Shown here piece after piece: positions 1 to 57,104 of a stretch of DNA of 57,104 nt. Source of the stretch: Flammeovirgaceae bacterium BBD 1991-12 (lineage in GTDB: Bacteria > Bacteroidota > Bacteroidia > Cytophagales > Cyclobacteriaceae); contig LYSV01000045.1 of assembly GCA_001657315.1 (NCBI GenBank), positions 1-57,104 of the forward strand, read 5' to 3'. The notes below the pieces were generated by a model. The model was given only the letters and a program-made list of their open reading frames with translations, had not been told where the DNA came from and made no database searches. Position 1 is the stretch's first letter, and each line of letters begins with the position of its first letter. The position numbers and the translations under genes are program-made.

Positions 1-2
1 CG

Positions 3-1433
3 GTAAATTGGGATAGTCTTAGCGGGCTTAGATGGAAACCCGGTTCTCCCGCGAGGGATGTGATTACCACCAAAGCCCCTTATTTCCCCGCGAGCAAAGG
101 GCAAATTTGGGCTGAAGCCAACATTACGAATGAAATAGGAGCGAATTATATAACCATAGATCTCACCCCTGCCAAAAAGCTGGTCAAAGACAAAGAAGGT
201 ACAGCCTGCAGGGGGCAGGCGCCCGGTTCGGACTGTGTCATTAATTGGAAAGAGGCACAATACAATGAAGTAGCTGATTTTATCAGGCAAACCTCTTTCA
301 ATGTATTATTACATGCTCGCGTAACCCCTCAAAACAACTCCACGATCTCCGGCAATGGTGAAACCGACTTTGCCAATGATATGATCGCGGTTATCACCCG
401 GCTCCAGAATCAGGGAGGTATAGACAGGTTAAAAGGTATCATGATCGGTGAGCATGAAACCAAAGACAGGAAAATGCTCAAAAAAGCCATACGAATTGTA
501 AATAAGATCAACCAGGGTACCAATAACTGGCTGAAAAACAACGGTGTAGTCACCTTGCATGGAGGAGGCTTTGGAGCAGAATTCCGGAACATCCACTGGC
601 AGGTAAAGGATTTCAGGGATAACACCGCAGGGGATCAGAACTTTTTGGTGGATATGAGCACCCGGGCCAGGGGATTTGCCTTTGCCTTTAAATTCTTTAA
701 GGGCAATCTGAACTTTGTACCCGATACAGTCACGCTTGATACCGCCGAATGGAAAACTTTTTTAAATACAGGAGAGGTCACCAAAAACAGCAATACCTAC
801 AAATACAACTTTAAGCTCGATCACGTAGAAAGACTATTCTCAGACCCGGCATTCAACGGGGGAGTAAGCCGCGACTACAGGAATATCCTGTTCGTAGGAG
901 ATGATGCTGACGGTATCGTTAACCTATGGAAGCCTAAAACATTAAACTCCTATTGGGCATTGCTGGATATATTTGATGGCAGGGATTGGAATGGCTTTAC
1001 CTTTGGAGTGCCCTTTAGTTTAAAGGAGAAGACCCGTATGTTGTCCGATAGCACCGGGCTGGAGATCCCTACATTGATCACCGGAAATCGTACAAAGGTA
1101 GACTTGTGGCAACTGTGGGAGAGCACGATAAGGATAGACAGCAGTGGTGTTCAAAGTAATAACCGGCTTGGGGAAAGGCCTGCCAGTAACCTGGTAAAAA
1201 ACCCTTACCGGTTGTATCCTAACCCAAGCAACGGGCATATTTTTATCAATGTCAAGCCTTTTGATAAGATCCACTTATCACTGTTCAATTCCATTGGATT
1301 GAAAATGGATAGCAAGGTCACATTGCAGGGTCAGCAGGTTAGAATTGATCTTTCAGGATTAACCCCCGGGTACTACTTTGTAAGGGGAGCTATTGGTGAA
1401 ATGCCATTCAGTGAACGTGTAATGTTAAAGTAG
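3..1433 (+). CDS. T9SS-secreted protein of unknown function, 5'-truncated by window edge
   Basis: The frame is open from the first bases of the window (it reads NWDSLSGLRWKPGSPARD before the GTG at 60), so the apparent GTG start is internal and the true start lies upstream. The last ~75 residues are a type A T9SS sorting domain: YRLYPNPSNGHIFINV, then the beta-rich region ending VMLK. It directs export and surface attachment or release. The rest matches no family I can name with confidence. Alternating hydrophobic strands (NYITIDLT, FNVLLHARVTP, LKGIMIGEHETKD, VVTLHGGGFG, NILFVGDD) look like a TIM barrel, and the Glu in GIMIGEHE could be catalytic, so a glycoside hydrolase is possible but unproven. 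It lies upstream of the sulfatase/GH2 run, separated by a 361-bp gap, and may be the end of a separate transcript. Confidence 0.75.
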   Translation, partial: VNWDSLSGLRWKPGSPARDVITTKAPYFPASKGQIWAEANITNEIGANYITIDLTPAKKLVKDKEGTACRGQAPGSDCVINWKEAQYNEVADFIRQTSFNVLLHARVTPQNNSTISGNGETDFANDMIAVITRLQNQGGIDRLKGIMIGEHETKDRKMLKKAIRIVNKINQGTNNWLKNNGVVTLHGGGFGAEFRNIHWQVKDFRDNTAGDQNFLVDMSTRARGFAFAFKFFKGNLNFVPDTVTLDTAEWKTFLNTGEVTKNSNTYKYNFKLDHVERLFSDPAFNGGVSRDYRNILFVGDDADGIVNLWKPKTLNSYWALLDIFDGRDWNGFTFGVPFSLKEKTRMLSDSTGLEIPTLITGNRTKVDLWQLWESTIRIDSSGVQSNNRLGERPASNLVKNPYRLYPNPSNGHIFINVKPFDKIHLSLFNSIGLKMDSKVTLQGQQVRIDLSGLTPGYYFVRGAIGEMPFSERVMLK

Positions 1434-1794
1434 CCCCTGGAATCGTTTTGAAAGGCCTGGAAAAGCTAATGGCAGGGGCGTGAGCGTGCTATTCTCGTAC
1501 AAAAACAAGGGTATTTTAAGAATAGACCGGTGCAATAAACCATGCCACAGGAATATGTAATAATTTTCAAAAAAAACGGTGCGATATCTTTTGAGGCAAT
1601 GTCTAAACTGGAATGTATTTTAAGAAAAACCGGCCTTAAAATCATAACTCCGTGCTCTTACAAGCCGTCTGTTCACCATTTTTTTGAACCATCAGAAGCG
1701 TTTAGAGGCGTGGTAGAGCTTCTGACCTGTCGGTTAAAAACCCAGTCAGGATATTTTTTCCAGCAATACAGTAATATATGACAACATCAAATCA
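1434..1794. other. intergenic region without a convincing gene
   Basis: This 361-bp gap has no supported gene. A 79-codon reading frame at 1542-1781 has no recognisable motif and an unconvincing composition. Two inverted repeats are visible: GCCCCTG at 1433-1439 with CAGGGGC at 1473-1479 (33-nt loop), and TCAGAAGC at 1692-1699 with GCTTCTGA at 1718-1725 (18-nt loop). Either could belong to the terminator of the upstream gene or the leader of the sulfatase operon, but neither has a clear T-tract. Confidence 0.4.
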
Positions 1795-7912
<6,118 letters not shown>

Positions 7913-7942
7913 TCGCTGCCGGTAACCAATAAACTTCATAGT

Positions 7943-9403
7943 ATGAAACGGCACATCAACTCAGGGCTGGCCATAGCGCTGTCCGTCATGGTAAGCATAG
8001 GGCTCATCATGGGATTTTCTGTGGGTGATACCGCTGGCCTGGAAACAAAACCCGAGCCTGATCAGAAGCCGGCGGACCGTCCCAATATCATCCTGTTTTA
8101 TGCGGATGACCTTGGCTGGACAGATCTGGGCGTACAGGGCTCGGATTTTTACGAATCTCCTGCCATCGATCGTATCGCGAACGAAGGAATGAGATTTACA
8201 CAAGCCTATGCCAACGCTGCCAACTGCGCCCCTTCAAGGGCCTGTCTGATCAGTGGTCTCTATACCCCTAGGCATGGAGTATACACGGTTAAAAATTCTG
8301 ACAGGGGAAAATCCATACACCGTAAGCTTATCCCGGTTGAAAATACTCCCGTGCTGGACCGGAAATTTCCTACACTTCCGGAGACCCTGAAGAAAAATGG
8401 ATATGCCACCTGTATAGCGGGGAAATGGCATCTCTCGGATGACCCGATACCCTATGGATTTGACATGAATTTCGGTGGAGGCAGTCGCGGCGGGCCGGGC
8501 TCCTATTTCTCACCCTACAATAACCCGGCGTTACCCGATGGACCTGAAGGAGAACACCTGCCGGACAGGCTTTCCACGGAGGTGTCCGATTGGATACGTG
8601 AAAATGCCGGAGATCCCTTTTTCGTTTACTTTCCTCTTTACTCCGTGCATTCCCCAATCAGTGCCAGACAGGACCTGACGGAGAAATATGCCGGAAAAAC
8701 ACCTGGAAAATTTCATGATCATGCTAAATACGCTGCAATGATCGAAGCCATGGACCTTGCTGTTGGGAAAGTGATGCACACACTGGAAGAGCTGGGTCTT
8801 GATGACAACACGCTGGTGATCTTTACCTCTGACAATGGACCTTATGGTCGGGCTTCTGTGGCAAAGCCTTTGAGAGGAGGCAAGGGTATGTACTATGAAG
8901 GGGGAATACGGGTACCCTTTTTTGTTAAATGGCCCGGTGTGGTCAGTCCGGGAACGGTGAGTGATGAGCCTGTAATCGGGATGGACATTTTTCCTACATT
9001 ACTGGAAGCCACTCATATTCCCACCGATATGGCCCTCGATGGTAAAAGTCTGCTCTCATTGATGAAAGGGAGCAAGACCCCGATGGAAAGAGCCCTTTTC
9101 TGGCATTTTCCCGCTTATCTGCAGATGTACAAGGCCGACCGAAGCTTCCATGATTCACATGATGCACCTCACTGGAGGACTACCCCCTGCGGTGTTATCC
9201 GTGAGGGGGACTGGAAGCTGATCGAATACTTTGAGTCCGGAAAGGCAGAGCTTTTCAACCTCACAAATGATCCTGGGGAAAGAAATGAACTCAGTACGGC
9301 AGAGCCTGCCATGAAGGCAGCCATGTATGCCAAATTAAAACAATGGCAGCAACGGACCAGCGCTCCTATTCCTACAGAACTGAATCCAGCCTATAAAAAC
9401 TAG
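7943..9403 (+). CDS. family S1 sulfatase, non-lipoprotein paralogue (CAPSR type)
   Basis: Predicted sulfatase of 486 residues. The N-terminus has a hydrophobic segment (about residues 9-27) but no cysteine for lipidation, so it is probably periplasmic or membrane-tethered. Metal ligands: YADDLGWTD; formylglycine precursor Cys95 in CAPSRACLISG; then YTPRHG, GKWHLS, SDNG and YYEGGIRVP. All expected active-site motifs are present. It is a close paralogue of the sulfatase at 27586-29070, with shared phrases along the whole length (YTPRHGxYTVxNSDRG, EYFESG, TExNPxY), but that copy has a lipobox. It sits 30 bp after the previous gene and 2 bp before the next. Confidence 0.92.
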   Translation: MKRHINSGLAIALSVMVSIGLIMGFSVGDTAGLETKPEPDQKPADRPNIILFYADDLGWTDLGVQGSDFYESPAIDRIANEGMRFTQAYANAANCAPSRACLISGLYTPRHGVYTVKNSDRGKSIHRKLIPVENTPVLDRKFPTLPETLKKNGYATCIAGKWHLSDDPIPYGFDMNFGGGSRGGPGSYFSPYNNPALPDGPEGEHLPDRLSTEVSDWIRENAGDPFFVYFPLYSVHSPISARQDLTEKYAGKTPGKFHDHAKYAAMIEAMDLAVGKVMHTLEELGLDDNTLVIFTSDNGPYGRASVAKPLRGGKGMYYEGGIRVPFFVKWPGVVSPGTVSDEPVIGMDIFPTLLEATHIPTDMALDGKSLLSLMKGSKTPMERALFWHFPAYLQMYKADRSFHDSHDAPHWRTTPCGVIREGDWKLIEYFESGKAELFNLTNDPGERNELSTAEPAMKAAMYAKLKQWQQRTSAPIPTELNPAYKN

Positions 9404-9405
9404 CT

Positions 9406-10971
9406 ATGAAATCTGTAAAAACCCAGGCCAATTTCCTTTTGAAAGTATTACTATTCCTGTTTGTGACCGGTTGCGGCCATCAACAAGCCGACAATGCTGA
9501 GCAGGTCAGGAAGCCTAACATACTCATAATTTATGTTGATGATCTGGGATATGCCGATGTAGGCGCCTACGGTGCTGTTGGTGTGTCCACACCCAATGTG
9601 GACCGTCTGGCTGATAGAGGTATGAAATTTACGGACGGGCATTGCTCCGCAGCTACCTGCACTCCATCCAGGTATTCCCTGCTTACAGGTAGTTATGCCT
9701 TCAGGAACAATGCCGCTATACTGGCTGGAGATGCACCATTGATCATCGGTGAAAATACGCGTACGCTTGGTGATATGCTTAAAGAAGCAGGATACAGAAC
9801 TGGTGTTGTGGGCAAATGGCATCTTGGGTTGGGGGATGGCAGTGTTGACTGGAATGAAGCCATTACCCCCGGACCTCTGGAAAGAGGGTTTGATTACTCT
9901 TTTCTCATCCCTGCTACCGGGGACAGGGTCCCTTGTGTGTATGTGGAAAACCACCACGTGGTAGGTTTGGATAGGAATGATCCCATTACCGTAAGCTATA
10001 AAAAGCCGGTCAACGATGAACCTACCGGAATGTCTCACCCGGAAATGCTCAAGCAACTGGCTGACAAGCAACACTCCAATACCATTGTGGACAGTATCAG
10101 CCGGATCGGGTACATGACCGGGGGAAAAGCGGCCCTCTGGAAAGACGAGGAATTTCCCGATGTTCTGACAGCAAAGGCCCGTCAGTTCATGGCAGAGAAT
10201 AAGGATAATCCCTTCTTTTTGTTTTTCTCTTTTCACGATATTCATGTACCGCGGATGCCCAATAAGCGATTTGTCGGTCAAAGTGCCATGGGCCCCAGAG
10301 GTGATGCCATCGTTCAGATGGACTGGGTGACAGGGCAGCTGGTGGAGACGCTGGAACAACTTGGGCTGGCGGAAAATACCCTGATCATCTTCACGAGCGA
10401 CAATGGTCCTGTACTGAACGACGGATATGAGGACGAGGCCGTGGAATTGCTCGGAGCACACGTCCCGGCGGGACCGTTCAGGGGCTCAAAATACAGCGCC
10501 TATGAGGCCGGGACCCGGGTTCCCACCATTGCCTGCTGGCCGGAAATGATAACACCCGGTGAAAGTAACGCACTCGTAAGCCAGATTGATCTGTTTGCTT
10601 CACTGGCAAGGCTGACCGGGGTCAAACTGGCAGGATCAGATGCGCCGGACAGTCATGATATGCTCGAAACGTGGCTCGGAAGATCAGATTCCGGTCGGGA
10701 ATATTTGATCGAAGAGGCGCTGACACTGTCACTCCGGCATAGGGAATGGAAATATATCCGTTCCGCCCCCAGCGTTCGTGACTGGACAAAGTACAAAGGG
10801 GTCGAGTCGGGTGTCTCGGAGGTTGCTCAGCTTTTTAACCTTCACGAAGATATAGCAGAACAAAATAACCTGGCTGGGGAAAAAGAGGATCGCGTAATGC
10901 AAATGGACGCCATCCTGGAAGCGATGATCGCTGCCAAAGGTACCCGGCCCGGATACGGTCAGGAGTACTAA
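9406..10971 (+). CDS. family S1 sulfatase, lipoprotein (CTPSR type)
   Basis: Predicted sulfatase of 521 residues, the longest in the window. Lipobox VTGC at Cys23. Metal ligands are in YVDDLGYAD; the formylglycine precursor is Cys85 in TCTPSRYSLLTG; GKWHLG, SDNG and the Lys of FRGSKYSAYEAGTRVP follow. The substrate-pocket segment after GKWHLG is long (GPLERGFDYSFLIPATGDRVPCVYVEN), distinguishing it from the other eight and suggesting a separate subfamily. The gene starts 2 bp after the previous stop and is probably the last of this operon, since a 189-bp gap follows. Confidence 0.92.
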   Translation: MKSVKTQANFLLKVLLFLFVTGCGHQQADNAEQVRKPNILIIYVDDLGYADVGAYGAVGVSTPNVDRLADRGMKFTDGHCSAATCTPSRYSLLTGSYAFRNNAAILAGDAPLIIGENTRTLGDMLKEAGYRTGVVGKWHLGLGDGSVDWNEAITPGPLERGFDYSFLIPATGDRVPCVYVENHHVVGLDRNDPITVSYKKPVNDEPTGMSHPEMLKQLADKQHSNTIVDSISRIGYMTGGKAALWKDEEFPDVLTAKARQFMAENKDNPFFLFFSFHDIHVPRMPNKRFVGQSAMGPRGDAIVQMDWVTGQLVETLEQLGLAENTLIIFTSDNGPVLNDGYEDEAVELLGAHVPAGPFRGSKYSAYEAGTRVPTIACWPEMITPGESNALVSQIDLFASLARLTGVKLAGSDAPDSHDMLETWLGRSDSGREYLIEEALTLSLRHREWKYIRSAPSVRDWTKYKGVESGVSEVAQLFNLHEDIAEQNNLAGEKEDRVMQMDAILEAMIAAKGTRPGYGQEY

Positions 10972-11160
10972 AATCCCCCTTGCTTCTCATGAAAACACCC
11001 CTCCGGCAAACAGGTTGGATTTTATAAGTTTGATCAGGAAGCCCCTGGCGTCCGCATAAGGGCCTGATGTCTGTCGTAATGACTAACATACTGGTAATAA
11101 GGGTCTTCCGCAAATGATGAAAACTTAAATTCCGTACAAATGACTGTTCTATCGACCGCT

Positions 11161-12972
11161 ATGAAGTATCTTCTTTTTTGGGCTCTTTCACTGTCGCTAC
11201 TTTTGACGGCCTGTGAAAATGACGACGATGATACCGATACTGACCCACAGCTGAGCCCGAGTGTGGCCCTGTCTGTCAGTTCCGTTGATTTTGAAGAGAT
11301 TGAAAAAGGGTTATCCGCGCAAGAACATGTCATTATAACCGCTGAAGACTTAACGGATAATATTTCACTCGAAGTAAAAGGCGATCTTTTTTCCATATCG
11401 GACGCCAGTAGTGGTGCATTCTCCAACACACTGAATTTTAGAGCTGCGGACCTCAATGCATCGGAAAACGTCACGATCTACCTGAAATTCGAGTCAACCG
11501 GAGTAAATGCTTCCGGCACCTTCGAAGGAACCCTGGTAGTAAAAAGCGAGCTGGGTGAAAATACCATAACCCTGAAGGGGAGTGTTGTGGTCCTCAACCC
11601 CGGGATAAATTTATCCGCCGAAGAACTGGATTTTGTTGGGATCACAGTCGGGAATGAAGAGAAGCGATCCTTTACCCTGTCGGCAGCGGACCTGAAGGAA
11701 GATGTAACAATAACGGTATCGGATGGGGCATTTTCTATCAGTGAAGCAGAAGAGGGAATCTTTGGCAAGTCTCTGAACATTACAGCGGAAGATATGAATG
11801 CCGCGGATTACGAAGTATTTGTCAGGTTCCTCCCGGGTGAAGGCGGGACTTTTGAAGGTACTGTCACCATTGCTTCCGAGCTGGAAGATAAAACCGTGAT
11901 GCTAAGTGGAAGTGCTGTCCTTGCCCCTAACATGAACCTGTCTACAGCGGCAATGGACTTCGGAGAGGTTAGTCCCGGAGCTTCCTCAACAAAGTCATTC
12001 AATATTACAGCCAGCAGTCTCACTTCTGACCTGACGGTCACCGTTGTGGGAGGGGTGTTCAGTATTTCCGATGCAGAAGGAGGCACCTATGAAAGTATGA
12101 TGACCATATCAGCGGCTACTATTAACGCTCAGGGCAGCATGGATGTATTTGTCAGGTATATCCCTGATGCTGAGGGTGCCTTCAATGGGTCGGTAACAGT
12201 GACTTCTGAACTTGGTGATGAAGTAGTGACACTCACGGGAACGGGTGTAGTGAATACCTTTCAATGGGCAGAGAATTTCGATTACGCCAGCGATCTCCCC
12301 GTTTTAGGCAGACCTGCAGACCGTGCAGCCGCACTTGCCGATTATGAGAACTGGGTAGACCTCAAAGGCGGCACAAGAGCACTGTTATCCGGACTTATTT
12401 TCACCGATTATCCCGGTTCGGGGGTGGGAAATGCTTTGGGTTATGGAGGGGCCGACACTGAAATCAAGAATTATGTACGCACCATAAAAGATCCTCTTGC
12501 CGGTGTTGCAGGAGAGGTACAATATGTATCTTTCATGTTCAGTATTGTTTCTGCTCCTTCAGGAGGCAGCACTCCGCTCCTGCTGGCTACCTGGCAGGAC
12601 AAAGCCAATCCGGGCGCCAAGTGGAATGACCGGTTTATTGTTAAGGATGTGGCTGGAGACATCAAATTTGGTGTAGTAGATGGAGGCGGTGCAGGTGCCG
12701 CCCATGCGGTACTGGCAGATAAGACCATTACACCAAACCAGCTCTACATAATCGTCATAAAAAAAGAGATCGTCGACGGACCTCTGAATGATCAGACCTC
12801 TTTGTTCATCCTGGAGTCCATACCGGTAACGGAACCGGCAGCAGACGCAGTTTCCATAAGTGCCCAGGAAAATATCCCGGATGCGATCGTACTCACGGGC
12901 AATCATCAGTTTGAAGGTACCATCGATGGAATACGACTGGCCAAAAGCTGGAATGATCTGTTCAGCGAATAG
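11161..12972 (+). CDS. surface lipoprotein with three Ig-like repeats and a lectin-like C-terminus
   Basis: About 603 residues from the ATG at 11161, chosen because MKYLLFWALSLSLLLTAC is a clean lipoprotein signal (Cys18); an in-frame ATG at 11140 would add seven residues. The Cys is followed by ENDDDDTD, the acidic signal that sends Bacteroidota lipoproteins to the cell surface. Three tandem repeats of about 105 residues follow. Each begins with an L-S-x-x-x-(V/L/M)-D-F strand, contains (A/G)xFSIS(D/E)A, and ends with G(T/S)(F/V)xxxSEL...L(K/S/T)G; they resemble choice-of-anchor/Ig-like folds. The last ~200 residues are a different beta-rich domain that could be a concanavalin-like carbohydrate-binding fold. 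I see no catalytic motif. The likely role is to hold a glycan-binding head away from the outer membrane; this is inferred from architecture and position between sulfatase and GH16 genes. Confidence 0.8.
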   Translation: MKYLLFWALSLSLLLTACENDDDDTDTDPQLSPSVALSVSSVDFEEIEKGLSAQEHVIITAEDLTDNISLEVKGDLFSISDASSGAFSNTLNFRAADLNASENVTIYLKFESTGVNASGTFEGTLVVKSELGENTITLKGSVVVLNPGINLSAEELDFVGITVGNEEKRSFTLSAADLKEDVTITVSDGAFSISEAEEGIFGKSLNITAEDMNAADYEVFVRFLPGEGGTFEGTVTIASELEDKTVMLSGSAVLAPNMNLSTAAMDFGEVSPGASSTKSFNITASSLTSDLTVTVVGGVFSISDAEGGTYESMMTISAATINAQGSMDVFVRYIPDAEGAFNGSVTVTSELGDEVVTLTGTGVVNTFQWAENFDYASDLPVLGRPADRAAALADYENWVDLKGGTRALLSGLIFTDYPGSGVGNALGYGGADTEIKNYVRTIKDPLAGVAGEVQYVSFMFSIVSAPSGGSTPLLLATWQDKANPGAKWNDRFIVKDVAGDIKFGVVDGGGAGAAHAVLADKTITPNQLYIIVIKKEIVDGPLNDQTSLFILESIPVTEPAADAVSISAQENIPDAIVLTGNHQFEGTIDGIRLAKSWNDLFSE

Positions 12973-13217
12973 CACGGTATAACCCTTGTTCCAATCCGGT
13001 AGCGGATGCACTACATAGTTGGGAAACGGGTGATTTATTTATCATGCGGTCAGCCAGGTGTTAATGTTTGATGTATCCCCAAAAAAATCGTTCCGGGAAT
13101 ACCAAATATGTGCCTGGAAGTAAGATTAAGCTATTTACCCTTCTTTTTGAATAAATCCACCCCAACACAAACAGCCAATGTCCTGACCTTTACCATAAGG
13201 AAAACAAAGGGTAAACT

Positions 13218-15959
13218 ATGAAAAAAATGTACAAAGCACATTTAGTATTTCTACGATTTATTTCAGGGTATTGCAGAACCAGCCCCTGGATCTGGTTGGC
13301 TTTCCTGCTGCTGTCGACTGTCAGTTTGCAGGCGCAAACCAACCTGTTGGTCAATCCGGATTTTGAAGATGGGTTGACAGGATGGAGTGCCTATGGCGAT
13401 GTGGTGGTGGTTGACTCAGCTGCACAATCAGGGAACAGCGCCGTGCGCATTTTAGCCGGTAGTGCTGCCGAACAGGTGATCAACGGACTCACCCCCAACA
13501 CCACTTATGAACTCACAGGATGGGCTAAGTCTTCCGATGGATCGCCTGTACGCATAGGTGTGAAGCAATATGGAGGAAATGAGAAAAAATGGACAGTGAA
13601 CAGCACGGAGTATGTTCAGATATCATTAAAGTTCACTACCGGTCCGGCCCACACGCATGCCAGAATATATGTATTCAGACCGAATGTAGGTGTTGGCACA
13701 GGCTATGGAGATAATTTGTCTGTTGCTTACCATGCTGAATCACCCTATCAGTTGGTATGGTCGGAAGAGTTCAACGGTACCGGACCATTGGATGAGAGTG
13801 ACTGGAACCATGAATATGGCTTTAAGAGGAACAGGGAATTGCAATGGTATCAAAAGGACAATGCATTTCAGGAAGATGGGAATCTGGTCATAGAGGCCAG
13901 AAGGGATACCTTCCCTAATCCATGGTATGATTCGACTTCCAACGACTGGAAGAAGTCAAGAGAATTTGTGTATTATACTTCGTCCAGCGTAAGTACGAGA
14001 GGCAAGCACTTTTGGCAATATGGCAGGTTTGAGGTAAGGGCCAAAATCACTAACCTAAAGGGTACATGGCCCGCTATCTGGACCCTGGGCACTTCCTGTG
14101 AATGGCCCTCAAGCGGTGAAGTGGATATTATGGAGAATTACCAGAACAAGATACTGGCCAACTACGCATGGGGAACAGATACGCGGTGGAAAGCGAAATG
14201 GGATGGATCCAGCAAACAGGTAAGCAGTCTGGGCCCTGACTGGGTGGACAGCTATCATACCTGGACGCTCGACTGGGACAAAAACCGTATGAGCATTTAC
14301 GTGGATGATATATTTCTCAATGATGTTGATCTGAACACCACCATCAACGGGAGTGCCAAATGTCCGGGGCAAAATCCATTTAAGCAACCCCATTATATTA
14401 TACTCAACCTGGCCATCGGTAGCAATGGAGGTAACCCCTCCGATACGGAGTTCCCCAATAGCTACCTTGTGGACTATGTACGCATTTATCAAAAGGATGG
14501 GGAGCAATCCGTCGCACCGGTAGCAAAAGTGAATGGTCCGGAGAACGGCCGGCCCAGTGAGGCCATCAGTTTCAGCAGTGAAGGCTCACACGATCCGGAT
14601 GGCTCGATATTTTCCTATTTCTGGCAATTTGGCGATGGGAATATCAGTACATCAGCCAATCCGGTATACACCTATTCACAGCCGGGTTATTACACTGTAA
14701 AACTCACGGTTACAGATAATGAGGGTGAATCCACTACGGATGAAATGCAGATCTATGTAGCCAGCCCCGGTACATTCTTTTATGTGGTAAACCTGACCAA
14801 TGATTACAGGCTACGGCCTGACAACGCCGGCGATGACGCCCAGATAAGACGCGTGGCCTCCAGTGTTACGGATGAATGGGTGCAGTGGGAGCTTGTTCTT
14901 ACAGACAGCGGTTATTTCTATCTTAAAAACCGTGAAACAGGCAAATATTTCAGGCCCGTAAATTATGATGTGGGTTCAAGGATGCAGCTAAAGCCCACCT
15001 CCTTTTCAGGAAACTTTACGCAATGGAGGTTGGCAAGCACAGGAGACGGTTACGCTCATATCTTTAACCGGGAGACGGGTAAGAAATTCCGGATCATGGG
15101 AACCACCGAAAGTACACCTTTCATTGAGCAGACCAGTGGCGCAGCCACCGGGGTCTGGACGCGCTGGAAACTGGTCCTTGCCGCAGTTGCCAATCCCTTA
15201 ACCGTTAATTTAACAGGAAATGCATCATCGGAGGTTACTGTAAACGGTGTGGTACTTCCGGCGGGAGAGCTTATCGGGAAGGGTGACACGGTGAACGTGG
15301 CCATTAACGGGCTCCATGAGAACAATGTGGTCCGGTCGTTGGACATTGCTGGTGTGACTGCTTCGGTGAATGGAGATTCCTCACAGATAAGCTTTATTAT
15401 GCCTGATAATCCTGTTTCCATTGACGTGATGGTTTCACCCCGCTACCGGATAGGTTACAACATTGAGCATCCTGGGAGGTTAACCGTTACTGACAGTTTG
15501 GGAAATGAGGTGGAGTCCGGGCAGCTATTTTATTCAGGAGACTCCGTCTTTTTTGATATCGACTTTCATCATCCATTGATCGTAGTGGATACGATCATGG
15601 TGGAGGGAATTTCAGAAACCTTTCCTTCCTACATCCATGCATTCGCCTTTGTGATGCCTGAAAATGACATTTCTGTAGAGGTGGACCGCACTTTTCTCCC
15701 ATTGAAGTACAAAGTGAAGATCAGAAAAGATCGGCAACTTCAGGAGTTTGAGGTGAAAATAGAAGGACTCTCCACGGATGAAGGTACCGTGATAGTACAC
15801 AATCTGAGAGGGAATGTGGTGAAGTCAATAGAGGCGGAATCCGGGATTACACCCCTTTCATTCAAAATACCCTATCACGATCTCGACAGGGGATTGTATG
15901 TGCTCAGGATCTATTCAGGGGATCTGATCCTGTTTGCCAAAGTGATTGTTTGGAAATAG
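13218..15959 (+). CDS. multidomain GH16 endo-glycanase with CBM, PKD and trefoil-like modules and T9SS tail
   Basis: 913 residues. Signal peptide ends near LQAQ (residue 40). Modules in order: a CBM4/9-like jelly roll (~41-175, NLLVNPDFEDGLTGW); the GH16 catalytic domain (~180-430) with nucleophile Glu301, Asp303 and acid/base Glu306 in GEVDIME; a PKD domain (~435-520, FWQFGDGN); a ricin-like trefoil-type region (~525-660, with recurring FxxxNRETGKxFR); two beta repeats (~665-830); and a type A T9SS sorting tail. It should be a secreted endo-acting beta-glycanase that starts polymer breakdown. The subfamily is unclear: residues after the catalytic motif (NYQNKILANYAWGT) differ from those of the second GH16 at 37834. 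Galactan or beta-glucan are both possible. It is preceded by 245 bp without a gene and followed by the repeat-rich gap. Confidence 0.9.
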   Translation: MKKMYKAHLVFLRFISGYCRTSPWIWLAFLLLSTVSLQAQTNLLVNPDFEDGLTGWSAYGDVVVVDSAAQSGNSAVRILAGSAAEQVINGLTPNTTYELTGWAKSSDGSPVRIGVKQYGGNEKKWTVNSTEYVQISLKFTTGPAHTHARIYVFRPNVGVGTGYGDNLSVAYHAESPYQLVWSEEFNGTGPLDESDWNHEYGFKRNRELQWYQKDNAFQEDGNLVIEARRDTFPNPWYDSTSNDWKKSREFVYYTSSSVSTRGKHFWQYGRFEVRAKITNLKGTWPAIWTLGTSCEWPSSGEVDIMENYQNKILANYAWGTDTRWKAKWDGSSKQVSSLGPDWVDSYHTWTLDWDKNRMSIYVDDIFLNDVDLNTTINGSAKCPGQNPFKQPHYIILNLAIGSNGGNPSDTEFPNSYLVDYVRIYQKDGEQSVAPVAKVNGPENGRPSEAISFSSEGSHDPDGSIFSYFWQFGDGNISTSANPVYTYSQPGYYTVKLTVTDNEGESTTDEMQIYVASPGTFFYVVNLTNDYRLRPDNAGDDAQIRRVASSVTDEWVQWELVLTDSGYFYLKNRETGKYFRPVNYDVGSRMQLKPTSFSGNFTQWRLASTGDGYAHIFNRETGKKFRIMGTTESTPFIEQTSGAATGVWTRWKLVLAAVANPLTVNLTGNASSEVTVNGVVLPAGELIGKGDTVNVAINGLHENNVVRSLDIAGVTASVNGDSSQISFIMPDNPVSIDVMVSPRYRIGYNIEHPGRLTVTDSLGNEVESGQLFYSGDSVFFDIDFHHPLIVVDTIMVEGISETFPSYIHAFAFVMPENDISVEVDRTFLPLKYKVKIRKDRQLQEFEVKIEGLSTDEGTVIVHNLRGNVVKSIEAESGITPLSFKIPYHDLDRGLYVLRIYSGDLILFAKVIVWK

Positions 15960-15986
15960 TGGTGACACAGGTTCGTTTGTTGACGA

Positions 15987-16076
15987 AACCGTGATACATG
16001 CTCTGGTAACCCGTGCCGGGCGGGTCTGATAGCTGACAATGGCAATCGTACAGCTGTCAGATCCAGTATCACGGTT
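15987..16076. other. nested inverted repeat, candidate structured RNA or terminator
   Basis: Outer arms AACCGTGATAC (15987-15997) and GTATCACGGTT (16066-16076) are perfectly complementary over 11 bp. Inside, GGGTCTGATAGCTG (16022-16035) pairs with CAGCTGTCAGATCC (16051-16064) over 14 bp if two G-U pairs are allowed. Wobble pairs inside a kept stem fit selection at the RNA level. The sequence after the outer arm is ATTTTG, a weak T-tract. It begins 28 bp after the GH16 stop, so a transcription terminator or 3'-end stability element is the simplest reading. Confidence 0.5.
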
Positions 16077-16158
16077 ATTTTGTATTCAGGCATCTTTGAA
16101 AAACTGTTTTTACCGCAGAAAACATTCCCTAATTGCCTTTGTTTGACACCTCTCCTCC

Positions 16159-16182
16159 ATGGTCTGTGTCTTCACAGACCAT
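16159..16182. repeat. hairpin repeat, copy 1 (GGTCTGTG-tetraloop-CACAGACC)
   Basis: A perfect 10-bp stem ATGGTCTGTG / CACAGACCAT closes the tetraloop TCTT. An identical 24-nt hairpin occurs at 38720-38743, and the one-base context C...C on each side is also shared. Both copies lie just downstream of a GH16 gene and upstream of a convergent regulator gene. A tract of seven Ts follows about a dozen bases later, so a terminator function is possible, but the exact conservation suggests a dispersed intergenic repeat. Confidence 0.7.
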
Positions 16183-16228
16183 CTGCACAAACTGTTTTTT
16201 TGCTTTATGGGTTTCGGTCTGTGGGGAC

Positions 16229-16394
16229 ATCATAGTCGTCAATCTAATGATTACTGAATCCCGAAGGGATGAAATTAATGTAGAAAAATAGCAATTATCA
16301 ATTCAACGAACCCCGAAGGGGTGAAATAATGCCGCCCCTTCGGGATTTGAAAGTGACAGGACCTGGATCATTTCTTAAGTTGACGGCTATAGTC
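16229..16394. mobile_element. MITE-like insertion with terminal inverted repeats and 5-bp duplication
   Basis: A 166-bp segment with no gene. Its ends are imperfect inverted repeats: ATCATAGTCGTCAA at 16229-16242 against TTGACGGCTATAGTC at 16380-16394, whose complement reads GACTATAGCCGTCAA. It is flanked by direct repeats of GGGAC (16224-16228 and 16395-16399), as expected for a target-site duplication, and interrupts a hairpin repeat. The interior carries the CCCGAAGGG repeats described separately. No transposase is present, so it would be non-autonomous. The alternative is that the whole stretch is simply a large stem-loop. Confidence 0.42.
16256..16349. repeat. CCCGAAGGG-type palindromic repeats (two direct, one inverted)
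   Basis: Two direct copies of a ~24-nt unit: GAATCCCGAAGGGATGAAAT from 16256 and GAACCCCGAAGGGGTGAAAT from 16308 (start-to-start 52 bp). A third, inverted copy at about 16334-16349 contains CCCCTTCGGGATTT. Each core is itself a small hairpin (CCCC-GAA-GGGG). Copies two and three also pair with each other (CCCGAAGGGG with CCCCTTCGGG, 13-nt loop). To my knowledge this motif recurs in intergenic regions of many Bacteroidota genomes. Only two direct units with short spacing are present, so it is not a CRISPR array. Confidence 0.65.
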
Positions 16395-16453
16395 GGGACA
16401 CAGACCGGAGATAAGGATAAAGAGTATAATTCAACACAGTGCCTTGTGGTGGT

Positions 16454-19400
16454 TTACTTTTCCTGCGACATCACCTTTTTATGCGCATTTCTGTATTGAC
16501 TCGGGGTTTGATGGAACTCCCCCTCAAAGCAGGTCCTGAAATACTTCAGGTCGTTGAAGCCAACACTGTAGGCTATTTGCGAAATATTCTGTGAGGTAGA
16601 GGACTCAAGAAGTAAAGCGGCCTTTTTTACCCGGATACTACGTATGAATTCTGATAGCGAATACCCTGTCAGGGATTTCAGCTTCCTGTAAAATGTCGGC
16701 TTGCTCATGGCTATCTGTTCCTGTATCAGCAATTTGATCTTTTCAGAATCCTCAATGTTGTTTTCCACTATTTCCTTCACATCCAGAATAAACTTTTCAT
16801 CAAGATTCTCTATTTCACCCCTTTCAGCCTCCATCAGGAACTCCTGACGATAGTACCTGCGCATTTCCTTCTTTTTGTCTAGCAGGTTGCCCACCCGGGC
16901 TATGAGCACCTCCGGGTTGAAGGGTTTTTCCACATAGTCATCTGCGCCTATCTTCAGTCCGCTGAGCTGGTCCTCGATTTCCACCTTGGCAGTGAGGATC
17001 ATGATAGGTATGTGGGAGTAAGAGCTGGTACTTTTTATCTTTTTGCACAGTTCCACCCCGTCCATTTCCTCCATCATGATGTCGGTGATGATCATGTCCA
17101 CTCTATGTCTGTCCAGCAATTGTAATGCTTCCATTCCATTGGAGGCATGATGTACTTCATAGACCGGGGCAAAAATCTTATCAAGGTAGATCCTGAGGTC
17201 TTCATTATCATCTACGATCAGCAGCGATTCCTTATCGCCGGGCTGAAACTGGTGCTCCGGCGAAACCTCACCGCCTACCAGATCCAGTATCTCCTCCTCT
17301 CTGTATTTTGGGGTCCATTCAGTATTTTCATGCTGCAGGCGATAATCAGACTCCTTCAGGTCTTCGTACCATTTTTCGTTCAGGAATGGAAAGGAGAGGG
17401 ACATTTTGGTCCCTTCACCGGGTTTACTCTCAGCGTGGATGGTCCCCCTGTGCATTTCTGTTAGTCTTTTTACCAGGGACAGGCCAATGCCCGCGCCGGT
17501 ATTTGCCGTACCACTTTCAAGCTGGTAAAAGCGGGTAAATATCCTTTCCAGGTGATCTTCACGGATACCTATACCAGAGTCTGAGATACTGATAATGATA
17601 CGATCTGCGGCTGAAGGATCTTTTTCAATACCTATCGATATATCGCCGCCCTCCTTTTTGCTGAATTTTACTGCATTGGAGATCAGATTGTAAATGATGG
17701 TTTCGAGCACCGGGAGATCGAAAAATGAGACAACGCTGTCCAGCCTGGAATTAAAATGAAAACGGTATTTGTCATCCCCGCTGCCCAGTTTAAACAGATG
17801 ATAGATCTCCCTGCAAAAGGCAACGATATCGTTCTGCGACAGATCCAGGGTCAGCTTTTCCATTTCTACTTTTCTGAACGTGATAAGCTGGTCTGACAGA
17901 CGCAGCAGACGTTTTACATTCCGGTTCATCAGCCGGATCTTGTCTTTCAAAATATTGTCACTATGGTTCAGCCTTGTCAGCTCGTCGATCGGGCCCGCTA
18001 TCAGGGTAAGAGGTGTGCGCAATTCGTGTGAGATGTTCGTGAAAAACTGAAGCTTTAGCTGATGCAATTCATACTCTTTTTCACGGGTGATCTTTTCGAT
18101 CTTCAGCTTGTTACGAAGATTACCCTGAGCCGCCAGCATTTTGAAGAGACCAAAACCAATGATCAAACCCAGGATGATATACCCAATGATGGCCCCGGTG
18201 GATGCCCATGGAGCGGGTAAAACGGTAATGGACAGGCTGGTCTGATTCAAGGGTTTTGAGGTATCATGGCCGGAGGTTTTGATCAGAAGCCTGTACTCGC
18301 CTTTTCTCAGATTGCTGAACGACAGATCGTTTTTATTGCTTAGAGGTACCCAGCTATCGTTGTATCCCTCCAGTTTATAGTAATGGATGGCCCGTGAGGA
18401 GGAGAAATAGTCAAAAACAGAGAAAGTGAATGTAACCTTGTTGATGTGATGATTCAGTTTGATTTCATTGGTTGCTGACAAAGGCTGATGCAGCAATACA
18501 TCTCCCCAGTAGCGCTCCCCGATCCTTACCTCTTGGTCGTCATTTATTTTCAGGTTGGTGATGGCCAGTGCAGAACGGTCATCCCTCAGTTGGATACTAT
18601 CACTATGGAACCACGTGAGTCCATTTACAGCAGAAAAGAAGAGCTGACCATCATCAGCCCGGTAGACACCATCAGGACTAAAAGTATTGCCTACAAGCCC
18701 GTCTTCCCTGTAGAAGGTTTTGAATGTCTCGTTCCCGGGGTCAAACCGGTTCAGACCGTAGTTGGTGGAAGCCCAGATGATCTCATCATCAGGACTGGCT
18801 GATACGCCCGTTATATAATTGTGGGAAAGCCCGTTGTCAGTGTTGTACTTTTTAATGTCAAGCGCTCTTGAAAGATATTGCAGACCGTTGGGTGTGCCCA
18901 TCCATACGCCTCCCTTTTTATCAGCATAGGCAGACAGTATCAACTCTTCCGACACCTTTTCAACAGGTATGGATCTATCATTCATCCGTTCTTTCGGATA
19001 TTTCAGCAGTCCTTTGTAGGTCCCTACCCACAAGTATTCCTTTCCACACTCCAGAATACAGGTAATGCGCTTATTGAGCTCCGGTGACAGACTGAAATCG
19101 TCCTGGAGTATCTGTACCATATCACCCTCATCATCCAGGTCTATTCTGTTAAGCCCGTTGCGCTGTGTTCCTGCCCATACGTTTCCTGACCCGTCTTCCA
19201 TAAGTGCGGTCACCTTCAGCCCACTGATGGCGGGAAGAGTGCCCGGCTTTAAAAGTGTGTAATCCGGGGTGATGGTCCCGTTGAAATCCGGAAAAAGGAA
19301 CAGACCTATGTTGAGATCACCCACCCATAGGTTTCCATGACTGTCTTTCAAAAGGCTTTCTATATCATTTTCGCCGTTGTACTGATTGCTTTTACCTACT

Positions 19401-20572
19401 GGAGCATTATATCTGGTGATCGTTCCGGTTTGCAGCGAATATTTATTCAACCCGCCTCCATAGGTCCCGATAATGAGATAATCGTCTTCCCTGATCACAC
19501 TACTGATGTATTCACTGCTCAGGGAGTTATCATCGAAAAAATTGTAAGCCAACGTTTTAAATCCTGTTTCATTGGGCTTGAATAAATGTAACCCGCCGCG
19601 GTCCGTTCCTGCCCACACCATTCCGTTTCGGTCTTCATATATTGTCAGGATAATATTGCTGGAAAGGGCGTTCGTTTCCTTGTAGTTTTTGGTGAAATGA
19701 TGGATCCGGTCCTTTTCTTCATTCAGGATAAAAAGACCATTACCCCACGTGCCTACCCACAGATCGCCGTTTTTCTTAAGCATCAGGGAATATACATGTA
19801 AATACTCACCGCTATTGGTCAGGATATGCCGCTTGAGCCTAGGGGTGGAGAAGTAACCCTGGGACAGATCCAGGCTCAGTAACCCGGTACCCCAGGACCC
19901 GATCCATATTTTTCCTCTGCCGGGGTCAAATTCTATATCTGTAATACCACTACTGGCATAAATGGTGTTTTCCGTCCGGTTTTTTGTATCGTAAAGGATC
20001 AGACCGGATTCGGTCGCCAGCCAGAAAAGGTTGTTCTTATCAATGAATGCCTTCCGTATAATGGCTCTTATGGAGTGCGCTTCAAAGGTGGAGTCGTTAA
20101 CGATCCTGTAGATACCCCTGTCCCTTGAGACAAGCCATACATTATGGTCATGATCTTCGGTGACCTGGACGATCCGGGTGTCCCTGAATACCTCAGCATT
20201 TCGGTTGGTGAGGGAAAACCGGCAGATCCTTTCGGTAACCGGATCGTACCGGTCAACACCACCGGTTTTCGTGCCAATCCAGATATTTCCCTGGCCATCT
20301 TCAAACAGGTCTTCAACGGAGCTGCTGGAAAGCCTGTAGCCTGGCTCGGAATTTTCCTTGAAGGGTCTAAATTCATTGCCATCAAAGCGGTTCAGGCCAT
20401 CGCGGGTCCCTATCCATATAAATCCCCTTTTATCCTGAATAATGGCTGTCACTTCATTATTGGACAGTCCTTCCCTGAATCCAAACTTCTTGATTTGAAA
20501 GTCACTCTGCGCAGCAACATTTTGCACCAATACAATACCGGCAAGGACGAGCTGATGTAATATAGGACGCAT
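16454..20572 (-). CDS. hybrid two-component system sensor/regulator (HTCS)
   Basis: About 1372 residues in one chain. A signal peptide (MRPILHQLVLAGIVLVQNVAAQ) precedes a periplasmic sensor of two seven-bladed Reg_prop propellers (recurrent WIGTxxGLxRF/WxGT motifs) and a Y_Y_Y domain. A membrane helix follows (~ASTGAIIGYIILGLIIGFGLF), then the histidine kinase with phospho-accepting His849 in NISHELRTPLT, an ATPase domain, a receiver with Asp1164 in IITDIMMEEMDG, and an AraC-type HTH (SISQIAYxVGF-like: NISQIAYSVGFNDLKYF). Such proteins bind an oligosaccharide in the periplasm and activate PUL genes. I chose the ATG at 20572; an in-frame ATG at 20632 would add 20 residues and is possible. It is divergent from the sigma factor gene and convergent with the GH16 gene; the sulfatase/GH2 operon is a likely target. 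Confidence 0.93.
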   Translation of the reverse strand: MRPILHQLVLAGIVLVQNVAAQSDFQIKKFGFREGLSNNEVTAIIQDKRGFIWIGTRDGLNRFDGNEFRPFKENSEPGYRLSSSSVEDLFEDGQGNIWIGTKTGGVDRYDPVTERICRFSLTNRNAEVFRDTRIVQVTEDHDHNVWLVSRDRGIYRIVNDSTFEAHSIRAIIRKAFIDKNNLFWLATESGLILYDTKNRTENTIYASSGITDIEFDPGRGKIWIGSWGTGLLSLDLSQGYFSTPRLKRHILTNSGEYLHVYSLMLKKNGDLWVGTWGNGLFILNEEKDRIHHFTKNYKETNALSSNIILTIYEDRNGMVWAGTDRGGLHLFKPNETGFKTLAYNFFDDNSLSSEYISSVIREDDYLIIGTYGGGLNKYSLQTGTITRYNAPVGKSNQYNGENDIESLLKDSHGNLWVGDLNIGLFLFPDFNGTITPDYTLLKPGTLPAISGLKVTALMEDGSGNVWAGTQRNGLNRIDLDDEGDMVQILQDDFSLSPELNKRITCILECGKEYLWVGTYKGLLKYPKERMNDRSIPVEKVSEELILSAYADKKGGVWMGTPNGLQYLSRALDIKKYNTDNGLSHNYITGVSASPDDEIIWASTNYGLNRFDPGNETFKTFYREDGLVGNTFSPDGVYRADDGQLFFSAVNGLTWFHSDSIQLRDDRSALAITNLKINDDQEVRIGERYWGDVLLHQPLSATNEIKLNHHINKVTFTFSVFDYFSSSRAIHYYKLEGYNDSWVPLSNKNDLSFSNLRKGEYRLLIKTSGHDTSKPLNQTSLSITVLPAPWASTGAIIGYIILGLIIGFGLFKMLAAQGNLRNKLKIEKITREKEYELHQLKLQFFTNISHELRTPLTLIAGPIDELTRLNHSDNILKDKIRLMNRNVKRLLRLSDQLITFRKVEMEKLTLDLSQNDIVAFCREIYHLFKLGSGDDKYRFHFNSRLDSVVSFFDLPVLETIIYNLISNAVKFSKKEGGDISIGIEKDPSAADRIIISISDSGIGIREDHLERIFTRFYQLESGTANTGAGIGLSLVKRLTEMHRGTIHAESKPGEGTKMSLSFPFLNEKWYEDLKESDYRLQHENTEWTPKYREEEILDLVGGEVSPEHQFQPGDKESLLIVDDNEDLRIYLDKIFAPVYEVHHASNGMEALQLLDRHRVDMIITDIMMEEMDGVELCKKIKSTSSYSHIPIMILTAKVEIEDQLSGLKIGADDYVEKPFNPEVLIARVGNLLDKKKEMRRYYRQEFLMEAERGEIENLDEKFILDVKEIVENNIEDSEKIKLLIQEQIAMSKPTFYRKLKSLTGYSLSEFIRSIRVKKAALLLESSTSQNISQIAYSVGFNDLKYFRTCFEGEFHQTPSQYRNAHKKVMSQEK

Positions 20573-20881
20573 TGTAGAGATCAGAACTATGGTTGAATAA
20601 ATAAGCGAAAAAAAGCCGGAAATGATCCTCAATTCCGGAATATTACAACATTTGTCCCTGTTTACGATCTATATGACCCTAAAGATTGACGGTAATCATG
20701 CGGAGAGCCGGTCCGGGAATCCGAAATTAGAGATACCGAAAAATTATCCATCCCCGTAGGAGATACTCAGTGGTGTAGATGTTGTTGGCCAATAACAGTA
20801 TCAACACTTGATTAGACCTTATTTTTTTCTTAAATTATTGAATAACAGTTATTTACCACAAAAAAATAATAAATTGTCTTC
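20573..20881. other. divergent intergenic region between HTCS and sigma factor genes
   Basis: About 309 bp that must hold promoters for both genes. An inverted repeat CCGGAA...TTCCGG lies near the HTCS start (around 20615-20637). The last ~70 bp before the sigma gene are very AT-rich (runs of T and A). I see no copy of the TGCAATCGATTGCA palindrome found elsewhere in the window, and no promoter box I can place with confidence. Confidence 0.4.
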
Positions 20882-21487
20882 ATGATCCGGCAGTTGAAAG
20901 GCGTCCGTGAGGTTAAGTTGCTCCATGATGTTCGCGAGGGCAAAGAGGCAGCTTTTGAAGCATTATTTAACTGCTACAAAGATCGGGTGTATGCCTTCAG
21001 CTACAAGATCCTTAAATCAAGGGATCTGGCGGATGATATGGTTATTGAGGTGTTCACCAAAGTGTGGGAGAGGCGTGCAAGCATTCAGCCCGGTCCGTCG
21101 TTTCAGGCATGGCTATTCAGGATCACCAAAAATCACATCATTAATTTTCTGAACAAGGCCTCTTTGGATTCAAGGATCAAAGAGCAGCTCAGTACCTCGG
21201 CCAACTACTACCGGTGTTCAACAGAGGAAGAGGTGATCTACAACGAGTACCTCACTATTGCAGAGCAGGCCATTAGCCAAATGCCTAAACAGAGAAGGCG
21301 GGTTTTCCGCCTCAAAAGCGAGCAGGGCATGACTTACGATCAGATAGCTGTTCAGCTGGGGATATCTAAAAATACCGTAAAAAGCCACTTGCTGGCAGCC
21401 ACAGCTCACCTGCGAAATGTGATCAATGTAGACCCTGATGGTTTGATAATATTGCCCGTGCTGCTCTCCAGCCATTTTTGGATCTAA
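20882..21487 (+). CDS. FecI-type ECF sigma factor
   Basis: 201 residues. Region 2 is seen in FEALFNCYKDRVYAFSYKIL...DLADDMVIEVFTKVW and FQAWLFRITKNHIINFLNK. Region 4 is seen in ISQMPKQRRRVFRLKSEQGMTYDQIAVQLGISKNTVKSHL. It is a group IV sigma factor of the Bacteroidota kind that directs RNA polymerase to the downstream SusCD operon when released by FecR. The anti-sigma gene follows after 71 bp and an STN-bearing SusC after that, which is the classic order for envelope-to-cytoplasm signalling. Release is presumably triggered by substrate passing through SusC. Confidence 0.94.
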   Translation: MIRQLKGVREVKLLHDVREGKEAAFEALFNCYKDRVYAFSYKILKSRDLADDMVIEVFTKVWERRASIQPGPSFQAWLFRITKNHIINFLNKASLDSRIKEQLSTSANYYRCSTEEEVIYNEYLTIAEQAISQMPKQRRRVFRLKSEQGMTYDQIAVQLGISKNTVKSHLLAATAHLRNVINVDPDGLIILPVLLSSHFWI

Positions 21488-21558
21488 AAAAAAATTCTTC
21501 CTCACTCACCCTTTCGGTTACCGGGAACTGTAATGTATTTGTATTACCCAAATAACCT

Positions 21559-22575
21559 ATGGACCATAAAGCCAGGCTTAAGGAGCTCTTTGAGCGGTTC
21601 CTGAAAGATCAGTGTACCGTTGAAGAAGTCGAAGAGTTGTTTGCCATGATCAATAAAGATCCTGTTTCCGATGAACTGGATCCCCTTCTGGATGATGTAT
21701 GGACAAAGCTGGAGGCCTATCCCTTCCTTAAAGAGATGCACAGTGGGCAGTTATTCCAAAAGATAAAAACACGAACCGCCACGACAAGGCCAGCCCGGAG
21801 AAAACAGAAATGGCTGGTACCGCTGAGGATAGCCGCTGCCGTGGCATTAATAGCCGCTGTGGCAGGTATTCTCAGTGTTCAGGAGGATACCCCTGAAAAA
21901 ATAAACTTCATCACAAAGGCCACTGAACCGGGACGAAGAGCTTCATACCTGTTACCGGATGGCTCCAGTGTGAAACTGAATACTGGCAGCTCCATTACTT
22001 TTCCTGAAACATTTAACAAGGGGGTCCGCTTTGTTCAACTGACCGGAGAGGCATTTTTTGAAGTGGTAAGGGATACGGACCAACCTTTCATTGTCCAATC
22101 CAAGGGAATAAAGACCAGTGTATTGGGCACCTCATTTAATGTACGGGCATATCAGGGACAGAACATTGAAGTGACCGTAGCCACAGGAAAAGTGCAGGTG
22201 GAGTCATTGCTTAAATCACCTTCCGGCGATGACCGGGTGGTCTTGCTTACGCCAAATACACAAGCGGTTTATGATCTCTCACAAAACAGTTTTACGCAAG
22301 GCACGGTGGACATTAACAAATATATGGCGTGGAATGCAAAGGAACTTATTCTGGAAAATACCTCCATGAAGGACGCCATTTTTATGCTGGAAAAACGATT
22401 TGATCAAAAGATCATTCTCAAAAACAGTGAAATGGGCAATTGCATCATCCGGAAAGCGAGATATGAGAAGGAGAGTCTGGAAACCATTCTGAAAGGGTTG
22501 CAATTGCTCCAGGATTTTAAATATGAGTTTAACGGATACAACCAATGGACCATTGATGGGAAAGGTTGTGAATAA
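21559..22575 (+). CDS. FecR-family anti-sigma factor
   Basis: 338 residues. A cytoplasmic N-terminal part (1-85) should bind the sigma factor. A membrane helix lies at about 86-107 (WLVPLRIAAAVALIAAVAGIL), followed by the periplasmic FecR domain (LPDGSSVKLNTGSSITFP...LTGEAFFEV...VLGTSFNVRAY...VTVATGKVQV) and the C-terminal DUF4974-type domain (~245-338, YMAWNAKELILENTSMKDA). The C-terminal part is expected to contact the STN domain of the SusC encoded next. The gene is separated from SusC by 167 bp with two strong hairpins. Confidence 0.94.
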   Translation: MDHKARLKELFERFLKDQCTVEEVEELFAMINKDPVSDELDPLLDDVWTKLEAYPFLKEMHSGQLFQKIKTRTATTRPARRKQKWLVPLRIAAAVALIAAVAGILSVQEDTPEKINFITKATEPGRRASYLLPDGSSVKLNTGSSITFPETFNKGVRFVQLTGEAFFEVVRDTDQPFIVQSKGIKTSVLGTSFNVRAYQGQNIEVTVATGKVQVESLLKSPSGDDRVVLLTPNTQAVYDLSQNSFTQGTVDINKYMAWNAKELILENTSMKDAIFMLEKRFDQKIILKNSEMGNCIIRKARYEKESLETILKGLQLLQDFKYEFNGYNQWTIDGKGCE

Positions 22576-22651
22576 ATAAAAGGAATGCCTATGAAATAAC
22601 TACAAAGACCGGGTACCAATCTGACCAGTTTTTACCAGGTAAAATAAAACA

Positions 22652-22706
22652 CCCTGGGCTGTTGGAGCAGCCCAGGGCTGGTTTTCCCGAACTGCGAATT
22701 CGGGAA
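22652..22706 (+). terminator. tandem stem-loops between FecR and SusC genes
   Basis: Hairpin 1: CCCTGGGCTG (22652-22661) pairs perfectly with CAGCCCAGGG (22668-22677) across a 6-nt loop and is followed by CTGGTTTT. Hairpin 2: TTCCCGAA (22684-22691) pairs perfectly with TTCGGGAA (22699-22706) across 7 nt. Both lie after the FecR stop and before the SusC start. Hairpin 1 looks like a terminator with a short T-tract. Together they could separate weak regulator expression from strong SusCD expression, or stabilise the 5' end of a processed SusCD transcript. Confidence 0.6.
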
Positions 22707-22742
22707 GGTAATCAAATTATTAATTACACGAATAGCAAAAGT

Positions 22743-25700
22743 ATGAAACCAGATTTACTAAAACTATTGATGAAGTTATCAAAACATTCGCTTTACATTT
22801 TTGTCCTGCAGATCCTGCAATTACAATTTGTACTGGCGCATGAAACCGCGGGGCAGTATCTGGAAGAAGTGAAGGTGTCTGTCTCCATCAGAAACGCTTC
22901 ACTGGAAGAAGTTCTCAGTCTTATAGAGGATCAGACAGATTTCGTATTCAGCGCCTATGGTAAGACCATAAAAAGTAAATCCACCATCGACCTCGATCTT
23001 GAGCAGTCGAATTTAAAATTCGTTCTTGAAACACTCTCCAAACAGTTTGACTACAACTTCAAGCGGGTAAATAAGAATATTTATGTGCTGAAGCGGGGGA
23101 AAAAGGAGAAGATTAAAGTTGAAGAAGAAGTACAGGCCCGTGTTATAACCGGTACCGTAACAGACGAAACCGGAGGACCACTGCCCGGTACCAACGTGAT
23201 CGTAAAAGGTACCACCAACGGTACGATCACCGATGCGGATGGGAAATATGTGTTGGAGGTGGCAGAGGATGCTACCATGCTTGTATTCTCTTTTGTCGGT
23301 TACCTCTCCGAAGAGGTGAACATTGAGGGCAGGTCTGTCATAGATGTTAACCTTTTTCTGGACATAACGGCGCTTCAGGAAGTGGTGGTAATTGGCTATG
23401 GTACCGTTCAGAAAAAGGATCTTACAGGAGCTGTGGCGTCGGTGGACCCTAAACTTGTGGAGAACCAGCCCGCAGTAAGGATAGATCAGCTATTGCAGGG
23501 AAAAATTGCCGGGGCACAGATCACATCGGTAAGTGGAGCCCCCTGGGCAAGGAGTACAATACGCATCAGGGGAGGAAATTCCATAGAAGGAGGGAACGAG
23601 CCGCTTTGGGTGATCGATGGTTTCATTGCCGGCACCGGTTTTGATCTTAATACATTGAATGTCAATGATATCAAGTCTATTGATGTATTGAAAGATGCCA
23701 CGTCGCTGGCAATTTATGGTACCCGGGGAGCCAATGGGGTGATTTTGGTAACTACCAGAAACGGACAAGGTTTGCCAGAGGGAAGGTCCGAAGTTTCGGT
23801 GAATGCCTATACCGCCGTACAAACCCTGGCCCGGAAGATTGATCTTTTGTCCGGTCCCGAACTTGCGGCTTACCAAAATGAAGCGGCTACTTTAAATTCT
23901 GCTGCACTTCCCTACACAGATCTCAGTACGATAACAGATACAGATTGGCAGGAAGAGATTTCGCAGGTGGGTAGAGTCAATAATGTTGATTTTTCTTATT
24001 CGGGCAATAATAAGGGAACTAACTATTTTGTTGGATTTAATTATTTCGAGCAGGAAGGTGTAGTAAGGAAATCAGGGCTAAGGAGATACCAGATGCGGCT
24101 GAACCTGGATAACAAACTGGGTTCGAAAGTAACTGTGGGTACCCGCACGAATATTAGTCACAATGAACAGGATAACGTGCGACTTAATTTCTTCACCGTG
24201 ACTAAGGAAGCTTTTAGTTCTTATCCAAAGTTTGATAGCGAAGGAAACTACAATATTGACGATCCGGTTGGGGGTAAGGTATTCGCCAATCCGCTGGCAA
24301 ATCTGGATCTGAATGATAACAGCGTCAAAAATATCCAGCTATTGACGAATGCCTATATTCAATATGAGCCGGTAAAGGGGATTATGCTTAGATCTTCCAT
24401 GGGCACCAAGTTGAGGAACTCACGCAGGGGCATATTTACTTCAGGTGAACTGCCGAATCGTGCTGCAACCAACGCCGGGAATGAAGTTAAAATCGAGGAA
24501 AGGTTTGATACACAGCTATTAAATGAAAATACACTGACATTTGACAAGAAGATCAGTGCGGCTCACCAACTGAATGGAGTGCTGGGATTCACCTGGCAAA
24601 CGGTTCAAAATGAGACTTCCAATCTGGAAACGAGATCGGAAACGGTAACCATAGACAGGATCAACCTGGGTGAGGCTGATCTGAACCGTCTCAATTCGGG
24701 ATTTTCAAAGGCTCAATTCGTTTCTTATTTGGGAAGGTTGAATTATGTCTATAAAGACAAATACTTTTTCACGTTCGTTGGACGAAGGGACGGGTCTTCG
24801 AGGTTTGCTGATGGCAATAAATATAATTTCTTCCCCTCCGGGGCTGTTGCATGGCGATTGATTGAGGAGCCATTCATGCAAAATCTAGGCGTTTTCAGTG
24901 ATTTGAAATTGAGGGCAAGTTACGGGCAATCCGGATCCACTGCCATCGGGTCATATAAAACGCTGCCCAGGTTAGCACCGGGTCTGTTGCTTATTGGTGA
25001 AAGTGGTCAGGACGGAGTGGTTAAAAACCGGGTAACAAAAGCGGAACCGGCTCAACCCAATCTTGGCTGGGAAACAACCAATCAGCTCGATATAGGACTG
25101 GAGGCCTCTTTTTTTGGCGGACGCCTGAATGCCGAAATAGACTACTACAGGAAAGATACAAAGGATTTGCTGATCGAGTTGGCCGTACCTACCATTACCG
25201 GTTTCGGTAAACGTTTGGAAAATTTTGGTCATTTGCGAAACAAGGGACTGGAGTTAAGACTGGATGCAGTGGTTATGGATAAAAATGACTTCAAATGGAA
25301 TATGATCCTGACCATGGCAGGGAATCGAAGTGAGGCGGTTGATATCGGTACCAGCATTGGAGCGACTGATTCGATTAATTTTGGATCTGCGATCGTTATT
25401 GAAGGCCAGCCTGTCGGACAGTTTTGGGGAGGGACTTATCTGGGCGTGGTCAAGACCCAGGAAGAATTGAATAATCTACCGGAAGATGTATTTGTTGATG
25501 CACGGGCGATCAACGATAATCTGCCAGGATTTCCCACTTTCCTTGATGCAGATGGGAACGGTCAATACAATAGCCAGGATTTTGGGGTTATAGGTAACCC
25601 TGAGCCTGACTTCTATGGGGGGCTGTCCAACAGTTTTTCCTACAAGAACTTTCACTTGGACGTAAACCTTCAATTCACTTATGGGAATGACATATACTAT

Positions 25701-26099
25701 GCCTATACACAAAGAGGTTTTTTTGGAGGTAACGTAACCAATGTCTGGGGGCAATTAAGGAACCGGTGGACGGAGGATAATCCCACATCAGATATTCCAC
25801 GAGCAGGCTCTTTTAATACGGCATCAACTTTTTTGAGGAACCAGAAATATATTCATGATGGTTCCTTCCTTCGCTTACAGCTGGTGCGCCTTTCCTACGA
25901 TGTGCCAGTAAAAGCCATACCAGGGTTGAATGGACTCAATGTATATGTTGTAGGCAACAACCTAGCCCTGTGGAGTGATTATGTGGGCTATGACCCGGAG
26001 GTAAATACAAGCGGTACAGCATCCGTTCAAAGAGGTACTGACAATGCCACATACCCACGAAACAGATCTTTCACTTTTGGTGTAAACCTTAAATTTTAA
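22743..26099 (+). CDS. SusC-like TonB-dependent transporter with STN domain
   Basis: About 1118 residues from the ATG at 22743; a TTG 27 codons upstream lies in a hairpin and is not credible. After a signal segment (to about residue 33) comes an STN domain (~44-118, VSVSIRNASLEEVLSLIEDQT), which passes signals to FecR. Then comes a carboxypeptidase-regulatory-like domain (~135-210), a TonB-box-like EVVVIGYGTVQKKDLTGAV, the plug (QLLQGKIAGAQI...IRIRGGNSI...VLKDATSLAIYGTRGANGVILV) and a 22-strand barrel ending in VNLKF. It imports oligosaccharides across the outer membrane with the SusD encoded 6 bp downstream. The STN domain plus upstream FecI/FecR shows that import and induction are linked. 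Confidence 0.95.
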   Translation: MKPDLLKLLMKLSKHSLYIFVLQILQLQFVLAHETAGQYLEEVKVSVSIRNASLEEVLSLIEDQTDFVFSAYGKTIKSKSTIDLDLEQSNLKFVLETLSKQFDYNFKRVNKNIYVLKRGKKEKIKVEEEVQARVITGTVTDETGGPLPGTNVIVKGTTNGTITDADGKYVLEVAEDATMLVFSFVGYLSEEVNIEGRSVIDVNLFLDITALQEVVVIGYGTVQKKDLTGAVASVDPKLVENQPAVRIDQLLQGKIAGAQITSVSGAPWARSTIRIRGGNSIEGGNEPLWVIDGFIAGTGFDLNTLNVNDIKSIDVLKDATSLAIYGTRGANGVILVTTRNGQGLPEGRSEVSVNAYTAVQTLARKIDLLSGPELAAYQNEAATLNSAALPYTDLSTITDTDWQEEISQVGRVNNVDFSYSGNNKGTNYFVGFNYFEQEGVVRKSGLRRYQMRLNLDNKLGSKVTVGTRTNISHNEQDNVRLNFFTVTKEAFSSYPKFDSEGNYNIDDPVGGKVFANPLANLDLNDNSVKNIQLLTNAYIQYEPVKGIMLRSSMGTKLRNSRRGIFTSGELPNRAATNAGNEVKIEERFDTQLLNENTLTFDKKISAAHQLNGVLGFTWQTVQNETSNLETRSETVTIDRINLGEADLNRLNSGFSKAQFVSYLGRLNYVYKDKYFFTFVGRRDGSSRFADGNKYNFFPSGAVAWRLIEEPFMQNLGVFSDLKLRASYGQSGSTAIGSYKTLPRLAPGLLLIGESGQDGVVKNRVTKAEPAQPNLGWETTNQLDIGLEASFFGGRLNAEIDYYRKDTKDLLIELAVPTITGFGKRLENFGHLRNKGLELRLDAVVMDKNDFKWNMILTMAGNRSEAVDIGTSIGATDSINFGSAIVIEGQPVGQFWGGTYLGVVKTQEELNNLPEDVFVDARAINDNLPGFPTFLDADGNGQYNSQDFGVIGNPEPDFYGGLSNSFSYKNFHLDVNLQFTYGNDIYYAYTQRGFFGGNVTNVWGQLRNRWTEDNPTSDIPRAGSFNTASTFLRNQKYIHDGSFLRLQLVRLSYDVPVKAIPGLNGLNVYVVGNNLALWSDYVGYDPEVNTSGTASVQRGTDNATYPRNRSFTFGVNLKF

Positions 26100-26105
26100 G
26101 AAAGC

Positions 26106-27593
26106 ATGAAAAAGTACATATATATAGTATTACTGCTTGTTTTTCCGGCATGTGACGATTTCCTTGAAGAGGACACACGTGGAATTTTAAGTCCGGAAGG
26201 GTTTTATGCTACAGAAGCACAGGGGGAAGCTGGTTTATTCGGATTGTACAGTATCCTGAAACCGGGAGCTCTTTACGGGAAACTACTGTATACCTACACC
26301 ACCTATGTGACGGACGACCTTACTTCTACCAGACGAAATGGTGAGGCAAACCCTTTACATGATGGGTTGTCTACATCCAACCTGGGTGGAACTGTTGGCA
26401 TATGGAATAACTTAAACAAGCTGGTCGTAAATGCCAATTCTGTAATTACGGGGGTGCAGAATTCGGATATGGATCCGGATGCAAAAAAAATAATTGTTGC
26501 AGAGGCGATATTTTTACGATCAGTAGGGTATTACCACCTGACCCATATGTTCGGTGACGTAGTTTATCATGATCGGGATCTACCCATAGAAGAGTTGGCG
26601 GAACTGGAACAGATCTCTGCGGAAGAAATAGTGGCTGCCATGGTAGCTGACATAAAAGCCACCGAAGACGATATGGCAGAAAGCTTTTCCTCATCGGAAG
26701 GCATAAGAGCTACCAAATGGGCGGCTAAAACATTAAGAATGAAGCTGTTGTTGTGGCAAAATGATTGGGAAGAGGCGGAAGCTGTCGGTAAGGATATTAT
26801 CAATAATTCCCCCCACACCCTGGTGCCGGATTTTGCTGAACTGTGGGATAATGAGATCGATGGGTTTAACTCAGAAACGATTTGGCAAATAGTTTATGCC
26901 CAGAATCAGGGCACGAGCGTCATTCCTGATTTTTTTAACCCAAGATTGAGGGATGAACCTGCTGATCCACAACAAAGAAATGCCTTAACGGATACATTAA
27001 ATGCACTTAATGAAGGATTTACAGGTTTTGGCCTGTTTACCCCTACCAAAGATTTTATAGCAAGTCTCGCACCTGATGATACACGTACTCCCTTAAACTA
27101 CTCACAGGAGTACCTTGGGTTTCCGTTAAAATTTCCATATACTCCTAAGTTTCAAAATTTCGATAAGGAAACCTCCCCAAGACAAAATCATAGTGATAAC
27201 AACACCGTATTTCGCCTGGCAGATGTTTACCTGATGCTGGCAGAAGCTCTCAACGAACAAAACAAGCCTGACGAAGCATTGACGTATATCAATCCTATAC
27301 GCGTACGTGCCTATGAGCCTGACCGCCCTGATCTGGTTGGCCTGGATCAAGCGGCTGTAAGGCAGGTGATCTCTGATGAGAGACGATGGGAACTGGTCGG
27401 TGAAGGCCACAGAAGGTATGATCTGATCCGATGGGGGACCTATCTGGAGACCGTGAGAAACTATGACTATAATCCTGAAGGGCTTAATATGTTTGATCCT
27501 TCCGGGATCCAGGACCACCAGGTATTGTTTCCCCTGAGTCCAGAGCAGGTAAGAATAACGCCAGGCTTGAGACAGACTCCGGGTTATGAATAA
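26106..27593 (+). CDS. SusD-like glycan-binding lipoprotein (RagB/SusD family)
   Basis: 495 residues. Cys16 follows FPA and precedes DDFLEEDTRG, an acidic surface-export signal. Typical SusD features are the N-terminal FLEE...SPEGFYATEAQGEAGLFGLYSIL, the TPR-like helices (AEAIFLRSVGYYHLTHMFGDVVY) and the C-terminal block NEQNKPDEALTYINPIRVRA...DERRWELVGEGHRRYDLIRW. It forms the lid of the SusC channel and captures oligosaccharides at the cell surface. It starts 6 bp after SusC. Its stop overlaps the start of the following sulfatase by 8 bp, so the sulfatase run belongs to the same transcript. Confidence 0.94.
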   Translation: MKKYIYIVLLLVFPACDDFLEEDTRGILSPEGFYATEAQGEAGLFGLYSILKPGALYGKLLYTYTTYVTDDLTSTRRNGEANPLHDGLSTSNLGGTVGIWNNLNKLVVNANSVITGVQNSDMDPDAKKIIVAEAIFLRSVGYYHLTHMFGDVVYHDRDLPIEELAELEQISAEEIVAAMVADIKATEDDMAESFSSSEGIRATKWAAKTLRMKLLLWQNDWEEAEAVGKDIINNSPHTLVPDFAELWDNEIDGFNSETIWQIVYAQNQGTSVIPDFFNPRLRDEPADPQQRNALTDTLNALNEGFTGFGLFTPTKDFIASLAPDDTRTPLNYSQEYLGFPLKFPYTPKFQNFDKETSPRQNHSDNNTVFRLADVYLMLAEALNEQNKPDEALTYINPIRVRAYEPDRPDLVGLDQAAVRQVISDERRWELVGEGHRRYDLIRWGTYLETVRNYDYNPEGLNMFDPSGIQDHQVLFPLSPEQVRITPGLRQTPGYE

Positions 27594-29070
27594 AGGACTG
27601 AAACCCCCGGTAGGACGTAAAAGATCTATGCTCGGCATATGGATCTTCCTGATTGTCACAGTCATGGTTGCCTGTAAATCTTCAGTTGGTCCGGCGAAGG
27701 AGGGTAAACCCAATATCATCCTGCTTTATGCGGATGACCTTGGCTGGACCGACCTGGGGATGCAAGGCTCGGATTTCTATGAAACACCGGCCATTGACGG
27801 GATCGCAAAGGAAGGCATACAGTTTACCAATGCGTATGCCAATGCATCCAATTGTGCTCCGTCACGGGCATGCCTGATCTCGGGTCTTTATACCCCGCGG
27901 CATGGTATCTATACGGTGAATAATTCTGATCGGGGTAATGCCGAGAACAGGAAGCTAATTCCGATCAAAAATACTACGGTGCTGGACAGATCATTCCAAA
28001 CGCTTCCTGAAAGCCTTAAGAAGAACGGATATGCCACGTGCATGGCAGGTAAATGGCACCTGTCTTCCGACCCTCTTCCATATGGTTTTGATGAAAACTT
28101 TGGGGGCTATGAAAGAGGTCACCCTGCTTCGTACTTTTCACCGTACAAGAATCCTGCGCTGACAGACGGCGATCCGGGGGAACACCTGCCAGACCGCTTG
28201 TCTAGAGAGGTATCGAACTGGATAAAAAAGAATGCGGATACGCCCTTTTTTGTTTACCTGCCGTTTTATTCCGTGCATACCCCCATCCAGGCCCGGCAGG
28301 ATCTGATCGGTAAGTATGTGGGGAAACCTGCGGGGCAGATCCATGACCATGTGAAGTATGCCGCTATGATCGAGGCAATGGATCAGGCCGTAGCCAAAAT
28401 ACTTGCTACAGTTGAAGAGCTGGGCCTTTCTGAAAACACGATGGTGATCTTTACTTCTGACAACGGTCCGAATGGTGGTGTCTCCCTGGCCAGACCGCTG
28501 CGGGGAACAAAGGGAATGTATTATGAAGGTGGCATCAGAGTACCGTTCTATGTGAAATGGCCGAAGGCTGTTTTGCCTGGAATGATAAGCAGCGAACCCA
28601 TTACCGGTATGGACATATTTCCGACCTTGCTGGATATAATAAAGAACGCGGAGCGTCCTGATCTTGATGGTGAAAGTCTGTTGCCACTGCTAAAAGGTGC
28701 CGGTAGTCTGGAAGAACGGGAATTGTACTGGCACTTCCCTGCTTATCTCCAGGTGGGAAAAAACAACAGGGCATATCGTGAGGCTCATACCCCGGGCTGG
28801 CGGGCTACCCCGTGCAGCGTCATCAGGGACGGAGATTGGAAACTCATAGAATATTTTGAGTCGGGCGAACTGCAGCTGTTCAACCTTAAAAATGACCCCG
28901 GTGAGCGACAGGATCTGAGTGATGTCGAAATTGAGAAAAGAAACGAGTTATATGCCAAACTCAGTGGCTGGAGAGAAGATACCAAAGCACCTGTACCTAC
29001 CGAAATAAACCCTGAATATACCGGAACTACTCCCTCAGATTTTGGGACGGGGGCCGCTGATAGCCGGTAA
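27586..29070 (+). CDS. family S1 sulfatase, lipoprotein paralogue (CAPSR type)
   Basis: 494 residues. The leader ends in VMVAC (Cys30), a lipobox. Metal ligands: YADDLGWTD; formylglycine precursor Cys90 in CAPSRACLISG; then YTPRHG, GKWHLS, SDNG and YYEGGIRVP, all intact. It is a close paralogue of the sulfatase at 7943-9403, from which it differs mainly in having a lipid anchor and a ~15-residue C-terminal extension rich in Thr, Ser and Gly. The start at 27586 overlaps the SusD end; an in-frame ATG at 27628 would give a shorter leader and is an alternative. Confidence 0.92.
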   Translation: MNKGLKPPVGRKRSMLGIWIFLIVTVMVACKSSVGPAKEGKPNIILLYADDLGWTDLGMQGSDFYETPAIDGIAKEGIQFTNAYANASNCAPSRACLISGLYTPRHGIYTVNNSDRGNAENRKLIPIKNTTVLDRSFQTLPESLKKNGYATCMAGKWHLSSDPLPYGFDENFGGYERGHPASYFSPYKNPALTDGDPGEHLPDRLSREVSNWIKKNADTPFFVYLPFYSVHTPIQARQDLIGKYVGKPAGQIHDHVKYAAMIEAMDQAVAKILATVEELGLSENTMVIFTSDNGPNGGVSLARPLRGTKGMYYEGGIRVPFYVKWPKAVLPGMISSEPITGMDIFPTLLDIIKNAERPDLDGESLLPLLKGAGSLEERELYWHFPAYLQVGKNNRAYREAHTPGWRATPCSVIRDGDWKLIEYFESGELQLFNLKNDPGERQDLSDVEIEKRNELYAKLSGWREDTKAPVPTEINPEYTGTTPSDFGTGAADSR

Positions 29071-29094
29071 TTTGATAAAGTCTAAAATAATACA

Positions 29095-31122
29095 ATGAAA
29101 AATATACCCATTATCCTTCTCGTCATCTGCTCCTGTTGGTCATGTTCGGGTGACAGACTCCCTGAACTGAACCTGACTTATGAAAATGCAAAGGTTTTTA
29201 CCCGAGGTGACCAGCTTATACTATCCACGGGGCAGTTGGAAAGAGTTTATCAATTAACAGATCATGGGCTGTCAACCACAATGCTCCGCCATAGTGCTGT
29301 ATCAAATACATGGATAGATACAAATCCGGAGACTTGTGATTGGAAAATAGAGGAAAATACCCTGGGTAACCTGATTTCCCTCCAGGCAAAGGTGTCGGAT
29401 GACGAGAAGTTTACCAATAAACACATTTTGGTGGAAGCAGAGTTTGAGTATCCTGACAAACACATGATCCTCAAATATAACGTTTGGGTCTATCCTGGCG
29501 CCGTAGGCCTGAGAACGCAGCTTCAGTTAAAGGCTGTGCCGGGCTATTCATCTCAAAATGAAAGGTTTGCCACTGATATCACTGAAACCCTGGAACTGTC
29601 CAAAATGCCTGAAGAAGTGACCGCATTTGGACTGATGCAGGGAATAAAGACCAATATGGAAGAGCGCCTGCTGAGAGAAAGCCGGTCCGAATTTGGAGAT
29701 CAGAAAATTGACTGGGCCAGTGGTTTGATCCTCTCTACTAATGATGCAGGGGTGATACTGGTTAAGGAGTCCAATAAATCCACCAGTCTCAGAGATGAGG
29801 GAGATGTAGCCACGGGTGATTTTGGAATTAAGGACGGAATAGTGACCATATCAGGAGCGGGTATGTTCCCTTCAGATCTCAAAGAAGACGAATACACCAG
29901 CTCATGGGCCAACTGGATAGTGCTTTACACCGGAGACAGTGACCATGCCAACCTTGCCCTGAAGCAGTTTGACAGACTCAGATACCCAGTGCACCCTGAT
30001 CGTGATGTGTTCATGATGGCGAATACCTGGGGTAGTGAAGATATGCCTACGGAATGCATCCTGGCTGCAAGGGAAGAGAATGTGTTGAAGGAAATAGAAA
30101 GCGTGGCCGATCTTGGAATAGACATCCTGCAGATCGATGAAGGTTGGCAGAATAATGAGTGGCTGCCCGCAGGGCATTCCCGGGAGTTCCAAAGGATAAA
30201 ATTTATAAAAAGTGACTATTCCGTTTATCCGGAAGGCTGGGTCAATGTACGCAAAAAGGCCGATTCCCTGGATGTGAAACTGGGGCTTTGGGCAGCGTGG
30301 ACCATCCCGGAGGACAAACTCAGGATCAACTACGATAGCGGGAGCTTTGCTTCCTTCAAGCTTGATTTTGCCAATCTTAATACTGCCGAAAGGCGGGATA
30401 ACCTCATGAACAAGGCAAGGAACCTCATTAAATATTCCAACTACAACACCATCGTGAACTGGGATGTGACCGAGATAGCGCCAAGGGCGGGATATTTTTA
30501 TGGCAGGGAATATGGAAATATCTACCTGGAGAACCGAAAGATCAATACGGCACGGGACAATGTAATGTACGTGCCATACAAGGTGCTGCGCGATGCGTGG
30601 CAACTGTCCAGGTACGTGAACCTCAATAAATTCCAGATCACTGTTCAGAATATAGATATGGCCGGTGATAAAACCAAAACGGATGCCCATCTCCATAATC
30701 ATCCCTATGTGGTGGCTATTGCACTAATGAGCAGTCCCATCTTTTTTCAGGAAACACATTATTATACCAAAGAAGCCCGGGCACAGATCAAACCGTTGCT
30801 GGCCGCGTACAAAAAGCACAGAGCAGAGATGTATGAGGGATATGTCTTTCCGGTCGGAGATGAACCCAATAACAGCAACTGGACAGGATTTCAAAACCAT
30901 CGAACGGAAAGTGACAGCGGCTACCTGTTAATTTTCAGGGAACTGCACAACGATGAGACATCGAAAGAAATGGCACTCAAATACATTAAAGATGCTGAAA
31001 TAAGGCTGACTGACCTTATGACCAATGAGACACAGGTGGTTAAGATGAATGGAAACTCTGTTGTATTTGACATAGATAAACCGGCCGACTACAGATTCTA
31101 CCGATATGAAATTCAGGACTGA
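29095..31122 (+). CDS. GH36-like (clan GH-D) putative alpha-galactosidase, lipoprotein
   Basis: 675 residues. The leader ends in a Cys-rich segment with a possible lipobox at Cys17 (CWSC). An N-terminal beta domain (~20-290) precedes a TIM barrel. Barrel motifs recall melibiase-type enzymes: DILQIDEGWQ (Asp348, compare the DDGW of GH27/GH36), GLWAAWTIP, SFKLDFANL with Asp424 as candidate nucleophile, NWDVTE (Asp457), and YFYGREYGNIYLENR. I cannot place the acid/base with confidence, and the family assignment rests on recalled motifs. A role removing alpha-linked galactose or a related sugar fits the beta-galactosidase and sulfatases nearby. The gene overlaps the next sulfatase by 17 bp. Confidence 0.75.
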   Translation: MKNIPIILLVICSCWSCSGDRLPELNLTYENAKVFTRGDQLILSTGQLERVYQLTDHGLSTTMLRHSAVSNTWIDTNPETCDWKIEENTLGNLISLQAKVSDDEKFTNKHILVEAEFEYPDKHMILKYNVWVYPGAVGLRTQLQLKAVPGYSSQNERFATDITETLELSKMPEEVTAFGLMQGIKTNMEERLLRESRSEFGDQKIDWASGLILSTNDAGVILVKESNKSTSLRDEGDVATGDFGIKDGIVTISGAGMFPSDLKEDEYTSSWANWIVLYTGDSDHANLALKQFDRLRYPVHPDRDVFMMANTWGSEDMPTECILAAREENVLKEIESVADLGIDILQIDEGWQNNEWLPAGHSREFQRIKFIKSDYSVYPEGWVNVRKKADSLDVKLGLWAAWTIPEDKLRINYDSGSFASFKLDFANLNTAERRDNLMNKARNLIKYSNYNTIVNWDVTEIAPRAGYFYGREYGNIYLENRKINTARDNVMYVPYKVLRDAWQLSRYVNLNKFQITVQNIDMAGDKTKTDAHLHNHPYVVAIALMSSPIFFQETHYYTKEARAQIKPLLAAYKKHRAEMYEGYVFPVGDEPNNSNWTGFQNHRTESDSGYLLIFRELHNDETSKEMALKYIKDAEIRLTDLMTNETQVVKMNGNSVVFDIDKPADYRFYRYEIQD

Positions 31123-32587
31123 TCCGATACCATGGGTCGTTTTCTTTTTGCTGGCCATCTGCATTTCTTTTGTTGCCAGCGCCCAGGAAGAGAAAAGGCC
31201 CAACATCGTTTTTTTTCTGGCAGATGATCTGGGGTGGAGTGATCCGGGCTGCTATGGCAGTAATTATTATGATACACCCAACATTGATCAATTGGCTGAA
31301 GAAGGCATGAAGTTCACGTCAGCGTATATGATGCCCACCTGCTCCCCTTCGAGAGCCAGCCTTATGACGGGCAAGTATCCACCCCGGACAGGGATCTACA
31401 CTGTCGACGGGTATGCACGTACTCCCTTGGAAATGCAAAAAGTAAAAGGCATAAGATCAAAACGTTTTATTTCCACGGATGAAGTAACCATCGCTGAGGT
31501 ATTGCAGCAAGCAGGCTATGCCACAGGCCACTTCGGAAAGTGGCACCTGGGAAATGATTCGTTAACCGGTCCATTAGCCCAGGGGTTTGATGTCAACATG
31601 GGTGGAGGTGCTGAAGGAAGTCCCAAAAGCTTTTTCAGTCCTTTCGGTAACATTAAAAATATGGCACCTGCCGGAGAGGGAGAATACCTTACAAAGCTCC
31701 TGACCGACGGCGCTTGCAGATTTATTGAGAACAACAGGAGCAGGCCTTTTTTTCTGTATTTCCCGTTTTATCAGGTACATGTACCCTTGCACGCCAAAAA
31801 GGAATGGGTGGAAAAATATAAGGGAAAAGAAAGTCATGGAGGGCAGAGTGTTCCGGCCTATGGCGCCATGGTCAGCTATATGGACTATAGTATTGGACGT
31901 GTACTTGATCAATTGGAGAAGCATGGCCTGAGTGATAATACAATAATAATATTCACTTCTGACAACGGAGGCCAGATCGTGGCAACATCAAATTCACCCC
32001 TGAGAGGGCAAAAAGGGAACCTTACCGAAGGGGGCATCCGGGTGCCCCTCATTGTGAAATGGCCGGGTGAGGTACAGCCCGGATCCATTGAAGATACACC
32101 GGTAACTGTAGTAGATCATTATCCAACACTCGCCGGGATGGCCGGTACGAACATTCCGGAAAATACTGTCGTGGATGGGGTGAGTTTAGTGCCTATACTA
32201 CAGGCAAGAGAGACGCCAAAGCGGGATGCTATTTATTGGCATTTAACCTCCTACAACGGTAATGGGCGTTCCAACTCTCTGCTCTGGCAGTGCCCCGGCG
32301 GCGCTATTCGCAAGGGGGACTGGAAACTCATTGAGAATTTTGAGGATGGCACTGTACAGCTTTATAATTTAAAAAAAGACATAGGAGAGACTACTGATCT
32401 GAAAGATCAATATCCGCAAAAGGCAGGAATGCTCCTGGAAGAGCTCAGGTTATGGCGAAAAAACACCAACGCACGTGTCCCGCAGGAAGGAAACCCTCAC
32501 GTTGAGGCAAATTCACGTAACTGGATATCAAAGGCCAACCGGAGTAGGAATGTAAAGGAAACGGCGCGTCTTACCCTGATAAGGTGA
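31106..32587 (+). CDS. family S1 sulfatase, secreted (CSPSR type)
   Basis: 493 residues. A type I signal peptide ends at VASA (residue 26), with no lipobox. Metal ligands: LADDLGWSD; formylglycine precursor Cys79 in CSPSRASLMTGKYPPRTG; GKWHLG; SDNG; the Lys of RGQKGNLTEGGIRVP. The active site looks complete. The C-terminal 25 residues are basic and lack a T9SS tail. The start lies inside the end of the GH36-like gene and the stop lies 11 bp before the chosen start of the next sulfatase, so the genes are translated in series. It belongs with the next two sulfatases to a KYPxRxG/RYPARL group. Confidence 0.92.
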   Translation: MKFRTDPIPWVVFFLLAICISFVASAQEEKRPNIVFFLADDLGWSDPGCYGSNYYDTPNIDQLAEEGMKFTSAYMMPTCSPSRASLMTGKYPPRTGIYTVDGYARTPLEMQKVKGIRSKRFISTDEVTIAEVLQQAGYATGHFGKWHLGNDSLTGPLAQGFDVNMGGGAEGSPKSFFSPFGNIKNMAPAGEGEYLTKLLTDGACRFIENNRSRPFFLYFPFYQVHVPLHAKKEWVEKYKGKESHGGQSVPAYGAMVSYMDYSIGRVLDQLEKHGLSDNTIIIFTSDNGGQIVATSNSPLRGQKGNLTEGGIRVPLIVKWPGEVQPGSIEDTPVTVVDHYPTLAGMAGTNIPENTVVDGVSLVPILQARETPKRDAIYWHLTSYNGNGRSNSLLWQCPGGAIRKGDWKLIENFEDGTVQLYNLKKDIGETTDLKDQYPQKAGMLLEELRLWRKNTNARVPQEGNPHVEANSRNWISKANRSRNVKETARLTLIR

Positions 32588-32598
32588 TAGCTTATAAA

Positions 32599-34077
32599 AT
32601 GAAATACCTCAGATTGTTCTTACTCATTGCGCTGCTTCCGGCACTTACTGTTTGCAGTCAGTCGGAGAAACCAAAAAATGATGCAAAACCCAATATCATT
32701 TTTGTACTGGTTGATGACTTTGGCTGGAACCAGGTTGGCAGCTACGGTAGTGAAATTGTCAACACGCCAAATCTGGATAAATTGGCAAGAGAAGGAGCAA
32801 AGTTCACCAGTGCCTACGCTATGCCACAGTGCTCTCCCACAAGAGCAGCATTTTTATCCGGTAAGTATCCTGCGCGGTCCGGTATGACCAAAGTAATTAA
32901 CAACCGCTTTTGGGGAAAAGCGCCCATGCTTACCCCGAAAGTAAGGAAAAAGCTACCGCCGGAATGGTACAACATGGCCAAAATGCTCAAAAGTGCGGGC
33001 TACACCACCGGGATCAGCGGTAAGTGGCATGTGGCTGACAATTATCCGCTGGCTCCGATCAAGGAGAAAAAAGGTATGGCATATTTTAATGCCTATGGTT
33101 TTGACTGGGCCGGAGATGCATCCGAGGCAAAGGCTAAGAGTGACAAGGCTGTCATGGATATAACGAATGAGGTAATGGACTTTATAGATCAGAACAAAGA
33201 CAATCCCTTTTTCGCTTTTGTTTCTCACTTTACCACACATTCTCCCCTGGCAGCGCCGGATACACTGGTAGAGAAATACGTAAAAAAAGGATACTCCCGG
33301 ATGACGGATAAATGGGGCATTGTTTCTGAAAGACCTACCGCTGACATACTGGCTATGACAGAACATTTGGATCATTCCATAGGTCTGATCGTAAAAAAGA
33401 TCGAAGATCTCGGTCTGGCCGGAAATACACTCATAGCGGTAATGGGTGATAACGGGGGGTTGGGCAGGTTCTGGGACCATTCACCTTTACGTGAATCCAA
33501 AGGCTCATTGTACGAAGGTGGTATCCGGGTGCCCCTTATCTTGAAATGGCCAAAAAAGATCAAGGCAGATGTGGAAGTTACGACCCCGGTTCACATCATA
33601 GATATGTACCCTACGTTTGCTGAGATGGCCGGGGCAGGAGTCCGGAAAGATTACAAAATCGATGGAGAAAGTCTTTATCCTCTGATAAGCGGCAAAGGAA
33701 AATTTAATCGGGAAGCACTCTATTTCCATCATCCGCATTATGTGCCCATGTATGGAAAAACACCCGGCAGTATCGTCAGAAAGGGTGACTATAAGCTGAT
33801 CTATTATTTTGGAGATTATCTGAATACTGAGGGTGTGGAAGCAGAACATCGCAAGCTGTATGGCCGGCTTGAACTGGGGGAAAAAACTGAGCTGTTCAAC
33901 CTGAAGGAAGACATAGGTGAGGAAACGGATATTTCCGGTGACAGGCCTGAAAAGGTGAAAGAACTGATGTCTTTGCTGAGAAACTGGTGGGATGAAACCA
34001 ATGCATCCCTTCCCATCGTAAATCCGGATTATGATCCGGATAATCCTTTTGCGGAAACCAGCAATAAAGAACGATAG
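32599..34077 (+). CDS. family S1 sulfatase (CSPTR type)
   Basis: About 492 residues from the ATG at 32599, where MKYLRLFLLIALLPALTVCS is a good export signal. A GTG at 32584 would add five residues. Cys19 is preceded by Val, a poor lipobox, so lipidation is uncertain. Metal ligands: LVDDFGWN; formylglycine precursor Cys78 in CSPTR (Thr in place of Ser, a usual variant); GKWHV; GDNG; LYEGGIRVP. The pocket segment after GKWHV is short and contains AYGFDWAGDASEAKAK, unlike the other sulfatases. A 109-bp gap follows before the next sulfatase. Confidence 0.92.
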   Translation: MKYLRLFLLIALLPALTVCSQSEKPKNDAKPNIIFVLVDDFGWNQVGSYGSEIVNTPNLDKLAREGAKFTSAYAMPQCSPTRAAFLSGKYPARSGMTKVINNRFWGKAPMLTPKVRKKLPPEWYNMAKMLKSAGYTTGISGKWHVADNYPLAPIKEKKGMAYFNAYGFDWAGDASEAKAKSDKAVMDITNEVMDFIDQNKDNPFFAFVSHFTTHSPLAAPDTLVEKYVKKGYSRMTDKWGIVSERPTADILAMTEHLDHSIGLIVKKIEDLGLAGNTLIAVMGDNGGLGRFWDHSPLRESKGSLYEGGIRVPLILKWPKKIKADVEVTTPVHIIDMYPTFAEMAGAGVRKDYKIDGESLYPLISGKGKFNREALYFHHPHYVPMYGKTPGSIVRKGDYKLIYYFGDYLNTEGVEAEHRKLYGRLELGEKTELFNLKEDIGEETDISGDRPEKVKELMSLLRNWWDETNASLPIVNPDYDPDNPFAETSNKER

Positions 34078-34186
34078 GCTACAGGCAATTTAAAAACTCA
34101 ATGTCAGGAGACCTCGTAAGCAAAATGAAAACAGGAAAAGTCATTCATTGGTTTGTGCAGGGCATAAGCCTGAAGGTTCAATAGGA

Positions 34187-35596
34187 ATGGGAAGGCTAAA
34201 AATACTTCTCGTTACGTGTGCTGCATTATGGTGCATGTACTTATCAGCCCAGGATGGAAACAGGCCCAACATTGTGTTCATCATGGTAGATGATCTTGGC
34301 TGGACAGACACGGGTTTCAACGGCAGCCGTTATTATGAAACTCCTCATATGGACCAACTGGCAAGGGACGGGGCCAATTTCACACAGGCGTATGCGGCAG
34401 GTGCTGTATGTTCGCCCACGCGGGCATCGGTGGTTACCGGCAGATACCCGGCCAGACTACAGCTTACCACCCATATCCCGTCTATGGCAAAGGGTTGGAA
34501 TATGGGTGTTCCACCGGAAAATGCCGTGTTTACCCATGATCACCCCGCGAGCCAAAGGCAGAGTGGTGTTCCCAACAGGAACTATCTGCCGTTGGAGGAG
34601 GTCACTATTGCGGAAATACTCAAAAAGGCAGGCTATTATACAGGGTATATCGGGAAATGGCATCTGGGACATGATGCCTATCACCCGGTCCATCAGGGGT
34701 TTGACTGGCAGGCGGGTGTGAGTAACTGGGGGCAGCCCATGAGCTATTATAGCCCATATCAGCGCAGCGTTAGAGGTGTTACCCATCGGATCGAAAGCCT
34801 CCAGGAAGGGCTTCAGGAGGGAGAGTACCTCACCGACAGACTGGGCAGGGAAGCCGTGGATTTTATCCAGCAAAACAAAAAGAAACCCTTTTTTCTCCAG
34901 CTGGCATTTTATTCCGTGCATACTCCCATTCAGCCCCCGGAAGAGAACGTGTCATATTTCGGGCAAAAAGAGAAAACCGAAAACCATCAAAATCCAGCCT
35001 ACGCCGCCATGATCCACAAGGTAGATGAGAATATAGGACGGGTGACGAGCACATTGAGGGAACTCGGACTTGAAGAAAACACCATAGTGGTACTGTACAG
35101 CGACAATGGAGGGTTATTAAGGGTCACTTCCAACGAACCCCTAAGAAAAGGCAAGGGATATGCCTATGAAGGAGGTATCCGGGTGCCCCTGGTTATTAAA
35201 TTTCCCGGGGGGATAAAAAAAGGTCAGATCATTGATATACCCGTAACCAGTGTGGATTTTCTGCCCACGTTTTGTGAGGCAGCCAGTGTAAGACCGGGTC
35301 AGACAGATGGAAAGAATCTCTGGCCTGTTCTGGTAAGTGATAAGGCACAGCTGGAGAGAAGTTTGTACTGGCATTTTCCACACTACCGTGGCAATGATAT
35401 CGTGCCCTACAGCATCATTCGGCAAGGAGACTGGAAACTTATAAAAAGATATGAAGGAAAAGAATTTGAGTTATTTAACCTAAGGGAGGACGTATCGGAG
35501 AAAACGGATCTGGCAGCAAAAATGCCGGGCAAGGTACTGGAACTGAATGAAAAACTGGAAGAGTGGATAAAAGATACAGGAGCGGGCGTTCCATAG
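34187..35596 (+). CDS. family S1 sulfatase, secreted (CSPTR type)
   Basis: About 469 residues from the ATG at 34187. An upstream TTG (34148) would add 13 polar residues before a clear signal peptide ending YLSA, so it was not used. Metal ligands: MVDDLGWTD; formylglycine precursor Cys75 in CSPTRASVVTGRYPARL; GKWHLG; SDNG; AYEGGIRVP. The insert between RYPARL and GKWHLG (THIPSMAKGWNMG...EEVTIAEILKKAGYYTGYI) is longer than in its neighbours. It ends at GAGVP without an extension. Confidence 0.92.
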   Translation: MGRLKILLVTCAALWCMYLSAQDGNRPNIVFIMVDDLGWTDTGFNGSRYYETPHMDQLARDGANFTQAYAAGAVCSPTRASVVTGRYPARLQLTTHIPSMAKGWNMGVPPENAVFTHDHPASQRQSGVPNRNYLPLEEVTIAEILKKAGYYTGYIGKWHLGHDAYHPVHQGFDWQAGVSNWGQPMSYYSPYQRSVRGVTHRIESLQEGLQEGEYLTDRLGREAVDFIQQNKKKPFFLQLAFYSVHTPIQPPEENVSYFGQKEKTENHQNPAYAAMIHKVDENIGRVTSTLRELGLEENTIVVLYSDNGGLLRVTSNEPLRKGKGYAYEGGIRVPLVIKFPGGIKKGQIIDIPVTSVDFLPTFCEAASVRPGQTDGKNLWPVLVSDKAQLERSLYWHFPHYRGNDIVPYSIIRQGDWKLIKRYEGKEFELFNLREDVSEKTDLAAKMPGKVLELNEKLEEWIKDTGAGVP

Positions 35597-35643
35597 CCTG
35601 CCATTGTTAAAGCATAGAATAGAAGAGTCAAATCAAACCGAAT

Positions 35644-37080
35644 ATGTCCAACAAATGTTTTAGACTGCATATCACAATATTAACGGTCTTCCGAATGGCC
35701 ATGCTTCTATTTGTCCTGATGTGTATAAATGCCTGTAGTGCACCTTCGCAGACAGAAAAGGTAGGAAAGGAGCAGCCCAACATCATTTTTATCCTGGCTG
35801 ATGATCTGGGATATGGTGAGCTGGGTGCCTATGGTCAGGAGGTAATCCAAACCCCGAACATCGACAGGCTGGCACGTGAGGGGAAGAAATTTACCAATTT
35901 CTATGCCGGTGGCCCTGTCTGTGGCCCATCCCGTGCCTGTTTAATGACCGGGCTACATCAGGGGCATGGCTTCATTAAGGATAATCCGGGGGGAAAGCCG
36001 GAAAAAGAGACTTTACGCCCGCAGGATCTCATCTTTCCTGAAAAGCTTAAAGAGGCAAGATATTACAACGCTTGTATTGGTAAGTGGGGGTTGGGACCGA
36101 AAGGCAGTACCGGCTATCCGCTGGAAAAGGGGTTTGATTATTTTGTAGGATATGATACTCACGTGGCAGCACACAATTATTATCCTACAAAGCTGTGTAG
36201 CAATGAGGAATGGATGGAACTGGAACCCGGCACCTATAGTCATAATGTATTCACACAGGAGGCCCTGGGTTTTTTGAAAAAAGACCACCGTTCTCCATTC
36301 TTTCTGTACCTTGCCTATACGATCCCGCATAGTCCGCATAATCCCCCGTCTATGTCACCCTATGAGCAAGAGAACTGGCCGGAAAGGGCGAAAAAGTATG
36401 CTGCCATGATCACGCTAATGGACAGCGATGTGGGGAGAATAACAAAGACCCTGAAGGAGCAGGGCCTCAGTGAAAATACAATGGTGATATTCACCAGTGA
36501 CAATGGGGCAGATGTGCAGGTAGGAAAGCTAACCCGGGAATGGCACGATCTCTTTAATAACAACGGAGGACTTAGAAGTGGGAAACGAAGTGTTTACGAC
36601 GGTGGCATCCGTGTGCCGTTCATTGCGTGGTGGCCGGATCATATCGCACCTGGAACAGTGGATGAGATACTGGCCTTTCAGGACATAATGCCCACGATGA
36701 TGGAACTGGCAGGTCTTAAGAATACGGTAAAAACAGATGGCATATCCATTGCTCCCCTGTTATTCGACACAAAAGACAGGTTCGATGGGCATGACATGCT
36801 CTATTGGGAGTTTATATGGCAGGGCAGGAGTGGAGGAGGCCAGCAGGCAGCGCTGAATGCAAGGACCGGGTATAAAGCGGTAAGGTTTGGCAGCAAAGGG
36901 GAACTGAAATTGTACAACATTTTTGAAGACCCTGCGGAATCCATACGTATTTACAAAGGAGAGAATAGTCAGCTCATGGAGTTGCAAAATTACCTTGATA
37001 CCGTAAGGACCCACAGCCCGTTCTGGCCCATGCCAGCGTATGGATGGTCCCAACGTACCCCCTGGGAACCGGTGGATTGA
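35644..37080 (+). CDS. family S1 sulfatase, lipoprotein (CGPSR type)
   Basis: 478 residues. Lipobox INAC at Cys31. Metal ligands: LADDLGYGE; formylglycine precursor Cys93 in CGPSRACLMTG; GKWGLG; SDNG; VYDGGIRVP. It is related to the sulfatase at 1795-3240, sharing CGPSR, GKWG and LAYTIPH. The two members therefore bracket the collection, one under each operon. It is the last sulfatase of the series and is followed after 35 bp by a GNAT gene. Confidence 0.92.
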   Translation: MSNKCFRLHITILTVFRMAMLLFVLMCINACSAPSQTEKVGKEQPNIIFILADDLGYGELGAYGQEVIQTPNIDRLAREGKKFTNFYAGGPVCGPSRACLMTGLHQGHGFIKDNPGGKPEKETLRPQDLIFPEKLKEARYYNACIGKWGLGPKGSTGYPLEKGFDYFVGYDTHVAAHNYYPTKLCSNEEWMELEPGTYSHNVFTQEALGFLKKDHRSPFFLYLAYTIPHSPHNPPSMSPYEQENWPERAKKYAAMITLMDSDVGRITKTLKEQGLSENTMVIFTSDNGADVQVGKLTREWHDLFNNNGGLRSGKRSVYDGGIRVPFIAWWPDHIAPGTVDEILAFQDIMPTMMELAGLKNTVKTDGISIAPLLFDTKDRFDGHDMLYWEFIWQGRSGGGQQAALNARTGYKAVRFGSKGELKLYNIFEDPAESIRIYKGENSQLMELQNYLDTVRTHSPFWPMPAYGWSQRTPWEPVD

Positions 37081-37115
37081 GAGAAAGGTCAAAAAAAGAC
37101 CGTTAACAAGGAAAG

Positions 37116-37652
37116 ATGAACATACAAATAAGAATTTTAACGGAGGACGATGCCAGAGAATACAGAGAACTTCGGCTCAAGAGCTATCAGGAAGCCCCAT
37201 TGGCCTTCAGCGAAAGTTATGAAGATGAAAAGGAAAGGTCACTGGCTGATTTCAAGCGTGAAATAATCACTCGTGGTGATCCCCCTGAGTGGTTTGTTTT
37301 AGGCGCTTTTTCCAGATTTGGAAAACTGGTCGGGTTTGTAAGGTTCCGTAGAGATCTGAGATCCAAGGCCCGTCATAAGTCCATGATCCATGCCATGTAT
37401 TCAGATCAGCAATACCGAAACCAGGTGATTGGAAAAAAACTGGTGGAAGACCTACTCCTGAGAGTAAAGCGTATAGCAGGATTGGAACAGATCCACCTGT
37501 GGGTGTTGCATTCCACCAACTCAGCTTCTGAGTTTTACAAAAAGTGCGGATTCGAAAGTCAGGGACCCGTTATAAAAAAGGATCTGAAAGTTGGTAATGT
37601 TTATGTTGATGCGGAGTATATGGTGATGCACTTGAGTAAGGACAACCTCTGA
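37116..37652 (+). CDS. GNAT-family N-acetyltransferase
   Basis: 178 residues, cytoplasmic (no signal peptide). GNAT landmarks are the N-terminal IRILTEDDAREYRELRLKSY, a central beta hairpin (LVGFVRFRRD), the acetyl-CoA loop region HAMYSDQQYRNQVIGKKLVEDLL (an imperfect QxxGxG/A) and the C-terminal LWVLHSTNSASEFYKKCGFES. The substrate is unknown. It is 35 bp downstream of the last sulfatase and is probably in that transcript, but a direct role in glycan use is not evident; it may be a passenger gene. Confidence 0.85.
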   Translation: MNIQIRILTEDDAREYRELRLKSYQEAPLAFSESYEDEKERSLADFKREIITRGDPPEWFVLGAFSRFGKLVGFVRFRRDLRSKARHKSMIHAMYSDQQYRNQVIGKKLVEDLLLRVKRIAGLEQIHLWVLHSTNSASEFYKKCGFESQGPVIKKDLKVGNVYVDAEYMVMHLSKDNL

Positions 37653-37833
37653 TAGTTCCGTAAGGATGTTCATTTATAAGTGCTGTCAGGGAAGGACATT
37701 TCTAAAAGTTTGTTTTAGACACCGGACAGGCATAGATATAAAGGGTTCATGACAGAGACCACTGAACATTCTCCTCTGAAATAATCCGGGAAAGAGGCTG
37801 ATTGTTTTAGGATTATTGCTTATTTTGGTCTTT

Positions 37834-38652
37834 ATGCAATCGATTGTCTATTCTCTGTTTTTTATAGGTCTCTCTATTCTCATAGGGCATGGCGAACAAA
37901 AGGAAAAACCCAGTTACCGGCTTGTCTGGGAAGATAATTTCACAGGAAAACAAATTGACCCGAAAAAGTGGGTGTTCCAGACGGGTGACGGCTGTCCTGA
38001 CGTCTGTGGCTGGGGAAACAACGAACGGCAGTACTATACGGATAAGGCAGAGAATGCGAGGATTGAAAACGGGCATTTGATCATCGAAGCCAGGAAAGAA
38101 AAAACAGGATCAAGATCCTATTCAAGTGCCAAACTCGTCACAAAGAACAAAGCTGACTGGCAGCATGGTCGGATTGAGATCAGGGCCAGATTGCCTTACG
38201 GGCGTGGGACATGGCCCGCCTTCTGGATGCTTCCAACTGTTGAAGACAGAAAAATGAAATGGCCCTATGATGGTGAAATTGACATTATGGAGCATGTAGG
38301 GTTTAATCAGGGCATGATCTACGGAACTATTCATACCGGTAAATACAATCACATGATAGGGACCCACAGAACCGACAGTCTGTTTGTAGGAGACACCGAA
38401 AAGAATTTTCACGTTTATGCGCTGGAATGGACCCATGATTCCATGTCGTGGTACGTGGACAACAGGTTGTACAATAAGCTTGACAGGAATGGCGAAGACG
38501 AAAATGCCTGGCCTTTCAATCAGTTCCGGTATCACCTGATCCTGAACCTTGCGGTAGGAGGCAATTGGGGTGGCAAAATGGGCATAGATGACTCCATATG
38601 GCCGCAGAGGATCGAGGTGGATTATATCAAATACTATAAATCCGGGGGTTGA
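37834..38652 (+). CDS. GH16 laminarinase-like endo-beta-1,3-glucanase
   Basis: About 272 residues. Leader MQSIVYSLFFIGLSILIGHG, then a single GH16 domain: LVWEDNF at the N-terminus, HGRIEIRARLPYGRGTWPAFWMLP, and nucleophile Glu148, Asp150 and acid/base Glu153 in GEIDIMEHVG, ending in RIEVDYIKYYK. The arrangement is typical of GH16_3 laminarinases. No T9SS tail or binding module is present, in contrast with the GH16 at 13218. A TTG at 37816 is an alternative start. A LacI-type palindrome overlaps the ATG, which ties the gene to the LacI regulon downstream and not to the sulfatase operon upstream. That also makes the precise start uncertain. Confidence 0.9.
   Translation: MQSIVYSLFFIGLSILIGHGEQKEKPSYRLVWEDNFTGKQIDPKKWVFQTGDGCPDVCGWGNNERQYYTDKAENARIENGHLIIEARKEKTGSRSYSSAKLVTKNKADWQHGRIEIRARLPYGRGTWPAFWMLPTVEDRKMKWPYDGEIDIMEHVGFNQGMIYGTIHTGKYNHMIGTHRTDSLFVGDTEKNFHVYALEWTHDSMSWYVDNRLYNKLDRNGEDENAWPFNQFRYHLILNLAVGGNWGGKMGIDDSIWPQRIEVDYIKYYKSGG
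37835..37848. promoter_or_regulatory. candidate LacI-family operator, site 1
   Basis: TGCAATCGATTGTC matches the 14-bp palindrome TGCAATCGATTGCA at 12 positions. The central CG with inverted AAT/ATT flanks is typical of LacI/GalR-family sites. It overlaps the start codon of the GH16 gene. A possible -7 box TATTTTG lies at 37821-37827, which would put the operator at the transcription start. The regulator gene lies 1 kb away. Confidence 0.55.
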
Positions 38653-38719
38653 TCCGGTCGTTTAGGCAAGGAAATCATAAGAAGGGGCTTCCCCGCCTCG
38701 ATGGTCTTTGTCCGCCCCC

Positions 38720-38743
38720 ATGGTCTGTGTCTTCACAGACCAT
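38720..38743. repeat. hairpin repeat, copy 2 (GGTCTGTG-tetraloop-CACAGACC)
   Basis: Identical over all 24 nt to the hairpin at 16159-16182: stem ATGGTCTGTG / CACAGACCAT with loop TCTT. It lies in the 159-bp gap between the convergent GH16 and LacI genes. A small GGGG-CTT-CCCC hairpin at 38684-38694 precedes it. No T-tract follows closely, which weakens a terminator reading for this copy. Confidence 0.7.
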
Positions 38744-38811
38744 CCTCCGGAACCCTCTAACAAGCTATTTATTTGTTTCAGCAAGAATCCCTTTTCTTGT
38801 AAAAGAGTGTT

Positions 38812-39828
38812 TCAGTAAACCACAAGCTCTTTGCATGAGGAGACCCTCTGTATGAGAACGGGACCAAGCACTACGGTTTTGAATAGCTTTTGATCGTTCC
38901 TGTTATTTGCCAGTTCCAGTAATGATTTTGCCGCCTGTACGCCCATTTCCTTGGGTCTCTGATCCACAGAGGTGATGGGAGGGTCCATGTGCTCAAGGAA
39001 AGGCTCATTGCTAAAGCCTGCAACACCTATGTCTTCCGGTACAGCAAAGCCCCTGGACTTCAATGTTTTTATGGCTCCTATGGCCTTATAGTCACTTGAA
39101 GCAAAAATAGCATCGAATTCATTTCCACTTTCGATCAGTTGTTCAGTCAGATCGGCCCCTATTTCCACAAAGCAGTCACCGCCGTAGATCAGGCCGGGCT
39201 CGATGTCCATTCCATGATCACTCAGAGCCTTTTTATAGCCGCCGAAGCGTTCTTCATAGATTTTCAATCCCAGGTCTCCGTGAAAATGCGCGATCCTTTT
39301 GTACCCCTGCTGAATGAGATGTGCCACTGATTCATAGGCCCCCCTGAAGTCATCGACCTTAACACAGCTTGTATTCACGTTTTCATTTACCCGGTCAAAC
39401 ATGACCAGTGGAATGTTTGAGGTAATAACTTTGCTCAGGTGTTCGTAGTTCTTTCCCGGAGCTACCGATACCAGAATGCCAGATACCCTGGCGCTCAGCA
39501 ACGTTTCAATATTCTCAATCTCACCTTCGTTGGTATCATGTGACTGACACACAATGATCTGATGGCCGGATTCCTTAAAAACCTCTTCAATTCCGGACAA
39601 AACTGCTCCAAAAAAAGCACGATCAACAAAAGGAACGATCACCCCTATGGTTTTGCTGCTACCTTCCCGCAGCGCTTTGGCCACCTGGTTGGTCTTGTAG
39701 CCCATTCGCTCCGCCGTTTCCTGAATAAGTTTCCGTCTCTTTTCGCTGATCCTTGGGTTATTGTTGAGTGCACGGGAAACTGTAGAAGCAGCTATATTAA
39801 GTTCTTTGGCAATGTCGTAGATTGTCAT
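38812..39828 (-). CDS. LacI/GalR-family transcriptional regulator
   Basis: 338 residues. N-terminal HTH MTIYDIAKELNIAASTVSRALNNNPRIS and hinge region (NQVAKALREGSSKTIGVIVPF), then a periplasmic-binding-like sensor domain (~60-330) containing FDAIFASSDYKAIGAIKTLKSRG and VAGFSNEP. It binds palindromic operators with a central CG and releases or gains DNA binding on a sugar ligand. Three matching palindromes are seen at 37835, 43386 and 50506, all at genes of the second glycan system, so it is the probable regulator of that set. Whether it represses or activates cannot be told from sequence. It is transcribed in the same direction as, and 95 bp downstream of, the GH-A enzyme gene. Confidence 0.94.
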   Translation of the reverse strand: MTIYDIAKELNIAASTVSRALNNNPRISEKRRKLIQETAERMGYKTNQVAKALREGSSKTIGVIVPFVDRAFFGAVLSGIEEVFKESGHQIIVCQSHDTNEGEIENIETLLSARVSGILVSVAPGKNYEHLSKVITSNIPLVMFDRVNENVNTSCVKVDDFRGAYESVAHLIQQGYKRIAHFHGDLGLKIYEERFGGYKKALSDHGMDIEPGLIYGGDCFVEIGADLTEQLIESGNEFDAIFASSDYKAIGAIKTLKSRGFAVPEDIGVAGFSNEPFLEHMDPPITSVDQRPKEMGVQAAKSLLELANNRNDQKLFKTVVLGPVLIQRVSSCKELVVY

Positions 39829-39923
39829 ATCAGCGGGGTGGTTAATGTTTGTAAGATGGGCATTGTTTTATGCAATATTATAACGTAATAGGGCAAACAT
39901 CCATTCTTTAAGTTATCAAATTA

Positions 39924-41987
39924 TTATTTTCGGTAAAACCTGTTTTGCAAAAGAGTATCCCTCCCGTATAGTTTCAGAATATAAATACCTGTTCCCAGAG
40001 AGATTATATCTATGGTATCATTCATATACAAACCAGACTGTATTACTTTCCCTTCCAGGGAGGTGATCTCATATTTTTCTATTGAATGCTGAGTCCGGAT
40101 GTTGATCACTTCTGACGAAGGATTAGGGTAAATACGAAGGTCACGTTGTGAGGACGGAGGTATGCCCAGTACCAGATCGCCTCCGTTAAAGTCAAAAACG
40201 ATCCGTGGAGGATTGGGTCTGGTTTCCCTTGAAGCCCAGGTGGTGATTTTGGGATCAACAGTGATATTCCTGAAAACAAAGGAAAGAAAGTCATCACCGG
40301 AGGCCAGCCTGTTAAAGACGTAATGCCGCACGTTCCATTGATGATACTTCAGCTCAGCCGAAATTTCGATCGTATCAAGTGGTACCAATTCATCATCTTC
40401 ATATCGGGTATTCCAACTGATGGTGTTTTCACGCCAAGGCAGGTCACCAATTCCGTAAATAACCGTTTTAACCCCTTCGGTTCCACCGCCATATAATTCA
40501 ACTGTGGCAGTTTCCATGGCTTCATTAACTGACGAGAGGTCGAAGCCGACATAGGTTTCCCTGATGAAGCCCTGGTCTTTGTTGTCAGACAGCCGTGTTA
40601 ACAAACGCTCGAAATCCGTAACGCCATGATCCTCAGCCTCGAAAGCACCATCCCTTATGTAAGCATCCCTGTCGGCGAATATTATAGTTGGATCGTCACT
40701 CACCAGCGGGTCCAGCTTTACCTGGAAGGGGAAATTGCCCAAAGCAATGTTGCCATCATTGTCCCTTACAAAATAGAACAATCTGTATTCGTTCAGATTA
40801 TCCGGGGTAGAAAATATTCCTTCAGTAGCGTTGGTCTGGGTAAACAGCCCGGGAATATAGGGGAGAACATGTGTTTCATCCGAAATGGCACCTTCATCTC
40901 CTGATTCCGGTTGAATGAGATATTCAAAGGTAAGTGAGTTTACATCTTCATCTTCTACCTCCAGTATGATCCGGTTATCTTCTTCCGACTTTATCACTAC
41001 ATTTTGATTTACAGCTTGACCGTTCAGGGTAACTGAGGTTATTTTTGGCGCCCGGTTGGCAGGATATACACCCGACCAGTGGTAGGTCATCACATCTACT
41101 GCTTCTGTTTCGTATCCGTCAAAAAAGAGTCCGTACCATGTAGGGGTTTCTTCAAACTTATTGCCCCAAAGGAATACATAGGAACCTACCAGCTTATCCG
41201 TATCCGGAAGTATTTCATTTTCGTAGCGGTCGAAATAAAGCGCTGCTTTTTGTGTGCTGGTCAGCTCAAGGGTAGCTCCCCAGCTCGTACTGGGCGATTC
41301 CCATTGCCCATTCGGACCCCACTCCGTAATCAGGTAGGGTTTGTTCCACACACCCTGGTCGATAGTATTTTCAACACCACCAATACAGCCGTAGCAATTC
41401 ACGCCCAGCATGTCGAGGTCCGGTGCCCTTTGCATAATATCACTCAGCTTGGTGCTGCTCAGTCCCGCGGTTACCGTAAGGGTGGGATGCTTCCCATCTA
41501 CCTGGTGGATCATTTCCGAAATATCGTTGATCGCGTCCCACACCTTAAGGTTGAGACTGCTGTAGCTTACACCCAGTTCTACCTCATTACCTATGGCCCA
41601 TAGCAGAACGGCACGGTGGTCCTTGTACTCTTCCACCCATTTTCTGAAACCTTCCAACTGTTCAGTTACAGCCGACTCGTTATTGTAGTCAAAACCATGC
41701 TGCTGGTGACCCACCCATAGCCCCATACAAACGGTCAGTCCCAGGGAATGGGCCGAATCCAAAAGAGTAAGTGTGTTTTCATCCGTCCCCCAGGTCCTGA
41801 CGGAGTTGCCGCCATAATCGGCCAGCCTGTCGAGAAAGTCGCTTCCTCCTGCACCTTTAATGTAGTAGGGGTCTCCTCCTCTCAGGAGGGTCCAGTTACC
41901 GTCGGATTCCACCAGCTCTACGGTAACGGCCTGGCTGAATAGCTGGGTGGAGAGGAAAAGCAGGAGTAAGAGTTGAATAAGTTTCAT
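39924..41987 (-). CDS. clan GH-A glycoside hydrolase (GH2/GH5-like barrel) with DNRLRE-type module and T9SS tail
   Basis: 687 residues. Signal peptide ends near LFSQ (19). The TIM barrel (~20-310) has the start IKGAGGSDFLDRLADYGGNSVRTWG, acid/base Glu135 in LLWAIGNEVE and nucleophile Glu222 in YLITEWGPNGQWE, as in GH2, GH5 and GH72 enzymes; it lacks the N-terminal jelly roll of full-length GH2. A beta region (~315-440) follows. Next comes a DNRLRE/CBM96-like module (~445-600, with ADRDAYIRDG, YVGFDLSSV and ISWNTRY) and a type A T9SS tail (LRIYPNPSSEVINI). The substrate is unknown; a beta-glucan is plausible from the laminarinase and LacI neighbours. It lies 61 bp downstream of the lipoprotein pair in the same direction, across a hairpin. 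Confidence 0.85.
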   Translation of the reverse strand: MKLIQLLLLLFLSTQLFSQAVTVELVESDGNWTLLRGGDPYYIKGAGGSDFLDRLADYGGNSVRTWGTDENTLTLLDSAHSLGLTVCMGLWVGHQQHGFDYNNESAVTEQLEGFRKWVEEYKDHRAVLLWAIGNEVELGVSYSSLNLKVWDAINDISEMIHQVDGKHPTLTVTAGLSSTKLSDIMQRAPDLDMLGVNCYGCIGGVENTIDQGVWNKPYLITEWGPNGQWESPSTSWGATLELTSTQKAALYFDRYENEILPDTDKLVGSYVFLWGNKFEETPTWYGLFFDGYETEAVDVMTYHWSGVYPANRAPKITSVTLNGQAVNQNVVIKSEEDNRIILEVEDEDVNSLTFEYLIQPESGDEGAISDETHVLPYIPGLFTQTNATEGIFSTPDNLNEYRLFYFVRDNDGNIALGNFPFQVKLDPLVSDDPTIIFADRDAYIRDGAFEAEDHGVTDFERLLTRLSDNKDQGFIRETYVGFDLSSVNEAMETATVELYGGGTEGVKTVIYGIGDLPWRENTISWNTRYEDDELVPLDTIEISAELKYHQWNVRHYVFNRLASGDDFLSFVFRNITVDPKITTWASRETRPNPPRIVFDFNGGDLVLGIPPSSQRDLRIYPNPSSEVINIRTQHSIEKYEITSLEGKVIQSGLYMNDTIDIISLGTGIYILKLYGRDTLLQNRFYRK

Positions 41988-42001
41988 AGGACAAGAAAAG
42001 C

Positions 42002-42020
42002 CAGCTCCTGCCTGGAGCTG
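42002..42020. terminator. stem-loop between lipoprotein and GH-A genes
   Basis: CAGCTCC (42002-42008) and GGAGCTG (42014-42020) form a perfect 7-bp stem with a 5-nt loop. On the plus strand it is followed by ACTTTTTT; on the minus strand, the transcribed direction, by GCTTTTCTT. It therefore has the look of a bidirectional intrinsic terminator but lies inside an apparent operon. It may reduce read-through into the enzyme gene. Confidence 0.5.
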
Positions 42021-42048
42021 ACTTTTTTGAGGTCATTCTCAATAATTA

Positions 42049-42735
42049 TTAATTGTTTGGATTCTGGTCATACACATCTGCATCTATGATGCGGATGTTG
42101 TCAACATAGTATGGATTGTGATCATCGCGAACAGTGACAACATTGTCTGAACTCCATCCATTACTCTCCATGGGCAACTCGTACCAACCTTCCGGATTCA
42201 AGGTGCCAGTATGACCGGCATTGAAAATCATACCTAAATAATCAATATTTGTCTCATCAACATTGGTTGGGTCAAGGATAAACCCTTGATTACCGTCTCC
42301 TGTAGTTGTCGGAGCTAAGGAGAAGTCCACAGGGTCTCCTGAAGTATTGTATCCAACACTAAACGTCACCGTTTGCCATTCATCAAATTTTGTAACCGTG
42401 CCGAATAGTTGCAAACCTCTACCGGTGGGAAAATCACCCCACAGCGCTTCATTTCCTAACTCTATTTGGATCGGAACTACTTTATCAATTGAATCCTGTA
42501 GTTCAAAGCTCCAACCTTTTCTTCCAAAGTCTTCAAGAGTGTAAGAGAAGTTTTCAACGGATTGATTAGCTTCATTTCCTGAATCTTCAGGATTATTATG
42601 TACCGTTACATCATCCTTTCCTACAAATTCATAGTAAATATTCATTTGAAGGACTCTTTCTCCTGACCTTAGGGCTGCAACCTCTTCTTCTGGAAGTGTT
42701 TCCGTTAATTTAAGGTAAGCGTTACAAATCCCCAT
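42049..42735 (-). CDS. C-terminal part of a frameshifted surface lipoprotein (glycan-binding-like domain)
   Basis: 228 codons if read from an ATG at 42735, but this is probably the continuation of the gene at 42705-43331. The two frames overlap by 31 bp. Adding one base to the TTT run at 42709-42711 (AAA in the coding strand) joins them as WGFVTLT-LKLTETLPEEE, which reads naturally. The segment is beta-rich and ends in PYYVDNIRIIDADVYD, a phrase common at the end of jelly-roll carbohydrate-binding domains. On its own it has no signal peptide and could not be exported, which supports the frameshift interpretation. Whether the shift is a real mutation or a sequencing error is open. Confidence 0.7.
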   Translation of the reverse strand: MGICNAYLKLTETLPEEEVAALRSGERVLQMNIYYEFVGKDDVTVHNNPEDSGNEANQSVENFSYTLEDFGRKGWSFELQDSIDKVVPIQIELGNEALWGDFPTGRGLQLFGTVTKFDEWQTVTFSVGYNTSGDPVDFSLAPTTTGDGNQGFILDPTNVDETNIDYLGMIFNAGHTGTLNPEGWYELPMESNGWSSDNVVTVRDDHNPYYVDNIRIIDADVYDQNPNN

Positions 42736-43331
42736 TCATTGACAGAATTCCTTAAAACCCTGACAACTTTGTTCGCACTATTTGTCGGATCATCAATGGG
42801 ATGTTCCATTACGACGCTATTTTGAATACCTCCCCATTGATCAGTAAAAGAAGACCATTCAATAAATTCTATACTGCTGTTGGGTATATCGTCCTGAAGA
42901 TTACTGATCAGCAATGGTGTTCCTCTCAAGTCACCATTCTGAATGGTTATGGAAACATCAAAATTGTCACCCAGCACTTCAACCTGTGTGTCTGTTACAC
43001 TAAAAGAAAATGAAGTAGGGCCAGTTGTAGCGTCATCCTCAATTGTAACTTCATGGGTAAATTCATCCTCAAGTGTAGCTGATGAATACGTCTTGATCTC
43101 TGTACCGTTCAAAGACACGCTTTGTAAACCAGCTTCCGATGAAACGGTAATGGTAAACGTGACAATATCCCCCTGGAATGGAGAGGTATTGTCCGCAACC
43201 ACGGCAATTGCTGGAGCATCGAAAATGACTACTTCATCATCATCAGAGCAACCCACTGCCAGAATTAGTCCGGTGACAAGCACCAATGATCCAAGAATTC
43301 CTCTTGATTTTGTAACATGCTTCATACGCAT
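42705..43331 (-). CDS. N-terminal part of a frameshifted surface lipoprotein (SusE/SGBP-like)
   Basis: 208 codons. Leader with lipobox AVGC followed by SDDDEVV, the acidic surface signal. Next is an Ig-like domain of the kind found in SusE and surface glycan-binding proteins (SPFQGDIVTFTITVSSEAGLQSVSLNG), then the start of a second beta domain that breaks off at WGFVTLTLN and a stop. The continuation lies in the frame that begins at 42735. An ATG six bases inside (43325) is an alternative start. The full protein would be about 427 residues, a usual size for a surface glycan-binding protein. A candidate promoter and LacI operator lie upstream, shared with the divergent FG-GAP gene. Confidence 0.78.
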   Translation of the reverse strand: MRMKHVTKSRGILGSLVLVTGLILAVGCSDDDEVVIFDAPAIAVVADNTSPFQGDIVTFTITVSSEAGLQSVSLNGTEIKTYSSATLEDEFTHEVTIEDDATTGPTSFSFSVTDTQVEVLGDNFDVSITIQNGDLRGTPLLISNLQDDIPNSSIEFIEWSSFTDQWGGIQNSVVMEHPIDDPTNSANKVVRVLRNSVNEWGFVTLTLN

Positions 43332-43359
43332 TAGACTGTTTAGATTGTCAAAAAAAAAT

Positions 43360-43390
43360 TAAATATAGGCTCTCGAAAATATTTATGCAA
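43360..43390 (-). promoter_or_regulatory. candidate Bacteroidota promoter for the lipoprotein gene
   Basis: On the minus strand, TTG (complement of 43388-43390), 20 bp, then TATATTTA (complement of 43360-43367). This fits the Bacteroidota sigma layout of TTG/TTTG at -33 and TAnnTTTG at -7, with the last base differing. The -33 element overlaps the LacI palindrome, so a bound regulator would block it. Confidence 0.45.
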
Positions 43391-43399
43391 TCGAATGCA
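43386..43399. promoter_or_regulatory. candidate LacI-family operator, site 2 (divergent promoter region)
   Basis: TGCAATCGAATGCA, one mismatch from the palindrome TGCAATCGATTGCA. It sits in the AT-rich region between the minus-strand lipoprotein gene and the plus-strand FG-GAP gene, so one bound dimer could control both. A plus-strand TAATTTG at 43408-43414 could be the -7 box for the FG-GAP gene. Confidence 0.62.
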
Positions 43400-43595
43400 C
43401 AAAATTTTAATTTGTGATCGTTTTGTTTTTTAAAATTTTTAACTTCAAAAAACTTAATTTTTTCAATGCTGTTTAACTGATTGATTTCTAGTTAGATGAT
43501 GTGCTCTAATCATTTTGCATGTTATTGGCAGAAAGAATATCATGGTCTGCGAGGCCATCGGCGATAAGCGATGTCCAATTCATAAATATTTGCGA

Positions 43596-46500
43596 ATGAA
43601 ATACCTTTATATATTGCTTCTCCTCTGTTTTACGCTGTGGCTTCTGTCCTGTAGTCAGGAAGAGCCTAACAGACAGCCACAGATTACCCTGTATGAAAAG
43701 CTTGATGGTCAGGAGACCAATGTGAAGCACTTTAATACCATATTACAGACTGAGATAATGAACTTCTTTAGCTGGAAGTACATCTATAACGGTGGCGGAG
43801 TGGCACTTGGTGATATAAATAATGATGGGTTGGTAGATATTTACTTGAGTAGTAACCTGTATTCGGCTAAGCTATACCTGAACAAGGGTAATTTCAAATT
43901 TGAGGAAATATCCAAACAGGCGGGAGTAACTGCTAATGAAGGGTATAAAACGGGTGTGGCCATGGCAGATGTTAACGGAGATGGCTACCTGGATATCTAT
44001 GTTTGCCGGGATGCCTTCCCTGACAAAGACAAACGAAATAACCTGCTTTACATCAACAATGGGGATCTTACCTTCACCGAATCTGCCTCCCGGTATGGGC
44101 TTAATGATGACTCATATTCAACCCAGGCCTACTTCTTTGACTTTGATCTTGATAACGACCTTGACTTGTATTTGGTGAATCACCCGGGAGATATGGATCA
44201 GTCGGTTACGGCCCGGCTGAAAGATGTTTCCGGCAGAACAATAAGATATTCGAAGTACTCAGATCTTATGACCTCGGATAGGTTATTCAGAAATGATGGA
44301 GATAGTTTTATGGATATCTCTGTTGATGCCGGAATAACGAATTACACGTTTGGGCTGAGTGCTGCTATTAGTGACATCAACGATGATGGCTACCCCGACC
44401 TGTATATTGCCAATGATTTTTTTGAACCGGACCAGATCATGATCAATGATCAAAATGGCAGGTTCGTTGAAAAAACGGACCATTATTTCAAGCATATGAC
44501 CAACAGTAGCATGGGTTCTGATTTCGGGGACATCAACAATGACGGGGGAGAGGATCTGATCGTGATGGATATGCAACCCCAAACCCATTACCGCAAACAG
44601 ACTCTGGCCACACCTATGAACTATAATGCTATATCTGTTCTTATCGACTATGGGTACAAGCAGCAGATCATGCGCAACATGCTGCATTTAAATACCGGTG
44701 GTAACAGCTATTCCGAAATAGGGCAGTTAACAGGTTTGTCCGAGACGGATTGGAGTTGGGGATCATTGATCTTTGACATGGATAATGACGGCTTTAATGA
44801 CATTTTCGTTTCCAATGGCATCCGCATGGATATGACCAATTTGGACTATATGCAGTTCAAACATGATTCCATTCAAAAAGCCGAAGCCCGGAACCAAAAA
44901 GCTGTGAATCTTGAAAACTGGAGACAATGGGTGGACTTCATCCCCTCACACAAGTTGAGGAACTTTGCCTTTCAAAACCGGGGGGATCTGAAATTTGAAG
45001 ATATTTCTGAGAACTGGGGATTTATAGAGAAAACATTTTCAAATGGTGTGGCTTATGCCGATCTCGATAATGATGGTGATCTGGATCTTGTAATGAATAA
45101 CCTGGAGGATACTACTTCAATCTACAGGAACAACGCCAATTCAATACTAGGTCACAATTATCTGAAGGTCTTCCTGAAGGGGCCTCAAAAAAACACATTC
45201 GGCATTGGATCGAAGCTGACCCTCTATGGCCAAAATGGTATTCAATCAAGGTTTTTGTATGCACAGCGAGGCTATTTGTCATCTGTGGAGCCAGTGGGAT
45301 ATTTTGGTCTGGGCAGTGAAAGCAGTATTGATTCACTTATTGTACAATGGCCGGATGGTGGGGTCAGCATGATCAGGGACCCACAGGTCAATACCAGCAT
45401 TTATGTTGATTATATGGAAGCCAGAAATGATCTGCGTATCAAAAAGGTTGATAACAAGGTGTTTTCAACGCAAACACTGGGTGATTTCGTTCACAAGGAA
45501 AATAAATACGAAGACTTCCGGGTAGACCTGCTTTTGCCGCACGGGCTGACACAAATGGGACCAGCCACGGCGGTGGAGGACATTAACAAAGACGGGGTCG
45601 TTGATGTATTTGTTGGAGGTTCCAAAAACGAAGAGGCGTGGTTCCTGTTGTCGGATGGAGATTCTTATGTAAAACTAACCAATGATGTCTTTGAACAGGA
45701 CAGGGAGTATGAAGACGGCGGGGCTGTGTTTATCGATGTGGACGGTGATGGTGATCATGACCTGTTTGTGGCCTCCGGTGGTGGTGAATTGGGAGATGGA
45801 GAAGGTGATCTGGCAGACAGGTTGTACGTGTATGACGCCGGTACATGGAGAAGACAATCGGAGTTTACACAAAACTCCAACAGTTCCGTAGTGAAAACAC
45901 TGGATGTGGATCAGGACGGAGATCAGGATCTCTTTGTGGGAGGATACTTTAAGCCTGCTGATTATCCGTATCCGTCCGGATCGTACTTTTTAGAGAACAA
46001 CAATGGCAGGTTGGAAGTGAACATGGCATGGACAAATTCACTGGATGGGCAGGTGGTGAATGACGCTGCGGTCTGTGACCTGAACAAGGACGGTTTTGCA
46101 GACCTGATCACCGTCGGGGAATGGTCCCCCATAACGATATATATCAATAAACAAGGTGAACAACTTGAAAACCGGTCCACAGAATATGGACTTTCCGGTT
46201 TTACAGGTTGGTGGCATAGCCTGGAAGTAGTGGATATTGATGGTGATGGTGACCTGGACATCCTGGGGGGTAATCTTGGGAAGAACAGCAGGTATATTGC
46301 CACCCCTGCCGAACCGCTGAGGATTTACGCCAATGACTTTGATAACAACGGGGATCATGAATACATCATAACCTATTACAATGGAGGTGAAGAATGGCCC
46401 ATGCCGAGAAAAGATGTACTTACCAGTGTGGTAAAGGCGATCAACAAGGATTTCAATGTGTATGACAAGTATGCAAAAGCCAGCGTGGAAGATATTATTG

Positions 46501-46898
46501 ATACCTCGGAGGCTTTTAAAAAAGAGGCCAGATACACAGCAAGTATGTTATTCATCAATGAAAACGGTCGGTTCACAGGCTCTGAATTGCCGGTACAGGC
46601 ACAATTTTCACCTGTTTTTGACTTTGAAACGCTTGATTTCGACGGTGATGGCAGGCTGGACATTCTGGGAATAGGTAACCGGTACGATGCAGATGTAGAA
46701 CAAGGGCCCTATGATGCCTCCAAAGGCTTTTTGCTGAAAAACGAAGGCGAAGGCGTTTTCACTGATGTGCCGATAAACCGGACCGGCCTTGTCGCAGACA
46801 GAAATGCACGAAAACTGGTCAAGACGAATCGGAACGGAGTTACAGGTTTTTTGGTGATTAATAATAACGATACAATACAGTCGATTCGATTAAAATAA
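43596..46898 (+). CDS. FG-GAP/VCBS-repeat lipoprotein with ASPIC/UnbV domain (first of tandem pair)
   Basis: About 1100 residues from the ATG at 43596; the upstream ATG at 43515 would place 27 polar residues before a clear lipoprotein signal, MKYLYILLLLCFTLWLLSC (Cys19). The chain is mostly FG-GAP propeller blades with calcium-binding loops, e.g. DINNDGLVDIYLS, DVNGDGYLDIYV, DFDLDNDLDLYLVN, DINDDGYPDLYIAND, DLDNDGDLDLVMNN. An ASPIC/UnbV domain lies midway (~510-600, GIGSKLTLY...RGYLSSVEPVGYFGLG...VQWPDGG), followed by a second propeller. No catalytic motif is seen. Such proteins often accompany SusCD in Bacteroidota, but their role is not established; surface glycan binding is the likeliest. 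A LacI operator lies about 200 bp upstream. Confidence 0.88.
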   Translation: MKYLYILLLLCFTLWLLSCSQEEPNRQPQITLYEKLDGQETNVKHFNTILQTEIMNFFSWKYIYNGGGVALGDINNDGLVDIYLSSNLYSAKLYLNKGNFKFEEISKQAGVTANEGYKTGVAMADVNGDGYLDIYVCRDAFPDKDKRNNLLYINNGDLTFTESASRYGLNDDSYSTQAYFFDFDLDNDLDLYLVNHPGDMDQSVTARLKDVSGRTIRYSKYSDLMTSDRLFRNDGDSFMDISVDAGITNYTFGLSAAISDINDDGYPDLYIANDFFEPDQIMINDQNGRFVEKTDHYFKHMTNSSMGSDFGDINNDGGEDLIVMDMQPQTHYRKQTLATPMNYNAISVLIDYGYKQQIMRNMLHLNTGGNSYSEIGQLTGLSETDWSWGSLIFDMDNDGFNDIFVSNGIRMDMTNLDYMQFKHDSIQKAEARNQKAVNLENWRQWVDFIPSHKLRNFAFQNRGDLKFEDISENWGFIEKTFSNGVAYADLDNDGDLDLVMNNLEDTTSIYRNNANSILGHNYLKVFLKGPQKNTFGIGSKLTLYGQNGIQSRFLYAQRGYLSSVEPVGYFGLGSESSIDSLIVQWPDGGVSMIRDPQVNTSIYVDYMEARNDLRIKKVDNKVFSTQTLGDFVHKENKYEDFRVDLLLPHGLTQMGPATAVEDINKDGVVDVFVGGSKNEEAWFLLSDGDSYVKLTNDVFEQDREYEDGGAVFIDVDGDGDHDLFVASGGGELGDGEGDLADRLYVYDAGTWRRQSEFTQNSNSSVVKTLDVDQDGDQDLFVGGYFKPADYPYPSGSYFLENNNGRLEVNMAWTNSLDGQVVNDAAVCDLNKDGFADLITVGEWSPITIYINKQGEQLENRSTEYGLSGFTGWWHSLEVVDIDGDGDLDILGGNLGKNSRYIATPAEPLRIYANDFDNNGDHEYIITYYNGGEEWPMPRKDVLTSVVKAINKDFNVYDKYAKASVEDIIDTSEAFKKEARYTASMLFINENGRFTGSELPVQAQFSPVFDFETLDFDGDGRLDILGIGNRYDADVEQGPYDASKGFLLKNEGEGVFTDVPINRTGLVADRNARKLVKTNRNGVTGFLVINNNDTIQSIRLK

Positions 46899-46962
46899 TA
46901 TGTGGTCTTACCTGTTCTGATCGTGCAGGGCGACCTGATGTTATTCCATATCGTTAAGGGGA

Positions 46963-49900
46963 ATGGTCAGGTACCTCCAATTTGGTTTGAAAAAGATATT
47001 TACAATATGCCACCTCGATAGGAATTTGATCGCTCTGGTTTCTTTCCTTGTCGTCCTGTCGCAGTTCTCCTGTCAGGATCAGGACGGTTTCCGCCTGGTC
47101 AAAAACTCGGGAATTGACTTTAACAACCAGCTGGATCCCAATGACAGCCTTAACGTACTGGATTACGAGTATTTCTACAATGGTAGCGGAGTGGCGGTCG
47201 GTGATTTTAACAATGACGGCCTCGAAGATATCTTTTTTGGAGGGAACCAGGTAAGCTCAAGGCTTTACCTCAATGAAGGCGGGCTCAGATTTTCTGACCA
47301 GACTGCTGCATATGGTGTAACGACTGACCGTTGGGTATCGGGTGTGAATGCCGTGGATATCAATGCTGATGGCTGGCTGGACCTCTACCTATGCACCACC
47401 GCTTACCATGATACCACATTCAGGGAGAACCTGCTTTTCATCAATTCCGGCAAGGGATCCTTTGAAGAAAGAGCTGTGGACTTTGGGCTGAACACTCCGG
47501 ATTTTAGTACACAGTCCTATTTTTTCGATTTTGACAGAGATGGTGACCTGGACATGTACCTGCTGAATCATTCACGAAATGACCATGACCATAGTCTCAT
47601 TGTAAACCCCAACAACACCGGGACGGCCAAAAGTACCGACAAACTGTTCCGGAACGATGATGGCTTTTATACCGATATCAGCGACGAAGCAGGCATCCGG
47701 TATGAAGGTTATGGTCTCAGCGCCAGTATACTGGACGTCAATCGGGATGGTTGGCTGGACGTTTATGTCGCCAATGACTACATTTTTAACGACATTCTTT
47801 ACATCAATAATCGGGATGGGTCTTTTAGGAATGCCATCACTGAATATATGGCTCACACCAGCCAGTTTTCCATGGGTATGGATCATGGAGATGTCAATCG
47901 GGACGGTTATATGGACATCATGGTAGCTGATATGCTGCCTCCGGACAACTACCGGCAAAAACTAATGAGCGGGCCAATGAATTATCACCTGTATGAGCTA
48001 TCACTGGAGCTTGGCTACTATCCTCAATTCATGCGAAATACCCTTCAGATGGGACTGCCCAATGGCAGGTTTTCCGAGCAGGCTTTTATTGCCGGGGTGG
48101 CCATGACGGACTGGAGCTGGTCTGTGCTAATGGAAGACTATGATCTGGACGGCTGGGAAGACATTTTTGTATCCAACGGCTATGTGAAGAACATTACGGA
48201 TCACGATTTCGGCTCCTATTCCTCCTCTCAGCGTGGGGGACGGAGAACAAAGGGCAGAAAACGGGACAATCTCATGAATGCTATTTCGGAACTGGATGGG
48301 ACCCGTATCCCGAATTATATTTTCCGGAATGACCAGGGCAAGGGATTCATCGATATGAAGGAAAGCTGGGGCATGGATCAGCCGTCATTTTCCAATGGGG
48401 CAGCTTCTGCGGATTTCGACAAGGATGGTGACCTCGATCTGGTGGTCAGCAATATCAATGAAACAGCCTTTCTTTATGAAAATCACGGGAATGATAAAAA
48501 CGGATCCATTCAGTTGCGCCTTGTGACAGAAAGGGGTACGGCGCCGGAGGGTGCTACGGTAAAAGTCACATCCTGCCTTGAAGGAGTTACTGTAAAATCC
48601 AGGATTTCCAATAAAGGCTATCTGTCCACCAGTTCAAAATATATGACCGTGGGTATAGGACAGTGTCAGGAAGCGGAAGTGGAGGTGATCTGGCCTTCGG
48701 GTAAATATTCAACCCTTAAAGGTGTAAAACCGGGTCAGGTGATAACTATTGAGGAAATATCTGCTTTGCCAATGAAAGACAGTCCGTTCCCTGAACCGAT
48801 GCAGGAATGGATTGTAAGGGATTCAACGATCGAACTGAACCAACCCGAAAACCGGTTTGTGGATTTTAACTTCCAATCCATGCTGCCGGTAAAGTTTTCA
48901 GAAAATGGCCCTGCAGTTTCATCTGTTGATTTGGATGGTAATCATTGGGATGATCTGATCATAGGTGCTCCCATGGGTGTTGAAACCAAAATAGGTTTTC
49001 GGAATGATGATAAGACCATAACATGGAAGACGCTGGAAGGATCCGCTTATTTTGAGGATCAGGGGATACTGGTCTTCGATGCCGACTCAGACGAAGATCT
49101 GGATATCTACGTTGCCTCCGGAGGTTATGAGGTTTTTCCAAATACCATCCAGCTCAGGGACCGTCTTTATCTTAATGACGGCAATGGTAATTTTAAGATT
49201 GCCTCGGATGCCGTTCCTGCCATCAATCAAAACAGCTCAGTGGTCAGAGGGACGGACTACGACCTGGATGGTGATATTGATCTGTTCATAGGAGGGGACG
49301 TTTATCCCCGGAAATACCCGCTGGCAGCTCAAAGCTACCTGCTGGAGAATGAAAATGGAGTGTTCACAGAGGTGACTATGGATAAGATCCCTGAGATTAA
49401 GGACATCGGCATGATAAAAACAGCACTTTGGTCAGATTTTAATGATGACGGACGTATGGACCTGATCGTAGCGGGATTTTTCACAGGAATCATTTTTTTT
49501 GAAAACACACTCCAGGGGTTTGTGAAGGTGGCTGACCCCTACGATGGTCCACTGAAAGGCTGGTGGCTCTCCCTGATGGGAACGGATATTGACCTGGATG
49601 GAGATATCGATTTCTTGGCAGGCAACTGGGGCGAAAATGTGATCTATCCGCCGACGTCCGACTTTCCGTTAATAACATACGTCAACGATTTCGACCAAAA
49701 TAATACCGTTGATTTTATAGCTTCCTTCCCTCAGAATGGCCGGTACTATCCTTTTCCGCCCAGGAACATGCTCCTGGATCAGTTGAACATTTTAAAAAAG
49801 GAGTTTCCCAACTACAGGTCCTATGCCAGTGTGAGCATGAATGATCTTCCCTTGCAGAAGCTGCCTTCGTCTTTGAAGTACCGGGTGGAGAGTTTCAGAT

Positions 49901-50436
49901 CCGTATTGTTGCGCAACCAGGGGGGCTCAAAATTCACCATTGAAGAGTTGCCTGCTGAAGTGCAGACGGGACCTGTAACAGGGATCACTACGATAGATCT
50001 GAATGGCGACGGTTTTGATGAGGTCATTCTGACTGGTGGATGGGAAGCTACCGAAGTTATTTATGGTCCTCAGGATGCTTTCAAGGGAGCTATCCTGATC
50101 AATAACAATGGGCGGTTATCGTGGGAAAAAGATTCATTTATCTATTCAGACGGTGCAACAAAAGCCCAGAATCTCATCTGGTCAGACAGCATTCCGGACA
50201 TGGTTATCGGTAAGGCAGGCGGGAGCATAGAGACTTACCACTTAAAGAGTAATTTCAGACCTGTACAGGTAGATCATTCAGTAAGAGAAGTACAATATAA
50301 CATCGATGGGCGTGTAAAACGTACGGAGATCTATCTTGGGCATGCACATTACTCACAAAGCAGTTTTAAAATACCTGTCCCCACAAACGCCGGCCCGGTA
50401 AAACCCTTCTTTTTTGTGCAACCTATTGACCGTTAA
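46963..50436 (+). CDS. FG-GAP/VCBS-repeat lipoprotein with ASPIC/UnbV domain (second of tandem pair)
   Basis: 1157 residues. Leader with lipobox QFSC (Cys37). The architecture mirrors the preceding gene: propeller with calcium loops (DFNNDGLEDIFFGG, DINADGWLDLYLC, DFDRDGDLDMYLLN, DVNRDGWLDVYVAND, DFDKDGDLDLVVSN), ASPIC/UnbV domain (~530-615, GYLSTSSKYMTVGIG...VIWPSGK), then a second propeller ending in FFFVQPIDR. Corresponding blades align with the first protein (YNGSGVAVGD / YNGGGVALGD; MRNTLQMG / MRNMLHLN; TDWSWSVL / TDWSWGSL), so the pair arose by tandem duplication and then diverged. The gap between the genes is 64 bp and SusC follows after 137 bp. Confidence 0.88.
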   Translation: MVRYLQFGLKKIFTICHLDRNLIALVSFLVVLSQFSCQDQDGFRLVKNSGIDFNNQLDPNDSLNVLDYEYFYNGSGVAVGDFNNDGLEDIFFGGNQVSSRLYLNEGGLRFSDQTAAYGVTTDRWVSGVNAVDINADGWLDLYLCTTAYHDTTFRENLLFINSGKGSFEERAVDFGLNTPDFSTQSYFFDFDRDGDLDMYLLNHSRNDHDHSLIVNPNNTGTAKSTDKLFRNDDGFYTDISDEAGIRYEGYGLSASILDVNRDGWLDVYVANDYIFNDILYINNRDGSFRNAITEYMAHTSQFSMGMDHGDVNRDGYMDIMVADMLPPDNYRQKLMSGPMNYHLYELSLELGYYPQFMRNTLQMGLPNGRFSEQAFIAGVAMTDWSWSVLMEDYDLDGWEDIFVSNGYVKNITDHDFGSYSSSQRGGRRTKGRKRDNLMNAISELDGTRIPNYIFRNDQGKGFIDMKESWGMDQPSFSNGAASADFDKDGDLDLVVSNINETAFLYENHGNDKNGSIQLRLVTERGTAPEGATVKVTSCLEGVTVKSRISNKGYLSTSSKYMTVGIGQCQEAEVEVIWPSGKYSTLKGVKPGQVITIEEISALPMKDSPFPEPMQEWIVRDSTIELNQPENRFVDFNFQSMLPVKFSENGPAVSSVDLDGNHWDDLIIGAPMGVETKIGFRNDDKTITWKTLEGSAYFEDQGILVFDADSDEDLDIYVASGGYEVFPNTIQLRDRLYLNDGNGNFKIASDAVPAINQNSSVVRGTDYDLDGDIDLFIGGDVYPRKYPLAAQSYLLENENGVFTEVTMDKIPEIKDIGMIKTALWSDFNDDGRMDLIVAGFFTGIIFFENTLQGFVKVADPYDGPLKGWWLSLMGTDIDLDGDIDFLAGNWGENVIYPPTSDFPLITYVNDFDQNNTVDFIASFPQNGRYYPFPPRNMLLDQLNILKKEFPNYRSYASVSMNDLPLQKLPSSLKYRVESFRSVLLRNQGGSKFTIEELPAEVQTGPVTGITTIDLNGDGFDEVILTGGWEATEVIYGPQDAFKGAILINNNGRLSWEKDSFIYSDGATKAQNLIWSDSIPDMVIGKAGGSIETYHLKSNFRPVQVDHSVREVQYNIDGRVKRTEIYLGHAHYSQSSFKIPVPTNAGPVKPFFFVQPIDR

Positions 50437-50505
50437 TGGTTAACCTCCATGATGTCGTACATGTGACCGTTTAAAAAAAAAACTTCATTTTTCGTAAAAT
50501 GATTG

Positions 50506-50519
50506 TGAAATCGATTGCA
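50506..50519. promoter_or_regulatory. candidate LacI-family operator, site 3, upstream of second SusC
   Basis: TGAAATCGATTGCA, one mismatch from TGCAATCGATTGCA. It is 54 bp before the SusC start codon. A possible -7 box TATATTTA lies just downstream (50530-50537), matching the box seen at 43360-43367, and a TTG at 50503-50505 abuts the operator (24-bp spacing, longer than ideal). A bound dimer would sit across the promoter. Confidence 0.6.
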
Positions 50520-50573
50520 CAATTTTCTTTATATTTATCCACTTTAATCAAATTCAAACAACAAACCTACCTT

Positions 50574-53500
50574 ATGAGAGGACTTTACTCGATCTTATTT
50601 TTACTTATCGGTTCATCATTATTCGCTCAGAAAGTAGCGATAACAGGAAAGGTGACCGATGAGACGGGAGAAGCGCTGGTGGGGGTTACGGTAGTGGTAA
50701 AGGAGACTACCCAGGGCACCGCCACGGACATAGAAGGTAACTATCAGCTACTGGTAGACCCGGGAGCCATACTTGTTTTCAGCTCCATTGGTTTCAAATC
50801 ATTTGAAACAGCTATTAACAACAGGTCAAAAATTGATGTAACCCTGGAGGTGGACATTACAACACTGGATGAAATAGTGAAAGTGGGCTATGGCACGGTC
50901 AATAAACGAGAGCTGACCAACGCCGTTGCTACGCTCAAGGCCGAAGAGATCGCCAATGTGCCGGTGCCCAGTATTGATCAGGCTATTCAGGGAAGAATAG
51001 CCGGAGTACAGGTGACCAAGGGCACAGGAGCACCCGGTGGAGGGATCAACGTACGTGTGAGAGGTACAGCGTCCATTAATGGTGGCCAGGAGCCTCTTTA
51101 CATTGTAGATGGCATCCCTATCAACAATACATTCACCGGCTCAGTGGGACAGGGCGGTACGCAGTCCGGCGAGGGTTTTGCCGGAAATGAGGTACTTAAT
51201 GGCATGGCAAATATCAATCCGGATGATATTGAATCCATCGAGGTATTAAAGGACGCGGCGGCGGCCAGTATTTACGGTTCACGGGCAGCTAACGGGGTGG
51301 TGCTCATTACCACCAAGCGGGGAAAACCAGGGGCGTTGAAAGCTGATCTTAAATTTTATACCGGCATCACCTTTCAGCCACGCCGGTACGACCTGCTTAA
51401 TGCCGAACAGTACGCCTCTGTGCTTAATGAAGGGTTCATCTCTTCAGGTAATACTGTAGATGTGATCAGGGAAGCCCGGTTTGATACCGACTGGCAGGAC
51501 GAGATCTTCCAGGTGGCTCCTATGACGAGCGCTACGCTAACCCTTAGCGGCGGTAATGAAGAGACACAATATTTGTTTTCGCCTTCCTATTTCAAGCAGG
51601 AGGGGATCCTCATCAACTCTCAGTTTGAGCGATATTCCTTCAGGGCAAACCTGGACCATAATTTTGACAACGTAGTTAAGCTGGGAACAAACCTTATGAT
51701 CAGCAATACCATCAGCCAGCGTCTGCGGAACTCCGGAGGTGCCAATGTGCAGGATGCATTTAACAACAACAGTGTATTTGGACCCAGTGTATTATCATCA
51801 GCCCTGGTGTACAGCCCTCTGGTACCTGTGGTTGATCCTTTGACCAATCAGTTTGCAACAGATACGCTTAACTTTTTTGTCAATCCGGTTGCTTTGGCCA
51901 CTTTGAACGACCTGGAGGCCAATGGATTGCGGCTTCTCGGAAATATGTTCGTGGAGGTCAATTTTCTTAAACACTTCAATCTGAGGTTGAACGTAGGAGC
52001 AGATGTAAGGGACGAGAACGAAGTATTTGTAGGCCTTCCTCCTCCAACGGCTGTCGGAGGGGGCAGTGTTTTGAGAAGGTCCTTCCGTGAAACACTTTGG
52101 GTAGGTGAGACTTTTCTCACGTTCGATAAAAAAATAAATGAAAACTTCACCGTAAATGTACTTGCAGGAGGTAGCTTCCAGCGCTCCGAAAATGACGGCT
52201 TTTCCATCGGGGTGCAGGATCTGCTGATCGATGATGTGCTTACATTGGCTGCGAGTAGTGAATTTACCACTCCCCGATCCGATGGTGACAACCGGTTCAG
52301 TATTGCCTCGGCTTTTGCCCGTTTTCGTTTTGGGGTGGCAGACCGGTATTTCTTTAATGCCACGGTTCGCAGGGATGCCTCCTCCAGATTTGGGGAGAAC
52401 AGACGTATTGGTAATTTTCCTTCGGCTTCCTTCGCGTGGAATATCATTGATGAGCCGTGGTTTAATTTCAATCCGGTAAGCAATCTCAAGTTCCGGGCCT
52501 CATGGGGACTTACGGGGAATGACCAGATCTTTCCCTTTGGTTATTTGGCCACACTTGATGTTCTGGAGGAAAATTATATAGGTGAGAATGGTGTGGTCAT
52601 CCGTAACCTGCGGAATCCCAATTACTCGTGGGAGTCAACCGAGCAGGTGGACATAGGTCTTGAGATTGGGTTGCTGGACAACAGATTACAGATCACCACC
52701 GATTACTTTATAAAAACCACCACGGACCTGCTATTGCAGCGTCCACTTCCTGCCAATGCTGGCATAAGCTCAGCCTTTAACCCTTTTGTAAATATCGGAG
52801 ACATGGAAAACAGGGGATTTGAGCTGTCCATTGATGCCTTCATCATCAATAAACCGGATTTTGAATGGCGGTCTAATTTCAATATTTCGTTTATCCAGCA
52901 GGAAGTGCTGCGCCTCCTGAATGGTGAGGCCGTGGTAGGAGGTTCCTTTGGATTTGCCAATATATTCCAGGAAGGAGAAGAACTCTCCTTTCAGCTCTAT
53001 CAGTTAGAGGAATTTGTTATTACTGAAGATTCAAACCCGGATGACAATGTTAATGACGCCGGATACAGAAGAATCAGGGACCTGAATGATAACGGAATGC
53101 GTGATGGTGGCGACCTTACCATTATGGGTAGCCCCAATCCTGATCATTTTGGTGGATTCACCAACAACTTCAGATACAAGAACTTTGACCTGAGCATTTT
53201 CATGCAATGGGTGTATGGCAATGATATCATTAACTCCACACGGGGGTTTGTACAGGGGCCGGGCAAGCCGGACCTTACCCGCTCCGGTACCAATCTCACT
53301 ACCGAAGCGCTTGATCGGTGGCAACAGCCCGGGGACCGCGCCACTTTTCCCCGGATCGACTATGCAAAACCGGGTTTTTCCGGCTCCGACCTGAGAAACC
53401 TGGGGGTACCGACCGATCAGAATCTGGAAGACGGATCTTATCTCAAGCTAAGGAATATTTCTCTTGGCTATAATTTTCCCAGGACGATCACTGAAAGATT

Positions 53501-53678
53501 GCATGTGGGATCGTTGAGGACATACATTACGGCCAATAACATTGCCGTACTGACCAGGTACTCAGGCTATGACCCTGAGGTGAACCACACCGTCACCAAT
53601 AATATTGGAGCGGGATACGATAGCGGTACTTTTCCGCAGGCTCGTGCAGTGATCGTGGGTGTTAATGTTGGATTTTAA
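50574..53678 (+). CDS. SusC-like TonB-dependent transporter without STN domain
   Basis: About 1034 residues from the ATG at 50574, which starts a clean signal peptide (MRGLYSILFLLIGSSLFAQ). The frame is open to 50499, but that would place 25 residues before it and run through the operator. A carboxypeptidase-regulatory-like domain follows directly (VAITGKVTDETGEALVGVTVV), then EIVKVGYGTVNKRELTNAV (TonB-box region), the plug (SIDQAIQGRIAGVQVTKGTGAPGGG...IEVLKDAAAASIYGSRAANGVVLI) and the barrel ending VGVNVGF. It lacks the STN domain of the SusC at 22743, matching the absence of FecI/FecR here and the presence of a LacI operator. It pairs with the SusD 11 bp downstream. Confidence 0.95.
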   Translation: MRGLYSILFLLIGSSLFAQKVAITGKVTDETGEALVGVTVVVKETTQGTATDIEGNYQLLVDPGAILVFSSIGFKSFETAINNRSKIDVTLEVDITTLDEIVKVGYGTVNKRELTNAVATLKAEEIANVPVPSIDQAIQGRIAGVQVTKGTGAPGGGINVRVRGTASINGGQEPLYIVDGIPINNTFTGSVGQGGTQSGEGFAGNEVLNGMANINPDDIESIEVLKDAAAASIYGSRAANGVVLITTKRGKPGALKADLKFYTGITFQPRRYDLLNAEQYASVLNEGFISSGNTVDVIREARFDTDWQDEIFQVAPMTSATLTLSGGNEETQYLFSPSYFKQEGILINSQFERYSFRANLDHNFDNVVKLGTNLMISNTISQRLRNSGGANVQDAFNNNSVFGPSVLSSALVYSPLVPVVDPLTNQFATDTLNFFVNPVALATLNDLEANGLRLLGNMFVEVNFLKHFNLRLNVGADVRDENEVFVGLPPPTAVGGGSVLRRSFRETLWVGETFLTFDKKINENFTVNVLAGGSFQRSENDGFSIGVQDLLIDDVLTLAASSEFTTPRSDGDNRFSIASAFARFRFGVADRYFFNATVRRDASSRFGENRRIGNFPSASFAWNIIDEPWFNFNPVSNLKFRASWGLTGNDQIFPFGYLATLDVLEENYIGENGVVIRNLRNPNYSWESTEQVDIGLEIGLLDNRLQITTDYFIKTTTDLLLQRPLPANAGISSAFNPFVNIGDMENRGFELSIDAFIINKPDFEWRSNFNISFIQQEVLRLLNGEAVVGGSFGFANIFQEGEELSFQLYQLEEFVITEDSNPDDNVNDAGYRRIRDLNDNGMRDGGDLTIMGSPNPDHFGGFTNNFRYKNFDLSIFMQWVYGNDIINSTRGFVQGPGKPDLTRSGTNLTTEALDRWQQPGDRATFPRIDYAKPGFSGSDLRNLGVPTDQNLEDGSYLKLRNISLGYNFPRTITERLHVGSLRTYITANNIAVLTRYSGYDPEVNHTVTNNIGAGYDSGTFPQARAVIVGVNVGF

Positions 53679-53689
53679 TAGTGTAAAGG

Positions 53690-55243
53690 ATGAAAGCAAT
53701 TAAGCAAATTATACTACTTGTGGGCTTGCTGGCAATAAATACCATGGCCTGTGAAGATCTGGTTGAAGAGGTGCCGGAAGACCGGATCTCATTGGACAAC
53801 TTTTTTTCCAGGAGTTCAGATGCTGAGGCGGCGATCATAGGCGCCTACAATTTTTCTTTCCGTAGCAGCAACAGTACAAACTATCTTTTTTTTGCCAACC
53901 GTTCTTCTGATGATATGACGGCGCCACTGGATGGTCAGCAAACGGATGCATTTATGTGGAGGCCCAATATGACTACGGGCAATGGCAACGTGAGCGGGCT
54001 GTGGTCCGATAGCTACCGGGCGCTGGCCAATATCAATCTGGTGATTCAGCAGGTATCATTGATGGATGAAGGCCTGTTTTTCAACGAGGAGTTCCCTGAT
54101 CTGAACCGTAAAGCCCAGATTATCGCTGAAGCAAAGTTTTTAAGGGCCTGGACATATTACAATATGGTGCTTTACTGGGGTGGTGTACCACTGGTCACAG
54201 AACCTCCGGCAAGTGTTGACCCGGCAGATTACCGGATACCGCGCGCCAGCCGTGCAGAGATAATGGAGCTGGTAGTACAGGACCTCGATGATGCAGAAAG
54301 AGATCTACCTGTGAATTATGATTTCCTGTTCACCGGGGCTGTCCAGCCAGATGATGCTGAGGCACAACCTACACAAAAAGGGCGGGCTACTGTCGCTGCT
54401 GCCAAAATGCTGAAAGCGCGCATTGCCATGCAGAATCAGGACTGGGAAAATGCCATACGATTGTCGAGAGAAGTGATAGATTCCGGCCAGTATCCTTTTA
54501 CACAGCGATGGGTCAATATCTTTGACGCCTCGATACAGGGGAGTCAGAATGCCTCAGAGTCCATTTTGGAAATACAGACGCTATCAGGTGCCGGTGAGTT
54601 TAACAATACAGGAGGCTATTCATGGTTTACCGTCGACGGAAGACCCCGAAGGGGAGCCACTATTGAAGCATATGATCTTTTTGAAGGGGATGAGGAAAAT
54701 GTGGTCGATGTAAGGAAAAAAGAGAGCATGACTCAAACAACAGCTCTTAACGAAATTTATGCAGTCAAGTATGCGAATTCAAATCCATGGTGGAACCCGG
54801 ATAACGGTGATCCTTTTAACTTCATCATTTTCAGAGCTACGGAGGCTTATCTGAATATTGCAGAAGCATTAAATGAACAGTCCTATCCTAATAATGAGGC
54901 TATGGAGATCATTAACAGGATCAGAGGCAGGGCACAGGATCTGCAATACAATCCTCCTACTCCCGGTATCGATGCATGGGACTTTACTATGTTTCCTGAT
55001 CAGACGTCGTTCAGGGCGGCCATTCGTGAAGAGCGTAGAAGGGAGTTGCTGTTTGAAGGACAAAGGTGGTGGGACATGCTACGCTATGATGTGATAGATA
55101 ATACTACCATAGCTCCGGCGGCTGTAGGTCTGATGGATGTTGAACCTAGTTACAACATTGATGAAACAAGATTATTACTGCCCGTCCCCGACGGAGCTAT
55201 CGTACAAAATCCGGAATTGGTTCAAAACCCTGCCTATCAATAA
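53690..55243 (+). CDS. SusD-like glycan-binding lipoprotein (RagB/SusD family)
   Basis: 517 residues. Lipobox TMAC (Cys21) followed by EDLVEEVPED, an acidic surface signal. SusD hallmarks: ISLDNFFSRSSDAEAAIIGAYNF, AEAKFLRAWTYYNMVLYWGGVPLVTEPP, RATEAYLNIAEALNEQSYPNNEAMEIINRIRGRA, and EERRRELLFEGQRWWDMLRYD near the C-terminus. It starts 11 bp after SusC and would cap that transporter at the cell surface. The fold-level match is clear; ligand specificity cannot be read from sequence. Confidence 0.95.
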   Translation: MKAIKQIILLVGLLAINTMACEDLVEEVPEDRISLDNFFSRSSDAEAAIIGAYNFSFRSSNSTNYLFFANRSSDDMTAPLDGQQTDAFMWRPNMTTGNGNVSGLWSDSYRALANINLVIQQVSLMDEGLFFNEEFPDLNRKAQIIAEAKFLRAWTYYNMVLYWGGVPLVTEPPASVDPADYRIPRASRAEIMELVVQDLDDAERDLPVNYDFLFTGAVQPDDAEAQPTQKGRATVAAAKMLKARIAMQNQDWENAIRLSREVIDSGQYPFTQRWVNIFDASIQGSQNASESILEIQTLSGAGEFNNTGGYSWFTVDGRPRRGATIEAYDLFEGDEENVVDVRKKESMTQTTALNEIYAVKYANSNPWWNPDNGDPFNFIIFRATEAYLNIAEALNEQSYPNNEAMEIINRIRGRAQDLQYNPPTPGIDAWDFTMFPDQTSFRAAIREERRRELLFEGQRWWDMLRYDVIDNTTIAPAAVGLMDVEPSYNIDETRLLLPVPDGAIVQNPELVQNPAYQ

Positions 55244-55251
55244 GACTTGTC

Positions 55252-56349
55252 ATGAAAGCTAATTATACAATATTTATCTTATTTTTATTCGCATGCCTGT
55301 CATGTGATGACGGCATCGTTGACCCTGATCCGGGGGCATTGCCTACAGCCGATTTTATATTTCAGATCCAGACCAACGATCCGAAGTCAGTCAGCTTTGC
55401 GTCTACTGCCAGAGGTGCCAACAGTATTATTTGGGATTTTGGGGATGGTTCACGCTCCGTATCAGAGGCAGCTAACAAAACCTATGAAGAAAATGGAACC
55501 TATCAGGTCTCTCTTATAGCCATCAATAAAGCAGGGGTTAACACAGTTACCAGGGAAATAGTGATTGATGGACCAAATGTACCGGTAGCCGATTTTGAAG
55601 TAGGCTTTGATAACGTAACCTCTTCCCTTCAGGTCAATCTTACGAATACATCATTATTCGCCGATGCTGTAGTATGGGATTTTGGAGATGGAAATACATC
55701 CACTGATCCCAATATATCCAGTCATACCTATGACCTCCCTGGTACCTATGATATACTTCTTACCGTAAGAAGCAATGATGAGCGGTTGGAAGACGAGGAG
55801 TTCACCCGGGAAAGGACCATTACTGTACTGGACAACAGTTTTCTTCATAATATGGGCTCCAAAACATGGAGTTTTAAGACGGACCCCATACGCCTTACCT
55901 ACAACTTCACACTGGATACTGTGGATACGGAAGGAAATCCCGTACAAAGGGTTTATCCACTTGATACGCTGGTTTCGCCCTATCACATCCTTCGGGCTGA
56001 CACATTGTTTTTCGAAGTTGGACTGGAGGACTGTATGTTGAATGATCGCTATACCTTTAACTCATCGGGGGACTATTTGGCGCAGAATAACGGAGACGGA
56101 CGATTGATCGAGTTTAATGGACAATGTGTATCCCTTAGTGAGCCGGGGGAGACGAACTGGCAGATTGACAGAGATGTCAATGATGAATTTGTGCTGGTAT
56201 TGGTTGATAGCTACCTCGGAGATTCGGAAGTAGGATTTTTTTACAGGATTGTGCAACTAACAGATGAGTTTTTATTGGTAGAAATTGATATTAGTTCACC
56301 TATTATTGGTGAGCCACGGACCGTAGTAATGGCTTTTGAACCTGTTTAA
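55252..56349 (+). CDS. surface glycan-binding lipoprotein with two PKD domains
   Basis: 365 residues. Lipobox CLSC (Cys18) followed by DDGIVDPDPG, an acidic surface signal. Two PKD domains (about 30-108 and 113-192), marked by IIWDFGDGSRS and VVWDFGDGNTS. The C-terminal ~170 residues form a separate beta-rich domain starting near SKTWSFKTD and containing DRYTFNSSGDYL, which recalls lipocalin-like domains and may hold the ligand. Its position after SusCD, at 8 bp, is the usual place for a surface glycan-binding protein. PKD-containing binding proteins are known from laminarin loci, in keeping with the GH16 laminarinase-like gene. Confidence 0.85.
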   Translation: MKANYTIFILFLFACLSCDDGIVDPDPGALPTADFIFQIQTNDPKSVSFASTARGANSIIWDFGDGSRSVSEAANKTYEENGTYQVSLIAINKAGVNTVTREIVIDGPNVPVADFEVGFDNVTSSLQVNLTNTSLFADAVVWDFGDGNTSTDPNISSHTYDLPGTYDILLTVRSNDERLEDEEFTRERTITVLDNSFLHNMGSKTWSFKTDPIRLTYNFTLDTVDTEGNPVQRVYPLDTLVSPYHILRADTLFFEVGLEDCMLNDRYTFNSSGDYLAQNNGDGRLIEFNGQCVSLSEPGETNWQIDRDVNDEFVLVLVDSYLGDSEVGFFYRIVQLTDEFLLVEIDISSPIIGEPRTVVMAFEPV

Positions 56350-56361
56350 TAACCCATAATT

Positions 56362-57104
56362 ATGTTGAATCCTGTTAAGGCCCTTTTCGGGGCCTTTTAT
56401 CTTTCAGTATGCCTTGTGTCATGTAATCCACGGATGAAGGAGACAACCCTGATAGCTTTTGAACATCATATAATCGAGGCAGAGAACTTCAAAGGCGCGT
56501 TCAACTGGTCTGTAAAGGACTACTATACCGGGATAAGCGCGTTGGCCGAAAATGCCAAACCAGACTCCAACTGGGTAAGCTATGAGTTAAACATCTCTCA
56601 GGCGGGCAATTACCGTATAGGGGCTATGGCTGCCAACAGGTCTTATCCTGTAGAGGATGCCACTGCACTGCTGGAGATCAACGATAATCCCATTGGACAG
56701 CTTTTCATTAAGAATGCCCGCGCGCTGATCTGGACAGACTTTACTTCCATTCAGGTGGTGGATACCGGAACCGTCACGTTAAAGATCCGGTCCCGGAACG
56801 GGCAAAATAAAAAGGTGTACCTGGACCAGATCATTGTTACCAACGATCCGGATTTTCAACCCCGCGGCTATGAATATGAGAACGACGTTGTACAACCCGT
56901 TTTACCTCCGGCGTGGGCTTTTGGCGTGCTGTACGGAGGATATACCAACCAGGAAGAAACCATGGTGAGGGTCAGACAGCTCATTGACGAAGGCTATCCC
57001 ATTGATGCCTATTGGATCGATTCATGGTTTTGGAATTATTACGATAAAGGGAAGGGCCCCGAGGGATACGTGGACTTCGAAGGTGATCCGGCTTCCTATC
57101 CGGA
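56362..57104 (+). CDS. GH31-like glycoside hydrolase with N-terminal CBM, lipoprotein, 3'-truncated by window edge
   Basis: 247 full codons from the ATG at 56362, then the frame leaves the window. Leader MLNPVKALFGAFYLSVCLVSC with lipobox LVSC (Cys21). Residues ~35-165 look like a CBM6/35-type jelly roll (IEAENF..., SYELNISQAGNYRIGAMAANR, KVYLDQIIVTNDP). A barrel begins at LPPAWAFGVLYGGYTNQEE, with VRQLIDEGYPIDAYWIDSWFW matching the first strands of GH31 enzymes. The catalytic Asp residues would lie beyond the window. An alternative start, the Met at 56434, has no export signal. It follows the PKD gene by 12 bp and is probably in the same transcript. A hairpin lies in its first codons. Confidence 0.75.
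   Translation, partial: MLNPVKALFGAFYLSVCLVSCNPRMKETTLIAFEHHIIEAENFKGAFNWSVKDYYTGISALAENAKPDSNWVSYELNISQAGNYRIGAMAANRSYPVEDATALLEINDNPIGQLFIKNARALIWTDFTSIQVVDTGTVTLKIRSRNGQNKKVYLDQIIVTNDPDFQPRGYEYENDVVQPVLPPAWAFGVLYGGYTNQEETMVRVRQLIDEGYPIDAYWIDSWFWNYYDKGKGPEGYVDFEGDPASYP
56377..56396 (+). terminator. intrinsic-terminator-like hairpin inside the start of the GH31-like gene
   Basis: AAGGCCC (56377-56383) pairs perfectly with GGGCCTT (56390-56396) around TTTTCG, followed by TTATCTTTC. This is a typical Bacteroidota terminator shape 28 bp after the PKD stop, yet it is translated as part of the signal peptide (VKALFGAF) of the next gene. Translation would disrupt it; untranslated RNA would fold it. 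Confidence 0.55.

Follow-up and report, generated by a model that had tools for sequence, protein, structure and literature searches.

A putative local LacI-family repressor with three predicted operators at a SusC/SusD locus of Flammeovirgaceae bacterium BBD 1991-12

Gene content of the window

The window, i.e., the whole stretch of DNA analysed, is a contig (C26) of 57,104 nt from a genome of 8.59 Mb in 282 contigs. Its features relevant to this study are listed below; percentages refer to identity with the congeneric genome G012.

16454-20632: HTCS
20882-22575: ECF sigma/FecR pair
37834..38652, plus strand: GH16 glycoside hydrolase, 272 aa (Pfam PF00722; ortholog G012:C240:19255-20061, 80% identical)
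37835..37848, plus strand: site 1, TGCAATCGATTGTC, which overlaps the start codon of GH16 (ATG 37834-37836)
38812..39828, minus strand: lacI-family regulator gene, 338 aa (Pfam PF00356, PF00532, PF13377; G012 ortholog 78% identical)
39924..41987, minus strand: protein carrying Glyco_hydro_2_C, CBM96 and a Por secretion tail (unmatched on G012 contig C280)
42049..43331, minus strand: lipoprotein-like gene, two overlapping frames (42705-43331 and 42049-42735), a single frame in G012
43386..43399, plus strand: site 2, TGCAATCGAATGCA, 54 bp upstream of the lipoprotein-like gene and 197 bp upstream of the FG-GAP ATG (43597, probable)
43515..46898, plus strand (longest frame; probable ATG 43597): FG-GAP/ASPIC protein 1 (75%)
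46963..50436, plus strand: FG-GAP/ASPIC protein 2 (74.5%)
50506..50519, plus strand: site 3, TGAAATCGATTGCA, 54 bp upstream of the SusC ATG (50574)
50574..53678, plus strand: SusC-like TonB-dependent receptor (89%)
53690..55243, plus strand: SusD-like protein (85%)
55252..56349, plus strand: PKD-domain protein (61%)
56362..57104, plus strand: beginning of a GH31 gene that runs off the contig end (remainder probably on contig C151)

The designation "lipoprotein-like" refers to the appearance of the N-terminus of a protein without a Pfam match. With SusC, SusD, the PKD-domain protein and the GH31 part, the locus combines a SusC/SusD pair with glycan-active enzymes, as is characteristic of polysaccharide utilization loci (PULs). 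Contig C151 opens in the second part of a GH31 gene, followed by a GH92 gene, with a GH28 gene on the opposite strand. In G012, a protein 77% identical to this GH92 adjoins the PKD-domain protein and is followed by a GH28 gene; GH31 was not found among the frames listed for the G012 interval between PKD and GH92. Since the two GH31 parts are complementary and G012 has GH92 and then GH28 beside PKD, contig C151 is probably the continuation of the window.

The rest of the window has its own regulators, the HTCS and the ECF sigma/FecR pair. This agrees with the separate control of glycan systems proposed in an earlier note on this DNA, which counted two such systems, but three regulators are present rather than two.

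Three palindromic sites near the lacI gene

The presence of three 14-mers with one or two mismatches to a palindromic consensus, at 37835, 43386 and 50506, was confirmed: they differ from TGCAATCGATTGCA at two, one and one positions, respectively. As described earlier, site 3 precedes SusC and site 2 lies in the divergent region. With the SusC start at 50574, site 3 is intergenic; site 1 covers the GH16 ATG and is not upstream of the gene. With up to three mismatches, the window contained 4 matches compared to 3.27 expected from shuffles. The loose count is not above chance, and the signal is the closeness of the matches.

A matrix trained on 56 sites from the regions preceding genes for LacI relatives in named genomes, picked at a likeness of at least 11/14 to the previously proposed consensus, so that the test was not fully blind, ranked the same three sites highest in the window (site 3, 19.1 bits; site 2, 15.8 bits; site 1, 14.6 bits), with fourth place at 4.4 bits. 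Three sites of at least 14.6 bits did not occur together in any of 60 windows simulated with a first-order Markov model. On G012 contig C280, the same matrix gave 19.1 and 15.9 bits for the top two sites (next 8.3), and in the part of G012 contig C240 that was examined, the top site scored 14.6 bits (next 3.9). Neither mismatch nor matrix scans found a good site in the first 37.8 kb of the window, which bears out the earlier observation that none precedes the sulfatase or FecI/FecR genes (sulfatases as judged by the earlier note and by translation appearance).

According to the excerpt of PMC4052901 consulted, LacI-family sites are mostly even palindromes with a central CG, and more than 75% of them lie 30–140 bp upstream of the gene. 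All three sites and their G012 counterparts have this form; sites 2 and 3 (54 bp) also lie in this range, and site 1, on a start codon, does not. The exact 14-mer was absent from the literature searched (exact text only).

The LacI protein and the operator of its subfamily

The window LacI has a LacI-type HTH and a periplasmic-binding-protein-like sensor domain, with PF00356, PF00532 and PF13377 all over the cut-off. Its best PDB match was CcpA (1rzr, E 1.9e-49), and it stayed below the cut-off for all 21 NCBIfam families listed, CcpA included. Used alone as a query against named genomes, the protein gave no match. The query was then an alignment of the LacI proteins of the window and G012 with paralogs; of at least 561 loci, the best 80 were kept, nearly all from Bacteroidota, and represent the nearest matches from a biased search. 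Window LacI is 43–49% identical to these best 80 of at least 561 relatives.

Within 400 bp upstream, 56 of the best 80 (of at least 561) loci had a 14-mer agreeing with the consensus at 11 or more positions. At the same threshold, 300 permuted palindromes occurred on average at 0.98 of 80 loci; one of them reached 38 of 80, probably owing to its likeness to the TGTAATCGATTACA form. At 13 matches, the count was 23 of the best 80 (of at least 561) loci vs. no more than 1 for the controls. A consensus-free search for perfect 14-bp palindromes in the best 80 of at least 561 loci yielded TGTAATCGATTACA 14 times and TGCAATCGATTGCA 9 times, followed by 2 for the next. In a separate set of 46 upstream regions, one (L085, a contig-edge gene) was an artefact, and 19 of the other 45 had a site with at least 11 matches. 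The motif TG[C/T]AATCGATT[G/A]CA is a property of the whole LacI subfamily.

Compared to 77 relatives (the 80 without L207, L253 and L254), window LacI keeps 9 of 11 subfamily-specific columns. Recognition-helix column 14 holds Ala in window LacI, its G012 ortholog and 77/77 relatives, and another residue in 6 of the 8 paralogs compared (8 of the 10 other lacI genes, C40a and C28 not included). In the tree, window LacI and its G012 ortholog formed a long branch of their own, which fell within a 59-row group (94/99, not starred, open fork) but outside its 52-row main group (100/99), where most of the relatives are placed.

Conservation in genome G012

A clear lacI ortholog was present in one of the 37 other genomes searched, G012 (78%), followed by a next best of 48%. 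Likewise, SusC at 89% occurred in one of 294 other family genomes; the next best outside its own genome was 43% (two candidates scored per genome). The footprint thus rests on one genome pair, the locus being carried by only one other species found. Contig C280 of G012 keeps the order lacI, lipoprotein-like gene, FG-GAP 1, FG-GAP 2, SusC, SusD and PKD, and the G012 sites occur at the same three genes as in the window. Between the two genomes, site 2 differs at positions 10 and 12 of 14 and site 3 at positions 1, 3 and 12. On C280, the contig with lacI, no match was found to the GH16 gene or to the GH2/CBM96 gene. The GH16 ortholog is located on C240, where chemotaxis-type genes (by translation appearance) lie at least 4 kb away; since C240 ends 313 bases past GH16, linkage to lacI over a longer distance is possible.

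The Bacteroidetes promoter box has the consensus TAnnTTTG. At site 3, both genomes have TTG directly 5' of the site and TATATTTA 24 bases from the site start. On the lipoprotein strand of site 2, both have TAT[A/C]TTTA 32 bases from the start and TTG 20 bases before this box. The boxes at sites 2 and 3 match five of the six fixed letters of the consensus. One-mismatch matches are common in these AT-rich stretches (about one per 35 to 65 bases), so only the shared position in both genomes supports the boxes. No promoter-box match was found near G012 site 1. A LacI dimer bound to site 2 or site 3 would be predicted to overlap or flank the promoter, in keeping with repression.

In the 400 bp upstream of lacI, no site was found either in the window or in G012 (best 9/14 and 8/14), and autoregulation via a site directly before lacI was rejected. 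The gene probably shares the operon start at site 2. In the excerpted text of PMC4052901, 72% of studied LacI regulators are autoregulated.

The site on the GH16 start codon

Site 1 was initially doubted for its coding position and damaged right half; the doubt was dropped after comparison with G012. The site is identical there and lies within a block conserved at 17/17 bases, TTATGCAATCGATTGTC, at the GH16 start. Ungapped identity around the block is 28/97 bases upstream and 26/60 (43%) in the next 60 bases; a gapped alignment gave more scattered upstream matches.

It could be argued that only sites 2 and 3 are operators and that site 1 is a chance match in the GH16 coding start, given its two mismatches, its damaged right half and the rarity of coding positions in the LacI family (<1% of sites in the portion of PMC4052901 used here). 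The first residues could also be conserved as protein: 14/14 identity at the same start positions was shown by 3 of 36 reciprocal gene pairs (of 51, 15 having no matching ATG pair; the GH16 pair was measured separately). In those three pairs, however, the next 60 bases were 62–77% identical, whereas at GH16 the exact conservation does not extend past the edge of the site, and the signal peptide has otherwise diverged. Moreover, site 1 ranks third by score in the 57 kb, with a wide gap to fourth place, and a one-mismatch match within GH28 on C151 is not conserved in G012. Coding constraint therefore appears the weaker reason for the conservation, and we regard a chance match as unlikely. Site 1 is probably a real operator, as suggested by the 17/17 bases kept amid diverged flanks and by the location of GH16 off the lacI contig in G012. 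The start codon is an unusual position for an operator.

Other copies of the motif in the genome

At up to two mismatches, the genome contained 28 matches vs. 4 for the reversed pattern, and 25 of the 28 were outside the window. Only 4 matches had a single mismatch, and sites 2 and 3 were two of these. Five congeners searched had 20 to 29 matches each vs. 4 to 12 for the reversed pattern; the contrast was weaker in G012 (29 vs. 12). A simple frame caller placed 16 of the 28 matches outside frames, three of them touching a frame edge by no more than 5 bases, or 17 once site 3 is taken as intergenic (SusC start 50574). Of the others, one lies on the GH16 start codon, one is ambiguous near a SusC start and nine are in-frame.

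Counterparts in G012 (≤2 mismatches, ≤17 bases offset) were found for 8 of the 28 matches, namely the three window sites and those on C33, C24, C57, C195 and C100, i.e., 0 of 9 in-frame matches vs. 8 of 19 others, with the C195 pair counted as conserved at offset 17, the C68/C297 pair (offset 57) left uncounted, and a "not conserved" site possibly having a counterpart with at least three mismatches or lacking a matching G012 region. The one-mismatch candidate in the C151 GH28 gene, TGCAATGGATTGCA, in which the central CG is broken, was rejected as in-frame and not kept in G012.

There are 11 lacI genes in the genome. Nearly the same sites precede the lacI gene of C60 (CGCAATCGATTGCA and CGCAATCGATTGCG, the latter at 98 bp), and near-identical ones precede those of C33 (TACAATCGATTGTA at 51 bp) and C68 (CGCAACCGTTTGCG at 149 bp). 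Similar conserved sites occur upstream of PEPCK and in the vicinity of alpha-amylase genes and of a sodium:solute symporter gene. Many scattered matches had been named beforehand as grounds for abandoning the LacI regulon, and they were found in part: most copies are elsewhere, some by lacI genes (C60 and C33) and sugar genes, and nine in-frame. The idea of a single regulon with LacI-type operators is supported, but the motif is common to the subfamily and to other lacI genes of the genome, so the three copies alone do not assign a regulator. The conserved linkage with lacI in G012 is a better pointer than the motif and suggests window LacI.

The sites might accordingly be real operators bound by another LacI of this genome, perhaps one with a wider regulon. 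The 28 matches and 11 lacI genes speak for this, as do the conserved similar sites at the PEPCK, alpha-amylase and sodium:solute symporter genes and the close sites by the C60 lacI; in G012, the core of the PEPCK site is ATCGAT itself. In the genome of the window, however, the core of these four similar sites is AACGAT or ATCGTT instead of ATCGAT, two of the three window sites flank the window lacI in both species, and window LacI keeps 9/11 columns typical of relatives, most of which have an ATCGAT operator. We consider a different binder quite improbable. That the matches are chance palindromes without a role is hardly credible, since the chance-level count at three mismatches and the fairly high reversed control in G012 (12 vs. 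29) are opposed by the matrix test, the genome excess of 28 vs. 4 and the conservation in G012.

Proposed regulation and possible ligand

The best reading overall, to which we assign a probability of about three in four on sequence evidence, is a local LacI repressor with three predicted operators forming one regulon. It is supported by the matrix, which ranks just these sites, and by G012, which keeps both the gene order and the sites. Without ligand, a dimer of LacI (38812-39828) would occupy the three palindromes and block transcription: at site 2, of the lipoprotein-like operon (probably including lacI) and perhaps of the divergent FG-GAP genes; at site 3, of susC-susD-PKD and the GH31 and GH92 genes that probably follow; and at site 1, of GH16, with the site over the start codon. 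A sugar from the imported glycan would release LacI.

The laminarin or other glucan inducer suggested in the earlier note found no support beyond GH16, and GH16, GH31 and GH92 do not name one substrate; the kin of the regulator point weakly to uronates. Gene neighbours were listed for 15 of the best 80 (of at least 561) relatives, and 9 proteins from 7 loci were scanned. Three of the nine scored above a curated cut-off (glucuronate isomerase, tagaturonate reductase and gluconate 5-dehydrogenase); below it remained a galactarate/altronate-dehydratase-like protein, two galacturonidase-like proteins and three others, including a transporter-like one. Hexuronate catabolic families were not found among the 17 window proteins scanned with Pfam (within the contig); UxaC matches of the genome are on C157 and C256, and an altronate-dehydratase match is on C157. 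Among the SusC candidates scored in this genome, the best paralog (47%) is likewise on C157, where genes of the mannitol-dehydrogenase family and for altronate dehydratase lie approximately 9 to 11 kb away. From the neighbours of the relatives, the shared columns and the context of the C157 paralog, a uronate-type ligand may be weakly favoured over a laminarin oligosaccharide, which is a guess. Tentatively, and with more doubt than confidence, we propose that a LacI from a branch normally running cytoplasmic hexuronate breakdown has been taken over to control directly a SusC/D locus, together with FG-GAP/ASPIC genes and a GH16 gene, adjacent or not, through an operator on its start codon.

The analysis yields a specific proposed regulon, open to testing, for a SusC/D locus that also encodes FG-GAP/ASPIC proteins. 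The operator matrix is usable for the LacI subfamily across Bacteroidota and could annotate many loci. It also illustrates that one window can contain three kinds of regulators beside carbohydrate genes.

Comparison with known systems

The hexuronate-type LacI regulators of Bacteroidota (the UxaR, UxuR and KdgR branch) are among the closest known systems; with the retrieved relatives, which may belong to this type, window LacI shares the operator TG[C/T]AATCGATT[G/A]CA and 9/11 columns. The names are taken from parts of PMC4052901 and PMC3878776, and the equation with our relatives is by name only. The four LacI regulators tabulated in the excerpt of PMC3878776 control uronate pathways, and UxuR2 is described in the section of PMC5507952 considered here as a LacI regulator of hexuronate genes in Algoriphagus. 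Unlike them, window LacI is on its own long branch and beside SusC/D and FG-GAP genes instead of hexuronate catabolic ones.

The repressors CcpA, PurR and LacI, for which structures have been solved, have the same two-domain protein and an even palindrome with central CG; window LacI, in contrast, appears to be local rather than global and is below the NCBIfam cut-offs. The three Bacteroidetes-specific PUL systems named in the excerpt of PMC3878776, SusR-like, HTCS and ECF sigma/anti-sigma, also control SusC/D loci in Bacteroides. Their protein families differ from LacI, and SusR and HTCS use direct-repeat sites according to the same text. Xylan systems under LacI-family regulators or HTCS are reported in the portion of PMC12125979 consulted; LacI control of such loci therefore has precedent. 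The locus described here is probably a clear example of a conventional type of control.

LacI-type sites elsewhere in the genome

A predicted LacI-type site located upstream of a phosphoenolpyruvate (PEP) carboxykinase gene was kept between the source genome (G000) and the congeneric genome G012. Its conservation suggests a link between one of the LacI paralogs and central metabolism. Related sites, likewise conserved, were located near genes for alpha-amylases and a symporter.

Predicted and conserved sites (contig, position)
G000 C100, 15206: LacI-type, upstream of PEP carboxykinase gene
G012 C224, 3793: LacI-type, counterpart of the C100 site
G000 C57, 15051: related type, near alpha-amylase gene
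G000 C195, 73495: related type, near alpha-amylase gene
G000 C24, 69531: related type, near sodium:solute symporter gene

Contig C5 of G000 (sequences L058 and L059) carried either CGTAATCGATTGCA or the complement of this sequence at four positions, 2864, 3711, 21192, and 21378; genes nearby included a SusC-type gene and GH31, among others. The lacI search of G000 gave no match on this contig, and the four copies perhaps mark a second regulon with its regulator encoded elsewhere.

Gene integrity and contig continuity

Incomplete or split genes
42049-43331, minus strand: lipoprotein-like gene, two overlapping frames
window end, 57104: GH31 gene, cut by contig end (family profile match)
start of G000 C151 (sequence L061): partial GH31 (family profile match)

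The G012 counterpart of the lipoprotein-like gene was a single frame; judged from this comparison, the split in the window copy is a frameshift or else a sequencing error. The two GH31 pieces were complementary, covering positions 1-62 (window end) and 221-327 (C151) of the family profile (length 328), and their contigs probably adjoin each other in the genome.
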